From Croceicoccus mobilis (GTDB taxonomy: Bacteria > Pseudomonadota > Alphaproteobacteria > Sphingomonadales > Sphingomonadaceae), in assembly GCF_001661965.1 (NCBI RefSeq), contig NZ_LYWZ01000022.1, positions 558,001 through 622,000 of the forward strand: a stretch of DNA of 64,000 bases, read 5' to 3'. This document shows, in pieces, positions 1 to 64,000 of this stretch. Position 1 is the first letter of the stretch, and each line of letters opens with the position of its first letter. The notes under the pieces were generated by a model. It was not told where the DNA came from, did no database searches, and saw only the letters and a list, made by a program, of their open reading frames with translations. The position numbers and the translations under genes were made by a program.

Positions 1-159
1 GAGGATGCGGCGCTGCTGATCGGTAAGGCTGGTCGCGGCGGCAAAGGCCTTCGCCGGAAGGGCGGCGGCGGCAGCGCCGACGGCAGCGGTCCTGATAAGG
101 CCGCGACGCCCAATCCTGAGCGCTGAAATGGATTTGGATATGGTTTCCGGTCCGTTCAT
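1..159 (-). CDS. Tat-signal protein, N-terminal fragment
   Basis: The minus strand opens at an ATG (157-159) and stays open to the window edge, giving only the first 53 residues. They hold a twin-arginine-type export signal: basic residues with R-R-G-L-I around residue 18, then an Ala-rich hydrophobic run ending in a likely AKAFA cleavage site near residue 40. The product is therefore probably exported folded to the periplasm. The mature part visible is too short to name a family. It lies upstream in the same direction as nothing else visible here; the protease gene at 222-764 reads towards it. Confidence 0.6.
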   Translation of the reverse strand, partial: MNGPETISKSISALRIGRRGLIRTAAVGAAAAALPAKAFAAATSLTDQQRRIL

Positions 160-221
160 CCTGTGACTTTACCACAGTTCGGGACGCGAATGAATTAACG
201 GTCAAGATTGTCCCGAAACGG

Positions 222-764
222 TTAGTCTTGGCTAAGCACCATCGTGTCGCCTTCGATGGCGACCTTGTCGAAACGCTGCAGGAAGCTCTGGCCCAGCAGC
301 GTGACCGACAGGCCTTCGGGAATCACCGCGGCCTCGACATCGCGGATCTCGGTTCCGTTCAGTTCGATGCGGTCGATCATCATCGGCACGCCTTCGACCA
401 CGCCGCTGGCGCCGCGGGCAATGGGACGGACGTCGGATTCGCTCCAGTAAAGGCCCGCCGCGCGGGCATCCTCGCCTGTCAGCGCCACGAAGCTGGCGCC
501 GGTATCGACCAGCACGTTCATCTGCGCGCCCTCGATGCTGGGCGATGCATAGAAATGCCCGTCGACTTCACGCCTTAGCCGAATCGCGCCGCCATGCATG
601 TCGCCGGACGCCGACGGGACCGGACCGGACAGGGCCAGTGCCTCGCCAACTGGCGTTGGCGGCATATCGGCAGCATTATCGCCATTATCCGACATGCCGG
701 TGACGACTGCCCCCACGGCGCACAGGCCAAAGACGCCCCAGAAGATCTTGTGCATCTCGCTCAT
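222..764 (-). CDS. Retropepsin-like aspartic protease (TIGR02281-type)
   Basis: A 180-residue protein with an N-terminal hydrophobic segment (about residues 8-24), which suggests it is exported or membrane-anchored. A linker follows, then a single retropepsin-like domain with the catalytic motif D87-T-G (context LVDTGAS). A later ILLGQ-like stretch near the C terminus (LLGQSFL) matches the second half of the fold. One D-T-G per chain means activity would require a dimer, as in the bacterial clan AA proteins of this family. The start is ATG; a second ATG three codons later is also possible. The natural substrate is unknown. It lies downstream of ispG on the same strand with a 56 bp gap. Confidence 0.8.
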   Translation of the reverse strand: MSEMHKIFWGVFGLCAVGAVVTGMSDNGDNAADMPPTPVGEALALSGPVPSASGDMHGGAIRLRREVDGHFYASPSIEGAQMNVLVDTGASFVALTGEDARAAGLYWSESDVRPIARGASGVVEGVPMMIDRIELNGTEIRDVEAAVIPEGLSVTLLGQSFLQRFDKVAIEGDTMVLSQD

Positions 765-820
765 GCCGCCAGCCTAGGGCGGCATGCTTAAGTAGCGGTA
801 AAACTGGCGCGGAATTACGC

Positions 821-1972
821 CTATTCGGCGGGTTCGGTGGCTTTTCCTGCATCCGACATGCCGCCCTCGATCTCGGCGGCCTTGGCTTCCACCAGCTTGA
901 CGATATGGTCGAGCATGTCGGCGCTTTGCACGTGGTGGTCGGTCACGCCCGACAGATAGACCATGTGCTTGCCATTGCCGCCACCGGTGATGCCGATATC
1001 GGTTTCACGCGCTTCGCCAGGCCCATTGACCACGCAGCCAAGGACCGAGAGCGACAGCGGCGTCTTGATGTGCTGCAGCCGTTCTTCCAGCGCCTGCACC
1101 GTGCGGATCACGTCGAAACCCTGCCGCGCGCAGCTGGGGCACGACACCACGCGCACGCCGCGGGTGCGAAGGCCCAGCGCCTTCAGGATTTCAAAGCCGA
1201 CGCGCACTTCCTCTTCCGGCTCTGCCGAAAGCGAGACGCGCATGGTGTCGCCAATCCCGGCCCAGAGCAGATTGCCCATGCCGATCGAGGATTTGACCGT
1301 GCCGCCGATCAATCCGCCCGCCTCGGTAATGCCAAGATGCAGCGGGCAATCCACGGCTTCGGCAAGGCCCATATAGGCAGCGACGGCGAGGAACACGTCG
1401 GACGCTTTCACCGCGACCTTGTATTCGTGGAAATCATGGTCCTGCAGCAGCTTGATGTGATCGAGCGCCGATTCCACCAGTGCCTCGGGACAAGGCTCGC
1501 CGTATTTTTCGAGGAGGTCCCGTTCGAGGGAGCCGGCATTCACGCCGATGCGGATGGCGCAGCCATTGGCCTTGGCCGCGCGCACGACTTCGGCGACGCG
1601 CTCGCTCGATCCGATATTGCCGGGATTGATGCGCAAGCAGGCCGCGCCCGCGTCGGCGGCTTCCAATGCGCGTTTGTAATGGAAATGGATGTCCGCGACG
1701 ATCGGCACCTGCGCGGCTTTCACGATCTCACCCAGCGCATCGGTCGATTCGGTATCGGGGCACGATACGCGGATGATGTCCGCGCCCGCATCCTCGCACC
1801 GGCGGATCTGGTCGATCGTCGCTTTTGCGTCGCTGGTCAGCGTGTTGGTCATGGTCTGCACGCTGATCGGGGCATCGCCGCCGACGGGCACGCTCCCAAC
1901 CATGATCTGGCGTGACTGGCGGCGCTCTATCATGCGCCACGGACGGATTGCTGCGATACTGTCTGAGGACAT
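821..1972 (-). CDS. ispG: 4-hydroxy-3-methylbut-2-enyl diphosphate synthase
   Basis: IspG (GcpE) performs the penultimate step of the MEP isoprenoid pathway, reductively converting MEcPP to HMBPP with a [4Fe-4S] cluster. The 383 residues cover the TIM-barrel domain (roughly 20-260) and the C-terminal cluster domain. Cluster ligands are visible as C278-P-S-C281 and C313 in [10 protein letters not shown], whose E320 is the fourth ligand in the family. Length is typical of the compact proteobacterial form. The gene diverges from the ZntB-like transporter. A longer upstream reading in another frame (1728-2009) is a shadow. Confidence 0.97.
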
Positions 1973-2128
1973 GGGTGCTGCCTATACAGCCGCTTAGCGG
2001 GATGGGCAATTGACGAAGGCGGGTTAGGAAGCCTTCCGAAACCGTCCACGCCCCGTCGCGGCACGATTGCGCGTGCCGGTGCGTTACGTCATTCCTAAAG
2101 GCGCGCCAGCATCAGGAGACAGACGATC

Positions 2129-3139
2129 TTGGACCAGCAGCTTTACGACGACCAGACCGGCGAGGAGGCGCTGCTGTTCGCCCGCGTGCTGGATGGCAAG
2201 GGCGGCGGGCGCAAGATCGACTGGGAGGAGGCGCGTAGCTGGACCCCGTCGAAGCTGCACCCCGAAGAAGTGCTGTGGATGCATATCTGCCGCAACCAGC
2301 CCGGCGTGCAGGACTGGCTGGAGGGGATGATGCAGATCCCCGAACCCACGGCGGAGCTGCTGGTATCCGACCAGACCCGCCCGCGCGCCTTTCGCGAAGG
2401 GCAGACCATCGTCGCCACGCTGCGCGGCATCAATTTCAACCCCAATGCCGAGCCTGAGGACATGGTCTCGATGCAGATGTGGTGCGACGGGCGGCGGCTG
2501 ATCACGCTGCGCCGCCAGCGGCTGCAGACGCCGCGCGACACGCTGGCGGATATCGACCAGGGGATCGGCCCCACCGATGCCGGATCGCTGATCACCCAGC
2601 TGACCGAACACATGATCGCGCGGATGAGCGCGTCGATCGTCGATATGAACGAGCATATCGACAAGCTGGAGGACCAGGACCCCGAAGACGATGCCGAGGA
2701 AATGCTCGCGCAGATCACCACGATCCGCCGCAACTGCCTTGCCTTGAAACGCCACATGAGCCCCCAGCACGAGGCGCTGGAGCGGATCAGCCGCGATGCG
2801 CCCAGCTGGTTCGAGGACCACGACCGCCGCGAAATCGCCGAGACCATCGAACGGCTGCGCCGCTTCCTTGACGATATCGACATATCCAAGGAAAGCGCCG
2901 TCGTGCTGCAGGATGAAATCCGCGCCCGAGCGGCATCCAGCAGCGAAAAGGCGACCTATATGCTCACCATCGTGGCGGGCATCTTCCTGCCGCTGGGATT
3001 CGTGACGGGGCTTTTGGGCATCAATGTCGGCGGCATGCCGGGGGTCGATGACGGCAATGCCTTTTGGGAAGTGGTCGCCATGTGCGGCATGATTCTTGCC
3101 GTGCAGTTGTTCCTGTTCTGGAAATGGAAATGGCTGTGA
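2129..3139 (+). CDS. zntB: ZntB/CorA-family divalent cation transporter
   Basis: A 336-residue CorA-superfamily inner-membrane protein. Most of the chain is the cytosolic funnel domain with long charged helices. The C terminus carries two membrane segments (about 277-296 and 313-332) joined by a loop with G297-I-N299 in place of the CorA G-M-N, which is the ZntB-type signature. ZntB proteins move zinc, but metal specificity cannot be read from sequence. The start is TTG at 2129, chosen because AGGAGA at 2114-2119 sits nine bases upstream. No zinc-responsive regulator lies nearby. Confidence 0.85.
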   Translation: MDQQLYDDQTGEEALLFARVLDGKGGGRKIDWEEARSWTPSKLHPEEVLWMHICRNQPGVQDWLEGMMQIPEPTAELLVSDQTRPRAFREGQTIVATLRGINFNPNAEPEDMVSMQMWCDGRRLITLRRQRLQTPRDTLADIDQGIGPTDAGSLITQLTEHMIARMSASIVDMNEHIDKLEDQDPEDDAEEMLAQITTIRRNCLALKRHMSPQHEALERISRDAPSWFEDHDRREIAETIERLRRFLDDIDISKESAVVLQDEIRARAASSSEKATYMLTIVAGIFLPLGFVTGLLGINVGGMPGVDDGNAFWEVVAMCGMILAVQLFLFWKWKWL

Positions 3140-3358
3140 TGCGCCGTCCTTAGGGGGTTTCCCCTAGGTTTGGGTCGATCCGCACGTAACATCCCGGTGT
3201 CATTACCAGTGCGGTAACCGGATCGCTTCACGCCATTCGGCTACGGTTCTGCCCCCAAAGCCCCGGCCGCCCCCGGGCGTCGCTTGGGGAATGCCCGGCA
3301 GGCGGCAGGTGGGTTCGGCGTTAAGGTTCCCTGGTGCCCATCTTCCGCCGCCGGGCGT

Positions 3359-3898
3359 TTAGCCAGGCACGCCATCCAGCTTCAGCTCATACAGGAATTC
3401 ATCGTCGCGGTGGCTGCCGACCCAGAAGTCGATATCGGCGATCTTGGCGAAACCATATCGCTGGTAAAATCGCTGCGCGCCGTAATTCTCGCTCCACACC
3501 GATAGCTGGATCGCATCGCAGCCGCGTTCGCGCGCCTCGTCCAGCGCCCATTCCATCAAGGCCGCGCCCAGCCCCGATCCGGTCATCCCCGGCGCGGTGT
3601 AAAGCTGGCCCAGCCCCAGCGGATTGCGCGCGTCGGAATGCTCGGCATACTCGCTTTCCAGCACCAGCTTGCAATAGGCGAGCAAGGTGCCGTCCTCGCC
3701 CACCGCCAGCCGGTAGAGCCGTTTGGGATCGGCGATCTGCGCGGCGATCGCCTCGGGCGCATAGGCGCTTTTCAGGAAAGCGCCGAGATCTTCCTCCCGG
3801 TAGAGATGGGCGAAGGCGGCGCAAAAGCTGTCACGCGAAAGATCGGCCAGCGCCGCGGTATCGTCGGGCGTTGCGAACCGCATCGTATAGCGCGTCAC
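3359..3898 (-). CDS. GNAT-family N-acetyltransferase
   Basis: About 179 residues with the GNAT fold: an N-terminal FATPDDTAAL strand-helix, the acetyl-CoA loop read as MTGSGLGAALMEWAL, and a C-terminal segment GAQRFYQRYGFAKI that is typical of the last helix and strand. The acceptor substrate is unknown. The GTG at 3896-3898 is preferred because its GTGA overlaps the stop of the beta-lactamase gene and GGAG lies just upstream. ATG at 3883 would give a slightly shorter protein. Overlap implies translational coupling with the beta-lactamase, so a role in drug or cell-wall-fragment modification is possible but unproven. Confidence 0.85.
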   Translation of the reverse strand: MTRYTMRFATPDDTAALADLSRDSFCAAFAHLYREEDLGAFLKSAYAPEAIAAQIADPKRLYRLAVGEDGTLLAYCKLVLESEYAEHSDARNPLGLGQLYTAPGMTGSGLGAALMEWALDEARERGCDAIQLSVWSENYGAQRFYQRYGFAKIADIDFWVGSHRDDEFLYELKLDGVPG

Positions 3899-4842
3899 GA
3901 TCCGCTCCAATCGGCCGCGATCCGGCCCACCTGCGCCAGAACCGCTTCGCTTTCAGGGTTCATCTCGGTCTCCGTTTCAGGGGTCACGTAATAGGCCGCC
4001 ACAGCCAGCGGGGTGCCGCCGGCGGGGATCATCAGGCCGATATCGACATAGGTGCTGGGAAAGCCCGGCCACAGGCTGGTGCCCGTCTTGTCACCCACCC
4101 ACCATTCATCGGGCACACCGGCACGAAGGCGGCGTGTGCCGGTGACGGTGTCGGCCATCCACTGGCGCAGGGTTTCGCGCGAATCGCTTTCCAGCACATC
4201 GCCGGTGGTCAGCCGCGCCACGGTGCGGGCCATCGCCTCGGGCGTGGTGGAATTCTCGGTCGTGCCCGGCGGGATGCGATTCAATTCCGGCTCATAGGCA
4301 TCGAGCCTGCTGACATCATCGCCGATTGAGCGCCAGAACGCAGTCAGCCCCTTTGGCCCGCCCAGCCGCCTGAGCAGCAGATTGGCCGCAGCATTGTCGC
4401 TGGTGACCTGGATCGCCCTTGCCAGCGTACGGATCGGCAGCGCGCCCTTCCCCGTCGACTCGTCCAGATTGCGCGTGGTGACAGGGGACACGGCCATGAG
4501 ATCGTCGCGGGTGTAGGGCAGCATCTCTTCGGGATCGAGCCGGCCCGCATCGACCTCCCGCCACATCAGCGCTGCCAGGCTGAGCTTGAACGAGGAGCAA
4601 TGACAAAATCGCCTCGAGGATTGCCACACGATATTTTCCCCGTTCGCGATGTCGAGGATGAAGGCTCCCAGAGTACCGCCCGCCTGCGTATCCAGCGCGC
4701 GCAGGGCGGCGAGAGCCTGCTCACCGCGATCGGGTGACGCGGCAGGCACGGCCTCCACGGCCGGGCCGCAGCCGGTGGCATATGCGGCCAGTCCACCCAA
4801 TGCGACCGCCCCCAGATCCCGGCGGCTGATCCTTGCCTTCAT
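3895..4842 (-). CDS. Class A beta-lactamase, probable Tat lipoprotein
   Basis: A serine beta-lactamase of 315 residues with every class A motif in order: S83-S-F-K86 (Ambler S70xxK73), S148-D-N150 (SDN loop), E184-P-E-L-N188 (omega loop E166xxxN170) and K252-T-G254 (KTG box). It should acylate and hydrolyse beta-lactams in the periplasm. The N terminus has SRRDLG followed by an Ala/Gly hydrophobic run ending in Cys25, so it may be Tat-exported and lipidated. The start at 4842 is set by GGAGG eight bases upstream; an ATG 24 bases earlier is in frame. No AmpR-like regulator is adjacent. Spectrum cannot be predicted. Confidence 0.93.
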   Translation of the reverse strand: MKARISRRDLGAVALGGLAAYATGCGPAVEAVPAASPDRGEQALAALRALDTQAGGTLGAFILDIANGENIVWQSSRRFCHCSSFKLSLAALMWREVDAGRLDPEEMLPYTRDDLMAVSPVTTRNLDESTGKGALPIRTLARAIQVTSDNAAANLLLRRLGGPKGLTAFWRSIGDDVSRLDAYEPELNRIPPGTTENSTTPEAMARTVARLTTGDVLESDSRETLRQWMADTVTGTRRLRAGVPDEWWVGDKTGTSLWPGFPSTYVDIGLMIPAGGTPLAVAAYYVTPETETEMNPESEAVLAQVGRIAADWSGS

Positions 4843-5561
4843 GACGTCGCCCTCCCTCATTTCCACGCACGGGGCGATGGAGCGAAACCGCCTGCCGGGT
4901 CAAGCAGGCCGACCGCAATGCAGCATGCAGGGCGAATCACCCTCACCCCACCGGCCAAGCCGTTACGATGTGCGCGAAACGCCGCAGCGCGGCGGATTGA
5001 TCCGATTTGGGGCTAAATTCTGCGCCATCCCATTGAAAAACGCTGCACTTTCGGCCAGATGCGCAAGTGAAGCGGTCATCGCTTCTTCACGGCCATCCCG
5101 AACTGGGTCATCTTTCTTCACAGAGCCGCGGCGTATCGCGACTGCGAAATCTCCCATGCTGAAATTATGCGTGGCAGCAGGGGCTTATCATAGATTCTGT
5201 ACTTTTATTTCTTGAACCGGCCATAATTCTATTGTTAGTGGACTCGTCGGATCATCAGAACTGATGATGAATTATATTTGACGATTGCGTACTAAGTTCG
5301 CATGCCTGCGAATATGACACACTCGTCGGTTTCGGGGCTTGAATCGGGTCGCATCTGCCGTTGGGGGATGGCTCTGCGCGCTCGAACTCGTCCTGATCGC
5401 GCTGCCGCGTCATGCCCATGACCATGGGGCGGCAGCGCGACTTCCCCGAAGATCGGGATCAAGACATGCCACAGATCGGCTGCGATACCGGGCAGGATCG
5501 TGATGCGGACCCCGCGTCTGCTCAGCCGCTTTCCGCCCCTGCCAAATCAACTGAAAACATT
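4843..5561. other. Gene-poor intergenic gap, partly AT-rich
   Basis: About 0.7 kb between the beta-lactamase start and the small membrane protein. A 64-codon minus-strand ORF (4963-5157) lacks a ribosome-binding site and any recognisable motif, so it was not called. The stretch from about 5190 to 5330 is clearly richer in A and T than its surroundings and holds an inverted repeat at 5251-5268. An in-frame upstream extension of the small membrane protein (from 5412) also falls here. This could be a regulatory region, a decayed gene or an unrecognised small RNA. Confidence 0.5.
5251..5268. promoter_or_regulatory. Inverted repeat, candidate operator
   Basis: ATCATCAG and CTGATGAT face each other across two bases, a perfect 8 bp dyad in the AT-rich part of the gap. 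Size and symmetry fit a dimeric repressor site. No regulator gene is adjacent, and the regulated gene is not evident. Confidence 0.35.
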
Positions 5562-5696
5562 ATGTCGACCCCGGCCCAGCCCGAGACACCGTCGAGAGCC
5601 CCCATCGGCATGATCTTCGGGCTGGTGCTGGGCTGCGTCCTGTGGGCGATCATCATCGCCGGCATCATGCTGGCGTGGAGCGTTCTTGGCAGCTGA
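5562..5696 (+). CDS. Small single-span membrane protein
   Basis: A 44-residue reading that starts MSTPAQPETP and is dominated by one hydrophobic helix (about residues 17-41). It ends one helical turn after the membrane segment, as in many small inner-membrane proteins. The frame is open further upstream to an ATG at 5412, which would add 50 polar residues of low complexity. Neither start has a convincing Shine-Dalgarno sequence, so the start is uncertain. It converges on pheA. Function unknown; no family recognised. Confidence 0.45.
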   Translation: MSTPAQPETPSRAPIGMIFGLVLGCVLWAIIIAGIMLAWSVLGS

Positions 5697-5715
5697 TCCG
5701 GCTGCCCGTGCGCGA

Positions 5716-6648
5716 TCAGCGGGCGCGGGCCTGGCTATAGGTGCCAAGCATGCGCAGGTGCTTCGAATAAAATCCCAGCTCCTCCAGCGCGCGGTCGACC
5801 GCCGGCTGTCCCGGCGCACCCACGATATCGGCGTAGAACTCCGTAGCGGCGAAGGCAGCGCCCTTCTGATAGCTTTCCAGCTTCGTCATGTTGACGCCAT
5901 TGGTCGCAAACCCGCCCAGCGCCTTGTAAAGTGCGGCAGGGATGTTGCGCACCTCGAACACAAAGGTCGTCATCGCGGTCCCCGCGACCGTTGCCGGGTC
6001 CAGCGCATCCTTTGCCAAGAGCACAAAGCGGGTCATGTTGTCATGCGCATCCTCGATGTCGCGCGCGATGACAGTGAGGTCATAAAGCTCGGCGGCCATG
6101 GCAGGCGCGATGGCGGCCAGCTGCGGGTCGCGGCGCTCGGCCACGGTGGCGGCGGCGCCCGCCGTGTCGGGATGGTCCAGCGGCACCAGCCCGTCGGCGC
6201 GCAACCGGTGGCGGCACTGGCCCAGCGCCTGCGGATGCGAAATCACGGAAGTGAACGGCCCGGCTCCCACCGCCATCAGCGTGTGATGGATTTCCATGAA
6301 ATGCTCACCCGTGATGGCGAGCCCCGATTCCGGCAGCAGGAAATGGATGTCGGCCACACGCCCGTTCTGCGAATTCTCGATCGGGATGATGGCGCGGCGC
6401 GCGCGCCCTTCCTTTACCGCATCGATCGCATCGGCGAAGGAGAAGCAGGGAAGCGGCAGGCAGTCCGCATCATATTGCAAGGCCGCGATATGCGAATTCG
6501 CCCCCGGCGCGCCCTGAAACGCCACGGCGCGGTCCGGTTCGGCCAGCGCAGCGGCTGTCATCTCCTGCACCAGCGCCATGGCAGGCGCGGCATAAGGGCG
6601 GGCAAGGTCGGTCGCTGCGGGCGACGAAGGATCGGGCGAACTGCTCAT
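5716..6648 (-). CDS. pheA: Prephenate dehydratase
   Basis: Converts prephenate to phenylpyruvate in phenylalanine synthesis. The 310 residues consist of the PDT catalytic domain, starting at VAFQGAPGANSH (about residue 42) and including PIENSQNGRV, followed by an ACT regulatory domain that senses phenylalanine. The ACT part is recognisable from TTFVFEVRNIPAALYKAL and the KLESY motif. There is no chorismate mutase domain, so this is the monofunctional form usual in Alphaproteobacteria. It is transcribed away from the cytochrome c gene. Confidence 0.95.
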   Translation of the reverse strand: MSSSPDPSSPAATDLARPYAAPAMALVQEMTAAALAEPDRAVAFQGAPGANSHIAALQYDADCLPLPCFSFADAIDAVKEGRARRAIIPIENSQNGRVADIHFLLPESGLAITGEHFMEIHHTLMAVGAGPFTSVISHPQALGQCRHRLRADGLVPLDHPDTAGAAATVAERRDPQLAAIAPAMAAELYDLTVIARDIEDAHDNMTRFVLLAKDALDPATVAGTAMTTFVFEVRNIPAALYKALGGFATNGVNMTKLESYQKGAAFAATEFYADIVGAPGQPAVDRALEELGFYSKHLRMLGTYSQARAR

Positions 6649-6834
6649 GAGGCGATGCCGTTAGGCCACACCTGCGCCTGTGCCAAGTACAGAAACTGCG
6701 CACAATGATGGGGTAGGCACCATGAAACGCCCTTGTCATGCGGCGAACGCTTATTTAGAGCGCTGCGCGAGCCTTCTTGGCTCCGGGACGATCGCAATAA
6801 ACACACGCTCACTGGCAGATGGATATTTCTTGAG

Positions 6835-7488
6835 ATGGACGGCAAGCTCAACACGATCTTTGGCTGGACCCTGTTTGGTGGCGTTGTCGCGCTCGGCCTC
6901 TCCAGCGTCAGCTCGCATATCTTCGACAGCGAACGCCCGGAGGAGCTGGGCTATGTGATCGAAGGCGTGGAAGCAGAAGGCGGTGAGGAAGGTCCCTCGC
7001 TTGCCATGCTGCTGAGCACGGCCGATGTTGCCAAGGGCGAAGCGATCTTTGCCAAGTGTCAGGCCTGCCACACCATCGCGTCGGGCGGCCCCAATGGCGT
7101 TGGCCCCAATCTTTACGGCACACTGGGCGAGGCGATTGCCACCGGCAGGGGCGGCTATGCCTTCTCCGACGCGCTGAAGTCGCATGGCGGCAGCTGGACG
7201 TTCGAGAACATGGACGCATGGCTGACCAGCCCGCGCGCCTTTGCCCCCGGCACGAAGATGAGCTTCGCCGGCCTTGGCAATGCCGAGGACCGCGCCAACA
7301 TCATCGCCTATCTGAACGCGCAAGGGTCGAACCTGCCGCTGCCCGAGGTCGAGGCCCCGGCAGAGGAAGAAGGCGCCGAGGAAGGCGTTGAGGCACCCGC
7401 AGAGGTGACCGCCGCAGCTGCCGATTCGGATGCAGGAACCACCCCAGCGGTCGCCGCCGACACCGACACCACCGCTCCGGTCGAATAA
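6835..7488 (+). CDS. cycM: Membrane-anchored cytochrome c (CycM-like)
   Basis: A 217-residue c-type cytochrome that would shuttle electrons between the bc1 complex and terminal oxidase on the periplasmic side. Residues 8-27 form an uncleaved N-terminal anchor. The haem site is C75-Q-A-C78-H79 and the axial Met is M142 in GTKMSFAG. After the haem domain come about 45 residues made almost only of Ala, Glu, Asp, Thr, Pro and Val. The ATG at 6835 is chosen because it directly precedes the anchor; a longer frame to 6733 adds residues without family character. A terminator follows. Confidence 0.88.
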   Translation: MDGKLNTIFGWTLFGGVVALGLSSVSSHIFDSERPEELGYVIEGVEAEGGEEGPSLAMLLSTADVAKGEAIFAKCQACHTIASGGPNGVGPNLYGTLGEAIATGRGGYAFSDALKSHGGSWTFENMDAWLTSPRAFAPGTKMSFAGLGNAEDRANIIAYLNAQGSNLPLPEVEAPAEEEGAEEGVEAPAEVTAAAADSDAGTTPAVAADTDTTAPVE

Positions 7489-7510
7489 GACCAGCGATCA
7501 AGCAATTACG

Positions 7511-7550
7511 AAGCCCCCGCCCGGCCCCATGGCCCGGCGGGGGTTTTCGT
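7511..7550 (+). terminator. Intrinsic terminator of cytochrome c gene
   Basis: CCCCCGCC (7514-7521) pairs with GGCGGGGG (7536-7543) across a 14-base loop that can pair further, followed by TTTT at 7544-7547. It lies 23 bases after the cytochrome stop. Confidence 0.75.
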
Positions 7551-7607
7551 TTGGCGCTTGGCAAATGGCGTGGAACGGGTCTGATCGCCCGGTCACGGAT
7601 TACTGAT

Positions 7608-8117
7608 CTAATCCGCGAATGCCGGATGATAGGCGACCTCGCCCCTTGGCGCGGCACCATCAAACGCCAGCGCCATGAAATATTCCTCCGGCACGCCCGG
7701 CAGCACCAGTTCCGGCTGCACCGCGAAACCGAATCGCGGATAATAGGCCGGATCGCCCAGTACCACGCAGCCTGCCGCGCCATCTTCGCGGAGCCGCTGA
7801 AGCCCCGCCTCGATCAGCGCCGCGCCGACACCTGCGCCCTGCCGGTCGGGCAGCACGGAAACGGGGCCAAGGCCGAACCAGCCGCGCACTTCGCCATCGA
7901 TGGCGATTTCGCTGAAGGCGACATGTCCGACCAGCGCCTCGCCCTGCTCGGCCACCAGAGAGATCGCCAGCGCGCCTGCATTGCGCAACTCGTCGATGAT
8001 CGCGGCTTCGTTGCCGCCCGCATGGGGCGCGGTGCGAAAAGCCTCTGTTGTCAGGCGGGCAATCGCGCCCCGGTCGCTCGCGCGTTCTCCGCGGATGGCG
8101 ACGGGGGCGTCAGTCAT
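7608..8117 (-). CDS. GNAT-family N-acetyltransferase (YhbS-like)
   Basis: A 169-residue acetyltransferase. The acetyl-CoA pyrophosphate loop appears as RQGAGVGAALI, preceded by a beta strand carrying LGPVSVLP. The second half contains VVLGDPAYYPRFGF, a stretch characteristic of the YhbS-like subgroup, in which a Tyr and the following Arg-Phe-Gly-Phe close the fold. The substrate is unknown. It lies ten bases downstream of lysC on the same strand, so the two may be co-transcribed, though no functional link is apparent. Confidence 0.88.
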   Translation of the reverse strand: MTDAPVAIRGERASDRGAIARLTTEAFRTAPHAGGNEAAIIDELRNAGALAISLVAEQGEALVGHVAFSEIAIDGEVRGWFGLGPVSVLPDRQGAGVGAALIEAGLQRLREDGAAGCVVLGDPAYYPRFGFAVQPELVLPGVPEEYFMALAFDGAAPRGEVAYHPAFAD

Positions 8118-8127
8118 GCGTGGCGGT

Positions 8128-9396
8128 TCAGGCCGCTTCGTCGTTGACGTCGAGGCCGTAGGCGGTGTGCAGGATGCGAACGGCCAGTTCGGTCTCGTCC
8201 TCGTCGATCAGCACCGAGACCTTGATCTCGCTGGTGGAGATCGCCTGGATGTTGATGCCGCGATCGGCCAGCGACTTGAACATGGTCGAGGCGATGCCCG
8301 CATGGCTGCGCATGCCCACGCCCACGATCGAGATCTTGGCGACCTTGGGATCGGTGATGATGCGGTTGAAGCCGATGGAGGGCTTGGCTTCCTCCAGCAG
8401 TGCCTGCGTGCGCACCAGATCGGCGCTGGGCACGGTAAAGGTCACGTCGGTTTCGCCCTTTTCGCGGCCGACGTTCTGGATGATCATGTCGACGTTGATA
8501 TTGGCGGCGGCCAGCGGCGTGAACACCGATGCGACCGCGCCGGGGCGGTCGGGCACGCGGGTCAGGATGACCTTGGCTTCGTTCTTGTCGGCGGCAATGC
8601 CGGTTACCAGCTGGCTTTCCATGTCGAGTCCTTCAAGCTCTTCGTCGCTGACGATCAATGTTCCGGGGAGGTCGTCCGCAAGCGGTGCGTCATCGTCCAC
8701 GAAAGAGGACAGCACCTGCACGCGCACCCCTTCCTTCATGGCGAGGCTGACCGAGCGGGTCTGCAATACCTTCGAGCCGACCGAAGCGAGTTCGAGCATT
8801 TCCTCGAACGTCACGGCCTTCAGCTTGCGGGCCTTGGCGACGATGCGCGGGTCGGTGGTGTAGACGCCGTCGACATCGGTGTAGATGTCGCAGCGATCGG
8901 CCTTTACCGCCGCCGCCACGGCGACCGCGCTGGTGTCGCTGCCGCCACGGCCAAGCGTTGCAACGCGGCCATCATCGGCAATGCCCTGAAAACCGGGGAT
9001 CACGGCGATTTCGCCCGCCGCCATGCTGTCCATCATCGCCTGCGCGTCGATATCGGTAATGCGCGCCTTCGCATGGGCGGTGTCGGTGTGGATCGGCACC
9101 TGCCAGCCCAGCCACGAACGCGCCTTGCAGCCCAAAGCCTGCAGCGTCAGCGCCAGAAGGCCGCTGGTGATCTGTTCACCGGCTGCGACGACCACGTCAT
9201 ATTCGGCCGGATCGTAAAGCGGATTCGCCTCGCGGCAGAAATTGACCAGCCGGTCGGTTTCACCCGCCATGGCCGAAACTACGACCGCCACCTCGTGCCC
9301 GGCGGCCTGCTGGCGGCGCACGATATTGGCGACGCGGCGAATGCGCTCTGTCCCCGCCATCGAGGTGCCGCCGAATTTCATCACGATGCGAGCCAC
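8128..9396 (-). CDS. lysC: Aspartate kinase
   Basis: Phosphorylates aspartate, the entry step to lysine, threonine, methionine and diaminopimelate. The 422-residue chain has the amino-acid-kinase domain (KFGGTSM near the N terminus, [13 protein letters not shown] near residue 150) and two C-terminal ACT domains that normally bind lysine or threonine for feedback inhibition. The start read here is GTG at 9394-9396, with a purine-rich AGGCGAAG upstream; an internal ATG five codons later would remove conserved residues. It diverges from ubiG across 84 bases. Confidence 0.96.
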
Positions 9397-9480
9397 TATG
9401 CTTCGCCTTTTTGCTGCGGTTTGTCAGGGCCAGCCAAGCGGATGCTGGCTGTTCGGTTGGCGCGCTGTTAAGGGGATCAT

Positions 9481-10218
9481 ATGTCCAATGCAACAATATC
9501 AGCCGTAACCATCCGGCCCGAAGAAGCCGCCCATTTCGGAAAGCTGGCCGATGAATGGTGGGACCCTGCCGGTTCCTCGGCGATGCTGCACAAGGTCAAT
9601 CCGGTGCGTCTGGGCTTTATCCGCGATGCCATTGACATGCATTGGGGCGCCGATATCGCCAGCCGCCAGCCGCTTGCGGGCAAGCGCGCGCTGGATGTCG
9701 GCTGCGGCGCGGGCCTCTTGTGCGAACCGCTGGCGAGGCTGGGCGCGGATGTGACCGGCGTGGACGCCGCGCCTGAGAATATCGGCGCGGCGCGCGCCCA
9801 TGCCGATGCGGTGGGCCTGCAGGTCAGCTATCACGACGGGGAACTGGGGACGCTGGTTCCCGGCACCTACGACCTTGTCACCGCAATGGAGGTGCTGGAA
9901 CATGTCGCCGACAAGCAGGCTTTCATCGGCCAGCTCGCCGACCGACTGGCCGATGGCGGACTGATGATCCTGTCGATGCCGAATCGCACGCTGAAATCGA
10001 AGCTACTGCTGGTCGAAGGGGCCGAACGTCTGGGGATGGTGCCGCGCGGCACGCATCACTGGGACGATTTCGTCACTCCGGAAGAGCTGGAAGAACTGCT
10101 TCGCGCCGCGGGGCTAGTGATGGGCGAAGTGCGAGGCATCGCCTTCTCCGCCCTGCGCGGGCTGGAGCTTTCGGACGACAGCTCGCTCAATTTCATCACC
10201 ACCGCCCGGCGGGGCTAA
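9481..10218 (+). CDS. ubiG: Ubiquinone biosynthesis O-methyltransferase UbiG
   Basis: Performs both O-methylations in ubiquinone synthesis, using S-adenosylmethionine. The 245 residues begin with the UbiG lead-in ([14 protein letters not shown]) and continue with a class I methyltransferase fold: motif [19 protein letters not shown], then acidic residues for the ribose. The typical MEVLEHV and RTLKS stretches follow, and the C-terminal [12 protein letters not shown] completes the family pattern. The ATG at 9481 is preceded by AAGGGG. Other ubiquinone genes (ubiB, ubiE) lie about 15 kb away in the window. Confidence 0.96.
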
Positions 10219-10221
10219 GGC

Positions 10222-10935
10222 TCAGTCCTCCGCATCGACGGCGCGGCCCATCACGGCGGCCAGCTTCTCGCGCTCTTCATCGCTCAATTCGTCGATTGAA
10301 CGGGCGGGCGGCAGGTCGGCGGTGGCTTCCTGCATCTGCTCAACGATGCCCGGCATTGCCTTCATCAGCTGGGGCATCATCTCTTGCGTTTTCGACATGA
10401 AGGCCGGGTCCATGAAGATGCTGAGCGAGTTGGCTGCATATTTGCGGCCCACCGGCGTGTCGAAAAACGCATTGAGCTGCGCCAGCTCGTCCGCGCTGAA
10501 GCGATTGGCATAGGCATCGCCCAGCCCTTCGCGCATGGCGGGCTCCATTTGGGTCATCAGGCCGACCATGTCTTCCATCATGATCCGGATCGAGATTTTC
10601 TGACGCTCTTCGTAATGCGGGTCGATGATCGCCATCATCTCGCGCATGGTGCCGGTTTCGATCCCGGCCATCTCCTCGGGCGCGATACCGCCCATGGCGG
10701 CCAGATCGCCCATCGGCATATCCATGACCGAGGCCATGATCTGGTCCATCAGCTGTTCGAACGTGCCTTCCATCATGCGGGCATAGGTGCCGTCGGGCAG
10801 GATATGCGCAGCGGCCTCGCGCGCCTGCGCCACTGTGGCCGCATCGGGGCCGGCATCGGGCGTGGCTTCCTGCGCGGCGGCAGGCATGGCGATGACTGCC
10901 GCGGCGAGCGCGGCAGATGTGATGGCGAATTTCAT
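10222..10935 (-). CDS. Secreted DUF2059-domain protein
   Basis: A 237-residue protein with a clear Sec signal peptide (MKFAITSAAL onward, cleavage after AMPAAA, about residue 21). The C-terminal half contains the DUF2059-like helical pattern LAQLNAFFDTPVGRKYA. The whole mature part is Met-rich, acidic and helical. It is presumably periplasmic. No enzymatic motif is visible and the family has no settled function. It converges on ubiG with only three bases between the stops. Confidence 0.75.
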   Translation of the reverse strand: MKFAITSAALAAAVIAMPAAAQEATPDAGPDAATVAQAREAAAHILPDGTYARMMEGTFEQLMDQIMASVMDMPMGDLAAMGGIAPEEMAGIETGTMREMMAIIDPHYEERQKISIRIMMEDMVGLMTQMEPAMREGLGDAYANRFSADELAQLNAFFDTPVGRKYAANSLSIFMDPAFMSKTQEMMPQLMKAMPGIVEQMQEATADLPPARSIDELSDEEREKLAAVMGRAVDAED

Positions 10936-11034
10936 TTCGGACCCCTTAGAGAACTGTCGGCACCATCGGTGCCACCCAGCCCTCTAGAGGCGAAGTCCTG
11001 AAATTGCGTTATTCATGCATAGGCAGGGGGTCGA

Positions 11035-11814
11035 TCAGCCCGCCGCTTCCATATCGGCGCGCTTTACCACCTTATGGCTGTCCTCGTTCTCGCCCAGCTT
11101 CCAATAGCTGGAGATGTAGAGGCTCTGCGCGTTCATTTCGCATTCGTCGCGCAGATAATCGCGCATCTCGCGCATGGCGGAAAACTCGCTGGCGGCCCAG
11201 CCATAGGTGCCCTCTTCCCAGCCCGCATCGCGCAGTTCGGCGGCAAGCAGGTCGGGTCGGTTGCCCGGTTCGGGATTGACCAGCCAGATGATGTCCATGC
11301 CCTCGGGCCGGATCAGGTCCTGAGCGTCATCCGGATCCTGGATCTCGATCAGAACGGTTCCGCGCGCATCGGCGGGCAGGTTTTCCAGATTGACCGAAAT
11401 GGCGGGAAGCGCGGTCATGTCGCCTGCGACCAGATAGCGGTCGAACCCTTCCGGCAGCGGTTTTGCCGGGCCCGGCCCCCCAACGGTGATCGCAGCGCCG
11501 GGCTCGACCTCCATCGCCCAGGTGACGGCGGGGCCTGCCACGCCATGGCTCGCGCCCTTGCCCGCGCCATGCACCACGAAGTCGAGCACGATCTGCCCAT
11601 CGGCACCGCTGCCGCGCTGTTCGCGGATCGTATAGGTGCGCACGATCGGCTTCTCGCCCTCACCCCCTTCGGACAGGCGCAGCTTTACATAGCCGCCCTG
11701 CTGGCCTTCGGGAAAACCTTCCATGCCCGGACCGCCCAGCGTGATGCGGATCATGTTCGGGGTAAGCTGCTCGCGGGCGATGACTTCAAGAGTGCGCGGT
11801 TCGGGTCGGGCCAT
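11035..11814 (-). CDS. Siderophore-interacting protein (FAD-binding ferric reductase)
   Basis: A 259-residue cytosolic flavoprotein of the SIP family, which releases iron from ferric siderophores by reduction with NAD(P)H. The N-terminal FAD barrel has the motif VRTYTIRE (R-x-Y-T/S) with AGKGASHGVAGP after it. The C-terminal domain carries the SIP pattern GDMTALPAIS and the end motif YISSYWKLGENED. AGGAAG precedes the ATG. No siderophore receptor or synthetase is adjacent. A dyad at 11841-11855 in its promoter region is a candidate control site. Confidence 0.88.
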   Translation of the reverse strand: MARPEPRTLEVIAREQLTPNMIRITLGGPGMEGFPEGQQGGYVKLRLSEGGEGEKPIVRTYTIREQRGSGADGQIVLDFVVHGAGKGASHGVAGPAVTWAMEVEPGAAITVGGPGPAKPLPEGFDRYLVAGDMTALPAISVNLENLPADARGTVLIEIQDPDDAQDLIRPEGMDIIWLVNPEPGNRPDLLAAELRDAGWEEGTYGWAASEFSAMREMRDYLRDECEMNAQSLYISSYWKLGENEDSHKVVKRADMEAAG

Positions 11815-11840
11815 ATGCTTCCTGCGTGATTCGTTCTTCA

Positions 11841-11855
11841 GTTGACTTGCTCAAC
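11841..11855. promoter_or_regulatory. Dyad upstream of siderophore-interacting gene
   Basis: GTTGA and TCAAC flank CTTGC, a perfect 5 bp dyad 27 bases upstream of the start codon. On the minus strand a TATA-like CTATAT lies just before it, so a bound dimer would cover the likely transcription start. The half-site spacing resembles MarR-type operators (inference). Confidence 0.35.
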
Positions 11856-11879
11856 CGATATAGACCGATCGCCAGATAA

Positions 11880-11896
11880 TTGCGAGGGGTTCGCAA
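11880..11896 (-). terminator. Hairpin after ArsC-like gene, possible terminator
   Basis: TTGCGA and TCGCAA pair across five bases directly after the ArsC-like stop. The following minus-strand bases (TTATC) form only a weak U tract, so it could equally be an operator for the siderophore-interacting gene 66 bases away. Confidence 0.35.
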
Positions 11897-11899
11897 AAA

Positions 11900-12244
11900 C
11901 TATTTTAGCGATGCGGTCCATTCGGCCTCGTCGAACCCGACGAGCAGGCCGCCGTCATGCTCCACCACCGGGCGCTTGATCATGGAGGGATTGTCGATCA
12001 GCAGCGCCTTGGCCTTGCCCGCGTCGATCCCTTCCTTGTCGGCATCGGGCAGCTTGCGAAACGTGGTGCCGCGCTTGTTCAGGATCGGCTCCCACCCCTT
12101 GTCCGCGATCCATGCGGCAAGGTGATCCTCGGGTACGCCCGATTTCTTGTAGTCGTGAAAGACATAGGCGATGTTTTCGCCCTCCAGCCATTTGCGGGCC
12201 TTTTTCACCGTGTCGCAGTTGGGGATGCCGTAAAGGGTGGTCAT
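11900..12244 (-). CDS. ArsC-family reductase (YffB/Spx-like)
   Basis: A 114-residue thioredoxin-fold protein of the ArsC/YffB group. The N-terminal active-site loop has one cysteine in [11 protein letters not shown], followed by [18 protein letters not shown]; the cis-proline region and a terminal VGFDEAEW match YffB. YffB relatives are glutathione-dependent thiol reductases, but physiological substrate is unclear. The start at 12244 is preferred because GAGAA lies upstream and the thioredoxin strand begins at once; 13 extra codons are open. A bona fide ArsC is encoded separately at 40320-40664. Confidence 0.85.
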
Positions 12245-12378
12245 GTCATTCTCTTCATTGCGGGATGATGGGCGTTTGCGCATCGGATTATGCGCCCCAT
12301 GTGGACTTTTGCGACGAAACCGTCAAAAGCGCGGGCCGCACCGCAGCGATGCAAACGCGGGCGACAAGGAATGAAGCG

Positions 12379-13458
12379 ATGAGCGTGAACAGTTTCGGCC
12401 GCATGCTGCGGTTCACCACCTGGGGCGAAAGCCATGGCCCGGCGCTGGGCGCGGTGGTCGACGGTTGCCCGCCGCAGATCGCGCTTTCCGAAGCCGACAT
12501 CCAGCCCTTCCTCGACGCGCGCCGCCCCGGCACCAGCCGTTTCACGACGCAGCGGCGCGAACCGGACGAGGTGCGCATCCTGTCGGGCGTGTTCGAAGGG
12601 CAGACGACGGGCACGCCGATCAGCCTGATGATCGAGAACACCGATCAGCGGTCCAAGGACTACTCCGAGATCGCGAAAAGCTATCGCCCCGGACATGCCG
12701 ATTACGCCTATGACGCAAAATACGGCCTGCGCGATTATCGCGGCGGCGGCCGGTCGAGCGCGCGCGAAACCGCGGCTCGCGTGGCCGCAGGCGCAGTGGC
12801 GCGCAAGGTCATTCCCGGTGTCGCCATACGCGCGTGGGTTTCGGAAATGGGCGGCGATGCGATCGACCCTGCCAATTTCGACGCCTCCATCATTGGCGAC
12901 AACCCGTTCTTCTGCCCCGACCCGGTCGCGGTCGAACGCTGGAGCGCAAAGCTGGACATCGCGCGCAAGGCCGGGTCCTCGCTGGGCGCGGTCGTCACCT
13001 GCGAAGCCACGGGCGTGCCCGCAGGCTGGGGCGCGCCGATCTATGGCAAGCTGGACGCGGACCTTGCCGCCGCGATGATGGGTATCAATGCGGTCAAGGG
13101 CATCGAGATCGGCGACGGTTTCGAAGCCGCGCGATTGAGCGGCGAACAGAACGCCGATCCGATGCACCCCGATGCGGATGGCGTTTCGTTCGACGCGAAC
13201 CACGCCGGCGGCATCGCGGGCGGCATCTCCACTGGCCAGCCGGTGCGCCTGCGCGTCGCGTTCAAGCCGACAAGTTCGATCATGGTCCCCGTCCCCACGG
13301 TGAAAAAGACCGGTGACGGCGGATATGAATCGGGGGAAATCGTCACCAAGGGGCGCCACGATCCCTGCGTCGGCCTGCGCGGCGTTCCGGTTGTGGAGGC
13401 GATGATGGCGCTGGTGCTGGCGGATCACTTCCTGCTGCACCGCGGCCAGTGCGGTTGA
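12379..13458 (+). CDS. aroC: Chorismate synthase
   Basis: Makes chorismate from EPSP, the last step of the shikimate pathway, with reduced FMN. The 359 residues start with the family signature ([16 protein letters not shown]) and include [17 protein letters not shown] and the C-terminal [16 protein letters not shown] motif. The ATG at 12379 is chosen over a much longer open frame because AAGGA sits eight bases upstream and homologues begin here. The upstream ArsC-like gene is divergent. Confidence 0.97.
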
Positions 13459-13567
13459 AAATCCGGGATTTCCCCTGCTGCAGCGCCGAAACGGACTGAT
13501 TTCGCGCCTGATTCATATCAATCGGCGAGCCGTGTTTGTGATCGGCTCATCCGATTAGTTCTGGCTG

Positions 13568-13604
13568 ATTGAATTAATCTATCAAACTTATCGGCTTTCT
13601 CCAC
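13568..13604 (+). promoter_or_regulatory. Candidate OxyR site upstream of ahpC
   Basis: The first half (13568-13582) matches the OxyR half-site ATAGnTnnnAnCTAT at eight of ten fixed positions, including the whole CTAT arm. After exactly seven bases a second, poorer half follows (13590-13604). Position is about 90 bases before the ahpC start, which fits peroxide control of a peroxidase operon. Confidence 0.4.
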
Positions 13605-13695
13605 TTGGGGTTCGCAGGTGCAGCGCCTATCTGTGCATTGCAACGAATTCACCGCCCGATTCACACCGGGCCCAACACGAATGGAGATTTTCCGA

Positions 13696-14262
13696 ATGGG
13701 TATCATCGGCAGCACCATCAAGCCGTTCACCGCCACCGCCTTCCAGGAAGGCAAGGACTTCTTTGACGTCAGCGACAGCGACGTGAAGGGCGACTGGGCC
13801 GTCTTCTTCTTCTACCCGGCCGACTTCACCTTCGTCTGCCCGACCGAGCTCGAAGACCTTGCCGAGCAGTACGAAACCCTGAAGGGCATGGGCGTCGAAG
13901 TGTACGGCGTCTCGACCGACACGCACTTCAGCCACAAGGCATGGCACGACACTTCGGACAAGATCTCGAAGATCAAGTTCCCGATGCTCGGCGACCAGCT
14001 CCACACGCTGTCGAACAACTTCGGCGTCCTGCGTGAGGAAATGGGCCTTGCCGACCGCGCGACCTTCGTCGTCGATCCCGATGGCGTGATCCAGATCATG
14101 GAAATCACCTGCGAAGGCGTTGGCCGTAACGCCAAGGAACTGGTCCGCAAGATCAAGGCCGCGCAGTATGTGCGCAACAACCCCGGCCAGGTCTGCCCCG
14201 CGAAGTGGGAAGAAGGCAGCGAAACGCTGGCTCCCTCGCTCGACCTCGTCGGCAAGATCTGA
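13696..14262 (+). CDS. ahpC: Alkyl hydroperoxide reductase, peroxiredoxin subunit
   Basis: A typical 2-Cys peroxiredoxin of 188 residues that reduces hydrogen peroxide, organic peroxides and peroxynitrite in the cytosol. The peroxidatic cysteine is C48 in FTFVCPTE and the resolving cysteine is C167 in GQVCPAKW. Length equals the enterobacterial AhpC. The ATG at 13696 is supported by GGAG nine bases upstream; 26 open codons before it are not family-like. Codon use is highly biased to C-ending codons, as expected for an abundant protein. Its electron donor AhpF is encoded next, after a terminator. Confidence 0.97.
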
Positions 14263-14305
14263 TCAGCCTATTGCCCTCTTCCCTTGAAGGGGCACTGAAA
14301 AGCGG

Positions 14306-14341
14306 AGCGGCCCGGATGGTCCCGCCGTCCGGGCCGCTTTT
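14306..14341 (+). terminator. Intrinsic terminator between ahpC and ahpF
   Basis: AGCGGCCCGGA (14306-14316) pairs perfectly with TCCGGGCCGCT (14328-14338) across an 11-base loop, followed by a short T run. Partial read-through would let ahpC be made in excess over ahpF, as is usual for this pair. Confidence 0.85.
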
Positions 14342-14376
14342 GCGTCCAGAACAGATGAAAACAGGAGGCCCCCGCC

Positions 14377-15984
14377 ATGCTTGAAGCAACCATGAAACAA
14401 CAGCTCCAGCAGTATCTTCAGAACCTGCGTGAGCCGATCGAACTCGTCGCCTCGCTCGGCGAGGGCAAGAAGTCCGATGACACGCGCGAACTGCTGACCG
14501 AAATCGCCGAGCTTTCCGACAAGGTCACCGCGACCTTTGACGGCGAGGATGATCGCAAGCCCAGCTTTATCATCCGCCGCGCCAGCGATCCCGCCAAATG
14601 GGTCCGCTTTGCCGGTATCCCGCTTGGCCATGAATTCACCTCGCTCGTCCTCGCCCTGCTGTGGGCCGGTGGCCACCCGCCCAAGGTGGAAGCCGAGGTG
14701 ATCGAGCAGATCGAGGCGCTGGAAGGCGATTTCGATTTCGAGATGTATTTCTCGCTGTCGTGCCACAACTGCCCCGATGTCGTGCAGGCGCTGACGCTGA
14801 TGGCGCTTTACAACCCGCGCGTCACCGCGACCCTGATCGAGGGCGGCACCTATCAGGACGAAGTCGAGGAGCGCGGCGTGATGGCCGTCCCCGCCACCTT
14901 CCTGCATGGCGAGATGTTCGCCAGCGGCAAGATGAGCGTGGAAGAAATCCTCGCCAAGATCGATACCGGCGCGACGGCGAAGCAGGCCGAGAAGATCAAG
15001 GGCAAGGCCCCGTTCGAGGTCCTCGTCGTCGGTGGCGGCCCGGCTGGCGCTTCGGCTGCGGTCTATACCGCGCGCAAGGGCTTCTCGACCGGCATCGCGG
15101 CAGAGCGTTTCGGCGGGCAGGTCCTCGACACCATGGGGATCGAGAACTTCATCTCCGTCCCCTATACCGAAGGGCCGAAGCTGGCGGCCGCTCTGGAAAG
15201 CCATGTCGGCGAATATGACATCGACGTCATGAACCTGCAGAATGCGGCGAAGCTGATCCCGGCGAAACAGGCGGGCGGCATGCATGAAGTCGTGCTGGAA
15301 AACGGCGCTTCGCTGAAGGCGCGCAGCCTGATCCTGACCACTGGCGCACGCTGGCGTAACCTCGGCGTGCCCGGCGAGATGGAGTACCGGAACAAGGGCG
15401 TGGCCTATTGCCCGCACTGCGACGGCCCGCTGTTCAAGGGCAAGCATGTCGCGGTCATCGGCGGCGGCAATTCGGGCGTGGAAGCCGCGATCGACCTTGC
15501 CAATATCGTCGGCCATGTCACGCTGATCGAGTTCGACAGCAAGCTGCGCGCCGACCAGGTGCTGCAGGACAAGCTGCGCTCGATGAAGAATGTCGACATC
15601 ATCACCTCTGCCGCGACCACGGAAATCCATGGCGATGGCGAGCGTGTGAGCGCGCTGGAATACAAGAACCGCGAGACGGACGAGACGCGCAAGGTCGAAC
15701 TGCAGGGCGTGTTCGTGCAGATCGGTCTCGTGCCCAACACCGAATGGCTCAAAGATTCGGGCCTCGAACTGTCGAAGCACGGCGAGATCGTGACCGACGC
15801 CAAGGCCGCGACCAATCTGCCGGGCGTGTTTGCCGCAGGCGATGCGACCAATGTGCCCTATAAGCAGATCATCATCTCGATGGGTCAGGGCGCAACGGCT
15901 GGGCTTTCGGCCTTCGATTACCTGATCCGCACCGAACCTGCGGACGAGATCGCACAGGCCGCGCAGGAGCCGCAGCCGGCGTAA
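14377..15984 (+). CDS. ahpF: Alkyl hydroperoxide reductase, flavoprotein subunit
   Basis: Transfers electrons from NADH through FAD and two disulphides to AhpC. The 535 residues contain the N-terminal tandem thioredoxin-like domain with C129-H-N-C132, the FAD site [12 protein letters not shown] (about 219), the redox pair C345-P-H-C348 and the NAD-binding [10 protein letters not shown]. The cysteine numbers match those of the enterobacterial enzyme exactly. AGGAGG lies eight bases before the ATG. A terminator follows the gene. Confidence 0.97.
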
Positions 15985-16006
15985 CAAGACATCGAAGTCT
16001 GTGAGG

Positions 16007-16040
16007 AAGGGCGGCCCTGCCATGCGGGGTCGCCCTTTTT
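16007..16040 (+). terminator. Intrinsic terminator of ahpF
   Basis: AAGGGCG (16007-16013) pairs with CGCCCTT (16031-16037), with partial pairing inside, and the T run continues to 16040. It abuts the stop of the convergent Smr gene. Confidence 0.75.
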
Positions 16041-16613
16041 CTATCTGGGCCGCCGAAGGATCAGATAGAGCGCCCCGCGCCCGCCATGCCGGGGATGCGC
16101 GCCGCGCACCGCCGCGATGCGCGAGGCATGCGGCCCCGCCGCGATCCAGTCCAATAGCTTCGCCCGGATCGCGCCGCGCCTTTCGGCCCTGTCCGCCGCG
16201 TGCACCGGGCGCGGCTTGCCCGCCACCACCAGCAATACGCGCGCCCCCTGCGCGATGGCCTGCGACAGGCCCGCATCCAGCCGGCGATATGCCGCGTCAA
16301 GACCGTGGCCGTGCAGGTCCAGCGTGAAATCGGGTTCGACCGTGCCGCGCGTAAGCTTCTTGTCCCAGCCCCGATCCAGACCGCCGCCACTTTCCGCCAG
16401 TACCGGGGCGGGCGGCGGAGCGACGGGGCGCTGGACCCGTGGCTGCTTCATCCGGCGCGGCTGCTTTTGCGGGGGTGAAGGCGGCGGCGCGACGGGGGCC
16501 TTTGGGGTATCGGGCCGCTTGCGCCCAGCCATGGGCGTGACGGTAGAGGCTAGATGCGCCCAGGCGCGGCGCTCCTCCTCGCTCAGTTCACGCGGCCCCC
16601 TCCTCCGGCTCAT
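16041..16613 (-). CDS. Smr-domain protein
   Basis: A 190-residue protein with a Pro/Arg-rich, probably disordered N-terminal half and a C-terminal Smr (small MutS-related) domain. The domain opens with LDLHGHGLDAAYRRL and closes with GGRGALYLILRR. Stand-alone Smr domains are nucleases or nucleic-acid binding modules; here the LDLHG and the later G-rich HPRHGGRGA motif are intact. It is translationally coupled to mltA: its ATG overlaps the mltA stop by four bases. The mltA-smr order is common in Alphaproteobacteria. Confidence 0.88.
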   Translation of the reverse strand: MSRRRGPRELSEEERRAWAHLASTVTPMAGRKRPDTPKAPVAPPPSPPQKQPRRMKQPRVQRPVAPPPAPVLAESGGGLDRGWDKKLTRGTVEPDFTLDLHGHGLDAAYRRLDAGLSQAIAQGARVLLVVAGKPRPVHAADRAERRGAIRAKLLDWIAAGPHASRIAAVRGAHPRHGGRGALYLILRRPR

Positions 16614-17767
16614 GGCGCGGATTGCAGGCGCGCGGCGGCGGTCAGGGGCAATAGCAGGGTGATATGCGCATCGCTCGACATGCCGCCCGCGATGGCTTTC
16701 GCGGTTTCGCCTGCACCCCAGAACGTATCCAGCCGGTTCGCGCCCTTGATCGCGCCGCCGGTGTCCTGCGCGATCCAGATGCCATCGGCTTCGTCACGAT
16801 CGGCATTAATCAGCACCGGCGCACCCAGAGGCACGAATTTGGGATCGGCGGCGACGCTGGCATGGCCGCGCACCGGCACGCCCAATGCGCCCAGCGGGCC
16901 ATCACCGGTCAGCTCGCGGAAGAATACCCAGCTCTTGTTCGCGTCCATGACCTCCTTCGCCTCATCGGGATTGGCGCGCAGCCAGTCGACGATGCCCTGC
17001 ATGGTCGCCTCCCCCGGTGCGAAGACGCCGCGTTCGCGCAAGATCCGGCCGATGGCGACATATTCGCGCCCGTTCTGCCCGTCATAGCCGATGCGCGTGA
17101 CCGTGCCGTCGGGCGCGCGCAGCTGGCCCGAACCCTGTATCTGCAGGAAGAAGAAGTCGATCGGATCCTTGGCCCAGGCGATGACCGGGGCCTTCCCCTC
17201 GATCGCGCCCGCCTCGATCTCGGACCGTTCGTAATAATAGGTGAAGCCGCCATCCTCGGTCACGCGGCCCAGCGGGGCACGGCCCTCGCCATTGTAGTCG
17301 GGCTGGCGGACCAGATCGCCTGGCATGCCATAAACCGGCACGTCGAATCCCTCGGCCCTGACTTTCACGCCCGCGATCTGCGGTTCGAAATAGCCAGTGA
17401 GGAAGCCTTCGCCGCCCTCCACCAGAACAGGCGTGAAATAGCCGGAGAAGAAATCGCGCGCCTTGGCGGCAGGCCAGATCGCGGCGGCATCGCAGGCAAG
17501 CTTCCAGTCGGCGGCCTGCGTCAGGGCGCTTGCATCGGTGCGGGTCAGCAGTTTCGGGCAGCTCTCGACAAAGCTTGCCAGAGCGGCGGCGGCATCGGTG
17601 GGCGGCAGTGCGGCAGGGTTGAGCGCAGGCGCAATGGCAACCCCGGCTTCCAGCGCATTGGTCGGTTCAGGAGGTGGGGCAGGCTCCGGCGGCGGCGCGC
17701 AGGATGCAACGGCGACCCCGGTGGCCATGGCGACCAGCAGACGCGCGCGCAGATGGAGGAAGGGCAC
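16610..17767 (-). CDS. mltA: Membrane-bound lytic murein transglycosylase A
   Basis: Cleaves peptidoglycan glycan strands with 1,6-anhydro product formation. The 385 residues begin with a lipoprotein signal whose lipobox is VASC (Cys24), followed by a Pro-rich linker. The MltA domain has GYFEPQIAG and the large double-psi barrel insert. The C-terminal 3D domain shows DGIWIAQDTGGAIKGANRLD with its conserved aspartates. It sits between the Tim44-like gene and Smr in one minus-strand group. Confidence 0.94.
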   Translation of the reverse strand: MPFLHLRARLLVAMATGVAVASCAPPPEPAPPPEPTNALEAGVAIAPALNPAALPPTDAAAALASFVESCPKLLTRTDASALTQAADWKLACDAAAIWPAAKARDFFSGYFTPVLVEGGEGFLTGYFEPQIAGVKVRAEGFDVPVYGMPGDLVRQPDYNGEGRAPLGRVTEDGGFTYYYERSEIEAGAIEGKAPVIAWAKDPIDFFFLQIQGSGQLRAPDGTVTRIGYDGQNGREYVAIGRILRERGVFAPGEATMQGIVDWLRANPDEAKEVMDANKSWVFFRELTGDGPLGALGVPVRGHASVAADPKFVPLGAPVLINADRDEADGIWIAQDTGGAIKGANRLDTFWGAGETAKAIAGGMSSDAHITLLLPLTAAARLQSAP

Positions 17768-17793
17768 GGGTACTCTCCCCCCGGTATGCGGGA

Positions 17794-18468
17794 TCAGCCT
17801 TCGTCGGTTTCGTCGAGCAGCCAGTCGGGGCGCATCGCGGTGACCTTGCGGCTGAAAGTCCAGACATCGCGCGACTGCACCGCATCGTCCAGCGAGCCGG
17901 CGATCATATTGCCGTCCTTGTCCTTGGTCAGGGCAGCGATGTCGGCGACGAAGCGCACGGTGATGCGCGCCATCGGCGACTCGAAGTCGGCGCCGACGAT
18001 CTCGGCTTCCTCGATACGGATCAGGCGGTTGTGATTGGTCTCACCCGCTGCCTCGCGCGCGTCGATGGCCGAAGCGAAGCTGGCATAGACGTCATCGTCG
18101 CACAGCTCGTTCAATGTCTCGCGGTCGCCCTTCCAGAACGCTTCGAGGATCATGCCGTAAGCAGCCTTTGACCCCTCGATAAAGGCAAAGGGAGAAAAGC
18201 GACGGTCGGCCTGCGCGATTTCGCGCACGGCGGCCTGCGCGCCGACGGGAATATTGGCAAGCGCACGTTCCAGACCCGGAACCGATCGTTCGCCCGGCTG
18301 TCCGCTGGCATCGCCGGTTTCGGCGCGCGGCGATTGCGGCGCCTCGGGCGAATGCGACATGCGGCCCAGCATCTCCTCCTCATGCTCGGCCCGGCGGCCA
18401 AGGACGGAATAGAGGCGCAGCCCCAGAAAGGCGGCGATCATGGCGAGGATTACGATTTCGACGATCAC
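17794..18468 (-). CDS. Tim44-like domain protein (TimA)
   Basis: A 224-residue inner-membrane-associated protein. An N-terminal membrane helix (about 3-19) is followed by a charged linker and the Tim44/TimA domain, recognisable from DRRFSPFAFIEGSKAAYGMILEAFWKGD and the terminal WTFSRKV pattern. Bacterial TimA resembles the mitochondrial import factor Tim44, but its role in bacteria is not established. Its head-to-head placement with secB (260 bp apart) is conserved in related genomes (recollection, not checked). Confidence 0.9.
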   Translation of the reverse strand: MIVEIVILAMIAAFLGLRLYSVLGRRAEHEEEMLGRMSHSPEAPQSPRAETGDASGQPGERSVPGLERALANIPVGAQAAVREIAQADRRFSPFAFIEGSKAAYGMILEAFWKGDRETLNELCDDDVYASFASAIDAREAAGETNHNRLIRIEEAEIVGADFESPMARITVRFVADIAALTKDKDGNMIAGSLDDAVQSRDVWTFSRKVTAMRPDWLLDETDEG

Positions 18469-18728
18469 GAGTGATCCATCCGTAGTCTAGTATGAAACCG
18501 GATGATTCCGGCGAAAAAGCGAACGTGCCTGAAATAGGAACGAAACACAAATATACAAACGGGGTGAACATCCCGTGACCATGGCAATCCGCCGAAAGCC
18601 GTGTTGTTCCCGCCCAACGGGCAGAGCTGCGCACCCCCGCTGTTGCCCATGCGTGCGCGCGGTGCTACGCGCCGCAGCCATGTGGCGGCTTGCCGCAAAT
18701 TCCGGTTTCTCAGACACGAAAGAGCATC

Positions 18729-19274
18729 ATGGCCGACGAAGGCAACATCCTCACCGACCTTGGCAATGGACCTGCTGGCGGCGCGGGCGACCCGCATGCG
18801 GGCAATGGCGCGGACACTTCCCCCGCGATCGGTCTTATTTCCCAGTACGTTAAGGACTTTTCGGTCGAGAACCCGAATTCGCCCAAGAGCTATCAGTGGA
18901 CCGACCAGCACGAGCTGGATGTCCAGTTCAACATCAATGCCACCGGCATCGACGAGGAAGTGAGCGAGGTCGCGCTGAAGGTCGTGATCACGTCCAAGAC
19001 GGCGCAGGGCACGGTCTATATCATCGAGCTCACCTATTGCGGCCTCATCGGCATGCGCAACGTGCCCGAAGCACAGGGCCACGCCTTCCTCTATGCCGAG
19101 GCACCGCGCATCCTGTTCCCCTTCGTGCGCCGAATCGTTTCGGACGCCGTGCGCGATGCGGGCTATCCGCCGCTGCTGCTCGATCCGATCGATTTCGCAG
19201 GGCTCTACCAGCAGCAGATGGAACAGCGCCGCCAGCAGCAGGCCGCCGCCGGCCAGCCGATGGGCGAAGCCTGA
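18729..19274 (+). CDS. secB: Protein-export chaperone SecB
   Basis: Binds unfolded preproteins and hands them to SecA. The 181-residue protein has a Gly/Asp-rich N-terminal extension of about 35 residues, then the SecB core with ISQYVKDFSVENPNSPKSY and the later PYLFPFVRR-like LFPFVRRIVSDAVRDAGYPP. The C-terminal tail is Gln-rich. The ATG at 18729 follows GAAAGAG. It probably forms a unit with murJ and trpS downstream on the same strand. Confidence 0.95.
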   Translation: MADEGNILTDLGNGPAGGAGDPHAGNGADTSPAIGLISQYVKDFSVENPNSPKSYQWTDQHELDVQFNINATGIDEEVSEVALKVVITSKTAQGTVYIIELTYCGLIGMRNVPEAQGHAFLYAEAPRILFPFVRRIVSDAVRDAGYPPLLLDPIDFAGLYQQQMEQRRQQQAAAGQPMGEA

Positions 19275-19299
19275 TCCCACGCACTGACGGGCCGGGCAC

Positions 19300-20892
19300 A
19301 TGAGCCTCGTCAAGAACGTCGGCACGATCGGCGGGCTGACCGCATTGTCGCGCGTGTTCGGATTCGCGCGCGACATGCTGCTCGCCCGCGTGCTGGGTGC
19401 AGGCGCGGCCGCTGACGCGTTCCAGCTCGCCTTCATCCTGCCCAACACCTTCCGCCGCCTGTTTGCCGAAGGCGCGTTTTCGGTCGCTTTTGTCCCGATG
19501 TATTCGCGCCGCCTCCATTCGGATGAAGGCGAGGAGGCGGCGAACCGTTTTGCCAATGACACGCTGGCCGTGTTCGTCTGGGTGCTTCTGGGTTTTTCCG
19601 CGCTTGCCATGCTGGCGATGCCGGGGATCGTGTGGCTGCTGGCCCGCGAATACCAGGAGGTGCCGGGGAAGTTCGAACTGGCGGTGACGCTTTCGACCAT
19701 CACCTTTCCCTATCTTGGCCTCGTCAGCCTTGTCGCAATGCTGTCGGGGCTCTTGAACGCGCGGTCGAAATTCGCGCCCGGCGCGTTCGTGCCGGTTCTC
19801 CTCAATATCGTGCTGATCACCGGATTGGGCGCTGGGTTCTATATCGGCCACACCGGGGGGAGCGAGGCGGCGATCGCCACCGCGCTGGCCATTTCGGTTC
19901 CGGCGGCAGGCGTTGCGCAGCTGTCCTATATGGCCTGGGCCGTTCGCAAGGCGGGGGTTCATCTGCGCATCACCCGCCCGCGTTTCACGCCCGAGGTCAA
20001 GCGGCTGGGCATGCTGATCCTGCCCGCCACCTTTGGCGCGGGGATCTATCAGATCAGCCAGTTCGTCGACACGTTTTTCGCGACCAGCCTGCCGCAGGGA
20101 TCGCTGACGCTGCTGAAGCTGGCGGACCGGCTGAACCAGATGCCGCTGGGCATTGTCGGCATTGCGCTGGGCACCGCGATCCTGCCGATGCTGGCGCGCC
20201 ATATCCAGACCGGCGACACTCGTGAAGCGCAGCGCCTGCAGGCCAATGCGGTGGAGATGGCGACCCTGCTCACCCTGCCCGCCGCCGCGGCGCTGGCGAT
20301 CTGCGCGCCTGCGTTCACCACCGCTTTTTTCGTCGGCGGCAAGATGACCGCAACCGATGGCCTCATCATGGGCCAGATCGTCATGGCGCTGGTCGCGGGG
20401 CTTCCCGCCTATGTGCTGGTCAAGGTGTTTCAGCCCGCCTTCTTCAGCCGGGAGGATACCAAGACCCCGGTCTGGATCGCGGGCGGTGCGCTGATCGTGA
20501 ATATCGCGATCAATTTCTATGTCGTGCCGCGTTACGGCATCGTCGGGCTGGCAGGCGCGACGGCGTTCACCTCGACGCTCAACGTGCTGACGCTCTACAC
20601 CATCTTGCAGGCGCGGGGCTGGTTCCATTTCACGTGGAAGCTGGCGGGCCGGATCGGGCGGCAGATCATCGCCAGCGCGGCGATGGGCGCGGTGCTCTGG
20701 CTGCTGGTGCCGCTGATGGCGGATCGCTATGGCGCCAGCGTCGTCGAACGGGTCTGGTCGCTGGCCGTGCTGGTGGGCGCAGGGGCCATCGTGTTCTTTG
20801 CGGTCGCGTGGATCATCGGCGCTATCGACAAGGACCTCATCGCGCAGCTACGGCGCAAGCGGGCGGCGAAAACCGCCAGACCTTCCGAATAA
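19300..20892 (+). CDS. murJ: Lipid II flippase MurJ
   Basis: Moves lipid II across the inner membrane for peptidoglycan synthesis. The 530-residue chain is strongly hydrophobic with about 14 predicted membrane helices. It begins with the family pattern [27 protein letters not shown] and contains [15 protein letters not shown], both hallmarks of MurJ/MviN. It starts 25 bases after secB stops and is followed 19 bases later by trpS, suggesting one operon. Confidence 0.96.
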
Positions 20893-20911
20893 GGCCAAAG
20901 AGGCAGCATTC

Positions 20912-21928
20912 ATGCGTATCGTTTCGGGCATCCAGCCCACCGGCAATCTCCACCTCGGCAATTACCTCGGCGCGATCCGCAACTGGGTGCGCCTGCAGGA
21001 ACAGGTGACGGCAGAGGGCGGCGAATGCTTCTTCTTCATCGCCGATCTGCACGCGATCTCGATGCCGCATGATGCATCGCAGCTGGCCGGTGCCACGCGT
21101 GAGATTGCCGCCGCCGTCATTGCCTGCGGCGTGGACGCGAACAAGTCCGCCGTCTTCAACCAGGCGCAAGTGCCCGCGCATGCAGAGCTGCAATGGCTTT
21201 TGAACGGCACCGCCCGCATGGGCTGGATGAACCGCATGACCCAATTCAAGGACAAGTCGGGCAAGAACCGCGAAGGGGCAAGCGTCGCGCTGTTTACCTA
21301 TCCGGTGCTGCAGGCTGCCGACGTGCTGTTGTATCAGGCGACGCATGTTCCGGTGGGCGAGGACCAGAAGCAGCATCTGGAGCTGGCCCGCGACATCGCG
21401 CAAAAGTTCAACAATGACTTCGCTTCTGAAGAAGATCCGGTCTTTACCCTGCCCGACCCGATGATCCCGCCCGAAGCGGCGCGGATCATGAGCCTGCGCG
21501 ACGGCACGGCCAAGATGAGCAAATCCGATCCTTCGGAAATGAGCCGGATCAATCTGAACGACGATCCCGATACCATGCTGAAAAAGATCAAGAAGGCGAA
21601 GACCGACCCCGAACCGCTGCCGTCTGAGGCCAAGGGGCTGGAAGGCCGTCCCGAGGCGCTGAACCTCGTTTCGATCTACGCCTCGGTCGCGGAGAAATCG
21701 GTCGCCGACGTGCTGGCCGAATTCGGCGGCGAGGGTTTCGGCAAGTTCAAGCCGGCGCTGGCCGAATTGCTGGTGGAGCATCTGCGCCCCATCTCCGAAC
21801 GCTTCAACGAGTTGAAGAAAGACGAAGAGCAGATCGACGCGATTCTTGCCCGAGGGGCCTTCCGTGCCCGCGAAGCAGCCGCACCGACGCTGGCGAATGC
21901 TTATAGTGCATTGGGGCTATTGCGCTAA
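20912..21928 (+). CDS. trpS: Tryptophanyl-tRNA synthetase
   Basis: Charges tRNA-Trp. The 338-residue class I synthetase has the HIGH-type motif in [13 protein letters not shown] and the KMSKS motif at AKMSKSDPS; bacterial length is about 330-350. The ATG at 20912 is used because the protein begins with the conserved [11 protein letters not shown]; the longer open frame overlaps murJ. Downstream lies a 180 bp promoter region for the DUF4136 gene. Confidence 0.96.
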
Positions 21929-21968
21929 GTTAATGGAATGCCACGGGAAAGGCGCGGGGCTGTTACAA

Positions 21969-21986
21969 ACATTCAACTGACATTCA
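21969..21986 (+). promoter_or_regulatory. Tandem ACATTCA repeats upstream of DUF4136 gene
   Basis: ACATTCA occurs at 21969-21975 and 21980-21986, exactly one helical turn (11 bp) apart. They sit inside the loop of a dyad formed by CGGGGCTG and CAGCCCCG. Direct repeats with this period are typical of OmpR/PhoB-family regulators (inference). Confidence 0.3.
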
Positions 21987-22108
21987 GCCCCGAATCGCTA
22001 CAAGATGTGCAATATCTGCGGCGTTTCGCGTTGTTTCTGTCAGCCTGTTATCAGCTTTGACGATCAGTCTGCCGCGAACGTCCAAGCGATTTTTCGGAGG
22101 CTTCGTCC

Positions 22109-22798
22109 ATGAATTCCCGCTGGTCCCCCAAGTCCGTCACGCGATGGGCCAAGCTGATTGCCGCGCCGCTGCTGATCGCGGGCGTCGCCGCCTGCGCCAC
22201 GCCGTTTCAGGCCGATGTCTCGCGCTTTCAGGCGCAGCTTCCCGCGCCTGACGGCAAGACTTTCGCCGTCGTCGCCGACGATCCGGCGCTGACGGGCGGT
22301 CTCGAATTCGCGACCTACGCCGATTATGTCGAGGAAGAGATGGCAGGGCTGGGCTATACGCAGGCTTCGCCCGAAACCGCCGACCTGCTGGTGCGCTTCG
22401 ACTATGGTGTCGACGATGGCCGCGAAAAGATCTTCACCTCGGCCTTCTCTCGCGATCCGTTCTATGATCCGTGGTATCGCGGCTATTACGGTCGCCGCTT
22501 CTATCGCAGCTCGGCATGGGGTTATGGCTGGTACGATCCGTTCTTCAGCCGCGGCCCGGATATCGACAGCGTAACCGTCTATACCAGCGGCATCGACCTC
22601 AAGATCGACCGCCGCGCCACGGGTGAACGGCTGTTCGAAGGCAAGGCCGAAGCGGTCTCGCGCTCCAATCGCCTGCAATATCTCGTGCCGAATCTCGTCG
22701 ATGCGATGTTCACCGATTTCCCGGGCAATTCGGGTGAGACGCTGCGCATTTCCATCGCACCGGAAGATCGCGCGAAAAAAGTGAAACGCGTCGACTGA
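22109..22798 (+). CDS. DUF4136 lipoprotein
   Basis: A 229-residue predicted outer-membrane or periplasmic lipoprotein. The signal sequence ends in a lipobox VAAC (Cys30). The mature part matches DUF4136: an early FAVVADDP strand, the YVEEEMAGLGYTQ helix with DLLVRFDYGVDDG, a Tyr/Arg/Gly/Trp-rich central stretch (YYGRRFYRSSAWGYGWYDPFF), and a C-terminal LVPNLVDAMFTDFPGNSG. Function is unknown. It is monocistronic, ending at a strong bidirectional terminator. Confidence 0.88.
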   Translation: MNSRWSPKSVTRWAKLIAAPLLIAGVAACATPFQADVSRFQAQLPAPDGKTFAVVADDPALTGGLEFATYADYVEEEMAGLGYTQASPETADLLVRFDYGVDDGREKIFTSAFSRDPFYDPWYRGYYGRRFYRSSAWGYGWYDPFFSRGPDIDSVTVYTSGIDLKIDRRATGERLFEGKAEAVSRSNRLQYLVPNLVDAMFTDFPGNSGETLRISIAPEDRAKKVKRVD

Positions 22799-22978
22799 TC
22801 AGACGTTGAAGTTTTGAAGCGCGCCGTCTCAGGGGCGGTGCGTTTCCCCGCAGGGGCGGGCTCCATTGCAGAGGCCACACCCGTTCCTGTTCCTGCCCGG
22901 CCGTTGAGATATTTTGCCCTGTCCCCCTTGGGCGATCGGATCATTGAGGGACGGTCGGGCTTTTTTGAAAAACATAAG

Positions 22979-23019
22979 TGAAAAGACCCGGCAGGCCTTG
23001 TGCTTGCCGGGTCTTTTCA
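22979..23019. terminator. Bidirectional terminator, DUF4136 gene and dut
   Basis: TGAAAAGACCCGGCA (22979-22993) pairs perfectly over 15 bp with 23005-23019 across an 11-base loop. A and T runs flank the GC stem on both strands, so it can end both convergent transcripts. Confidence 0.85.
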
Positions 23020-23040
23020 TCTTCGCGTCAGGAATGGCGT

Positions 23041-23532
23041 TCAGCCATGCCCCTTGTCGATGGGGTCGACGCTGGCCGCGCCGAAACCGGTGGAGCCAAA
23101 GCCCCGTGCCCCGCGCTTTGTGTCGTCGAGATGCTCGACCTTAAGCCAGCTGGCCTGCACCACCGGGGCCAGCACCGCCTGCGCGATGCGGTCACCGCGC
23201 GCGACCTCGTATGGCTCCATGCCGTGGTTGATCAGGATGACCTTCAGCTCGCCGCGATAGTCGGAATCGATGGTGCCCGGCGTATTGGGCACGGTGATCC
23301 CGTGCTTTAGCGCCAGCCCCGAACGGGGACGGATCTGGATTTCGTATCCTTCGGGGATCGCCATGGCGAGGCCGGTCGCCACCGCCACGCGTTCGCCGGG
23401 ATTGATGATCCGGTCCTCGGCAGAGACCACATCCATCCCCGCCGCGCCATCGGTGGCATAGCTGGGGAGCGGCAAATCGTCGTTTCCGGGAAGCCGCATC
23501 ACGGGAACGGGAACAGGCTCATGCGGTTTCAT
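23041..23532 (-). CDS. dut: Deoxyuridine triphosphatase
   Basis: Hydrolyses dUTP to dUMP, keeping uracil out of DNA. The 163 residues carry the five trimeric dUTPase motifs: [42 protein letters not shown] and the C-terminal [12 protein letters not shown] that closes the active site. The ATG at 23532 overlaps the coaBC stop by four bases, marking it as the last gene of the mutM-ubiE-ubiB-coaBC-dut run. Confidence 0.96.
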
Positions 23533-24764
23533 CGCTCTTCCTTCATGCAATGGCTGGCGATGCGCTCGACCAGCGCATGTGCGACCTCGCCCTTGGGCAT
23601 GGGCTGCCAGTCTTCCACCCCGCTCGCCGTGACGAGATGGACCGTATTGGCATCGCCGCCCATCACGTCACCCGACACGTCATTGGCAACGATCCAGTCG
23701 GCGCCCTTGCGGGTGCGCTTGGCCTGCGCATGGGCGACGACGTCATGGGTTTCGGCGGCAAAACCGATCAGCAGGTGCGGGCGCGCAGGCGATGCGGCCA
23801 CGCTTTTCAAGATGTCCGGGTTCTCGGCCAGGGAAAGCGGCGGCACCTCGCCCGATCCGTCCTTCTTGATCTTTTGCCCGGCGGTATCGGCGGCGCGCCA
23901 GTCGGCGACAGCGGCGACCATGATGGCGACATCGGCGGGCAGTGCCCCATTCACCGCGTCCAGCATTTCGCGCGCGGATTCGACGTCATAGCGATCGACT
24001 CCCGGCGGCGTTTCCAGATGCACCGGCCCCGCGACCAAGGTGACCCGCGCACCAGCGGCAGCGGCGGCAGCGGCAATGGCAAAGCCCTGCTTCCCGCTCG
24101 ACCGGTTGGCGATATAGCGCACCGGGTCGATGGGTTCATGCGTGGGGCCAGCGGTCACCAGCACATGGCGGCCATGCAACGACCGATGGTTTTCTCCCGC
24201 AAAATCGGGCTGTCCCGCCAGAGGGTCGGCCGTGCCAAAACTGCTGATCGCCTGCCAGATGGCGGCGGGATCGGGCAGGCGGCCTGCACCGAATTCGCCG
24301 CAAGCCATCGGGCCTTCGTCGGGCTCCATGACCGTGATGCCATCGGCGCGAAGCTGCTTCACATTGCGCTGGGTTGCTGGATGCTCCCACATGCGCACGT
24401 TCATGGCTGGAACGGCCAGCACGGGCTTATCCGTCGCCAGCAGCAGCGTGGTGGCAAGATCATCGGCAATGCCGCCAGCCATCTTCGCCATCAGGTTCGC
24501 GGTCGCGGGGCACACCACCACCAGATCGGCCTCCCGGCTGAGCTGGATATGGCCCATCTCGGCCTCGTTCTTCAGGTCCCAGAGCGTGGTGTAGACGGGA
24601 TTTTCCGACAGCGCCGCCAGCGTCATCGGGGTCACGAACTGCTGCCCGCTTTCCGTGACGACGCAGGTCACCTCGCCCCCGCCTTTACGGATCAGGCGGA
24701 CGAGTTCGCACGCCTTATAGGCCGCGATGCCGCCACCGATGATGAGGAGAACTTTCTTGCCCAT
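23529..24764 (-). CDS. coaBC: Bifunctional CoaBC (PPC decarboxylase / PPC synthetase)
   Basis: Carries out two consecutive steps of coenzyme A synthesis, coupling 4'-phosphopantothenate to cysteine and decarboxylating the product. In the 411-residue chain, the N-terminal CoaC flavoprotein domain has [14 protein letters not shown] and the [14 protein letters not shown] motif. The C-terminal CoaB domain has [25 protein letters not shown] and a later KIKK segment. It starts with ATG nine bases after ubiB ends. Confidence 0.96.
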
Positions 24765-24773
24765 GGCCGCAGC

Positions 24774-26339
24774 CTAGCCGATCCAGCCTGCGAATACAGC
24801 GCCATAGACTGCCGCTGCGCCAACCGCCGCGCTGACGAGATAGGGGAAGAGAGAACCGCCGCTCCCGGCTTTTCTCGCCTTCCTTTCCCAGACCAGCTCG
24901 ACCTCGGGCAAAGGCGGCGGTTCGGGGGCGCCGCCGCGGGCGGGAAATTGTTCTTCGATCCGGCGGACGAGGTCGGGGATCCTGAGCAGCGTCTCGGTAT
25001 CCTTGCGGATGCGGTCGGCGATAAAGGATTCGGGGCCAAGTTCGTCCCGGATCCATTCCTTCACGAAAGGCGCTGCCGTATCCCACAGGTTGATGCCGGG
25101 ATCCAATGATGTCGCCAGCCCTTCGACCATGACCATCGTCTTTTGCAGGAGCAGCAGGTGCGGCTGTGTCTGCATGTCGAAATCGCGGGTGATGGCGAAT
25201 AATCCGTCCAGCATCTGACCGACCGAAAGTTCGGATACCGGCTTGCCGCGCATCGGTTCGCCCACGGCGCGCAAAGCGGTGGCAAAATCGTCGACCGAAT
25301 GGTGGCTGGGCACATATTGCGCCTCGAAATGAATCTCGGCCACGCGGCGGTAATTGCCGGTGGTCAGGCCGTATAGAATCTCGGCCAGCCATGCGCGGGC
25401 GCGGCGGTCGATGCGGCCCATGATGCCGAAATCGATGGCGACGATGGTGCCGTCGGCATCGACGAACAGGTTCCCCTGGTGCATATCGGCATGGAAGAAC
25501 CCGCCGCTGATCGCCTGACGCAAAAACGCCAGTACCAGCCGCTGCGCCAGATCAGGGAGATTGTGGCCTGCTGCGCGCAGCCCTTCGCGGTCCGACAGTT
25601 TCAGCCCGTCGATCCATTCGATCGTCATCACGCGGCCATTGGTGCGGTCCCAGTCGATATCCGGCACGCGAAAACCGGGCACCGCGGTCATGGACTGGGC
25701 CAGCTCGCTCGCCGATGCCGCCTCGCGCCGCAGGTCCAGCTCACGGCTGGTCCAGCGTTTGAAATTGGCGATGGTGAGGCGCGGGCGCAGGCGTTTGGCT
25801 TCACCGCCCAGCCCCTCCAGATGGGCGGCGGCCCATTCATAGGTCTCAATATCGCGGTTGAACTGCTCGCGTATGCCGGGGCGCAGCACCTTGACCGCAA
25901 CGGTGCGGCCATCGGTGGTAATCGCCTTGTGCACCTGTGCGATCGACGCCGCGCCCACGGGCACAGGGTCGATGCTGTCGTACAGATCCTCGATCGGGCG
26001 CTCGAAGCTCGTCTCGATCTGCCTCTTGATCGCCTCGAAATCGACCGGCGGCAGGCTGTCCTGCAGCGAGAGCAGGTTCTTGACCGCGTCCTCGCTGACA
26101 AGGTCGGGGCGGGTTGCCAGCGTCTGGCCGAACTTGATCGCGGCGGGACCGATTTTCTGGAAGGCGGCGGCGTAATCGGGGTCGCGCTGCTTCACCGTGA
26201 ACAGGCTGAAGATGCTGATCAGGCGCTTTACGGGCAGCGGCGTGTTGGGATCGCGCTCGATCCCGCGCAGCGCGCCATATCGCGCCAGCGTGCGCGCCCA
26301 TTTGCCAAGGCGCCAGATATGCGTTGCGGGTCTGGTCAC
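24774..26339 (-). CDS. ubiB: Ubiquinone biosynthesis regulatory kinase-like UbiB
   Basis: An atypical kinase-like ATPase needed for ubiquinone synthesis, associated with the inner membrane. Of 521 residues, the KxGQ motif is seen in AAIKFGQTLATRPD, followed by the Ala-rich ATP loop region and the catalytic HADMHQGNLFVDADG. Two hydrophobic C-terminal helices anchor it. The GTG at 26339 is preferred because it lies seven bases after the ubiE stop; an ATG at 26414 would overlap ubiE by 68 bases. Confidence 0.94.
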   Translation of the reverse strand: MTRPATHIWRLGKWARTLARYGALRGIERDPNTPLPVKRLISIFSLFTVKQRDPDYAAAFQKIGPAAIKFGQTLATRPDLVSEDAVKNLLSLQDSLPPVDFEAIKRQIETSFERPIEDLYDSIDPVPVGAASIAQVHKAITTDGRTVAVKVLRPGIREQFNRDIETYEWAAAHLEGLGGEAKRLRPRLTIANFKRWTSRELDLRREAASASELAQSMTAVPGFRVPDIDWDRTNGRVMTIEWIDGLKLSDREGLRAAGHNLPDLAQRLVLAFLRQAISGGFFHADMHQGNLFVDADGTIVAIDFGIMGRIDRRARAWLAEILYGLTTGNYRRVAEIHFEAQYVPSHHSVDDFATALRAVGEPMRGKPVSELSVGQMLDGLFAITRDFDMQTQPHLLLLQKTMVMVEGLATSLDPGINLWDTAAPFVKEWIRDELGPESFIADRIRKDTETLLRIPDLVRRIEEQFPARGGAPEPPPLPEVELVWERKARKAGSGGSLFPYLVSAAVGAAAVYGAVFAGWIG

Positions 26340-26346
26340 GGCTGTA

Positions 26347-27099
26347 TCAGATCTTCCAGCCCGAATGGATCGCGACAAGGCCGCCCATGATCGGCTCCAC
26401 CCTCGTCTGAACAAAGCCGGCCTTGCGGATCATGGCTTCGAATTCGGGCATGGGCGGGAAACGGCGGATCGATTCGATGAGATAGCGATAGCTGTCTTCA
26501 TCCCCTGCGATCATCTTGCCGATCTGCGGCACGAGCTTGTGCGAGTAATTGTCGTAGACTTCCTTGAACCCCGGCCATGTCGTGGTCGAAAACTCAAGGC
26601 AGAAGAAGCGCCCGCCATGCTTCAAGACGCGATAGGCCTCAGCCAATGCGCGGTCGATATGGGTGACGTTCCGGATACCGAATGCGATGGTATAGGCGTC
26701 GAACTGGCGATCCGGGAAGTTCAGCTCCTCGGCGTTCTGGCAGGACCAGACGAAATCGGTCAGCCCCTTTTTCACCGCTCGCTCAAGCCCGACGTCGAGC
26801 ATGTCCTGGTTGATGTCCGAAACGGTGATTTCGGCCCCCGATGGCGCCATGCGAAAGGCGATGTCGCCCGTGCCGCCCGCCATGTCGAGAATGCGTTCAC
26901 CCGCACGCGGCTTCACCCGGCGCACGAAGCGATCCTTCCAGAGCCGGTGCATGCCGCCCGACATCGCATCGTTCATGATGTCGTATTTCTTCGCCACGCC
27001 CGAGAAGACGGCGCCGACGCGCACGATTTTCTCTTCTGCCGGGATTTCTTCATAGCCGAAGGAGGCGGTGGCGGTATCGGGGCTGCTGTCCGTGGTCAT
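26347..27099 (-). CDS. ubiE: Demethylmenaquinone/2-polyprenyl-6-methoxy-1,4-benzoquinol methyltransferase UbiE
   Basis: The C-methyltransferase of ubiquinone synthesis, SAM dependent. The 250 residues show FSGVAKKYDIMNDAMSGGMHRLWKD, which is a UbiE signature, the SAM motif LDMAGGTGDIAFR, and the second signature RVLKHGGRFFCLEFS. C-terminal residues end with the usual GLVAIHSGWKI. It follows mutM by 52 bases and precedes ubiB by seven. Confidence 0.97.
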   Translation of the reverse strand: MTTDSSPDTATASFGYEEIPAEEKIVRVGAVFSGVAKKYDIMNDAMSGGMHRLWKDRFVRRVKPRAGERILDMAGGTGDIAFRMAPSGAEITVSDINQDMLDVGLERAVKKGLTDFVWSCQNAEELNFPDRQFDAYTIAFGIRNVTHIDRALAEAYRVLKHGGRFFCLEFSTTTWPGFKEVYDNYSHKLVPQIGKMIAGDEDSYRYLIESIRRFPPMPEFEAMIRKAGFVQTRVEPIMGGLVAIHSGWKI

Positions 27100-27151
27100 G
27101 GCTGGCGGTTTAGGGCCTTCTATCGCTCAGGCAAAGGAAAAGAGGCGGCTT

Positions 27152-27964
27152 TTATTTCTGGCATTTGCGGCACCAGAATGTGGAGCGTCCGCCTTGGACA
27201 AAACGCTCGACCGTGCCGCCGCAATGGCAGGGCTGTCCCTCGCGGCCATAGACGCGCCAGCTGGTGGCGAAATAGCCCAGCTCGCCATCGGGTTTGGCAT
27301 AATCGCGCATCGACGATCCGCCCGCCGCGATGGATTCATTGAGCACATCGCGGATCGCGGGAACAAGCAGCTTCAGCTTTGGCAGGCTGACGGCGCCCGC
27401 CGGCTTGTCCGGGCGGATCCCGGCGCGGTGCAAAGCCTCGCACACATAGATATTGCCCAGCCCGGCGACGAGGCGCTGGTCGAGCAGCGCCACTTTGACT
27501 GCCGTGATCTTGCCCGCAAAGGCGCGTTTCAGGTGCTGCGGCGTGAGATCGGGGCCAAGCGGTTCCGGCCCTATCGCGGCAAAGGGTGCGAACTGGTCCA
27601 GCGCCGCCTCATCCACCAGATCGACCGAGCCGAAACGGCGGGCATCGTTCAGGGCCAACACATGGCCTGCACCTGTCTCCAGCACCAGATGGTCATGCTT
27701 GCCGATCTCTTCGGGATCGATCCGCCAGCGCCCGCTCATGCCAAGGTGGAAGATCATCGCCTGCTGCCGGTCGAGATGGATGAGGCCATATTTGGCGCGG
27801 CGCGACAGATGGGTGACCTTTGCGCCCGTCAGCACCTGCACCAGATCGGGCGGGAACGGGCGGCGCAGATCCGGACGATTGACGCGGGCGCGGGCGATCG
27901 TCTCGCCTTCCAGAAATCCGGCAAGGCCGCGAATCGTCGTCTCTACTTCGGGAAGTTCAGGCAT
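27152..27964 (-). CDS. mutM: Formamidopyrimidine-DNA glycosylase
   Basis: Removes oxidised purines such as 8-oxoguanine and nicks the abasic strand. The start at 27964 gives the obligatory N terminus PELPEVET, where Pro2 is the nucleophile and Glu3 the acid; 14 open codons upstream must be excluded. The 270 residues include the helix-two-turn-helix and a C-terminal zinc finger with an unusual C-x-C first pair (QPCHCGG) and a normal C-x2-C second pair. It is the first gene of the minus-strand run ending in dut, downstream of dnaA. Confidence 0.96.
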   Translation of the reverse strand: MPELPEVETTIRGLAGFLEGETIARARVNRPDLRRPFPPDLVQVLTGAKVTHLSRRAKYGLIHLDRQQAMIFHLGMSGRWRIDPEEIGKHDHLVLETGAGHVLALNDARRFGSVDLVDEAALDQFAPFAAIGPEPLGPDLTPQHLKRAFAGKITAVKVALLDQRLVAGLGNIYVCEALHRAGIRPDKPAGAVSLPKLKLLVPAIRDVLNESIAAGGSSMRDYAKPDGELGYFATSWRVYGREGQPCHCGGTVERFVQGGRSTFWCRKCQK

Positions 27965-28038
27965 GCGGGCCAATATATAAGGGCGGCACCCGCGCTTTGC
28001 GAGCACCGCCCTTATCGGTTTTCATGTGACTAGATCGA

Positions 28039-29448
28039 TCAGCTTTCCAGCTGGCGCAGCAGCGAACGCACATCGCCATCCATGTCAGCGTCGCGGGCGC
28101 GCAGATCCTCGATCAGGCGCACGGCGTGGATCACGGTCGAATGGTCGCGGCCGCCGAACTTGCGCCCGATTTCAGGGTAGCTTCGCGGGGTCAGCACCTT
28201 GGCGAGATACATCGCCACCTGACGCGGACGGACCACGGCGCGCGCGCGGCGCTTCGATGCCATCTCGCTGCGGTCGAGCCGGTAGAACTGGCAGACCGTG
28301 CGCTGGATCTCGTCGATGGTGATGCGGCGGCGATTGGCCGAAAGAATGTCGGTCAGCTGCTCTTCGGCAAGGTTCAGCGAAACCGGCTGGCCGGTCAGCT
28401 GCGCATAGGCGATCAGCTTGTTGAGGCCGCCGACGAGTTCACGCACGTTGCGGCTGATGGTGCGGGCCAGAAACTCGATCACATCGTCGGGCACGTCATT
28501 CGACGTGAAACGCGTCAGGCGATGTTCGAGGATCTTGCGGCGAAGATCGATGTCGGCAGCCTGGATATCGGCGACCAGACCCATCGACAGGCGCGACAAG
28601 AGGCGCGGCTCCACCCCGTCCAGCGCCTGAGGTGCGCGGTCGGCGGCAAAGCCCAGCCGCTTGCCTTCGGCGAGCAGCGCATCGATCGTGTAGAGCAGCT
28701 CTTCCTGAGCGCTGGCCTTGCCGATGATGAACTGGATGTCATCGACCAGCAGCATGTCGAAACCGCGCAGGCGCGACTTGAACTCTATCATCTGGTTCTG
28801 GCGCAAAGCCTGCACGAACTCGACCATGAAACGCTCGGCCGAGCAGTAGAAGATGCGGCTGCCCGGTTTCGCGGCGGCGAACTGGTGGCCGATCGCGTGG
28901 AGGAGATGCGTCTTGCCCTGCCCCGTCGCGGCCTTCAGATACAGCGGCGAGAACTGCGGCGTTTCGGATGCTGCCATGCGCTGCGCGGCATTATAAGCGA
29001 GCACATTGCCTTCACCCGTCACGAAGGTCGCGAAGGTCAGCGAAGGATCGAGACCCGCGCTGCCCAGTTCCGCGATTGCATCGGCCGGATTGGTCGGCTG
29101 CGGCGTGTGATCATTGGCCGCGGCCGGACCGACATGGATGTCGGGCAGCTTGCGGCGACCGGGATGGACCGAGATGCGCACGTTCCGCACTTCGCTGCGC
29201 GCGATCTTCCACGCGAGCGACAAGCGGTCGGCGAAACGGTCGTTCACCCAGTTCGCAGAGAATTCGGTCGGCAGGTAGAGATCCAGCGTGCCGGTCTCAC
29301 GGCAGAAATTGCCCAGTTCCACCGGGCGAATCCACTGGCCATACAGCTGCTGGCCGAGGTCCTTGCGAAGCCCCACGCAGATATCGGCCCAATCGGCCGC
29401 GAGGGCTTCACGTTCTTCTTCCATCATTTCGCTCGCTTTATCATTCAT
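28039..29448 (-). CDS. dnaA: Chromosomal replication initiator DnaA
   Basis: Binds DnaA boxes and opens the replication origin. Domain I (GLRKDLGQQLYGQWIRPVEL), a linker, the AAA+ domain with Walker A ATGQGKTHLLHA and Walker B LLVDDIQF, and the C-terminal DNA-binding domain with the signature RSYPEIGRKFGGRDHSTVIHAV are all present. The ATG at 29448 (469 residues) is preferred by domain I position, but no good ribosome-binding site is seen and upstream in-frame ATGs (to 29574) would add up to 42 residues. A GANTC-rich region lies upstream. Confidence 0.96.
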   Translation of the reverse strand: MNDKASEMMEEEREALAADWADICVGLRKDLGQQLYGQWIRPVELGNFCRETGTLDLYLPTEFSANWVNDRFADRLSLAWKIARSEVRNVRISVHPGRRKLPDIHVGPAAANDHTPQPTNPADAIAELGSAGLDPSLTFATFVTGEGNVLAYNAAQRMAASETPQFSPLYLKAATGQGKTHLLHAIGHQFAAAKPGSRIFYCSAERFMVEFVQALRQNQMIEFKSRLRGFDMLLVDDIQFIIGKASAQEELLYTIDALLAEGKRLGFAADRAPQALDGVEPRLLSRLSMGLVADIQAADIDLRRKILEHRLTRFTSNDVPDDVIEFLARTISRNVRELVGGLNKLIAYAQLTGQPVSLNLAEEQLTDILSANRRRITIDEIQRTVCQFYRLDRSEMASKRRARAVVRPRQVAMYLAKVLTPRSYPEIGRKFGGRDHSTVIHAVRLIEDLRARDADMDGDVRSLLRQLES

Positions 29449-30077
29449 ACCGTTACGCGCCAATTCACCCTGCGATACGGCCTTGTTCCCCGCCAGCGAG
29501 CCAGCCCCCGTTCGTCCCATCACTATCTTGTGCTCCGATCCCGTCCTGACCATTGCAATTCCCGCTACCGGCATAATCGTCTATAAATGACAAAAACCAC
29601 CGGTCCTCCGCCGCCCCCTTCTAACGGCAGGAAGATGAATCTGCTGTGTCCATTGATGCCGATCGCGATCCCGACCGGCGTGCCATTTTTCTAAGACTGT
29701 GGATGGCTGAGCGGCAAGGGTTGAGGCGTAAAAAATCTGAAATAATGCGTGTTGACTCGTGCAAGGCCGCAGAAATGCTGCGCTTCCCACTTAAACGGCT
29801 GAATCGCGCCGATTTTCGGGCCGCACCCCCCGCGAATCGTGGGAATTGCGTCGATATTGCAGTGCAAAACAGAATGGCCCGGCCATGCTGCGATGCAACA
29901 TAGACTGTCGGCATCGCAACGCCCGGTCCCAAATCGGCAAGATCGATACCCGATTCGGACCGAATCAGTCCGAATCGCCAAAGAGCAGAAGTCGCGCGGA
30001 AGCTGCCATCCGAACAGTCGCCAGATGGGGCCCGCCCGCTGCGTCGCCAAATCCGCTCTCGCGAACGGCTGGCATGC
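29449..30077. other. dnaA upstream region, no gene
   Basis: About 0.63 kb between the dnaA start and the rpsT terminator with no credible coding frame. It should contain the dnaA promoter and leader. A single weak DnaA-box-like TGTGGATGG (7 of 9 to the consensus complement) is at 29698-29706. Seven GANTC sites are described separately. No cluster of DnaA boxes or AT-rich unwinding stretch is seen, so it does not look like the replication origin. Confidence 0.6.
29637..29976. promoter_or_regulatory. GANTC (CcrM methylation) cluster upstream of dnaA
   Basis: GANTC starts at 29637, 29754, 29801, 29834, 29952, 29962 and 29972. Random expectation for 340 bases is about one. The last three are spaced exactly ten bases and include the 7 bp dyad GATTCGG-A-CCGAATC followed by a direct copy. 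In Caulobacter, methylation of such sites tunes dnaA transcription to the cell cycle; the same is inferred here. Confidence 0.5.
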
Positions 30078-30116
30078 GAAAACCCCGCCACCGGACAAGC
30101 CGGTGACGGGGTTTTC
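30078..30116 (-). terminator. Intrinsic terminator of rpsT
   Basis: A 17 bp stem (30078-30094 with 30100-30116) has one mismatch and a 5-base loop. On the minus strand it ends in TTTTC. It separates rpsT from the dnaA promoter region. Confidence 0.85.
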
Positions 30117-30184
30117 CGATCCGTGCCCTGAATCGCGGCGCGGCCCCAGGGGGCCTGCGCGCCATGCGATCGGAAAGCTCGAAT

Positions 30185-30445
30185 TTACAGAGCGGCGACG
30201 CGCTTGGTCAGGCGGCTCATCTTACGCGATGCGGTGTTCTTGTGCATCACGCCGCGAGCAACGCCGCGAGCCAGTTCGGGCTGTGCCGAAGCGAGCGCGG
30301 TGCTGGCAGCTTCCTTGTCGCCAGCGTCGATCGCGCTTTCGACCTTCTTCACGAAGCTGCGGATGCGGCTCATGCGGTTGCCGTTGATTTCGGCGCGCCG
30401 CTCGTTGCGGCGGATGCGCTTACGCGCCTGCGGCGTATTGGCCAT
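30185..30445 (-). CDS. rpsT: 30S ribosomal protein S20
   Basis: bS20, a primary 16S rRNA-binding protein. The 86 residues are Ala/Lys/Arg-rich with the S20 pattern [17 protein letters not shown] and the central [15 protein letters not shown], ending in [17 protein letters not shown] precedes the ATG. It lies upstream of dnaA on the same strand, an order common in Alphaproteobacteria, and is separated from it by its own terminator. Confidence 0.97.
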
Positions 30446-30685
30446 GTCTTACTTCCTTTTCGGCTGTGGGCAGCCATTGGTTGGCGGCTGCCCGTCTGAT
30501 TTGATCAGCAGCCCGATAATTCCGTTTGAAATCGCGCGCGAAATCAGCCGACGAAACGGGTGTTCCTCGCGAGAAAGCGCGGCGCATAGCGGCCGATCTG
30601 CGAATCGTCAAGGATTCGCGCGCGGCTGCGCTGCACTGCCGCGCCCCCTTGCCCTTGCGCGGCGCGCACGGCAAGGGCGGATGCA

Positions 30686-31504
30686 ATGACCGACACGAAT
30701 TCAGACCCGCGCTCCATTCAGGATCCGCTGGCAAACCCCGAAAGGCTGGAGCGATTCGCCCGCCATATCGTCCTGCCCGAAATCGGCGGCGCGGGGCAGG
30801 CGCGGCTGGCGGCATCGCATGTGCTGGTGGTGGGCGCAGGCGGCATCGGCGCGCCTGCGATCCAGTATCTGGCGGCGGCAGGCATCGGAAAATTGACCAT
30901 CATCGACGATGACGTGGTCGAGGCGAGCAATCTCCAGCGTCAGACCATCTATACCGAAAGCGACATCGGCGCGCCCAAGGCGAAGGCCGCCGCCGATTGG
31001 GTTCGGCGATTCGACCCCGCGCTCGACGTCATTCCCGTCCGGGCGCGGATCGACGCCGGTAATGTGCGGGACCTGATCAGCGACACCGGACAGATACTCG
31101 ACGGCTGCGACAATTTCGCGACTCGCCTTGCCGTATCCGACGCCGCGACCGCGCTCGGCATCCCGCTCACCAGCGCGGCGGTCGGGCGCTTTCAGGCGCA
31201 GACCGCCAATTTCGCGGGGCACCTGCCCGATCAGCCCTGCTATCGCTGCTGGGTCGGCGACGCCTTCGACGCCGAGGATTGCGACACCTGCGCCGCCGAT
31301 GGCGTCTTGGGCGCCTTTACCGGCATGGCGGGCAGCATGGCCGCGATGATGGCGATCCGCATCGCGCTGGATGGCGTTTCGGCGCTGGGCGATCCGCAAT
31401 GGGGGCAATTGCAGCTCTTCGACGGGCTCGCCCCGCGGCTGCGCACGATCCGCGTGATGAAGGATCCGGCCTGCCGAGCACTTGGTCACGGGTCGACAGA
31501 GTAG
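30686..31504 (+). CDS. ThiF/MoeB/HesA-family E1-like adenylyltransferase
   Basis: A 272-residue E1-like enzyme that would adenylate the C-terminal Gly-Gly of a ubiquitin-like sulphur carrier (MoaD or ThiS). The ATP site GAGGIGAPAIQYLAAAGIG, the arginine in NLQRQTIY, and DGCDNFATR are present. The structural zinc site is incomplete: the first pair CYRC is intact but the second, normally DPxCxxC, reads DPACRAL, with only one cysteine. Without moaD or thiS nearby, molybdopterin versus thiamine role cannot be decided. Divergent from rpsT. Confidence 0.88.
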   Translation: MTDTNSDPRSIQDPLANPERLERFARHIVLPEIGGAGQARLAASHVLVVGAGGIGAPAIQYLAAAGIGKLTIIDDDVVEASNLQRQTIYTESDIGAPKAKAAADWVRRFDPALDVIPVRARIDAGNVRDLISDTGQILDGCDNFATRLAVSDAATALGIPLTSAAVGRFQAQTANFAGHLPDQPCYRCWVGDAFDAEDCDTCAADGVLGAFTGMAGSMAAMMAIRIALDGVSALGDPQWGQLQLFDGLAPRLRTIRVMKDPACRALGHGSTE

Positions 31505-31527
31505 GCCCGGCTCTCCATATCGCCTTC

Positions 31528-32403
31528 ATGGCTTCCAAGGACCAACCCGCCCCGCCCGTCGGCACCGCGATAGAGCTTGAACCGCTGGTCGCGCGCGTGC
31601 TCGCGGATAATCCCAGCGCCTTTACCCTGCATGGGACGCAGACCTATCTGGTCGGCGCGGGCAGCGATGTCGCCGTCATCGACCCCGGCCCGAACGAGGA
31701 TGAGCATCTGGACGCGCTGATCGCCGCCATCGGAGACCGCAAGGTCGCGGCGATTCTGTGCACCCATACCCACCGCGACCATTCGCCGCTGGCCGCACCG
31801 CTGGCACAGGCGACCGGAGCGCCGGTTATCGGCTGCGCGGCGTTGGCGCTCGACAGCATCGGGCCACGCGGCGATGCGCCATTTGACGACAGCTATGCAC
31901 CCGACCGCGTATTGGCCGATGGCGAACAGCTCAAAGGCGATGGCTGGACGCTGACCGCCATCGCCACGCCGGGGCATACATCGAACCATCTGTGCTTCGC
32001 GCTGGAGGAAACCGGCGCGATGTTCACCGGCGACCATGTCATGGGCTGGTCGACCACGGTGGTGATCCCGCCCGATGGCGACATGGCGCAATACATGGCG
32101 TCAATGGAAAAGCTGCATGAACGCGAGGACCGCATCTATTACCCCGCCCATGGTGCGCCGGTCACCAACCCGCGCCAGCTGGTGCGCGGTATGATCGGCC
32201 ACCGCCGCCAGCGCGAGCGCCAGATCCTGAAGCAACTGGGTACCGGCGCGAAGACGATCCCCGAGCTGGTGCAGGCGATGTATGTCGGCCTCGATTCCCG
32301 GCTGGTCGGCGCAGCCGGCATGTCGGTGATGGCCCATCTCGTCGATCTGGAAACGCGCGGGACCGTCTGTTCGACCAACGACCATTGGCGGCTGACCGAC
32401 TGA
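31528..32403 (+). CDS. MBL-fold metallohydrolase (LACTB2/RNase-like)
   Basis: A 291-residue metallo-beta-lactamase-fold protein. The metal-binding HTHRDH motif (HxHxDH) is followed by TPGHTSNH and FTGDHVMGWST, supplying the remaining ligands. A C-terminal winged-helix-like segment (AKTIPELVQAMYVGLD) is typical of the LACTB2 group, which includes endoribonucleases and hydrolases. True substrate unknown. It starts 24 bases after the ThiF/MoeB-like gene and is probably co-transcribed with it. Confidence 0.88.
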   Translation: MASKDQPAPPVGTAIELEPLVARVLADNPSAFTLHGTQTYLVGAGSDVAVIDPGPNEDEHLDALIAAIGDRKVAAILCTHTHRDHSPLAAPLAQATGAPVIGCAALALDSIGPRGDAPFDDSYAPDRVLADGEQLKGDGWTLTAIATPGHTSNHLCFALEETGAMFTGDHVMGWSTTVVIPPDGDMAQYMASMEKLHEREDRIYYPAHGAPVTNPRQLVRGMIGHRRQRERQILKQLGTGAKTIPELVQAMYVGLDSRLVGAAGMSVMAHLVDLETRGTVCSTNDHWRLTD

Positions 32404-32470
32404 TATTTCCCTTCCCCCCAAGACCGTAGTATTGAACGCCCAAGGGTCGGAGAAAAACGGGGAGAGGGAA

Positions 32471-33256
32471 GTGGCAACGACCACTGTGGCGAACGGGGAT
32501 GCGCGCACGCGCGAAATCGCGGAGCGAAAGTTCTTTTTCTATCTCGCGCTGGCCATCGCGATCACCATCGTCGCGGGCTTTTCGCTGAATTTCGCGATGG
32601 GGCGATCGAGCCTTGCCGTGCCGCTGATCTATCATGCCCATGGCATCGCGTTCTTCGCCTGGACCGGCCTTTTCATCACGCAGAGCGGGCTGATCGCAGC
32701 CGATAACAGGGCGCTGCATGCCCGGCTCGGCATGATCTCGGCCGGGCTGGTGCCGGTGATGGTGGTGCTGGGCATCTGGCTTATGGTCGTGGTGATGCGG
32801 CGCAATGGCGGGCCTTTCTTCTTCGACCAGAATGAATTCCTGTTTTCGAACCCCGTGCACCTGCTGCTGTTCGCCGGGCTGACCTTTGCCGCGTTGAAGT
32901 CGCGCCGCTATTCGGGCTGGCACCGGCGGCTGATGCTGATGGGCTTTGCGGTTTTGTCGGGGCCGGGGCTGGGGCGGTTGATCCCGCTGCCGCTGATGAT
33001 CCCCTATGCGTGGCGGATCATGGTGCTGGTGGTGCTGATATGGCCGATCATCGGCATGATCCGCGACCTGGTAAAGACCGGGCGCGTGCATCCGGCCTGG
33101 CTGTGGGGTGCAGGGGCGCTGCTGGTGGCGCAGGGGCTGGCCGATCTGGTCGCCTATTCCGAATTCGGCATCGCCTTCACGCGCGACTTCCTTGCCGGGA
33201 CGCCGGGGGCCGAGCGACCGATGGAAGCGTTCCTGCCGCCCGGCTTTGCGATGTAA
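32471..33256 (+). CDS. Polytopic membrane protein, unknown function
   Basis: A 261-residue protein with about seven hydrophobic segments, the first at residues 22-40. Histidines recur in the membrane part (YHAHGIAFF, HARLGM, SNPVHLLLF, GWHRRLM), which could suggest haem or metal binding, but no family is recognised. GTG at 32471 is chosen because GGAGAGGGAA precedes it closely. An ATG-less upstream extension to 32432 exists. It lies between the MBL hydrolase gene and nadA, all on the plus strand. Confidence 0.75.
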   Translation: MATTTVANGDARTREIAERKFFFYLALAIAITIVAGFSLNFAMGRSSLAVPLIYHAHGIAFFAWTGLFITQSGLIAADNRALHARLGMISAGLVPVMVVLGIWLMVVVMRRNGGPFFFDQNEFLFSNPVHLLLFAGLTFAALKSRRYSGWHRRLMLMGFAVLSGPGLGRLIPLPLMIPYAWRIMVLVVLIWPIIGMIRDLVKTGRVHPAWLWGAGALLVAQGLADLVAYSEFGIAFTRDFLAGTPGAERPMEAFLPPGFAM

Positions 33257-33282
33257 CTGCCGGCGGAGCAACCGGACCCAAG

Positions 33283-33316
33283 TCCTTGCACTTGCGCACG
33301 CTCCTTGCACTTGCGC
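33283..33316 (+). repeat. Two 15 bp direct repeats upstream of nadA
   Basis: TCCTTGCACTTGCGC occurs at 33283-33297 and 33302-33316, period 19 bases, directly before nadA. It may be a regulator site or a chance duplication; copy number in relatives would tell. Confidence 0.6.
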
Positions 33317-33367
33317 GCTGGCGCGTCCATCTGGACTTCAAAGAAAACTTGCCTCTGGAGCGCCTGA

Positions 33368-34357
33368 ATGACTGCCCAACCTCGCGAAAACCTGTCCGGC
33401 CTCGACCTTCGCGCCGAGATCGAGCGGCTGCGCAAGGAACGCAACGCCGTGATCCTCGCGCATTATTACCAGAAGCCGGAATTGCAGGACCTCGCCGATT
33501 TCGTCGGCGATTCGCTGGAGCTTTCGAAAAAGGCGGCCGCGACCGATGCCGATGTCATCGCCTTTTGCGGCGTGAAATTCATGGCCGACACCGCCAAGAT
33601 CCTGAGCCCCGAGAAGATCGTGGTCCTCCCTGATCTGGACGCCGGTTGCAGCCTTGAGGATTCCTGCCCGCCCGAAAAGTTCAAGGCTTTCCGCGAACGG
33701 CACCCGGACCATATCGCGCTCACCTATATCAACTGCTCGACCGAGGTGAAGGCTCTGTCCGACGTGATCGTCACCAGCTCCAGCGCCGAAACGATCCTTG
33801 CCCAGATCCCGAAGGACCAGAAGATCATCTTCGGCCCCGACCGGCATCTGGGCGGCTATCTCAACCGCAAGTTCGACCGCGACATGCTGCTGTGGCCGGG
33901 CGTGTGCATCGTGCACGAGGCTTTTTCCGAGACCGAGCTTCTGAAGTTGAAGGAACAGCATCCGGACGCGCCCATCGCCGCGCACCCCGAATGCCCGCCG
34001 CATATCGTCGACCATGCCGATTACGTGGGTTCCACCAGCGGCATCCTGCAATATGCGAAGACGATGGAAGGCGACACGCTGATCGTCGCGACCGAGCCGC
34101 ATATCATCCACCAGATGGAAACGGCGCTTCCCGAAAAGACCTTCATCGGCGCGCCGGGGGCGGACGGCAACTGCAACTGCAACATCTGCCCCTACATGGC
34201 GCTGAACACGATGGAGAAGCTCTACCTCGCCCTGCGCGACCTGGAGCCGCGGATCGAGATCGAGGAAGGGCTGCGCCTGAAAGCCAAGCAAAGCCTCGAC
34301 AAGATGATCGAGATGGCGAGCGGGACGATCGGCAAGGGCGATCTCGGGCGGGCGTAA
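33368..34357 (+). CDS. nadA: Quinolinate synthase A
   Basis: Condenses iminoaspartate with dihydroxyacetone phosphate to quinolinate in de novo NAD synthesis, with a [4Fe-4S] cluster. The 329 residues show ILAHYYQKPELQDLADFVGDS at the N terminus and three homologous domains. Candidate cluster cysteines are in FCGVKFMA, in PECPPH and in the C-terminal NCNICPYMAL. GGAG precedes the ATG. nadB and nadC are not in the window, so the pathway genes are dispersed. Confidence 0.96.
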   Translation: MTAQPRENLSGLDLRAEIERLRKERNAVILAHYYQKPELQDLADFVGDSLELSKKAAATDADVIAFCGVKFMADTAKILSPEKIVVLPDLDAGCSLEDSCPPEKFKAFRERHPDHIALTYINCSTEVKALSDVIVTSSSAETILAQIPKDQKIIFGPDRHLGGYLNRKFDRDMLLWPGVCIVHEAFSETELLKLKEQHPDAPIAAHPECPPHIVDHADYVGSTSGILQYAKTMEGDTLIVATEPHIIHQMETALPEKTFIGAPGADGNCNCNICPYMALNTMEKLYLALRDLEPRIEIEEGLRLKAKQSLDKMIEMASGTIGKGDLGRA

Positions 34358-34387
34358 GCCCGGCACACAGGTTCGGGGGAGTCGGCG

Positions 34388-35419
34388 ATGACAAGATTCG
34401 CAAGAGCTATCATCGGCATCGCATTGGCGTTAGGGGCCGCGCCTACTCAGGCACAGGACAATGACATGACCCAATCCCCCCGCTGGTCGATCGCCATCCA
34501 TGGCGGCGCAGGCACCCTCACCCGCGAACGGCTGAACGAGGAAGGGCAGGCCTCCTATCACGCCGCGCTCGACGCTGCGCTGGAGGCGGGCACGAAGGTG
34601 CTGGAAGCGGGCGGAACCGCGATGGATGCGGTGGAAGCCGCCGTCATGGTGCTGGAGGACGATCCCCATTTCAACGCCGGGCGCGGCGCGGTCTTCACCT
34701 TCGACGGCACGAACGAGCTGGATGCCGCGATCATGGACGGCACGACGCGGGCCGCAGGCGCAGTCACCGGCATCACCTCCACGAAGAATCCCGTCCTGGT
34801 CGCCCGCGCGGTGATGGAAAACAGCCCGCATGTGCTGCTCTCGAACGACGGGGCCAACCAGTTCGCGCGGGAGCAGGAGCTGGAACAGGTCGACCCCTCC
34901 TATTTCTCCACCCCCGAACGCCACCGCCAGTGGGAGGAGTTCATGAGCCGCCTCGCCGCGGGCGAGGAATGGTTCGACGCAGATCTCAAATATGGCACCG
35001 TCGGCGCTGTCGCGGTGGATTCAGACGGCCATGTCGCCGCCGCCACCTCCACCGGCGGGCTGACCGGCAAGCGCTGGGACCGGATCGGCGATTCCCCCAT
35101 TATCGGAGCAGGCACCTATGCCGACGACCGGGCCTGCGCGGTATCGGCGACTGGCGCGGGCGAATATTTCATCCGGCTGGGCGTCGCGCATCAGATCTGC
35201 GCCCGCATGCGCTTTGCAGGCGAGGACGCGCCGACCGCCGCCGCCCATGTTATCGGCGAGGTCGGCGATCTGGGCGGCACCGGCGGCGTGATCGTCGCCG
35301 CGCCCGATGGGACTACCGCCTTCGCCTTCAACACGCCGGGCATGTATCGCGCCCGCGCCGACAGCACGGGCCTTCGCGAAACCGGTATTTTCGAGGCGGG
35401 ATCCGAACAGGGCCGCTAA
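34388..35419 (+). CDS. Exported isoaspartyl peptidase / L-asparaginase
   Basis: An N-terminal-nucleophile hydrolase of 343 residues with a signal peptide ending near APTQAQ (about residue 24), so probably periplasmic. The precursor should autocleave before the catalytic Thr in KYGTVGAVAVD, giving alpha and beta chains. The substrate pocket motif GKRWDRIGDSPIIGAGTYADD follows. The family hydrolyses isoaspartyl dipeptides and asparagine. A GGGGGAG sequence precedes the ATG. Confidence 0.93.
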   Translation: MTRFARAIIGIALALGAAPTQAQDNDMTQSPRWSIAIHGGAGTLTRERLNEEGQASYHAALDAALEAGTKVLEAGGTAMDAVEAAVMVLEDDPHFNAGRGAVFTFDGTNELDAAIMDGTTRAAGAVTGITSTKNPVLVARAVMENSPHVLLSNDGANQFAREQELEQVDPSYFSTPERHRQWEEFMSRLAAGEEWFDADLKYGTVGAVAVDSDGHVAAATSTGGLTGKRWDRIGDSPIIGAGTYADDRACAVSATGAGEYFIRLGVAHQICARMRFAGEDAPTAAAHVIGEVGDLGGTGGVIVAAPDGTTAFAFNTPGMYRARADSTGLRETGIFEAGSEQGR

Positions 35420-35455
35420 ACGGCACCAATCGCGCGCTGATGCGTTTTGTCGGGC

Positions 35456-36775
35456 ATGACCGCCCGTCTTCTGTCCTTGTGGGGCCGGATTAACGCCAGC
35501 TATTGGTTCTATCCGGCGCTGTTCTCGATCCTTGCCTTTTTCCTCGCTTTGGGGACGATCGCGCTGGACCGGGGGCCGATGACCGATGTGCTCAGCCATG
35601 TGTCATGGCTGGTGCCTGCACGGCCCGGCGGGGCAAGCGACATGCTGCAGGTCATCGCAGGCTCCACCATCGGGGTCGCGGCCACGGTCTTTTCCATCAC
35701 GATCGTCGCGGTGTCATACGCCAGCGGGACCTATGGCCCGCGCCTCCTTACCAATTTCATGGAGGACAAGGGTAACCAGCTCGCTCTGGCCACTTTTATC
35801 AGCACCTTCGTCTACACGGTGATGGTGCTGCGTGTCGTGCGGCGAGAGGATGAGGCCCCGGTCATTCTGGGTGCATCGGATTCGGCACCGGGGTTCACGC
35901 CGCAGCTGTCTCTGCTGGTCGCCACGGCCATGATGCTCGGCGCGATCGGGATGCTGGTCTATTTCCTCAACCATGTTCCCGATTCCATCCGCATCAACAC
36001 CGTGCTCGAAGACATTGGCAAGCGCCTGATCAAACAGGTCCAGCGCCGCTTTCCGCATGAAGGCTGCGATGGCGAACAGCCCGATACGTCGGGCGGAGAG
36101 CCGGTGAATGTGGAGCGTGCAGGCTATATCGAGATCATCGATTTCGACGGGCTGGAGGAGATCGCAGAGGAAAAAGACGTCCGCATCGTGATGGAGGTCG
36201 AGGCCGGCGATTTTGTCCACCCGCCGCGCCCGCTGCTGCGGATCATCGGCGCGGACGACCCCGATGAGATTGGCAAGAGAGTACGCGACTGCTTCGTCCT
36301 TTCAGGCCTCAGGACTCCGACGCAGGATTTGCGCTTCCTGCTGGACGAGCTGGTCGAGATCGCGCTGCGCGCCCTGTCGCCGGGGATCAACGATCCCTTC
36401 ACCGCTGTCACCGCGCTGCATTGGATTGGCGCGGCCACGGCGGAACTGGGCACGCGTATCCTGCGCGAATCCGCCAATGACGAGGCCGTCGATCGCGACG
36501 AGCGCGATGTCGTTCCGATCACCCATGATTTCGCCGATTATGTCGCAGCCGGCTTCGGTTCCGCCCGCTCTGCCGTCGCGACCAGCCGTAAGGCCGCGAT
36601 GTCGATGTATGATGCGCTGGAGAACTGTTATCTCGCCGTTACCGATCCGGGCCGTCGCACAGTGCTGATGCGCGAAGGCGACCGCCTGCTGCAACAGGCG
36701 GAGGAGGAGCTGACCGGCCCCAACATCGAGGATGTGCGCCGCCGCCACGCGGAGTGGAAAAAGGCGCTCGCTTAA
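35456..36775 (+). CDS. DUF2254 membrane protein
   Basis: A 439-residue inner-membrane protein. Two hydrophobic pairs occupy the first 200 residues, including the DUF2254 signature AGSTIGVAATVFSITIVAVSYASG. A long soluble C-terminal part contains PGINDPFTAVTALHWIGAA, the other conserved block. Function is unknown. ATG 35456 is chosen; a TTG three codons upstream is possible. Its stop overlaps the stop of the convergent EamA gene within the same TTAA. Confidence 0.9.
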   Translation: MTARLLSLWGRINASYWFYPALFSILAFFLALGTIALDRGPMTDVLSHVSWLVPARPGGASDMLQVIAGSTIGVAATVFSITIVAVSYASGTYGPRLLTNFMEDKGNQLALATFISTFVYTVMVLRVVRREDEAPVILGASDSAPGFTPQLSLLVATAMMLGAIGMLVYFLNHVPDSIRINTVLEDIGKRLIKQVQRRFPHEGCDGEQPDTSGGEPVNVERAGYIEIIDFDGLEEIAEEKDVRIVMEVEAGDFVHPPRPLLRIIGADDPDEIGKRVRDCFVLSGLRTPTQDLRFLLDELVEIALRALSPGINDPFTAVTALHWIGAATAELGTRILRESANDEAVDRDERDVVPITHDFADYVAAGFGSARSAVATSRKAAMSMYDALENCYLAVTDPGRRTVLMREGDRLLQQAEEELTGPNIEDVRRRHAEWKKALA

Positions 36776-37680
36776 ATCCTTTTGCGCCCCGGCGCGGTTT
36801 CTGAAAGCCGCGCCAGCACCAGCGCCGATGCGACCATCGCCATGCCCAGCATGTCCATCGCTGACAGCACTTCGTCAAAGAAAACATGACCGATCAGCGC
36901 TGCGACCGCCGGCTCGGTCAGCAGCGAGACGCCGATCACCAGCGGGCTGAACCAGCCCAATGCGCGGATCAGCAGCCCCTGCCCCACCATCTGGCTCGAC
37001 AGGGCTAGCAGGAACAGGGCGCTCCATTCATGCGGCAGGATCCGTTCGCCCAGCATCAGGGCGATCACAAGCAGGACCGGCGCGCCGGTGATCCCGGTGA
37101 CCGCCAGCAATTGCCATGGTCCCAGATGCGGCCGCACGGATCGCAGCGCGAGGAGATAGCCCGCATAGAAGATGCCTGCGGCCAGGCTGAACAGATCGCC
37201 GATCAGGTTCTGCCGGGAAATGGCCAGTGAGCCATCCAAAAGGATCAGCGCCCCGCCGATCGCAGCGGTTATGGCAAGCAATTCGAAATGATGCGGCCTG
37301 CGCCATGCGACGAACAGGCCCCAGACCATCAGGATAACGCTGCCCGAATTGCCGAAGAGCGCGGCATTGCCCATGCGAGTGCGCTCTATCCCGATGTGCC
37401 AGCTGGCAAGATCGGCGGCGAAGAACAGCCCGGCCAGCACCATCAGCGCGATCCCTGCGCGCCCGATATGCGCAAACCCCGCCCGCTCTTCGCGAAGCGC
37501 AAGAACGAGGATGACGGGAAAGGCCAGCGCCAGCCGCCAGAAACCCGCGGCGACGGGCCCTGTATCGGCAATGCGGACAAGCCACGGGCCAAGCGCCAGC
37601 GCGGCATTGCCCGCGATCAGCATCGCCATCGGGCCAATGGCGAAACGCCTGCGAGGCGTGCCGCTCAACGCATCATGCAT
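36772..37680 (-). CDS. EamA/DMT-family transporter
   Basis: A 302-residue drug/metabolite-type transporter with ten predicted membrane helices arranged as two EamA repeats. The first repeat ends with FNGSG-like NAALFGNSGSVILMVWG and the second carries LLTEPAVAALIGHVFFDE, the conserved EPVxAxxxG motif variant. Such proteins export or import metabolites or amino acids; the substrate cannot be predicted. ATG at 37680 places the first helix at residue 18; an upstream open frame runs through another gene. Confidence 0.88.
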   Translation of the reverse strand: MHDALSGTPRRRFAIGPMAMLIAGNAALALGPWLVRIADTGPVAAGFWRLALAFPVILVLALREERAGFAHIGRAGIALMVLAGLFFAADLASWHIGIERTRMGNAALFGNSGSVILMVWGLFVAWRRPHHFELLAITAAIGGALILLDGSLAISRQNLIGDLFSLAAGIFYAGYLLALRSVRPHLGPWQLLAVTGITGAPVLLVIALMLGERILPHEWSALFLLALSSQMVGQGLLIRALGWFSPLVIGVSLLTEPAVAALIGHVFFDEVLSAMDMLGMAMVASALVLARLSETAPGRKRI

Positions 37681-37702
37681 GGCGGCGTGGTCCGACCGGG
37701 TC

Positions 37703-37984
37703 CTAGCCCTCGCCGGGCACGGCTGCGTCGGGCTCTGCCTGCGCGGCCGGTTCGTCGGCTGCGGGAGCGGCGCCAGCCTCACCCTCGGCAGCTTCCGGCT
37801 CTTCCATATCGCCTTCGGAACGGAGCTGATCCAGCGGGATCATCTCGTCGCTGATCGATCCTTCCAGCACTTCGCCCTCGGCTTCGCGGGTGTCGTTCTC
37901 GGCTCGCTCTGCCGTGTCGCCGCAGGCGGACAGGGACAACGCAAGGATGGAGGTGACGAGCAGGGATTTTCCGGTGATTCGCAT
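37703..37984 (-). CDS. Small acidic lipoprotein
   Basis: A 93-residue predicted lipoprotein. MRITGKSLLVTSILALSLSAC has a lipobox LSAC at Cys21. The mature chain is rich in Glu, Ala, Asp and Pro and shows no domain, so it is probably disordered. It sits ten bases after lipB ends on the same strand and before the EamA gene. Function unknown. Confidence 0.65.
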   Translation of the reverse strand: MRITGKSLLVTSILALSLSACGDTAERAENDTREAEGEVLEGSISDEMIPLDQLRSEGDMEEPEAAEGEAGAAPAADEPAAQAEPDAAVPGEG

Positions 37985-37994
37985 GGCTTGATGG

Positions 37995-38681
37995 CTAGTC
38001 CCTGGGGCAGGCGCGGTCCAGCGCGGCAAGGAAAGATGGTGCATGGCGCAGCAGCGCCTCGTCGAATTCGGCCATGGTCGCGGGTTTGCCCAGCCGTTCC
38101 ATGCTGGTCACGCCATATTCGCTGATGCCGCAGGGCACGATGCCGGTGAAATGGGAAATATCGGGCGCGATATTGACCGAAAAGCCGTGCATGGTGACCC
38201 AGCGCCGCACGCGCACCCCGATGGCGCCGATTTTCGCTTCGCCCCCGTCGATGTCGCGCGTCCAGATGCCGACGCGCCCCTCGGCCCGCCAGCACTCGAT
38301 CCCGAAATCGGCAAGCGCGTCGATCACCCAGCCTTCCAGCGCATGGACAAAACCGCGCACGTCGCGCGCGCGCTGTGACAGGTCAAGCAGGACATAGCCG
38401 ATCCGCTGCCCCGGCCCGTGATAGGTGAACTGCCCGCCGCGCCCGGCTTCCACCACGTCGAACCGCGGGTCGAGGAGGTCGGCATCCTTCGCGCTAGTGC
38501 CCGCGGTATAGACGGGCGGATGTTCGAGCAGCCAGATCAGCTCCTTCGCCTCACCTTTATGAATCGCGCCATTGCGCTCCTGCATTTCCGCCAGCGCCTC
38601 GCGATAAGGGACCTGAGCGCCGCTCACGCGCCATTCGATACCGGCGGGGATGGATGGTGAATTCTGTGTCTGGCTCGCCAT
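37995..38681 (-). CDS. lipB: Octanoyl-[ACP]:protein N-octanoyltransferase
   Basis: Transfers octanoate from ACP to lipoyl domains, beginning lipoate assembly on 2-oxoacid dehydrogenases. The 228 residues include [20 protein letters not shown], the catalytic lysine in AKIGAIGVR, and the acyl-thioester cysteine in [17 protein letters not shown] 38681 is preferred over a far longer frame that overlaps the divergent membrane gene. The window also carries a branched-chain dehydrogenase operon whose E2 would need lipoylation. Confidence 0.95.
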
Positions 38682-38721
38682 GCGCGTTGCGTGGAACGAA
38701 ACGTCATGCCAATCAAGAGGC

Positions 38722-39546
38722 ATGAGCGTTCCCCCCGTAAAGCCCTCTTCCCCGCCGCCCGGAATGCCGCGTTTCGACGCGGGCGCCGCCTGGACCAGCG
38801 CGGTCGCCATCATCAAGGCCAATCGCGAGCTTTTGACCGTTATCGCGGGCCTGTTTTTCCTGCTGCCGCAACTGGTCATCGCCTTCCTGATTCCCGAACC
38901 GCCCGCCGGTCTGGAAGAGGACGCGCAGGCCGAGGCGATCCTTGCCATACTGTCCAGCTGGTGGCCGGTCTGGCTGATCGGGCTGATCGCGATCGGCATG
39001 GGCATGCTGGCGATGATCGTGCTGATTACAGGGCGTGACCGCCCCACGGTGGGCGAAGCGCTTCAGCGCGGGCTCAAGGCGCTCCCCTCGCTGATCGCGG
39101 CGCAGCTGGTCGTGGTGGCAGGCGTCGGGCTGGGCATGCTGCTGATCATGGTGCCCTTTTCGCTGGGCGGGCAGGCGCTGGCGGGCGTCGGGCTGATCGG
39201 CGCGCTGGTCTTTGCCGCGTGGATCTATGCGCGCACATTGCTGATCGCGCCCGTGCTGGCTGGAGAGGGGCTGAGAAACCCGTTCGAGGCGATCATGAAA
39301 AGCTGGCAGATGAGCCGGGGCAATGCCGGGCGGCTGCTGGGGTTCTTCCTGCTGCTGCTGCTGGCCAATACGGTGATCTATCTGGTCGCGACCAGCATTC
39401 CGGCGGCCATCGCCATCGTGCTGGGCGGGCAGCTGGCGGGCAAGATCGTATCGGCGGTGATGGGCAGCCTGATCGCCGCGATCTTCTCGCTGATCTCGAC
39501 TGCCGTGCTGACGGCGGCATGGGCGCAATTGAAGCCGAAAGGCTGA
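38722..39546 (+). CDS. Polytopic membrane protein (glycerophosphodiester-phosphodiesterase membrane-domain-like)
   Basis: A 274-residue protein with a short Pro-rich N terminus and about six long hydrophobic helices, joined by amphipathic stretches such as [14 protein letters not shown]. The pattern of a conserved basic-aromatic SW-x-x-x-R-G loop is seen in bacterial membrane proteins related to the membrane domain of some glycerophosphodiesterases, but I do not assign a function. Divergent from lipB with 40 bases between. Confidence 0.75.
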
Positions 39547-39565
39547 TCGCCTTGCGCCGCCGGGG

Positions 39566-40192
39566 TCAGTCCTTGTGGCCCCAGAACAGCTTGCACGGCA
39601 GGATGTTCAGCGGTTCGAAATCGGAATCGATGCGCTCGAACTTCTTCGCCATGAAATCGCGTGCCGCGGCCGAGAATTGATAGACCAGGAACGCGCCGCC
39701 CGGGCGCAGCACCTTGTGCGTACCATCCACGATCGCGGGACCAATGCCATCGGGCAGAGTCGAGAACGGCAGGCCCGACAGGATGTAATCCGCCCCATCG
39801 TGGCCATGGTCCTTGATGATCGTCTCGACATCGGCGGCGCTGCCCAGAACCGCGGTAAAGCGCGGATCGTGGATCGTGCGGTTCAGGTAATCGATATAGA
39901 GCGGGTTGGTGTCGATCACGATCAGCGCGCCATCGGGGCGCAGGCGGTCAAGCACAGGCTGGCAGAACGTGCCGACGCCCGGACCATATTCGACGAACAG
40001 CTTACAGCGGTCCCAGTCAGTGCGCGAGAGCATGCGATTGATGGTAAAGCGCGAGGACGGGATGATCGAGCCGACCATCACCGGGTGCTGCACGAAACCC
40101 TTGAAGAAGACGGCCCACGGGCCAAGCTTGTCTTCCAGCCGGCGCTTTGCGCGCGTGACGGCGGATTTGCGCGCCAGTTCGGTACCACTCAT
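39566..40192 (-). CDS. Phospholipid N-methyltransferase-like protein (PmtA-type)
   Basis: A 208-residue SAM methyltransferase without membrane helices. The N-terminal FFKGFVQHPVMVGSIIPSSRF is the hallmark of PmtA-type enzymes and related rRNA-dimethylase-fold proteins; the SAM loop is VEYGPGVGTFCQPVL and the motif IV region is LSGLPFSTLP. PmtA methylates phosphatidylethanolamine towards phosphatidylcholine at the inner membrane. Whether this one does is inferred. ATG at 40192 is used. Confidence 0.8.
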   Translation of the reverse strand: MSGTELARKSAVTRAKRRLEDKLGPWAVFFKGFVQHPVMVGSIIPSSRFTINRMLSRTDWDRCKLFVEYGPGVGTFCQPVLDRLRPDGALIVIDTNPLYIDYLNRTIHDPRFTAVLGSAADVETIIKDHGHDGADYILSGLPFSTLPDGIGPAIVDGTHKVLRPGGAFLVYQFSAAARDFMAKKFERIDSDFEPLNILPCKLFWGHKD

Positions 40193-40319
40193 GAAATCTT
40201 CGTGTCCTCGCGAGGCCGCTTGAATTGACTGCGCGCCGGGGTGGCAAACCTTCGGCTGCATTGCAAGTTTCACCGGCCATTTTCGCCACAGGCGATGGCA
40301 GGCCGGGATTGCAGATGCA

Positions 40320-40664
40320 TTACAGGATTTCCTGCACCTTTTCCTGCGGACGGCACAGGCGCGCGCCCTTGTCGGTCTCGACCAGCGGGCGTTCGATCAG
40401 GATGGGCTCGGCCTCCATCGCGGCCAGCACGGTGGCGTCATCCGCATCCGGCAAGCCGCGTTCGGCCGCATCGGTGCCGCGCATGCGCAGGCCCGCCTGC
40501 GGGGTGATACCGGCATCCTTGTAAAGCTGCGCCAGCTTGGCCGCGCTGGGCGGGTTCTTCAGATATTCGACCACTTCGACCTCGACACCCGGCGTTTCCT
40601 CCAGGATGGCGAGCGTCTTTCGCGACGTGCCGCATTTCGGGTTGTGCCAGATGGTGGCCTTCAT
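40320..40664 (-). CDS. arsC: Arsenate reductase (glutaredoxin-dependent, ArsC)
   Basis: A 114-residue ArsC of the glutaredoxin-coupled type. The catalytic cysteine lies in HNPKCGTSRKTL and the anion-binding arginine in LIERPLVET; LRMRGTDAAE fits the substrate loop. No arsB, arsR or acr3 accompanies it, so an arsenate role is unproven. Its ATG overlaps the stop of the upstream 2Fe-2S gene by four bases, so the two are translationally coupled. Confidence 0.9.
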   Translation of the reverse strand: MKATIWHNPKCGTSRKTLAILEETPGVEVEVVEYLKNPPSAAKLAQLYKDAGITPQAGLRMRGTDAAERGLPDADDATVLAAMEAEPILIERPLVETDKGARLCRPQEKVQEIL

Positions 40665-41227
40665 TCTTCGCTCTCCGCTGGTGTCTGGGGGGTGTCGGCG
40701 CTGATGGCCGGAACGTCCTGCGCCGCAGTGGCCGGGTCGATGCCGGATGCGGGCAGGCTCTGTATGGTTTCGCGTCGGCGCATGGCACGGCCTGCGCGTT
40801 CGATGGCGCGAATGATGCGCGGGCCCGCGCCGCAGGGGCACAGGTTCTTCACCGCTTCGGATATCTGTTCGCGCCCCGCGCGGGGATTCTTCGCCAGCAG
40901 GGCCGCGCCCGCCATGACAACGCCGGGCGTGCAAAAGCCGCACTGGATCGCGCCTTCGGCAACCAGCGCCTGCTGCACGGGATGCGAACGGTCGGGGGAG
41001 ATCGCCTCGATCGTGGTGACGAAGCGGCCTTCGACATCGGCAAGCGATACAAGGCATGACCGGATCGCCTCACCATCGATAATGACGGTGCAGGACCCGC
41101 AATCGCCATTGCCGCAGCCATATTTGGTTCCGGTCAGATTGGCCGCATCGCGCAGCGCCCAAAGGAGCGGCGTTTCCGGGTCCATCAGGAAATGGACCGG
41201 GCGGTCATTGACGGTAAAGCGGGTCAT
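40661..41227 (-). CDS. Orphan (2Fe-2S) subunit of xanthine-dehydrogenase family
   Basis: A 188-residue iron-sulphur protein of the CoxS/IorA type. The N-terminal plant-ferredoxin-like cluster is C-x4-C-x2-C in YGCGNGDCGSC with a further cysteine in RSCLVSL. The C-terminal cluster cysteines are in QCGFCTPG and LCPCG. A Pro/Ala-rich tail of about 35 residues follows. These subunits normally pair with a molybdopterin large subunit, but none is adjacent. It is coupled to arsC. Confidence 0.88.
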   Translation of the reverse strand: MTRFTVNDRPVHFLMDPETPLLWALRDAANLTGTKYGCGNGDCGSCTVIIDGEAIRSCLVSLADVEGRFVTTIEAISPDRSHPVQQALVAEGAIQCGFCTPGVVMAGAALLAKNPRAGREQISEAVKNLCPCGAGPRIIRAIERAGRAMRRRETIQSLPASGIDPATAAQDVPAISADTPQTPAESEE

Positions 41228-41267
41228 CGCGGTGTTCGTCTAGCGCGGCGCGGACCGACAGGGAAGA

Positions 41268-41888
41268 TCAGGCCGCGACCAATCCCCGCTCCGACAGGTC
41301 GGAACGAAGCGTGGCGGCATCGGTGAAGTGATGCACCTGCCAGCCCAGCCGCCGGGCCGTGGCGATATTGGCGGCATTATCGTCGATGAACAGCGTTTCG
41401 GCCGGGTCCACGCCGAATCGGCTGGCGGCAAGGTCGAAGATTTCCTCGCCCGGTTTCGCCAGTTTTTCGGTGCCGGACACGACGATGTCGCGGAACCGGT
41501 CGAAAACGGGCTGGGTCGGGCGGAACTGTTTCCAGAACAGATCGGCGAAATTGGTGATCGCGAACAAAGGCATGCCGCTCGCGTCCAGCTCTTCCACGAT
41601 AGGGATCGAACCGGGCACCGGCCCGGGAATCGTTTCGAGGAAGCGGGTGGCGTAGGCATCGATCACCGCGCCGTGCTGCGGGAAGAGGATCTTGCGCTCG
41701 GCGACCATGTCATCCAGCGCGCGGCCCGCGTCATGCTGGTAGTGCCACTCCTCGGTGACGACATGGGTCAGGACGAATTCCAGCTCTGCCGGATCGTCGA
41801 CGAGTCGCTCGAACAGAATACGCATGTCCCAGCAAAACAGAACCCGCCCGACGTCAAAGGTGACGTTGCGGACGGGTTGCTGGGTCAT
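41268..41888 (-). CDS. HAD-family phosphatase (YihX-like)
   Basis: A 206-residue haloacid-dehalogenase hydrolase. The nucleophile Asp is in FDVGRVLF, motif II serine or threonine in FAITNFAD, the lysine in KLAKPGEEIFD and the acidic pair in LFIDDNAANI. The cap is small and helical as in YihX, a sugar-phosphate phosphatase. The substrate is not known. ATG 41888 is preferred because 34 upstream open codons are Arg/Pro-rich and not family-like. Confidence 0.87.
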   Translation of the reverse strand: MTQQPVRNVTFDVGRVLFCWDMRILFERLVDDPAELEFVLTHVVTEEWHYQHDAGRALDDMVAERKILFPQHGAVIDAYATRFLETIPGPVPGSIPIVEELDASGMPLFAITNFADLFWKQFRPTQPVFDRFRDIVVSGTEKLAKPGEEIFDLAASRFGVDPAETLFIDDNAANIATARRLGWQVHHFTDAATLRSDLSERGLVAA

Positions 41889-42080
41889 CAGATTCAAACG
41901 CGCCGAAAGTGTCGGCGGGAGGGTGCGGCGCGGTTCTGGTCGGGGTGGAGCGAGAATGGCTGGCTTCGAGAACCGGACCCCAAAACCCAAAGAAATCTGG
42001 GCGATCTATGGATCGTGAGGACCGGAAGCGCAGAAGACGGCCGTTCGCAGCCCGCCCCCGGGCGGAACCGCGGTGCAGCC

Positions 42081-42206
42081 TCAGCCCTGGCGGGCTTTGA
42101 ACTTGCGAACGGTCTTGTTGATCACATAGGTGCGGCCGCGACGGCGGATCACGCGGTTGTCGCGATGACGGTTCTTCAGCGACTTGAGGCTGTTGCGAAT
42201 CTTCAT
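42081..42206 (-). CDS. rpmJ: 50S ribosomal protein L36, zinc-free form
   Basis: Too short for most ORF lists: 41 codons on the minus strand, beginning [11 protein letters not shown] and ending RKFKARQG. The middle contains [16 protein letters not shown]. It is the cysteine-free type of bL36, lacking the four-ligand zinc ribbon. This is the longer form seen in many Alphaproteobacteria. It is a stand-alone gene between a HAD phosphatase and galE. Confidence 0.92.
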
Positions 42207-42352
42207 GTCAATGTTCCGATGTCAGTATCATGCCCCGCCTGCTGCGCCATCAAATGGGCGCGGGCGGGCGAAATTCAAGGCTGGCCCGTTAGGGGCCACA
42301 GGGATTCGAGTCAAGCCGGGATTGCACCCGGAGTTTGCCGGAACGACGCGAA

Positions 42353-43375
42353 TCAGGCGTTTTCGGTCTGGCTTTCCGATTCCCGGATCGCCTGCAGCTT
42401 GGTCTCCCAACGCAGGGCATCGGTAATGATCTGCTCCAGATTGTCGAACTGCGGCTGCCATGGCGTAGTGGCGAGCAGCTTCGAATTATCGGCCAGCAGC
42501 GCCGAGACATCGCCCGCGCGGCGGCCTTCCATGCGGCGCGGGACCGGCTTTCCGACGACCTTGTCGACCGCGTCCAGCACTTCCAGCACCGAAAAACCCT
42601 TCGCATAGCCCACGTTCATGGTGAGATTGCGCGCAGGCTGAGCGATCAGGGCCTCCAGCGCATGGACATGGGCGGCGGCAAGATCGCTGACATGGATATA
42701 GTCGCGGATGCCGGTGCCGTCGCGGGTGGCATAATCCTGCCCGAACACGGCCACTTCGCTGCGTTTGCCCAAAGCCGCTTCCAGCGCGACCTTGATGAGA
42801 TGGGTCGAGCCCACGCCGGACTGGCCACTGCGCGCCTCGGGGTCCGCGCCCGCCACGTTGAAGTAACGCAGCACGCAATAGTTCATGTCATGCGCCTTGG
42901 CGGTGTCGGCCAGCACGCGCTCGGTCATGGCCTTTGACATGGCATAGGGATTGAACGGGGCCAGCGGTTCGTCTTCCGACAAGGGCTTCGCCTCCGCCTC
43001 GCCATAGACGCTGGCGGTGGAGCTGAAGATGAAGTGCGGGATACCCGATTCGACCGCCGCCTGGATCAGCGTGCGGCTCTTGCCCGTGTTATTGTCGTAA
43101 TACTTCAGCGGGTTTTCGACCGATTCGGGCACGATGATCGATCCGGCGAAATGCATGATGGCACCGATCTTTTGCTCTTCGAAGATCCGCTTGACCAGAT
43201 CGGTGTCGACGACATCGCCCTCATAGAACGGGACGCCATCGGGCACGGCCCAGCGAAAGCCGGTCGACAGATCGTCAAGCACCACCACCGGCCAGCCGCG
43301 ATCGACCAGCGCCAACACGGCGTGGCTCCCGATATATCCTGCGCCACCTGTCACCAGAACGGGGAACGGAGCCAT
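42353..43375 (-). CDS. galE: UDP-glucose 4-epimerase
   Basis: Interconverts UDP-glucose and UDP-galactose for envelope polysaccharides. The 340 residues have the NAD loop TGGAGYIGSHAV, the catalytic YAMSK tyrosine-lysine pair, and the later RDYIHVSDLA motif typical of GalE. It could supply UDP-galactose for the glycan cluster starting at 43729, and it is divergent from that cluster's glycosyltransferase across a 353 bp gap. Confidence 0.95.
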   Translation of the reverse strand: MAPFPVLVTGGAGYIGSHAVLALVDRGWPVVVLDDLSTGFRWAVPDGVPFYEGDVVDTDLVKRIFEEQKIGAIMHFAGSIIVPESVENPLKYYDNNTGKSRTLIQAAVESGIPHFIFSSTASVYGEAEAKPLSEDEPLAPFNPYAMSKAMTERVLADTAKAHDMNYCVLRYFNVAGADPEARSGQSGVGSTHLIKVALEAALGKRSEVAVFGQDYATRDGTGIRDYIHVSDLAAAHVHALEALIAQPARNLTMNVGYAKGFSVLEVLDAVDKVVGKPVPRRMEGRRAGDVSALLADNSKLLATTPWQPQFDNLEQIITDALRWETKLQAIRESESQTENA

Positions 43376-43728
43376 GCAACCTGCCTTTCGAGAAATCTTG
43401 AATCTGATCCGATAATGGGCTGGCTTATATCAGTGCCTGAGGCTTTGCGGGTTAACTTTGCGCATTATCCCGGCGGCACTCTGGATTAATCCCCACGGCT
43501 AGAGCGCACGGCTTGTCGCGGCATGCGCACATGACGCCGCGCCGGATTAACCGATTCCGTCACCCCTTCGGCTGCACCGCGCCCAAGGGATGGATCGCGA
43601 TACCCCTTTGGGGCCTCAACCCTTATAAGCATGGCGAAAAGCGAGGCGATTGTGCATCTTGGGGCTTGGCGGTGCGGATTCTCCGCGAACCACCTTTTTA
43701 ATCGAGAACTGCGGAGCAGCCCCCACAG
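43376..43728. other. Divergent promoter region, galE and GT2 gene
   Basis: No open frame of note. AT-richer stretches at 43405-43470 and near 43690 probably hold the two promoters, and GCGGA/TCCGC forms a short hairpin near 43675. No repeat or known binding motif is recognised. Confidence 0.45.
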
Positions 43729-44598
43729 ATGCGCATCCACGTCGCCATTGCCACGACCGGCCGGCCCAAGATCATGAGCCAGGTGGTCGAGCGTTTCGAC
43801 CGCCAGACGCGCAAGCCCGATGGCATCATCGTGGTGGGCGCGGCTCCGGAAGACATCGTGGGTCTCGACAAGCTGCCCCATCCGCCGCTCGCCGTGATCA
43901 GCCATAAAAAGGGCCTGTGCTGCCAGCGCAATGTCGCGCTGTCGCATCTGCGCGACAAGGCCGACGTGGTGGTGTTCTTCGACGATGACTTCGTCGTTTC
44001 CGACGACATCATCGAAAAGATGGAAAAGATGTTCACCGCCGATCCGAAGCTGGTGGGCCTCACCGGCTGGCTGGTCGCCGATGGCGCGCAGACCGGCGGG
44101 CTGACTTTCGAAGAATCGGCCGCGATGCTGGATGCCCCCGATTTCCGCCCGGACAAGGCGGATGAGCCGACCAGCTGGCTGTATGGCTGCAACATGGCCT
44201 TCCGCATGAGCGCGTGCGAGGGGCTGACCTTCGACGAGAACCTGCCGCTTTATGGCTGGCAGGAAGATGTCGATTTTTCCGAACAGCTGGCGCGGCGCGG
44301 GTCGATGATTCGCACGGCACAGATGACCGGCGTGCACATGGGTACGCGCGGCGGGCGCACCTCGGGCTTTCGCCTCGGCTATTCGCAGGTCGCCAATATT
44401 GTCTATCTTCGCAAGAAGGGGACGATCGGGTCCTATCACGGCTGGGAACTGATGGCGCGCAATGTCGCGGCCAATCTCGCCCACTCGATCAAGCCGGAAC
44501 CCACGATCGACCGGCGCGGACGGCTTCGCGGCAATCTGCTGGCCTTTGCCGACATGATCCGCGGGCGGGCGCATCCCACCAAGATCCTGGATCTCTAG
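43729..44598 (+). CDS. Family 2 glycosyltransferase
   Basis: A 289-residue GT-A enzyme for glycan assembly. The nucleotide-sugar DXD equivalent is in VVVFFDDDFVVSDD, the acceptor region has GCNMAFR, and the catalytic base lies in LYGWQEDVDFS. It is soluble. It probably opens the surface-glycan locus, but a 318 bp gap separates it from the next gene, so a separate transcript is possible. Donor and acceptor cannot be deduced. Confidence 0.88.
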   Translation: MRIHVAIATTGRPKIMSQVVERFDRQTRKPDGIIVVGAAPEDIVGLDKLPHPPLAVISHKKGLCCQRNVALSHLRDKADVVVFFDDDFVVSDDIIEKMEKMFTADPKLVGLTGWLVADGAQTGGLTFEESAAMLDAPDFRPDKADEPTSWLYGCNMAFRMSACEGLTFDENLPLYGWQEDVDFSEQLARRGSMIRTAQMTGVHMGTRGGRTSGFRLGYSQVANIVYLRKKGTIGSYHGWELMARNVAANLAHSIKPEPTIDRRGRLRGNLLAFADMIRGRAHPTKILDL

Positions 44599-44916
44599 AC
44601 AGAATCCCGAAGCACCCTCACGGGCCGCTACCTTAGGGTTATCTACCTATTAACGCCTTGCGGGAATCCCCCCCAGAGCGTCCAATGCAGATGCGCGGCA
44701 GAGTGCGGGAATTGCCTGCTGCGCATGGGGTGACCAGGGGGATTTGGTAGCTCGTCAGCGTCTGACGCCGCGCACTTGTTCGTGTGGCGAAAGCATCGAC
44801 GCAAACAGGCGGCGCCCATCTCCACCTTGCACCGGGGGTAAGAATTGCGCCCAGGCCCATGTGGCGCCCGCAATTGCGAGCGAAAGTGGGCCACGGGCGA
44901 AAAGGGGGAATTGGAC
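44599..44916 (+). other. Structured leader/promoter region of glycan operon
   Basis: Noncoding gap with three hairpins: 44691-44701 with 44716-44726 (11 bp, one wobble), CGTCAG-CGT-CTGACG at 44753-44767, and AATTGCG/CGCAATT at 44843-44875. GGGGGAATTGGAC directly precedes the methyltransferase ATG. It may be a structured 5' leader that controls the operon. Confidence 0.4.
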
Positions 44917-46215
44917 ATGAATGTCGAATGGTCCGGCAAGAATGCGATCGAACTGACCGGCGGCGAGGAGGGCGACTTGGCCGCAAAGCCGTGCTGCCGC
45001 CATTGCGGCGAACCGCTCGACATCGTGCTGGCCGATCTTGGCTATTCGCCTGTCGCCAATGACCTGATCACGCCCGACATGGTGGGCCAGCCCGAAACGC
45101 TATACCCGCTGAAGGTCAGCGTTTGCGGCACCTGCTGGCTGGCGCAGGCCGCCGACGTGCTGCCCGCCGATGCGATCTTCCGCGCCGACTACACCTATTT
45201 CTCCTCGCACTCCTCGACGTGGCTCGCCCATGCGAAAGCCTATGTCGACCACATGATCGAACGTTTCGATCTGGATGCCGATAGCCGCGTGGTCGAGGTT
45301 GCGTGCAACGATGGCTATCTGCTTCAATATGTTAAGGAGGCGGGCATCCCCTGCCTTGGCGTCGAGCCGACCGCCGGTCCCGCGCAAAAGGCGCGCGATC
45401 TGGGCATCGAGGTCGTGGTCGAGTTCATGACCGAGAATTACGGGCAGGCTCTGGCCAAGAGCGGCTGGACGGCCGACCTCGTCACCGCGAACAATGTCCT
45501 CGCCCATGTGCCCGACATCAATGATTTCGTGCGCGGCATCGCGGCGATCCTGAACCCCGAAGGCGTCGCCACATTCGAGGTGCAGCATCTTTTGCGCCTG
45601 ATGCAAGGCCGCCAGTTCGACACGATCTATCACGAGCATTTCAGCTATCTCTCGCTGCTGGCAGCGGAAAAGCTGTTTGCCGCAGCGGGCCTGCGCGTTT
45701 TTGCGGTCGATAATCTGCCCACCCATGGCGGCTCGGTCCGCTTTTACGTCTGCCGCGCCGAATCGAGCCGAGCGGACGAGGCCTCCTTGGACGCGATGCG
45801 CGGCGAAGAAGCCGAATATGGCCTCGACAGGCGCGAAGTTTACGAGGCCTGGCGCGCCGATGTGCAGGAAACGAAGCTGGCGCTGATGGAAATGTGCCTC
45901 AAGCTGAAGCGCGAGGGGAAGACCATCGTCGGTTATGGCGCTCCGGCCAAGGGTGTGACTTTGCTGAATTATTGCGGGATCGGGGCCGATTTCCTCGATT
46001 ACACCGTCGACCGGGCGCCCTCGAAAAAGGGCTGCCTGCTGCCCGGCGTGCACGTCCCGATTCTGGACCCTTCCGAGATCCTCAACACCAAGCCCGATTA
46101 CGTGCTTATCCTGCCCTGGAATCTCAAGGACGAGATCATGGAGCAAATGAGTGCGGTGCGTGACTGGGGCGGCAAGTTCGTGACCCCGGTGCCGCTGGCG
46201 AAAATCGAGGATTGA
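44917..46215 (+). CDS. Sugar C-methyltransferase, three-domain (NovU/TylC3-like)
   Basis: A 432-residue SAM methyltransferase with the full sugar C-methyltransferase layout. An N-terminal zinc-binding domain has C27-x2-C30 and C70-x2-C73. The Rossmann domain has VVEVACNDGYLLQY, and the catalytic loop reads IYHEHFSYLS. A C-terminal domain contains GYGAPAKGVTLLNY. Such enzymes methylate C3 or C5 of nucleotide-linked 4-keto sugars. Its natural sugar substrate is presumably made by the neighbouring RfbF and SDR products (inference). It begins a plus-strand run to 51395. Confidence 0.9.
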   Translation: MNVEWSGKNAIELTGGEEGDLAAKPCCRHCGEPLDIVLADLGYSPVANDLITPDMVGQPETLYPLKVSVCGTCWLAQAADVLPADAIFRADYTYFSSHSSTWLAHAKAYVDHMIERFDLDADSRVVEVACNDGYLLQYVKEAGIPCLGVEPTAGPAQKARDLGIEVVVEFMTENYGQALAKSGWTADLVTANNVLAHVPDINDFVRGIAAILNPEGVATFEVQHLLRLMQGRQFDTIYHEHFSYLSLLAAEKLFAAAGLRVFAVDNLPTHGGSVRFYVCRAESSRADEASLDAMRGEEAEYGLDRREVYEAWRADVQETKLALMEMCLKLKREGKTIVGYGAPAKGVTLLNYCGIGADFLDYTVDRAPSKKGCLLPGVHVPILDPSEILNTKPDYVLILPWNLKDEIMEQMSAVRDWGGKFVTPVPLAKIED

Positions 46216-46223
46216 GGTAACGC

Positions 46224-47543
46224 GTGGGGGTCCAGCCGAATATCGCCATCATCGGGGCCGGTTTCGCCGGTTTCGGGGCGGCGCACGCGCTTTCGGGGGA
46301 AAGCGCCGATGTCACCATCTATGAAAAACGGCCCGTCCACGGCGGTCATACCTCGACCCATGCCTATGACGACGGTTTCCTGTTCGACGAAGGGCCGCAC
46401 ATCTCCTTCACCATGGATGAGCGGCTGCAGGAACTGTTCGCCGATTCGATCGGTGGCACATATGAAAAGCTGCGCGCCAGCGTCGACAATTATTGGAAGG
46501 GGCACTGGATCACCCATCCGGCCCAGACCAATCTCAATGGCCTGCCGACCGATCTGATCGTCGACTGCATCGACGATTTCGTCGCCGCTTCGCGTGAGCC
46601 GGTGGATGAAACGAAGATCACCGATTACGAACAATGGCTGCTGGCGGCTTTCGGTAAGACTTTCGCGAAAACCTTTCCCGGCCAGTACACGCGCAAATAT
46701 CACACGACCGAGGCGAAGAACCTGACGACGGACTGGCTCGGCCCGCGGCTCTATCGCCCTTCCCTGCGTGAGATGCTGACCGGCGCGCTGAACCCGATGC
46801 CGCCCAAGGTGCATTACGTCGATCATTTCCGCTATCCGACGCATGGCGGTTTCGTCAGCTATCTGAACGGTTTCCGCGCGCGGTCGAATGTCGCGATCAA
46901 TTCCGAGATTATCGGCATCGATCCCAAGGCAAAAACGCTGCGCATGTCTGATGGCCGCGTGGTCGGCTATGATGCGGTGATCTCTTCGGCGCCGCTGCCC
47001 AAGCTGATCCCGCTGATCGACGGCGCGCCCGACGACGTAAAGCTGGCGGCATCGAAGCTTGCCTGCACCGAAGTCGTGCTGGTCAATGTTGGCGTGACCA
47101 AGCCGCATGTCCGCGACGCGCACTGGACCTATTTCTACGACGACGAGATCGCGTTCACGCGCCTCTCCTACCCGTCGAATTTCTCACCCAATGTCGCGCC
47201 CAAGGGGTGCAGCGCATTGCAGGCAGAGGTCTATTTCAGCCCGAAATACAAGCCGAGGACGCAGGCGCCCGAGACCTATATCGAGCCGGTGATCGCGGGT
47301 CTTCTCGAATCCGGGCTGATCGACGGGCGCGACCAGGTGATCCACACCAGCACCATCGTCGCGCCCTTCGCGAACATCATCTTCGATCACGACCGCCCGG
47401 CAGCGGTTAAGTTGATTCACGAATATCTCGACGAGATCGGTGTGGGGTACTGCGGGCGCTTCGGCGACTGGGGTTACATCTGGACCGACCAGGCCTTCAC
47501 CAGTGGCGAGCATGCCGCGCGTAAAGCTCTGGATAGATTATAG
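46224..47543 (+). CDS. UDP-galactopyranose-mutase-like FAD protein
   Basis: A 439-residue flavoprotein of the amine-oxidase/UGM superfamily. The dinucleotide loop is IIGAGFAGFGAAHAL with the acidic end VTIYEKRPVHGGH. A sheet region resembling UGM substrate loops reads WITHPAQTNLNGLP. The C-terminal FAD signature is GYCGRFGDWGYIWTDQAFTSG. UGM converts UDP-galactopyranose to furanose; other relatives oxidise or desaturate. GTG at 46224 follows GAGGT and sits nine bases after the C-methyltransferase stop. Confidence 0.75.
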   Translation: MGVQPNIAIIGAGFAGFGAAHALSGESADVTIYEKRPVHGGHTSTHAYDDGFLFDEGPHISFTMDERLQELFADSIGGTYEKLRASVDNYWKGHWITHPAQTNLNGLPTDLIVDCIDDFVAASREPVDETKITDYEQWLLAAFGKTFAKTFPGQYTRKYHTTEAKNLTTDWLGPRLYRPSLREMLTGALNPMPPKVHYVDHFRYPTHGGFVSYLNGFRARSNVAINSEIIGIDPKAKTLRMSDGRVVGYDAVISSAPLPKLIPLIDGAPDDVKLAASKLACTEVVLVNVGVTKPHVRDAHWTYFYDDEIAFTRLSYPSNFSPNVAPKGCSALQAEVYFSPKYKPRTQAPETYIEPVIAGLLESGLIDGRDQVIHTSTIVAPFANIIFDHDRPAAVKLIHEYLDEIGVGYCGRFGDWGYIWTDQAFTSGEHAARKALDRL

Positions 47544-47591
47544 AATATCGCTTTTGGGTTGCACCACTCAGACATTCCGGGGGGAATTTGG

Positions 47592-48488
47592 ATGAGCGCA
47601 AAGAGGGAAAATCTGGTCTTTGTCCGTGCGGGGAAAAGCTCGCTGCACCGGCAGTGGTTCGATGCGGATGAATATCGCAACTGGGACCTGCAGATCAGCA
47701 CATGGGAAGACGATCCGTCGATCGCAGAGGGCAGCGACCTGCCACTCTCTGTCGACAAGGGTACGAAGTGGGACAGCATCTATCGCTATCTCGCCGCGAA
47801 CCCGCAGGTGATGGACGATTATCGCTATATCGCCTTCATGGATGACGACGTGCTTTTCGAAAAAGGCGCGCTGAACCGTTATTTCGACATCTGCAAGGAG
47901 GAGGGTCTGCGCGTCGCCCAGCCCTCGCTCCATCACGACAGCTATTTCTGCTATTCGATCCTGCTTCACTGCCCCCACACGAAGCTGCGCTATTCGAATT
48001 TCGTGGAATGCATGGCCGCCGCGATCCACACCGATTACCTGCGCAGCTTCATGCCGCGCATGGCAAAGGTGCAATCGGGCTGGGGCATGGACCGGATCTG
48101 GACGGTGACCATGCCCGATCCGTGCTATAAATCGGCGATCATCGATGAAATCGTGATGCTGCATACGCGCCCGCATGCCACCGGCGTGGTATACAAGGCC
48201 TTTGCCGATGGCGGCGTGACGCCCAAGACGGAAATGGATGCGCTGATCAATTCATACAGCGACATCCCGCGCAAGATGCTGATCTATGGCGCAAAGGGCG
48301 TGCATGGCGACAAGCTTAACGCGTCAAGCGCGCAGCTGGTCAATGGCCGCCATCTTCTCGCCAATGCGTGGCGCTATCGCGAACCGCGCCGTGCGGCCAA
48401 GACCGGCGCCGGCATGCTGCTTCGCGCCGTAACCGAAGCGCAATATCTGCCTGTCGCTGCCCATCGCCTCAAGACGGAGACACTGTAA
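47592..48488 (+). CDS. DUF707 protein, putative glycosyltransferase
   Basis: About 298 residues matching the DUF707 family. An acidic FMDDDVLFEKGALNRYF resembles a GT-A DXD, followed by RVAQPSLHHDSYF, RYSNFVECMA and SGWGMDRIW, each conserved in the family. The C-terminal 50 residues are basic. DUF707 members are thought to be glycosyltransferases, but activity is unproven. Start ATG at 47592 follows CCGGGGGGAATTTGG. The stop abuts the next gene's ATG. Confidence 0.8.
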   Translation: MSAKRENLVFVRAGKSSLHRQWFDADEYRNWDLQISTWEDDPSIAEGSDLPLSVDKGTKWDSIYRYLAANPQVMDDYRYIAFMDDDVLFEKGALNRYFDICKEEGLRVAQPSLHHDSYFCYSILLHCPHTKLRYSNFVECMAAAIHTDYLRSFMPRMAKVQSGWGMDRIWTVTMPDPCYKSAIIDEIVMLHTRPHATGVVYKAFADGGVTPKTEMDALINSYSDIPRKMLIYGAKGVHGDKLNASSAQLVNGRHLLANAWRYREPRRAAKTGAGMLLRAVTEAQYLPVAAHRLKTETL

Positions 48489-49475
48489 ATGCCCACCAAA
48501 CGCTCTGCCGATCGCCATTCGATGGCCGTGACCGTTGGTATCAACAACGGGATCGAGGCGGAGGAGAGGGCGATCTATGACGGGCAGATCACGCTGCTGC
48601 CGCCCACGCCTGCGGGACTGGCCCTGTGCGAACATGCCCGCCGCATGGTCGAGGAAGTGTTCGCACCCCACGATCCGCGCACCGCGCAGCACGAATTGTC
48701 GGTCGACGAATTCGTGGAGCGCGCCGCCATCGTGAAGCCGCGCTTCATCCACGACCCCGAAACGCGCCGCCTGCAAAAGCTCTATCTGGCGGAGCTGGGC
48801 TTCGATCCGGAACGCACCTATCTTGACGTGCCGCGCATGCGGGTGGTGTCGTCCGACGGCTATCTGACATCGGGCGTGGGGCACAAACAGCCGCCGCACC
48901 GCGATACCTGGTGGTCGGCGCCGATGCAGCAGATCCAGTTCTGGATGCCGGTCTTTCCGATGAGCCGGGAATGCTCGATGGAATTCTATCCGCATTACGT
49001 TGAGACGGGCGTCGACAATAGCTCGTCCGATTTCAACATCTACCGCTGGAACGCACATGGCCGCGCCAAGGCGGCGCAGCACAAGCAGGGCGAGGACAAG
49101 CGCGGCATTCCGCAGCCCCACGGCCCGCTCGACCATCCCGGTGCGGTGCAGGTGGTGCTGCCCGTCGGCGGGGCGGTGATCTTCTCTGCCAACCAGCTGC
49201 ATGCGACGTCGGACAATGTGACGGGGATGACCCGTTTCAGCATCGATTTCCGCATCGTGGATGCGCAGCATGTGAAGGAGGGCATTGGCGCCCTCAATGT
49301 CGACAACGAATCGACCGGCACCGCGCTACGCGATTTCCGCCGCATCAGCGATGGAGAGCAGCTCGATGCCGAAACGGTCGCACGATACGATACGGGCGAA
49401 AAGCCGGAGGACGGGGTTCTCGTCTTCACCTCCGACATCGCCGCCCGAGGGAATGATATGACGAAGGCCGAGTAA
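48489..49475 (+). CDS. Fe(II)/2-oxoglutarate-dependent oxygenase
   Basis: A 328-residue protein with the 2-His-1-carboxylate facial triad and 2-oxoglutarate arginine in canonical order: H137-R-D139 in PPHRDTWW, distal H238 in NQLHATSDN, and R249 in GMTRFSIDF, eleven residues later. The fold resembles phytanoyl-CoA-type dioxygenases. It should hydroxylate or otherwise oxidise a substrate made by the cluster. It starts in the base after the DUF707 stop codon. Confidence 0.85.
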   Translation: MPTKRSADRHSMAVTVGINNGIEAEERAIYDGQITLLPPTPAGLALCEHARRMVEEVFAPHDPRTAQHELSVDEFVERAAIVKPRFIHDPETRRLQKLYLAELGFDPERTYLDVPRMRVVSSDGYLTSGVGHKQPPHRDTWWSAPMQQIQFWMPVFPMSRECSMEFYPHYVETGVDNSSSDFNIYRWNAHGRAKAAQHKQGEDKRGIPQPHGPLDHPGAVQVVLPVGGAVIFSANQLHATSDNVTGMTRFSIDFRIVDAQHVKEGIGALNVDNESTGTALRDFRRISDGEQLDAETVARYDTGEKPEDGVLVFTSDIAARGNDMTKAE

Positions 49476-49515
49476 GGGGAAATCGGCCTTCATCGACCTG
49501 CAGAGGGGGCGGTTG

Positions 49516-50973
49516 ATGAAGTTCGTGGAAGCGCAGCATGCTGCGGCAGAACATTGGGACGTAGTCGTCGTCGGGTCCGGTTTCGGGGCGGTATTCTTCC
49601 TGCAAAAATACCTTGAACACAGGCCGGGTGACCGGGTGCTGGTGCTCGAACGCGGGCGTCATAATCGCCACGACTGGCAATTGGCATTTGAAGAGAATTC
49701 GGACATCGAGAAAACCGATGTCTATGCGCGCGCCGGCAATGACAAGGAATGGGATTTCACCATCGGGCTTGGCGGGTCGACCAATTGCTGGTGGGGCCTG
49801 ACGCCGCGGCTGCATCCGCGCGATTTCGATATCTTTACCCGCACCGGCGTCGGGGCCGACTGGCCGGTCCGCTATGACGATCTCGTGCCGTTCTACCAGC
49901 AGGCCGAACAGACCATGATGATCGCAGGGTCGGACGAGCTGGACGCGATCTACCCCGGCACGAAATATGTGCAGCCGGCCCATCACCTGACCACCGCCGA
50001 TGAGATGATCCGCGCCCGGCCCGGCCACCATCACTATCCGATGCCCACGGCCAAGCTTTCGCGCGCCGTCGGCAGCCGGGGGCGGTGCTGTTCCAATTCC
50101 ACCTGCAATCTCTGTCCGACCGAGGCGAAGTTCACCGCGCTCAACGGCATGCAGCCGGTGTTTTCGCATCCCGCCGTCTCGATCTGCCTGAAATCCACGG
50201 TGGAGATGCTGGACGTCGCCGATGGTGTGGTGAAATCGGTGAAGTTCAGCAATGCGGGCCGGGACTACACCGTGAAATGCGACCTGTGCGTGATGGGCGC
50301 CAATGCGATGCAGTCTCCCTTCATCATGCTGCGATCGGGGATCGGCGGGCACGGGCTTGGCCGCTATTTCGGAGAGAAGATGCTGGCCCGCATCGAGGTA
50401 AAGCTCGACGGGCTGGATCATTTCGATGGGGGCACCGCCGCCACCGCGCTCAACCTGTCGCTGCTGCAGGAAGAGCGGGACGCATCGCGCGGATCGGCGG
50501 TCTATATCTTCGACAACAGCCTTTATCCGGGATTGCGGCTCGATCCGCCGGGCCGATGGCGCCAGACCCTGCCGGTGGAGGTCTATGCCGAAGACCTGTT
50601 CGATTACGACAATGGCGTCTTTGACGAAGGCGGCGACAGGCCGGTCATCCGGTTCAAGCCATGGTCCGATTTTGCCATGCGCACGCTCGACCATGCGATG
50701 GAAGCCCTGCCCGGTATCGTCTCGGCCCTGCCCGTGGAAGAGGTGGGCAAGCCGGTCATCAAGCCGACCCTGGGCCATATGCAGGGCACGTGCCGCATGG
50801 GCACCAATATCGAAAACTCGGTGATCGACAGCGATCTCATCGCCCATTCGACGCGCAATCTGGTGGTGGTGGGAACGTCGATCTTCCCCACCGCCGGCAG
50901 CGCGAACCCTTCTCTCAGCGCCGCAGCATTGTCGCTGCGCGCGGCAGACCGGATGTGGAGGCAGGAGGCATGA
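49516..50973 (+). CDS. GMC-family dehydrogenase with Fe-S motif
   Basis: A 485-residue GMC flavoenzyme. The FAD loop is VVVGSGFGAVFF near residue 18, the family motif GGSTNCWWGLTPR follows, and the C terminus has HMQGTCRMGT and TAGSANPSLSAAAL with the catalytic His/Asn pair. C191, C192, C197 and C200 form a Cx4Cx2C-P pattern as in the [3Fe-4S]-bearing glucose and gluconate dehydrogenases. It lacks a signal peptide, and its stop overlaps the start of a Tat-signal small subunit, so hitch-hiker export is inferred. ATG 49516 follows GAGGGGG. Confidence 0.9.
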   Translation: MKFVEAQHAAAEHWDVVVVGSGFGAVFFLQKYLEHRPGDRVLVLERGRHNRHDWQLAFEENSDIEKTDVYARAGNDKEWDFTIGLGGSTNCWWGLTPRLHPRDFDIFTRTGVGADWPVRYDDLVPFYQQAEQTMMIAGSDELDAIYPGTKYVQPAHHLTTADEMIRARPGHHHYPMPTAKLSRAVGSRGRCCSNSTCNLCPTEAKFTALNGMQPVFSHPAVSICLKSTVEMLDVADGVVKSVKFSNAGRDYTVKCDLCVMGANAMQSPFIMLRSGIGGHGLGRYFGEKMLARIEVKLDGLDHFDGGTAATALNLSLLQEERDASRGSAVYIFDNSLYPGLRLDPPGRWRQTLPVEVYAEDLFDYDNGVFDEGGDRPVIRFKPWSDFAMRTLDHAMEALPGIVSALPVEEVGKPVIKPTLGHMQGTCRMGTNIENSVIDSDLIAHSTRNLVVVGTSIFPTAGSANPSLSAAALSLRAADRMWRQEA

Positions 50974-51395
50974 TCAATATCTCACGCAGAAGCGCATTGA
51001 TCGGCGGCGGCATGTCGGTGCTGGTCGCAGGCGGCGCCGGGGGACTGGCGATGAGCGGCAGCGCGGAACGGCTCTATGCCGCGCTGGTGCGTCACTATCT
51101 TGCCGAAGAACCGCTGGCGCCCGATGCCGCCAGCGCCTTTGGCCGCGAATATCACGCCAGCGGGCACGAAGCCTCGGCCAAGGTCGAGCCGCTTGTCTGG
51201 ATGAGCAGTGTCGCGGGCTTTCCCGCCATGGCCGCCGCGCTGGACGGGAAAGCCGCGTTCCATTCCTTTACCCGGCGCGTGGCGACGCGCTTCATGCTGT
51301 CATCCAGCATGTTCTCGCGCAGCTCATCCGACGAGCCGATCGAATTCTTCGGACTGTCCGAGGCATGCGGCAATCCGTGGGCCCGCTTCGATTGA
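50970..51395 (+). CDS. Tat-signal small subunit of GMC dehydrogenase (gamma-like)
   Basis: A 141-residue protein that overlaps the GMC gene by four bases (ATGA). Its N terminus carries a twin-arginine signal, SRRSALIGGG, followed by an Ala/Gly/Val-rich stretch. The remainder has no recognised domain. By analogy with FAD-glucose and gluconate dehydrogenases, whose small gamma subunit holds the Tat signal for the partner, it should chaperone the GMC subunit to the periplasm. GGAGG lies just before the ATG. Confidence 0.75.
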   Translation: MINISRRSALIGGGMSVLVAGGAGGLAMSGSAERLYAALVRHYLAEEPLAPDAASAFGREYHASGHEASAKVEPLVWMSSVAGFPAMAAALDGKAAFHSFTRRVATRFMLSSSMFSRSSSDEPIEFFGLSEACGNPWARFD

Positions 51396-51424
51396 GGGCA
51401 GGCCGCCGCGGATCGCCGCGTCAA

Positions 51425-52207
51425 TCAGGACGCATAGACAATGCGCCACGGGCAGTCATTGCTGGCCCACATTTCCTCCAGCACGCTCTTGTCGCGCAAA
51501 GTGTCCATGCACTGCCAGAAATCGTCGTGGCGGAAGGATGACAGCTGATTCAGCTCGACCAGCTTTTCCATCGGCCCGCGCTCCCAGATGGTCGAATCGC
51601 CCTCGATCAGGTCGATCACCTCGGGCTGACACACGTAAAAGCCGCCATTGATATGGCCGCCGTCATGCACACCCTTTTCGCGAAAGCCGGTGACGGTGTG
51701 GCCATCCTCGCTCATCCCCAGGGCGCCGAAACGGCCCGGCTGGCGCACGGCGGTGACGGTGGCCCATTTGCCCTGTTTTTGATGGAAGTCGAGCAGGCGG
51801 TCGATCGGCACATTCGAAAGCCCGTCGCCATAGGTCAGGCAGAACGGTTCGTTACCGATGGCATGACGCGCGCGCCGCACCCGCCCGCCGGTCATGGAAT
51901 CAGGGCCGGTATCGATCAGCGTGACCTTCCAGTCCTCATCCGGAGGAGCGTGAAAGGTGACGTCACCCGAACCCATGTCGATGGTGAAATCGCTTGCCAG
52001 GCTGCGATAATGCAGGAAATATTCCTTGATCACCTCACCCTTGTAACCGCAGCAGATCACGAAGTCCTTGAGCCCGTAATGAGCATAGTGACGCATGATA
52101 TGCCACAATATCGGCTTGCCGCCGACCTCGACCATCGGTTTTGGACGAATAGCCGTTTCCTCGCTGATGCGAGTACCGAAACCACCTGCCAGAATGACTA
52201 CTTTCAC
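51425..52207 (-). CDS. rfbF: Glucose-1-phosphate cytidylyltransferase
   Basis: Makes CDP-glucose, the entry step to CDP-linked deoxysugars. The 260 residues have the nucleotidyltransferase signature LAGGFGTRISEETAIRPKPM, the substrate motif DFVICCGYKGEVIKEYF and GNEPFCLTYGDGLSNV. It converges on the Tat small-subunit gene and diverges from an SDR gene. In known pathways the next enzyme is CDP-glucose 4,6-dehydratase, which is not evident here. Confidence 0.95.
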   Translation of the reverse strand: MKVVILAGGFGTRISEETAIRPKPMVEVGGKPILWHIMRHYAHYGLKDFVICCGYKGEVIKEYFLHYRSLASDFTIDMGSGDVTFHAPPDEDWKVTLIDTGPDSMTGGRVRRARHAIGNEPFCLTYGDGLSNVPIDRLLDFHQKQGKWATVTAVRQPGRFGALGMSEDGHTVTGFREKGVHDGGHINGGFYVCQPEVIDLIEGDSTIWERGPMEKLVELNQLSSFRHDDFWQCMDTLRDKSVLEEMWASNDCPWRIVYAS

Positions 52208-52329
52208 CGCTTACCCCCCAAGCGAAATAACCCGAATCCTCAGGCCCGATTTTCTTCGATGCAGGTTATCGTTTCAAGCGCCGCGCGCGGAGCATGCGGG
52301 GTAAAACGCCATCCTAGGGGGTAGATGAA

Positions 52330-53265
52330 TTGCAGCAAAAGGGCGTTGTCATGGTCACCGGCGCAAGCGGCTTTGTCGGCCGCGCCGTGCTGCGCGCCTT
52401 AAGGGCGCAGCACAGGCCGGTGGTGGCGATCGGCACGCCCTTTGACACCGGCGCTGATGACGGCATCGCATGGGACAAATTCGACCTGCTCGACCCCGCC
52501 GCCACGCGGCTTGCCATGGCGCGGCACCGGCCCGACATGCTGATCCACACCGCATGGGCCCGCACCCGGCCCGGCGGATTATGGAATGCCGAGGACAATC
52601 TGGCATGGACCGATGCAGGCATGGACCTGTTCGAAAGCTTCTGGGCCGAAGGCGGGCAGCAGATCGTCGCTTGCGGCAGCTGCGCCGAATATGGCCGCAG
52701 CGAAACGCCCTGCCGTGAAGATGTCACCCCGATCGCGCCCACGTCGATCTATGGCCGGGCCAAGGCCGAGCTTGCGACCCGCGCGCTGAAACGCGCCGAT
52801 GCACTGGGGATGCAGCTTGCTTGGGGGAGGCTCTTCTACCTCTATGGCCCGCACGAGGCCCGCTCCCGCCTTGTCGCCTCTGTCATCGACAGGTTGCTGG
52901 CGGGCAAGGCGGCGGAGACGACGCAGGGGCTGGTCGAGCGCGATTTTTCATTGAGCGACGATGTCGGCAACGGGCTGGTCGCGCTGGGCGATGCGGGTGC
53001 TGGCGGAGCGTTCAACATCGCCAGCGGCGAGGCCATCGCCCTGCGCGATCTGACGCGCAAGGTCGGCGCGCTGATGGATGCGGAAGACCGGCTGAAGATC
53101 GGCGCGCTGGAAGACCGCCCGAACGAGGCACCGCTGATCGCAGCCGACATGGCCAAGACCCATGCCGAGACCGGCTGGCAGGTAAAGACTCCGCTGGAAG
53201 AAGGGCTGGCACGCACCATTGCATGGCGACGCGCCCACCCCCTCTCCAACTCTGAAGCCCGTTAG
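52330..53265 (+). CDS. SDR nucleotide-sugar epimerase/reductase
   Basis: A 311-residue NAD(P)-dependent sugar-nucleotide enzyme with the Rossmann loop VTGASGFVG at residues 9-17 and the catalytic YGRAK tyrosine-lysine pair. The motif that in 4,6-dehydratases reads T-D-E is here GSCAEYG, so dehydratase activity is unlikely. A reductase or epimerase role is inferred. The start is TTG at 52330 because the first beta strand would otherwise be lost. It is divergent from rfbF. Confidence 0.82.
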   Translation: MQQKGVVMVTGASGFVGRAVLRALRAQHRPVVAIGTPFDTGADDGIAWDKFDLLDPAATRLAMARHRPDMLIHTAWARTRPGGLWNAEDNLAWTDAGMDLFESFWAEGGQQIVACGSCAEYGRSETPCREDVTPIAPTSIYGRAKAELATRALKRADALGMQLAWGRLFYLYGPHEARSRLVASVIDRLLAGKAAETTQGLVERDFSLSDDVGNGLVALGDAGAGGAFNIASGEAIALRDLTRKVGALMDAEDRLKIGALEDRPNEAPLIAADMAKTHAETGWQVKTPLEEGLARTIAWRRAHPLSNSEAR

Positions 53266-53278
53266 ACCGCCGGGCCTG

Positions 53279-54319
53279 TCAAACAGCAGGCAGCGTCCAG
53301 CTCAGTTCCGAATCGAGTAGCTCACGCTCCTTGTTCAAGAGCAGGCTCTTCAACCGGGTGAAGGGCACGGCCTCGAAATCTTCCTTCGACAGGTGGATCG
53401 CGTCGAACAATGTGCGCAGCTGGCGCGCGCCTTTTTCCGCGTCCCATTGGCACTGGAAGCCGGGCAGCACCTTGCCGATCTTGTCGAAACCGACCTTGTA
53501 GGAACGGTTGTCGCCATCCGACTGCCCCACGATCAGCTCACAACCGGGGAAGGTTTCCGAAACGATGCGCGCCACCTCGATGATGCGATAGTTCGAATCG
53601 GTATCGCCGACGTTGAAGATCTGGCCCCGGATCGCCTCCTCTGGTGCCTGCAGCGACATGCGGATGGCTTGCGCGATGTCGCGGATATGCACCAGCGGGC
53701 GCCACGGCGATCCGTCGCTGGTCAGCACGATCTTGCCCGATGTCTTCGCATGGCCGCACAGATTGTTGAGCACGATGTCGAAACGCATGCGCGGGCTGGC
53801 CCCGTATGCGGTCGCATTGCGCAGGAAGCAGGGCGCGAAATCATCCCCCGCCATCGCGCCAATGTCTTCCTCCACCTTCACCTTGCACTCGGCATAGGCG
53901 GTCTGCGGATTGGGCGGCGTGGTCTCGTCCACGTACTCGTTCTCACCATCCGCCGCGCCATAGACGGAGCAGGACGAGGTATAGACGAAACGCCTGATCC
54001 CGGCCTCGCGCGCGGCCTTGGCAAGGCTGACCGATCCGGCGTGATTGATCTTGTAGGTGATGAACGGATCGTGCTGCCCCAGCGGATCGTTCGACAGTTC
54101 AGCCAGATGCACCACCGCATCGAACCCGGCGAGATCATGCGCCGTCAGCTCGCGAATATCCTTACGAAAGGACATGGGCACCGGATCGGACGACGGGTAA
54201 AGCCAGCCCGCGCTATAGTAACGATTATCGATACCCACGACTTCGAAGCCATGGGCGATCAGGTCTGGCCCGACGATTGCCCCGATGTAACCGTCCGACC
54301 CTGTAAGCAGTACGCGCAT
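53279..54319 (-). CDS. SDR nucleotide-sugar epimerase/dehydratase-like protein
   Basis: A 346-residue SDR with the NAD loop GSDGYIGAIV, the catalytic YAECK, and the RPLVHIRDIAQAI motif typical of nucleotide-sugar epimerases. Where 4,6-dehydratases have S-T-D-E this chain has SSCSVYG, so an epimerase or keto-reductase role is more likely. Related proteins accompany C-methyltransferases and RfbF in other glycan clusters (general knowledge). It starts after GGGGGGAATGAA and converges on the previous SDR. Confidence 0.82.
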   Translation of the reverse strand: MRVLLTGSDGYIGAIVGPDLIAHGFEVVGIDNRYYSAGWLYPSSDPVPMSFRKDIRELTAHDLAGFDAVVHLAELSNDPLGQHDPFITYKINHAGSVSLAKAAREAGIRRFVYTSSCSVYGAADGENEYVDETTPPNPQTAYAECKVKVEEDIGAMAGDDFAPCFLRNATAYGASPRMRFDIVLNNLCGHAKTSGKIVLTSDGSPWRPLVHIRDIAQAIRMSLQAPEEAIRGQIFNVGDTDSNYRIIEVARIVSETFPGCELIVGQSDGDNRSYKVGFDKIGKVLPGFQCQWDAEKGARQLRTLFDAIHLSKEDFEAVPFTRLKSLLLNKERELLDSELSWTLPAV

Positions 54320-54493
54320 TTCATTCCCCCCGGAAATCCACTTCGCTGGCAGGCCGCACATCACGGATGACTTGCGGCTCTCCCAGCCGGCGCGACCTAG
54401 GATGGAATTTACGTGCGCCCTCGCCCCCTTCCAACTGATCTTCGGGAGTAATGCGAGTCGGCTGATGCGAGCGTCCAGCGATGGGACATGCGA

Positions 54494-55720
54494 TCAGATC
54501 GTTGCGACGGCCTGGAACACGGTGTCGAGCTGGCCTTCGGTTATGCAATAGGGAGGCATCAGATAGATCGTGCTGCCCAATGGCCGCAGCAAAACTCCCC
54601 GTTCGAGGCAGTGACGCATCATCGCGGGCACGTCGCCAGCCATATAGCCATCGCCCTCACCCATCTCGAATGCGGCGATCCCGCCCGAAATGCGGGCGTT
54701 ACGGATCGGGAGCGTCTCGCCCAGCGCGTCCACTCTCGCCTTCATCCGCGATGCGAGCGTGGCGACACGCTCCAGCACCGGCTCCTCGCGCCATATGGCG
54801 AGATTGGCATTGGCGGCGGCGCAGGCGATGGGGTTTGCGGTATAGCTCGACGAATGGAAGAACATCTTCGCCCGGTCGGTGGACAGATGCGCCTCGAAGA
54901 TCGGCTCGCTCGCCATGGTGACGGCCAAGGGGATCGCACCGCCGGTCAGCCCTTTCGACAGGCAGAGAATGTCGGGCACCACCCCCGCTTGCTCACACGC
55001 GAGCAGCGTGCCGGTGCGGCCCCAGCCGGTCATCACTTCGTCCGCGATGAAAAGCGTGTCGTGCCGCGCGCAGATCGCGCGCATTTCGGCCAGCACCTGC
55101 GGCGAATAGAACTTCATCCCGCCCGCGCCCAGCACCAGCGGCTCCACGATCAGGGCCGCGGCGCCATCGCGGCAGGCGGCTTCCAACGCATCGAACGTGG
55201 GCTGGGCATCACCTTCGGGAAAGGGGATCGAGGTCACGTCGAACAGCAGCGGATCATAAGGCTGGTTAAACACGCCCCTCGCCCCCACGCTCATCGCGCC
55301 GATGGTGTCGCCATGATAGCTGTTGTCCATCACCACGATGCGGCTTCGGCTTTCGCCCCTATGCGTCCAGAAGCCTAGCGCCATCTTCAGCGCGACTTCC
55401 ACGCTGGTCGAACCGGAATCGGAAAAGAACACGCGGGTCAGGCTCTCGGGCATGATCGCGCGCAGGCCTGCCGCCACGTCTTCGGCTGGCTGATGGGTGA
55501 AACCGGCGAAGATGATCTGGTCCAATTGCTGCGCCTGATCGGCAATCGCTTTTGCGATGCGCGGATCGCCGTGGCCATGCGTCGTCACCCACCATGACGA
55601 AATCGCGTCGATGATCGCGCCGCCGTCTTTGGTGAATAATTCCGCGCCTTTACCGCGGGTGATCAGCGGAAAGTCCTCGCCCAGTCCGTGCTGGGTAAAG
55701 GGGTGCCATACAGCGCTCAT
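54494..55720 (-). CDS. bioA: Adenosylmethionine-8-amino-7-oxononanoate aminotransferase
   Basis: A PLP aminotransferase that makes 7,8-diaminopelargonate, using SAM as amino donor. The 408 residues have the WHPFTQ motif at the N terminus, the PLP-phosphate loop [13 protein letters not shown], and the catalytic lysine in CLSKGLTGG. It is the last gene of the biotin operon; its ATG overlaps the bioD stop by four bases. Confidence 0.96.
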
Positions 55721-56382
55721 GCTGCACCCCCGAAATCTGCAGCATCGAAGGTTTTCGCAAAGGCGGCTGCCAGCGATTCATGGGTCAACGGGTCGAGCGG
55801 GTCGATCCGGCCCAGCCGCTTCACGCCCGCCATTTCGCAGATCGTGCGCTCGCTGTCGGCGACTTCCTCGCCCATGAAGGCGATACCGATGATCGGTATC
55901 TCGCGGCGGCGCAGCGCCTCTATCGACAGCAGGCTATGGTTGATCGTGCCAAGTTTCGTGCGCGCGACCAGCACGACGGGTGCGTTCCAGCGGGCGATCA
56001 CGTCGAGGAAGGTTGTTTCGCGATTGAGGGGCACCATCAGCCCGCCCGCCATCTCCACCACCAGCGGCCCATCGACCTGCGGCAATTCCAGCGCATCGGG
56101 GTCGATTGCTACCCCGTCGATCTCTGCCGCCAGATGCGGGGAGCAGGGCGTCTGCAGGCTATAGGCATCTGGCACGCGCCGCTCTGCCGGGATCGCGCCT
56201 AGCCGCGCAGCACGGTCGCCATCGCTGCACATGCGGCCTGTCTCATCCGGGTCAAAGCCCGCCTGCACCGGCTTCCAGTAATAGGCCCCCAACGCATGGG
56301 TCAGCGCGGCGGCAAAGACAGTCTTGCCGACATCGGTATCGGTGCCGGCGACGATGATGATGGGATGCTTGGTGTCGGTCAT
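55717..56382 (-). CDS. bioD: Dethiobiotin synthetase
   Basis: Carboxylates and closes diaminopelargonate to dethiobiotin with ATP and CO2. The 221 residues have the P-loop variant [16 protein letters not shown] and the family motif KPVQAGFD, with [11 protein letters not shown] as the second conserved block. It overlaps bioC upstream by four bases and bioA downstream by four, so translation is coupled along the operon. Confidence 0.95.
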
Positions 56383-57164
56383 AAGGGACGCGTGTAATGG
56401 CAGGTCACAAGCTCATAGCCAATGCGCACCACGCCATCTTCCCGCGCATCCGCGTCAAGCTGACGCATCGCGCCGCGCAGTGCGGCAGCTGATACCGGGC
56501 GATGGCCGGGGGCGGGCACGGTCGCGCCGATGCCCCGCAGCGCCGACAGGAAAGCGCGCGCGTCGGCATGGTCCTCTTGCAGCAATTCGATGTGCGTGGC
56601 CGCTGCCTGCAGGTCGGGCCGGATGGCGGCGATATGGGCGGCATCCTCCAGCGGCAGCGTGCCCGGCTTTGCGCCTGCCTGTGCCAGCGCCGCGTTCCAT
56701 GCCGCAAAGGTGCGGCTGCCAAGCGTGTTGAAGATCAGATGCCCGCCCGGTTTCAACCAGCCCAGCATGCGCTCCACCACCGGCTCCAGCGGGCCGAGCC
56801 ATTGCACGGCAAGGCTGGCGGTGACGATGTCGAACGGTCCACCCGACGGTGCATCGCCCGATGCAGCATCGAAGCGGGCAAAATGCAGCGCGGGATCGTC
56901 GCCCATCGTTTCCCGGCAGCGATCCACCATCGCGGGGGACAGGTCGGTGACAAGCCATTCGCCGCCCATGCCGCGCATGCGCATGGCGCTGGTCAGGAAC
57001 CCCGTGCCGCAGCCAATCTCCAGCAGGTGCGGCGCATCCAGCCCCAAGGCCGCGACCCGCTGCGCCAGCATGTCGGCCGCGATGCGCTGCATGCGGGCCT
57101 GCGCAGCATAATCGCTGGCCGCGCCAAAGCTTCGGGCGATCTCGGCCTGCCTTTTCGCGCTCAT
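56379..57164 (-). CDS. bioC: Malonyl-[ACP] O-methyltransferase BioC
   Basis: Methylates malonyl-ACP so that fatty acid synthesis can build the pimeloyl chain. The 261 residues have a BioC-type N terminus ([18 protein letters not shown]), SAM motif [15 protein letters not shown], and the SLAVQWLG motif typical of BioC. ATG at 57164 overlaps the esterase gene by four bases; the longer open frame upstream lies within that gene. Confidence 0.92.
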
Positions 57165-57787
57165 GACAAGGCCTCGGCAAAGCGGCGGATATGGGCGGCG
57201 CATTCGGCGGCATGGGTGATCGGCAGCAGGTGGCCTGCGCCCCCGATCGTGAGCCGTTCGGCAGCGGCAGCAGCAAATTGCGCGGCGCGCATGTCGGCTG
57301 GCAGCAGGGGGTCTGCGTCTCCGTCGATAGCCAATATTTTCCAGCCCTTTACCGCAGCGCTGCAATCATCGGCGCGCATGGCGCGAAGGTCTGCCAACAG
57401 CGGGCCACTTTGGGGGTCGGGGGCAGCATCGCTGACACCGATCCGGCTGCGAAAATCCTTTAGCACTGCCGCCGGGTTAGCGCCGAAACGCGCCATCATG
57501 CGCGTCACCACGCGGGGCGCGACACCGGGCCTTTCACCATCGGCGGTAAAGCGGTCGAAGCCATTGATCGCGACCAGCCCGGCACACCCGGCAGGCGGAT
57601 GGGCCAGCAAAGCCATTGCGCCAAAGCTGTGCGTGACTGCGATGCACGGCCCCTCCACCTCGGGCCAGTCCGCCGCCCCGAAATAGCCCCGGTCGGCGCG
57701 CAGCACTTCCCATTCGGGCAGGCAATCGGCGAGCCTGTCCCAGACCGCAGCATCAAAGCCCCAGCCATGCACCGCAAACAGCTTCAC
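57161..57787 (-). CDS. bioH: Alpha/beta hydrolase, probable pimeloyl-ACP methyl ester esterase
   Basis: A 208-residue alpha/beta hydrolase inside the biotin operon, presumed to remove the methyl ester that BioC adds. The oxyanion motif HGWGFDAAVW, nucleophile serine in VTHSFGAMA, acid in IDGDADPLLP and histidine in GGAGHLLP are seen. The nucleophile elbow has T-H-S-F-G instead of G-x-S-x-G, and the chain is shorter than BioH (about 256). It fits BioH only by context; the symbol is provisional. Confidence 0.72.
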   Translation of the reverse strand: MKLFAVHGWGFDAAVWDRLADCLPEWEVLRADRGYFGAADWPEVEGPCIAVTHSFGAMALLAHPPAGCAGLVAINGFDRFTADGERPGVAPRVVTRMMARFGANPAAVLKDFRSRIGVSDAAPDPQSGPLLADLRAMRADDCSAAVKGWKILAIDGDADPLLPADMRAAQFAAAAAERLTIGGAGHLLPITHAAECAAHIRRFAEALS

Positions 57788-58941
57788 CGGCAGGCCTCCA
57801 GCGCGCAGAGCAGCGCATCGACATCTTCGGCTGAGTGCCCCGCCCTTAGCGCAATGCGCAGACGGCTCGACCCTGCGGGCACGGTGGGCGGGCGAATGGC
57901 GGCAGCGATCATGCCGCGCGCCTCCAGCTGTGCCGACATGCGCAGCGCATCCTCTTCATCGCCGATGATGGCGGGCACGATCTGCGTGGTGGATGCGCCG
58001 TAATCAATGCGAAGACCCGCCAGCCCTGCACGCAATTGCGCGCCCAGCGAAAGCAGATGCGCCCGCGCGTCATCCAAAGTCGGCAGCAGGTCCAGCGCCG
58101 CGTCGATCGCGCCCAGCACGGCAGGCGGCGGCGCGGTCGTGAATATGAAGCCGCCGCAGGCATTGACCAGCCAGTCCTTCATCACCTGCGAACAGGCGAG
58201 ATAGCCGCCAAATCCGCCCAGCGCCTTGCTAAACGTGCCCATGGCGATGTCGACATCCGCGATCCCATGCGTCAGCCCCGCGCCGCCCGGCCCCAGCACG
58301 CCGGTCGCATGCGCTTCGTCCACCACCAACAGCGCGTCATGTTCGCGGGCCAGCGCGGCCAGCCCCGCCAAATCGGCGCGGTCGCCGTCCATGGAGAACA
58401 CGCTTTCGGTCAGCACGATGCGCGCCGGGGCGTCGGCCTCGGCGGCAAGCAGCTCACCCAGATGCGCAAGATCGTTATGGCGGAATCGTTTCTGCCGCAC
58501 GCCAGCCGCCGCGCAGCCGTGATGAATGCTGGCATGCACCAGCCGGTCGGTGAAGACCGCCGCGCCCGGCACCGCCTTGACCAGCGCCGGCACCAATGCC
58601 GCATTCGCCTGCCATCCGCTGGCCAGCAGCAGCGCCGCCTCGGTTCCCTTCAGCGCGGCGATCCGCGCCTCTACCGCCAGATGCGCATCATGCGTGCCCG
58701 TCACCAGCCGCGACGCACCCGATCCCGCGCCATACAGCGTGGCGTAATCGGCAGCGCGCTGGCCCAGCATGGGATGCAGTGCGAGGCCGAGGTAATCATT
58801 GCTCGAAAAGTCGAGAGCCTCGCGCCCGTCCCGCACCATGCGGCCGTGCGGCATCAGCGCGGCGGCGCGCAAGGAACGGCGCTGCCCCTTTGCATCCAGC
58901 TCGTCCAGCCTTGCGGCCAATCGCTCATCCCAGCGGCTCAT
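57784..58941 (-). CDS. bioF: 8-amino-7-oxononanoate synthase
   Basis: Condenses pimeloyl-ACP with alanine to AON, PLP dependent. The 385 residues include DFSSNDYLGLA, TGTHDAHLAVEARIA and the PLP-lysine motif MGTFSKALGGFGG. It is the first gene of the minus-strand bioF-bioH-bioC-bioD-bioA run, every junction overlapping by four bases. bioB is not in the window. It is divergent from the methylthioadenosine phosphorylase gene. Confidence 0.96.
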   Translation of the reverse strand: MSRWDERLAARLDELDAKGQRRSLRAAALMPHGRMVRDGREALDFSSNDYLGLALHPMLGQRAADYATLYGAGSGASRLVTGTHDAHLAVEARIAALKGTEAALLLASGWQANAALVPALVKAVPGAAVFTDRLVHASIHHGCAAAGVRQKRFRHNDLAHLGELLAAEADAPARIVLTESVFSMDGDRADLAGLAALAREHDALLVVDEAHATGVLGPGGAGLTHGIADVDIAMGTFSKALGGFGGYLACSQVMKDWLVNACGGFIFTTAPPPAVLGAIDAALDLLPTLDDARAHLLSLGAQLRAGLAGLRIDYGASTTQIVPAIIGDEEDALRMSAQLEARGMIAAAIRPPTVPAGSSRLRIALRAGHSAEDVDALLCALEACR

Positions 58942-59007
58942 GGCATGCCCTCAAGACGAGAAACGCGCTCTTGTCCAGCATTGCCACATGCGCGTATCGA
59001 GCCGGGC

Positions 59008-59889
59008 ATGGGAAAATGGACCATCGGAATCATCGGCGGATCGGGGCTCTATCGGCTAAAGGGGCTGGAGCATGGCGAGTGGCTGCCGGTCAGCTCTCCC
59101 TTTGGCGAGCCATCGGACGAGATCCTGTTCGGCTCCTTGGGCGATGTCGAATTGCGCTTTCTGCCGCGCCACGGACGCGGGCACCGCATCGCGCCGGGCG
59201 ACATCAATGCCCGCGCCAATATCGATGCGCTGAAACGCGCAGGCTGCACCGACATCCTTGCCGTTTCGGCCATCGGGTCTCTGCGTGAAGAGCTGGAGCC
59301 GGGGCATTTTGTCGCTTTCGACCAGTTCATCGACCGCACCCATTCGGGGCCGGGCGGGCGCGAGGCGAGCTTTTTCGGCACCGGCATGGTCGCGCATGTG
59401 CCGATGGCCGATCCCGTATGCCCACGCCTTGCCGCCATGGCGGCAGATGCGGTGGAGGCAGCGGGCGGCACCTGCGCGCGCGGCGGAACCTGCGTCATCA
59501 TCGAGGGGCCGCAATTCTCCACCCGCGCCGAAAGCCACATGTACCGGCAATGGGGCGGCGACGGGGTGAACATGACCGCGCTTCCCGAAGCGAAGCTCGC
59601 CCGCGAAGCCGAGCTTCCCTATGCGATGCTGGGCATGGTCACCGATTACGACTGCTGGCGCGACAATGGGCACGATGTCGATGTCGCCGAAATCGTCGCG
59701 CGGCTCCATGCCAATAGCGCGCTGGCGCTCGCCACGATCGACAGGTTCCTGGCCGCCCTTCCGGCACAGCGCGCGCCTTCACCCATCGACACCGCTCTGG
59801 ACGGCGCGATCATGACCGCGCCCGAAGCGCGCGATCCGGCGATGAAGGCGCGGCTGGAGGCGATCCTGTGGCGTATCGACGCAGGCTGA
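59008..59889 (+). CDS. mtnP: S-methyl-5'-thioadenosine phosphorylase
   Basis: Phosphorolyses 5'-methylthioadenosine from polyamine and homoserine-lactone metabolism. The 293 residues have IGIIGGSGLYRL, the phosphate site LPRHGRGHRI, the base pocket CVIIEGPQFSTRAES and the MTAP-specific NMTALPEAKLAREAEL and TDYDCW. A very long frame upstream is antisense to bioF and not real. It is divergent from bioF. Confidence 0.95.
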   Translation: MGKWTIGIIGGSGLYRLKGLEHGEWLPVSSPFGEPSDEILFGSLGDVELRFLPRHGRGHRIAPGDINARANIDALKRAGCTDILAVSAIGSLREELEPGHFVAFDQFIDRTHSGPGGREASFFGTGMVAHVPMADPVCPRLAAMAADAVEAAGGTCARGGTCVIIEGPQFSTRAESHMYRQWGGDGVNMTALPEAKLAREAELPYAMLGMVTDYDCWRDNGHDVDVAEIVARLHANSALALATIDRFLAALPAQRAPSPIDTALDGAIMTAPEARDPAMKARLEAILWRIDAG

Positions 59890-60088
59890 TTAGAGGGCTG
59901 AAAAAGCTTCCCATTTCGGGACGGGCCAATCCATGACAGCGCGTGTCATTTCCCTGACGGCAAATGTGGCCCCATTAGGAATGCGCCCGCAGTAATGTCG
60001 GCGGGCACATCGGGATCGGTTTTGCCGCGTATTGCGCCAAAAAGGGGGCAGTGGCACATCGACCCGTGTCGTAGGGGGAATACAACGA

Positions 60089-60781
60089 ATGTCAGCCAGC
60101 GGTCTTGAAATCCTGCATATCGAGGATGACAAGCGCACCGCCGCCGACCTGCAAGAGCTGGTCAAGGCGACGGGCGACCGTATCACCTGGTCCGCCACCG
60201 GCTCCGACGGGCTGCGCCAGGCGGGCGTGGGCGATTTCGATGTCATCATCCTCGACCGCATGCTGCCCGATTTCGATGGGCTGACCGTGGTGAAGCAATT
60301 GCGCGATTCGGGCGTCGGAACGCCGGTGCTGATGCTGTCTGCGCTGGGCCGCACGGTCGACCGGGCCGAAGGGCTGGACGCAGGCGCGGACGATTATCTG
60401 GCGAAACCGTTCGAGGCAGCCGAACTGCTGGCACGCCTGCGCGCGCTGCATCGACGCGCATCGGGCGCGACGCATAGTGCGGTGATCATCCACGGCGCGT
60501 TCGAATGCCATGTAAAGGCACGCACCGCCTTTCGCGGGGGCAAGCACCTGCCTTTAAGCCCGAAGGAATTCGAGCTGTTCCGCTATCTGATCGAAAATGC
60601 GGGCGATGTCGTCACGCGCGAAATGCTGCTGCGCGATGTCTGGAAGATGAGCTTCGATCCGCAGACCAATGTCGTCGACGTCAATATCGGTCGCTTGCGT
60701 CGGAAGCTTGAGGACGGGTTCAACTCGCCTGCGCTGGAAACGATCTGGGGCACCGGCTACCGCCTGCTTGACGGGCGATAA
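60089..60781 (+). CDS. OmpR-family response regulator
   Basis: A 230-residue regulator. The receiver domain has the acidic pair in HIEDDKRTA, the phospho-acceptor D56 in IILDRMLPD and the switch lysine in YLAKPFEA. The winged-helix output domain ends with VDVNIGRLRRKLE and TIWGTGYRL. ATG 60089 follows AGGGGGAAT. It is co-directional with its partner kinase, 37 bases away. Target genes are unknown. Confidence 0.95.
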   Translation: MSASGLEILHIEDDKRTAADLQELVKATGDRITWSATGSDGLRQAGVGDFDVIILDRMLPDFDGLTVVKQLRDSGVGTPVLMLSALGRTVDRAEGLDAGADDYLAKPFEAAELLARLRALHRRASGATHSAVIIHGAFECHVKARTAFRGGKHLPLSPKEFELFRYLIENAGDVVTREMLLRDVWKMSFDPQTNVVDVNIGRLRRKLEDGFNSPALETIWGTGYRLLDGR

Positions 60782-60818
60782 GTGCGCTTGGCGCAGGGCT
60801 TGAAGGCAGGATAGAGCC

Positions 60819-62201
60819 ATGGCCCAGATGGAACGCACCGGCCTCTTCGATTCGATCTTCACCCGGCTTGTCGCCTGGGCGATCGCGATTTCGATCGCGG
60901 TGGTGCTCATCCTCGGCTGGATCGTCACGGCCAAGTTCCAGCAGATCAGCGATGATACCGTCCGATGGGCGATCCATAACGAGATGGACCGCCTGTCCGA
61001 CGTTCTGGAGGAGCGCGGGCGGGACGAGCTTGTCGTCTATATCGAGGATGCTGCCAGCATTCGCGCCCCCACAGGTTCGGCCACGCATTACCTGCTGCTC
61101 GATGAAGACGGCAACCGCCTCGCCGGCGATCTGGCTGCGATCCCCGCCATCCCCGAAGACGAGATCGGCGGCGATATCGTGCTGCCCGGCCGGGTCCCGG
61201 CCTATGCCTGGCGGCTGGAGCTGGAGCCGGGGCTGATGCTGGTCGTCGCCAGGGAGACGAGCACGCAATTGCTGCAGGTGAACCAGATCGGCCTCGCCTT
61301 TGTCGGGGGCGGATTGTTCGTCGTGCTGGCGGTGGGCGTCACCGGCTATATCACGGCGCGCCGGCTGGCGAAGCGGGTGCGTCTGATCAACGCCGCCTTC
61401 CGCCATCCCGAACCGAAGCGTCTGGCAGCGCTTGGCACCGGCCATGCCGAGCGCGACGAGATCGGCGAGGTCACGCGCCATTCCAGTGCCGCGCTTACCC
61501 GTCTCGACCGGCTGATGCGCGCCCAGCGCGATACCACCGACCAGATCGCGCATGAGATGCGCACCCCGCTGATGCATCTCGACAATCGGCTGATAAAGGC
61601 GATCCAGGCGCAGGAAACCGCGAAGACCCCCGATCCGGAGACCACCGAAAGGCTGATCGACGCCCGCGCCGAGATCCGCCGCGTGGTCGCCACGCTGGAA
61701 TCGCTTCTCGACATCGCGCATAGCGAAGCCGATGTCGGTAATCCGCGCGGGCTGGAGCAGGTCGATCTCACCGCGCTCGCCACCCGCATCGCCGATCTTT
61801 ACGGCGCCAGCGCGGAAGAAACCGGCCATAATTTCCTGCTGGAGGCCGAGGAAGGCGTGACCATGCTGGGTGACGAGATCCAGCTATCGCGCCTCATCAC
61901 CAATCTCCTCGACAATGCGTTCAAATATGTGCCCGCTGGCGGGACCGTTCGGTTGATCGTACGCCATGGCCCGCGCATCATCGTTGCCGATGATGGGCCC
62001 GGTATTCCCGAGGAATTCCGCGAGACCATCTTCCGCCGCTTTGGCCGCGGAGCGGAACACGGCAATCACGACAGCCGCGGCGCAGGGCTCGGCCTTGCGC
62101 TCGCCCGCGCCATCGCCATCCGGCATGATATGGAACTGCGCCTCGCGCCCTCCACCATGGGCGCCCGTTTCGAGATGCGCCCCGCGCCCGAAGCCGTTTG
62201 A
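60819..62201 (+). CDS. Sensor histidine kinase
   Basis: A 460-residue membrane kinase paired with the upstream regulator. Two membrane helices (about 13-37 and 155-176) flank a periplasmic sensor of about 120 residues. Then come a HAMP linker, the dimerisation helix with phospho-acceptor H245 in HEMRTPL, and the HATPase domain with NLLDNAFKY, ADDGPGIPEEF and GAGLGLALARAI. The sensed signal is unknown. Confidence 0.94.
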   Translation: MAQMERTGLFDSIFTRLVAWAIAISIAVVLILGWIVTAKFQQISDDTVRWAIHNEMDRLSDVLEERGRDELVVYIEDAASIRAPTGSATHYLLLDEDGNRLAGDLAAIPAIPEDEIGGDIVLPGRVPAYAWRLELEPGLMLVVARETSTQLLQVNQIGLAFVGGGLFVVLAVGVTGYITARRLAKRVRLINAAFRHPEPKRLAALGTGHAERDEIGEVTRHSSAALTRLDRLMRAQRDTTDQIAHEMRTPLMHLDNRLIKAIQAQETAKTPDPETTERLIDARAEIRRVVATLESLLDIAHSEADVGNPRGLEQVDLTALATRIADLYGASAEETGHNFLLEAEEGVTMLGDEIQLSRLITNLLDNAFKYVPAGGTVRLIVRHGPRIIVADDGPGIPEEFRETIFRRFGRGAEHGNHDSRGAGLGLALARAIAIRHDMELRLAPSTMGARFEMRPAPEAV

Positions 62202-62360
62202 TCGGCCCCGTCAGGCTCGGAACTCTCACCGCCTGCATGCGCTTATCCCTTGGAAAAGCCGTGAAAACACGGTAATATAATTTCACGATTATAAAATTTC
62301 ATTCTTCCGCTTTCGCAGGCACGAAGATGAGAAAACAAGACGCGTGAGAGGAATGTCGAC
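62202..62360 (+). promoter_or_regulatory. AT-rich promoter region of bkd operon
   Basis: An AT-rich patch (62245-62320) sits in GC-rich sequence and contains TATAAT at 62276-62281 with TTGGAA 20 bases upstream. GTGAAA and TTTCAC pair nearby and ATTTCA repeats about 17 bases apart. Lrp/AsnC-type control of branched-chain genes would fit such AT-rich DNA (inference). Confidence 0.4.
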
Positions 62361-63614
62361 GTGAAGGGATCAAACCTCCCCAGGCTCGAACTCCATATCC
62401 CGGAGCCGCCTTCGCGGCCCGATACGGAGGTCGATTTCAGCCATGTGAACCGGGGCAAGGCAGGCGCCGTGCGCCGCCCCGACATTGCCGCGCCCGAAGC
62501 CGAGATGCGCGATCTGCCCTATGAGCTGATCCGCGTGCTGGACGACGAGAATGCCGCGGTCGGCCCGTGGGACCCGAAGCTGTCTGCCGACACGCTGATC
62601 AAGGGCCTGCGCGCGATGATGCTGACCCGCGCTTTCGACGACCGCCTGTTCCGCGCGCACCGGCAGGGCAAGACCAGCTTTTACATGAAATCGACCGGCG
62701 AAGAGGCGATTGCCGCCGCGCAATCGATGGCGCTGGACAAGGGGGACATGTTCTTCCCCACCTATCGCGCCCTGGCGTGGCTGCATGCGCGCAACTATCC
62801 GCTGACGACGCTTTGCAACCAGATCTTCTCCAACGCGGAAGACCCGCTGGCTGGCAAGCAGCTCCCTATCCTGCATTCGGCGCGGGCATATGATTTCTAC
62901 TCGATCAGCGGCAATCTGGGCGTGCGTTTCGTCCACGCCGTGGGCTGGGCGATGGCGTCGGCCTATAAGAACGACACCAAGATTTCGCTGGCTTACGTCG
63001 GTGACGGCACCACGGCAGAGGGCGATTTCCACGAGGCGATGACCTTCGCCGCCGCCTATCGCGCGCCGACGATCCTGTGCGTGACGAACAACCAATACGC
63101 AATTTCCAGCTTTGCCGGGTTCGCCGCGCCCGAACGCCTGCCGTTCGCCGCCAAGGCGCTGGCCTACGGCTTCCCCGGCATCAAGGTCGACGGCAACGAC
63201 TTCCTCGCCGTGTGGGGTGCCACGCAGTGGGCCGCCGAGCGCGCGCGCACCAACAACGGGCCGACTTTGATCGAATTCTACACCTACCGCGCCGAGGGGC
63301 ATTCCACCTCCGACGATCCCAGCGCCTATCGCCCCAAGGACGAGGCGAAGCACTGGCCGCTGGGCGATCCTGTCGAGCGGTTGAAGGGCCACCTCATCGC
63401 GCTTGGCGAATGGAGCGAGGAACAGCACGAAGCGCTGGCGGGCGAGCTGAAGGAGAAGGTGAAGGTCGCGGTCAAGGAAGCCGAAGCCATCGGCACATTG
63501 GGCCAGTCGAAACCGCCCATCGACGAGATGTTCGAGGACGTGTTCGAGGAGCTGGACTGGAGGCTCAAGGAACAGAAGGCCGAGCTGCATAGCCGGCGTG
63601 AAGGGAGGGACTGA
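62361..63614 (+). CDS. bkdA: Branched-chain 2-oxoacid dehydrogenase E1 alpha
   Basis: The thiamine-diphosphate subunit that decarboxylates branched-chain 2-oxoacids. The 417 residues start with an N-terminal arm (about 60 residues) typical of BCKDH rather than pyruvate dehydrogenase. They contain [18 protein letters not shown], the TPP motif [14 protein letters not shown] with its ending NNQYAIS, and the [16 protein letters not shown] loop. GTG 62361 follows AGAGGAA. The E1 beta gene follows after two bases. Confidence 0.93.
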
Positions 63615-63616
63615 TC

Positions 63617-64000
63617 ATGGTAGAGAACCAGCCTTCCGTTAACGACGCGGCGACCGAAACCTATTCCAAGAAAATGAACATGATCCAGGCGCTTAACAGC
63701 GGTCTGGACGTGATGCTGGGCAAGGACGAGGATGTCCTGATCTTTGGCGAGGATGTCGGCTATTTCGGCGGCGTCTTCCGCGTGACCGAGGGTCTGCAGA
63801 ACAAGTACGGCCTGAAACGCTGCTTCGACGCGCCGCTGACCGAAGGCGGCATCATCGGCAGCGCCATCGGCATGGGCGCATACGGCCTGCGTCCGGTGCC
63901 CGAGATCCAGTTCGCGGACTATATCCTCCCCGCCTATGATCAGCTGGTGAGCGAGGCGGCGCGCCTGCGCTACCGCTCCAACGGCGAGTTCTGGGCCCCG
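63617..64000 (+). CDS. bkdB: Branched-chain 2-oxoacid dehydrogenase E1 beta, partial
   Basis: The first 128 residues of the E1 beta subunit, cut by the window end. [30 protein letters not shown] and the [16 protein letters not shown] stretch match the E1 beta TPP-binding half. GGAGGG lies before the ATG at 63617. It presumably continues with the C-terminal transketolase domain and the E2 gene outside the window. Confidence 0.93.

Follow-up and report, generated by a model that had tools for sequence, protein, structure and literature searches.

The gene block at positions 43,729 to 54,319 of the window, the 64,000-nucleotide stretch of Croceicoccus mobilis DNA analysed here, may encode the precursor and tailoring module of a Wzx/Wzy exopolysaccharide, a reading that we offer, with its full scheme of C4 oxidation and furanose formation, as plausible but tentative. 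What is new in the proposal is the chemistry, namely a C4-dehydrogenase that would replace the CDP-glucose 4,6-dehydratase RfbG; otherwise the proposal varies known pathways. The genes named in a sequence-only reading of this DNA are all present as open reading frames, and they were compared with Pfam and NCBIfam. RfbF, the glucose-1-phosphate cytidylyltransferase that forms CDP-glucose (51425..52207, minus strand), matched TIGR02623 at 384 bits against a cut-off of 300. The DUF707 protein (47592..48488, plus strand), which has a DDD motif, scored 39 bits (cut-off 24.1), and the GT2-type protein (43729..44598, plus strand) matched PF00535 at 24.3 bits, barely above the cut-off of 23.3. Both are putative transferases of the CDP-sugar, their presumed substrate. 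Genes for DUF707 proteins were also found near RfbF and UGM-like genes in two loci from other families (L234 and L294). SDR1 and SDR2 are epimerase-type SDRs and both fall below every listed NCBIfam cut-off. The block is adjoined by what we take to be biotin genes.

SDR2 (53279..54319, minus strand) is probably a CDP-glucose C4-dehydrogenase of the Cj1427 type that stands in for the absent 4,6-dehydratase. A search for CDP-glucose 4,6-dehydratase gave no match above cut-off in any of the three genomes covered (G000, G184 and G142); in a sample of 105 genomes, it gave a match above cut-off in 35. When an SDR2 profile was compared with the PDB, 6vo6 scored 143 bits and the runner-up 86; the single window sequence gave a tie for best between 6wjb (80.0 bits) and 6vo6 (79.8 bits). 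We take 6vo6 and 6vo8 to be Cj1427. The motif SPxxRxDxxxN, present in 40 of 43 SDR2-type sequences, is common to 6vo6 in the printed alignment. The dehydratase motif T[ST]DK, with its Asp-Lys/Asp-Glu pair, was found in all 22 RfbG sequences and in none of the 43 SDR2-type sequences, and on this motif SDR2 was rejected as an RfbG. The window SDR2 is 43% identical to the SDR2 of the relatives; it may have been exchanged, since it is closer to that of Deinococcus (57%).

SDR2-type genes were examined at 37 loci, 15 from genomes and 22 from plasmids. An RfbF or RfbF-like gene lay nearby in 31 (10/15 and 21/22), with identities of 27-60% and several annotated only as sugar nucleotidyltransferase; RfbF was missing from five of the genome loci, and in a sixth the sole match was weak (27%, 78 bits). 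A CMT-type gene, encoding a sugar C-methyltransferase, was present in 6/15 genome and 15/22 plasmid loci, and RfbG was the best match at none of the 37. As a control, 20 of 36 RfbG matches were opened. RfbF was present in 18 of these, and none had an SDR2-type gene above 100 bits (one scored 72), a UGM-like gene or LhgO. Five of the 20 had the arrangement rfbF-rfbG-CMT, which also occurs on a Methylocystis plasmid and on pSymB of S. meliloti; these loci resemble the block in having RfbF, and their CMT belongs to the family of the block CMT, but they have RfbG where the block has SDR2. They lend some weight to the alternative that the block follows the known 6-deoxy C-methyl route with diverged enzymes, SDR2 being either a C4-epimerase of the ordinary kind or a diverged CDP-glucose 4,6-dehydratase. 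The best NCBIfam match of SDR2, galE, under cut-off, points the same way, as do the solved relatives of CMT, which use deoxysugars. We nevertheless consider this alternative unlikely. The dehydratase motif is missing throughout the SDR2-type sequences, an SDR2-type gene and RfbG never occur together in the 37 loci, and an epimerase that retains its keto sugar does not release it and would leave none for CMT.

If SDR2 is a C4-dehydrogenase, its NADH, predicted to be tightly bound, would probably be re-oxidised by alpha-ketoglutarate in a ping-pong type of reaction, by analogy with Cj1427. According to the accessible text of the two reports, Cj1427 turns alpha-ketoglutarate into L-2-hydroxyglutarate (PMC10680097) and its activity requires alpha-ketoglutarate (PMC7949155). 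Indirect support for an alpha-ketoglutarate-driven SDR2 comes from neighbouring genes: at three loci on Deinococcus plasmids, lhgO is the gene that separates rfbF from the SDR2 gene, and LhgO-like genes lie near an SDR2-type gene in Gemmobacter and in G622, although, of all 37 SDR2-type loci, just 5 had an LhgO-type gene. LhgO-like genes were also considered as an order-wide marker of the module. Among 396 genomes of the order, 56 have such a gene, four of them above the family cut-off. Of 60 matches, 20 were opened, and neither RfbF nor SDR2 lay in the flanks fetched (usually ~9 kb, with at least three loci ending early at contig ends); two of the 20 carry RfbF-SDR2-CMT ~13 kb off in the same locus. 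The LhgO-like gene of the own genome (contig C19) is not claimed as the recycling enzyme because it groups apart from the genes in the relatives' loci.

CMT (44917..46215, plus strand) has all three expected domains, the Zn-binding N-terminal, SAM and C-terminal domains (PF08421, PF13489 and PF08484; Methyltransf_13, _23 and _14), and its Cys 27, 30, 70 and 73 are invariant in five sequences. The best PDB match was D-mycarose 3-C-methyltransferase (E 3.5e-108), and TcaB9 was also matched. CMT is likely an NDP-4-keto-sugar 3-C-methyltransferase, with C3 as the position predicted from homology. The three-domain architecture is shared with 3-C-methyltransferases of the TcaB9/KijD1 type (4rv9, 3ndi and 5t64), the profile match being nearly full-length. 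The substrates of TcaB9 and KijD1 are deoxysugars of antibiotics, whereas the block CMT lies in a polysaccharide setting and probably acts on a non-deoxy substrate. SDR1 (52330..53265, plus strand) is likely an NDP-4-keto-sugar reductase; its profile best matched 2pk3, a GDP-6-deoxy-lyxo-4-hexulose reductase (E 5e-26), with other SDRs close behind.

The UGM-like flavoprotein (46224..47543, plus strand) is best read as a likely CDP-pyranose/furanose mutase, its substrate being predicted from sequence. It had general FAD/NAD-binding Pfam matches and a best NCBIfam score of 147 bits, below the cut-off of 389, and all 15 PDB sequences matched by its profile at E<=1e-6 were UDP-galactopyranose mutases (best E 6e-40). 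Its conserved H59, R175 and R313 align with the H/R residues of UGM; we take H63, R182 and R327 to be the catalytic residues of fungal UGM. Homologues in loci from other families accompany RfbF and SDR2-type genes (L161, 48% identity; L234, 56%) or, for the remoter ones, RfbF and RfbG (L293 and L294); RfbF is missing at one of three remote loci (Pantoea). A search of 385 sampled genomes of the class matched the own genome alone and is uninformative.

Three species from two genera other than that of the window (G184, G142 and G332) share a single gene order, CMT-UGM-DUF707-2OG-GMC-small subunit followed by divergent RfbF and SDR1, which exceeds chance. In all three the module is embedded in a locus with Wzx, a chain-length kinase, an export protein and a sugar transferase, as judged with Pfam for G142 and G184, where parts of each locus were searched, and by eye for G332. 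The conserved order within these exopolysaccharide loci bears out the earlier suggestion of one locus for a surface glycan. Export had been expected to be encoded elsewhere, and in the own genome Wzx, Wzy, the chain-length kinase and the export protein are indeed on contig C16, apart from the block; in the relatives they are in the same locus. Gene order across relatives, set beforehand as the check on a single pathway, upheld the core only: homologues of SDR2 and GT2 (the latter 41-43% identical and ~3.6 kb from CMT) belong, in each of the three relatives, to the larger locus that contains the core but do not adjoin it. A profile search of genome contigs with the GMC alignment, which may have passed over records close to the own genome, gave no further full module among the 80 GMC loci listed.

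Two further genomes (G354 and G162) carry RfbF-SDR2-CMT-CMT in a similar exopolysaccharide locus, and UGM-like, DUF707, 2OG and GMC genes were not found in the fetched stretches of these loci. The block therefore has at least two separable parts. The earlier proviso, that independent variation of the plus- and minus-strand groups would speak against one pathway, thus applies in part, since the minus-strand RfbF-SDR2 varies apart from the plus-strand group in these two genomes while the core stays united in the three relatives. It could be that at least two functions, independent of each other, are grouped in the block: RfbF, SDR2 and CMT as a CDP-sugar set, and a cargo (UGM-like, DUF707, 2OG, GMC and the small subunit) that makes and modifies another sugar, such as galactofuranose. 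The UDP-galactopyranose mutases among the solved UGM-like homologues fit this view, and a galE-like SDR (42353..43375, minus strand) adjoins the GT2 gene in the window as a possible source of UDP-galactose. The galE-like gene is probably not part of the module, however, because no such gene was seen beside it in G184, G142 and G332. In all four genomes CMT, UGM-like and DUF707 are adjacent and read in the same direction, and the UGM-like homologues of L161, L234, L293 and L294 accompany RfbF, RfbG being present at two of these loci and absent from the other two. We consider separate functions unlikely, and a single module remains our preferred reading.

The plus-strand protein at 48489..49475 had no Pfam match; its assignment as an Fe(II)/2-oxoglutarate (2OG) oxygenase with a double-stranded beta-helix, proposed earlier from sequence, is supported by motif and modelled fold. 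The HxD...H...R set (H137, D139, H238 and R249) is invariant in six aligned sequences, and Foldseek returned 135 matches at E<=0.001, with PtlH first (E 2.9e-7), for a model with a pLDDT of only 62. Distant relatives (29%) in G123 and G376 were set aside; judging from the translations, their neighbours are an aldo-keto reductase and receptors of the TonB type, with no polysaccharide locus. The GMC dehydrogenase (49513..50973, plus strand) matched GMC_oxred_C (E 5.5e-16) but stayed below the Pfam cut-off for the N-terminal GMC domain. Its CCx4Cx2C motif (C192, C193, C198 and C201) aligns with 6a2u and fructose dehydrogenase and makes it resemble the Fe-S GMC subunit of such enzymes. The small subunit (50970..51395, plus strand) has a twin-arginine N-terminus and likely carries the GMC subunit to the periplasm. 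It had no family match in Pfam or NCBIfam, only chance-level PDB profile matches and a sole fold match (8jej_B, E 3.9). Among 35 loci with GMC homologues, CCx4C...C was present in 30, and a small ORF of similar position and twin-arginine start in 26, by our reading. A CC...C...C GMC subunit, here with a putative Tat small subunit, is shared with FAD-dependent glucose and fructose dehydrogenase complexes (6a2u and 7w2j), and the block differs in its polysaccharide locus and in having no cytochrome c gene near the module. That the pair is instead a periplasmic sugar dehydrogenase feeding the respiratory chain, apart from the polysaccharide, is unlikely in our view. In its favour, the nearest solved relatives are such dehydrogenases, and another GMC (~45%) lies outside the module in both G184 and G142, with a twin-arginine small ORF following it in G184. 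Against it, the pair is flanked by 2OG and RfbF in each of the four genomes, no CxxCH protein was found nearby among 70 predicted genes of the four loci, and the L161 locus holds two more GMC-type genes. The compartments in which the 2OG and GMC enzymes work probably differ, and synteny suggests that they may share one sugar substrate.

In the proposed pathway we infer the substrates, the position of methylation, the order and compartment of the steps and the targets of both oxidation enzymes from sequence. RfbF would form CDP-glucose, and SDR2 would oxidise its C4, passing the hydride, probably by a ping-pong mechanism, to alpha-ketoglutarate to give L-2-hydroxyglutarate. With SDR2 in place of a 4,6-dehydratase, that step would be skipped and the product would therefore retain its 6-hydroxyl. 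CMT would then methylate C3 of the 4-keto sugar and SDR1 would reduce C4. The UGM-like flavoprotein would act after SDR1, because conversion of pyranose to furanose needs the C4 hydroxyl, to give a non-deoxy branched furanose, CDP-3-C-methyl-hexofuranose. DUF707, GT2 or both would add this to the repeat unit on its lipid carrier. In the cytoplasm the 2OG oxygenase would hydroxylate the sugar and, after the flip, the Tat-exported GMC dehydrogenase would oxidise an exposed hydroxyl in the periplasm.

Parts of this scheme have counterparts in Campylobacter jejuni. As far as the available text of PMC12369002 describes it, the HS:41 route to CDP-D-fucofuranose and CDP-6-deoxy-L-altrofuranose resembles the proposed scheme in its start from CDP-glucose, its C4-reductase and, as the last step, its proven FAD-dependent CDP-pyranose/furanose mutase, the latter two having putative counterparts in the block. 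HS:41 also employs a 4,6-dehydratase, and a 3,5-epimerase for one of the products. Neither of these was seen in the block, where a C-methyltransferase, a 2OG oxygenase and a GMC dehydrogenase are additional. The HS:2 GDP-heptose route with Cj1427, from the accessible part of PMC10680097, would share C4 oxidation without dehydration, a modification and C4 reduction; the block would have CDP-glucose for GDP-manno-heptose and C-methylation for 3,5-epimerisation. A virenose proposal for another bacterium, in the available part of PMC3539893, starts from GDP-mannose or TDP-glucose and concerns a deoxy-sugar that is methylated. Among the open-licence PubMed Central papers listed as matches, none fitted the locus, none dealt with a GMC oxidoreductase, and none joined CDP-4-keto and C4-dehydrogenase or glucose-1-phosphate cytidylyltransferase and L-2-hydroxyglutarate; one such set of matches was also free of L-2-hydroxyglutarate oxidase and C4-dehydrogenase.

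A broader and more doubtful reading is that RfbF with an alpha-ketoglutarate-driven SDR2 forms a widespread route to branched CDP-sugars, undescribed in the literature searched, together with C-methylation, furanose formation by a CDP-specific UGM relative, exopolysaccharide assembly and periplasmic oxidation by a Tat-exported Fe-S GMC dehydrogenase, and that in some lineages an oxidase of the same operon recycles L-2-hydroxyglutarate. If true, this would give a function to an SDR family mostly annotated merely as 'SDR family oxidoreductase' and account for rfbF genes without rfbG. Non-deoxy C-methyl branched surface sugars, sometimes furanoses, would be expected in groups where such loci occur (Alphaproteobacteria, Streptomyces and Gordonia), and the locus would be a case of post-export polysaccharide tailoring by a GMC dehydrogenase.

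The sequence-only reading had listed genes at 43729-54319, and that list was borne out, as the ORFs are all open and match it: a GT2 glycosyltransferase, a three-domain sugar C-methyltransferase (CMT), a UGM-like flavoprotein, a DUF707 protein, a 2OG oxygenase, a GMC dehydrogenase with a small Tat subunit, the glucose-1-phosphate cytidylyltransferase RfbF, and the short-chain enzymes SDR1 and SDR2. A galE-like gene (42353-43375) precedes the block; on its other side, from 54494 onward, genes of biotin type were recognised by eye. The order CMT-UGM-DUF707-2OG-GMC-small subunit, with divergent RfbF and SDR1, was the same in three relatives (G184, G142 and G332) from two other genera of the same family. 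Within the order, the GMC protein was matched at E<=1e-30 in 4/296 genomes, three with the module and the fourth, G192, without it (38-39% identity), and the 2OG protein at E<=1e-20 in 6/396 genomes, four of them, including C. mobilis itself, at >70% identity. In the three relatives CMT and GT2 are separated by three extra genes, assigned by a family scan of G142 to an L-2-hydroxyglutarate-oxidase-like (LhgO-like) flavoprotein, GH16 and GT4.

Past GT2, the relatives carry an SDR2 homologue (41-43%), a Wzx-like flippase, a Wzy homologue, a chain-length kinase, a Bac_transf sugar transferase and a Poly_export protein (Pfam searches covered parts of this region in G142 and G184). The G142 Wzy protein had no Pfam match; its C. 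mobilis homologue matched Wzy_C at 32.2 bits (cut-off 31.7). This homologue (40%) lies on another contig, C16, with Wzx, chain-length kinase and Poly_export genes and two CMT-type genes (38% and 24%), and neither RfbF nor SDR2 was seen around it in the 40 kb of C16 examined. The same kind of pathway may thus be divided between two places in C. mobilis. The genome also has a second polysaccharide locus (L113:11975-18820 and L114:3602-9939, at ~654-672 kb of contig C15, on which the window occupies 558001-622000), where a chain-length kinase, a cytidylyltransferase and synthase of nonulosonic-acid type and a flippase were recognised by eye, together with a long ORF that matches pyruvyl-transferase.

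Two further relatives, G354 and G162, have a similar locus with LhgO-like, GH16, GT2, RfbF, SDR2 (42%), CMT (41-43%) and another gene of CMT type; genes of Wzx/Wzy type were recognised there by eye. The UGM-like, DUF707, 2OG and GMC genes were all absent from the stretches examined, and thus the RfbF-SDR2-CMT set can exist apart from the remaining module genes.

CDP-glucose 4,6-dehydratase (RfbG; TIGR02622) gave nothing above cut-off in C. mobilis, G184 or G142. We opened SDR2-homologue loci from a phylum sample (15) and from plasmids (22, hand-picked for diversity out of 87 records; the 22 include L234, taken for its UGM-like gene, L235, taken for 2OG, and both L235 and L174 from Sinorhizobium, while L236, taken for 2OG and without SDR2, was left out). 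RfbF or an RfbF-like gene was present in 10/15 and 21/22 loci, a CMT-type gene in 6/15 and 15/22, an LhgO-type gene in 1/15 and 4/22, and RfbG was the best match in none. The RfbF or RfbF-like genes are 27 to 60% identical to the window RfbF, and several carry no annotation beyond "sugar nucleotidyltransferase"; CDP-glucose synthesis is therefore not established for each. As a control, 20 of 36 RfbG matches were opened: 18/20 had RfbF and 5/20 CMT, with no LhgO or UGM-like gene and no SDR2-type gene above 100 bits. The motif T[ST]DK was found in 22/22 RfbG sequences against 0/43 SDR2-type sequences. SPxxRxDxxxN was found in 40/43 SDR2-type sequences and, by alignment, in PDB entry 6vo6, and was absent from the 22 RfbG sequences, SDR1 and galE.

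Eight loci (L133, L134, L163, L164, L174, L240, L242 and L244) share a recurring arrangement of SDR2, DUF4910, RfbC on the opposite strand, CMT and an RfbF-like gene (37-40%), with PIG-L in all five annotated records. The set resembles a further CDP- or NDP-sugar pathway, and we matched it to no described one. On a Leisingera plasmid (L132:8001-10343), the SDR2-type match opens a far longer coding region, annotated as a single epimerase/dehydratase, with a CMT-type match within it and two methyltransferase genes after it.

In the C. jejuni C4-dehydrogenase Cj1427, according to PMC10680097, NADH is tightly held and alpha-ketoglutarate recharges the enzyme, yielding L-2-hydroxyglutarate. In three Deinococcus loci an L-2-hydroxyglutarate oxidase gene is flanked by rfbF on one side and the SDR2 gene on the other, a fourth plasmid shows the overlap, and LhgO-like genes lie close to the SDR2 gene in Gemmobacter and in a further genome, G622. 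This placement fits a Cj1427-like, alpha-ketoglutarate-driven SDR2. The LhgO genes of Deinococcus and of the others form two distant branches. Against the link, however, LhgO-like genes occur in 56/396 genomes of the order (up to four candidates scored per genome), and none of 20 opened LhgO-like loci had RfbF or SDR2 in flanks of, as a rule, ~9 kb; G354 and G162 are among these 20, with RfbF-SDR2-CMT ~13 kb away. The C. mobilis LhgO-like copy also groups apart from those in the relatives' loci.

All 15 PDB sequences matched by the UGM-like profile at E<=1e-6 are UDP-galactopyranose mutases, and H59, R175 and R313 align with residues that we take to be catalytic. Beyond the family, UGM-like genes accompany RfbF and SDR2-type genes in L161 (48%) and L234 (56%) and RfbF-RfbG in L293 and L294 (32-33%); a Pantoea relative (30%) lies in a locus without RfbF. 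An FADH2-dependent CDP-pyranose/furanose mutase has been proven in PMC12369002. DUF707 occurs with RfbF near UGM-like genes in L234 and L294 and near RfbF-SDR2-CMT in S. meliloti 1021 (L237); it is therefore a candidate for transferring the module's sugar.

Among solved structures, the GMC protein is closest to the catalytic subunits of FAD-glucose and fructose dehydrogenases, and its cluster cysteines align with theirs. In our own reading, a short twin-arginine ORF lies downstream of GMC in 26/35 loci (L009 included), and 30/35 loci carry CCx4C...C; GMC and the small gene thus make up a unit of general occurrence. Among 70 predicted genes of four loci, none near the pair encoded a CxxCH protein. 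Second GMC genes (~45%) lie outside the module in G184 (L010:822-2735, followed by a twin-arginine small ORF) and G142 (L012:8504-9952), and the G622 locus L161, with LhgO-like, SDR2, RfbF and UGM-like genes, has two GMC_oxred_C proteins (10612-12042 and 16225-17682). Neither the small subunit nor the 2OG oxygenase had a Pfam match. H137, D139, H238 and R249 of the oxygenase are invariant in six aligned sequences, and its structure model, of modest confidence (pLDDT 62), had Fe(II)/2OG oxygenases as top matches (PtlH, E 2.9e-7; EvdO1 further down). Relatives at 29% (L128:10538-11422 and L129:9464-10351) have, by eye, an aldo-keto reductase and large receptors of TonB type as neighbours and so place the same unnamed oxygenase family in a different context.

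The literature searched held no pathway in which SDR2 in place of RfbG is combined with C-methylation, a CDP-furanose mutase and oxidation in the periplasm. Every part of the module belongs to a known family, and we class the module, whose combination is itself unmatched, as a variant of NDP-sugar and exopolysaccharide pathways already known.
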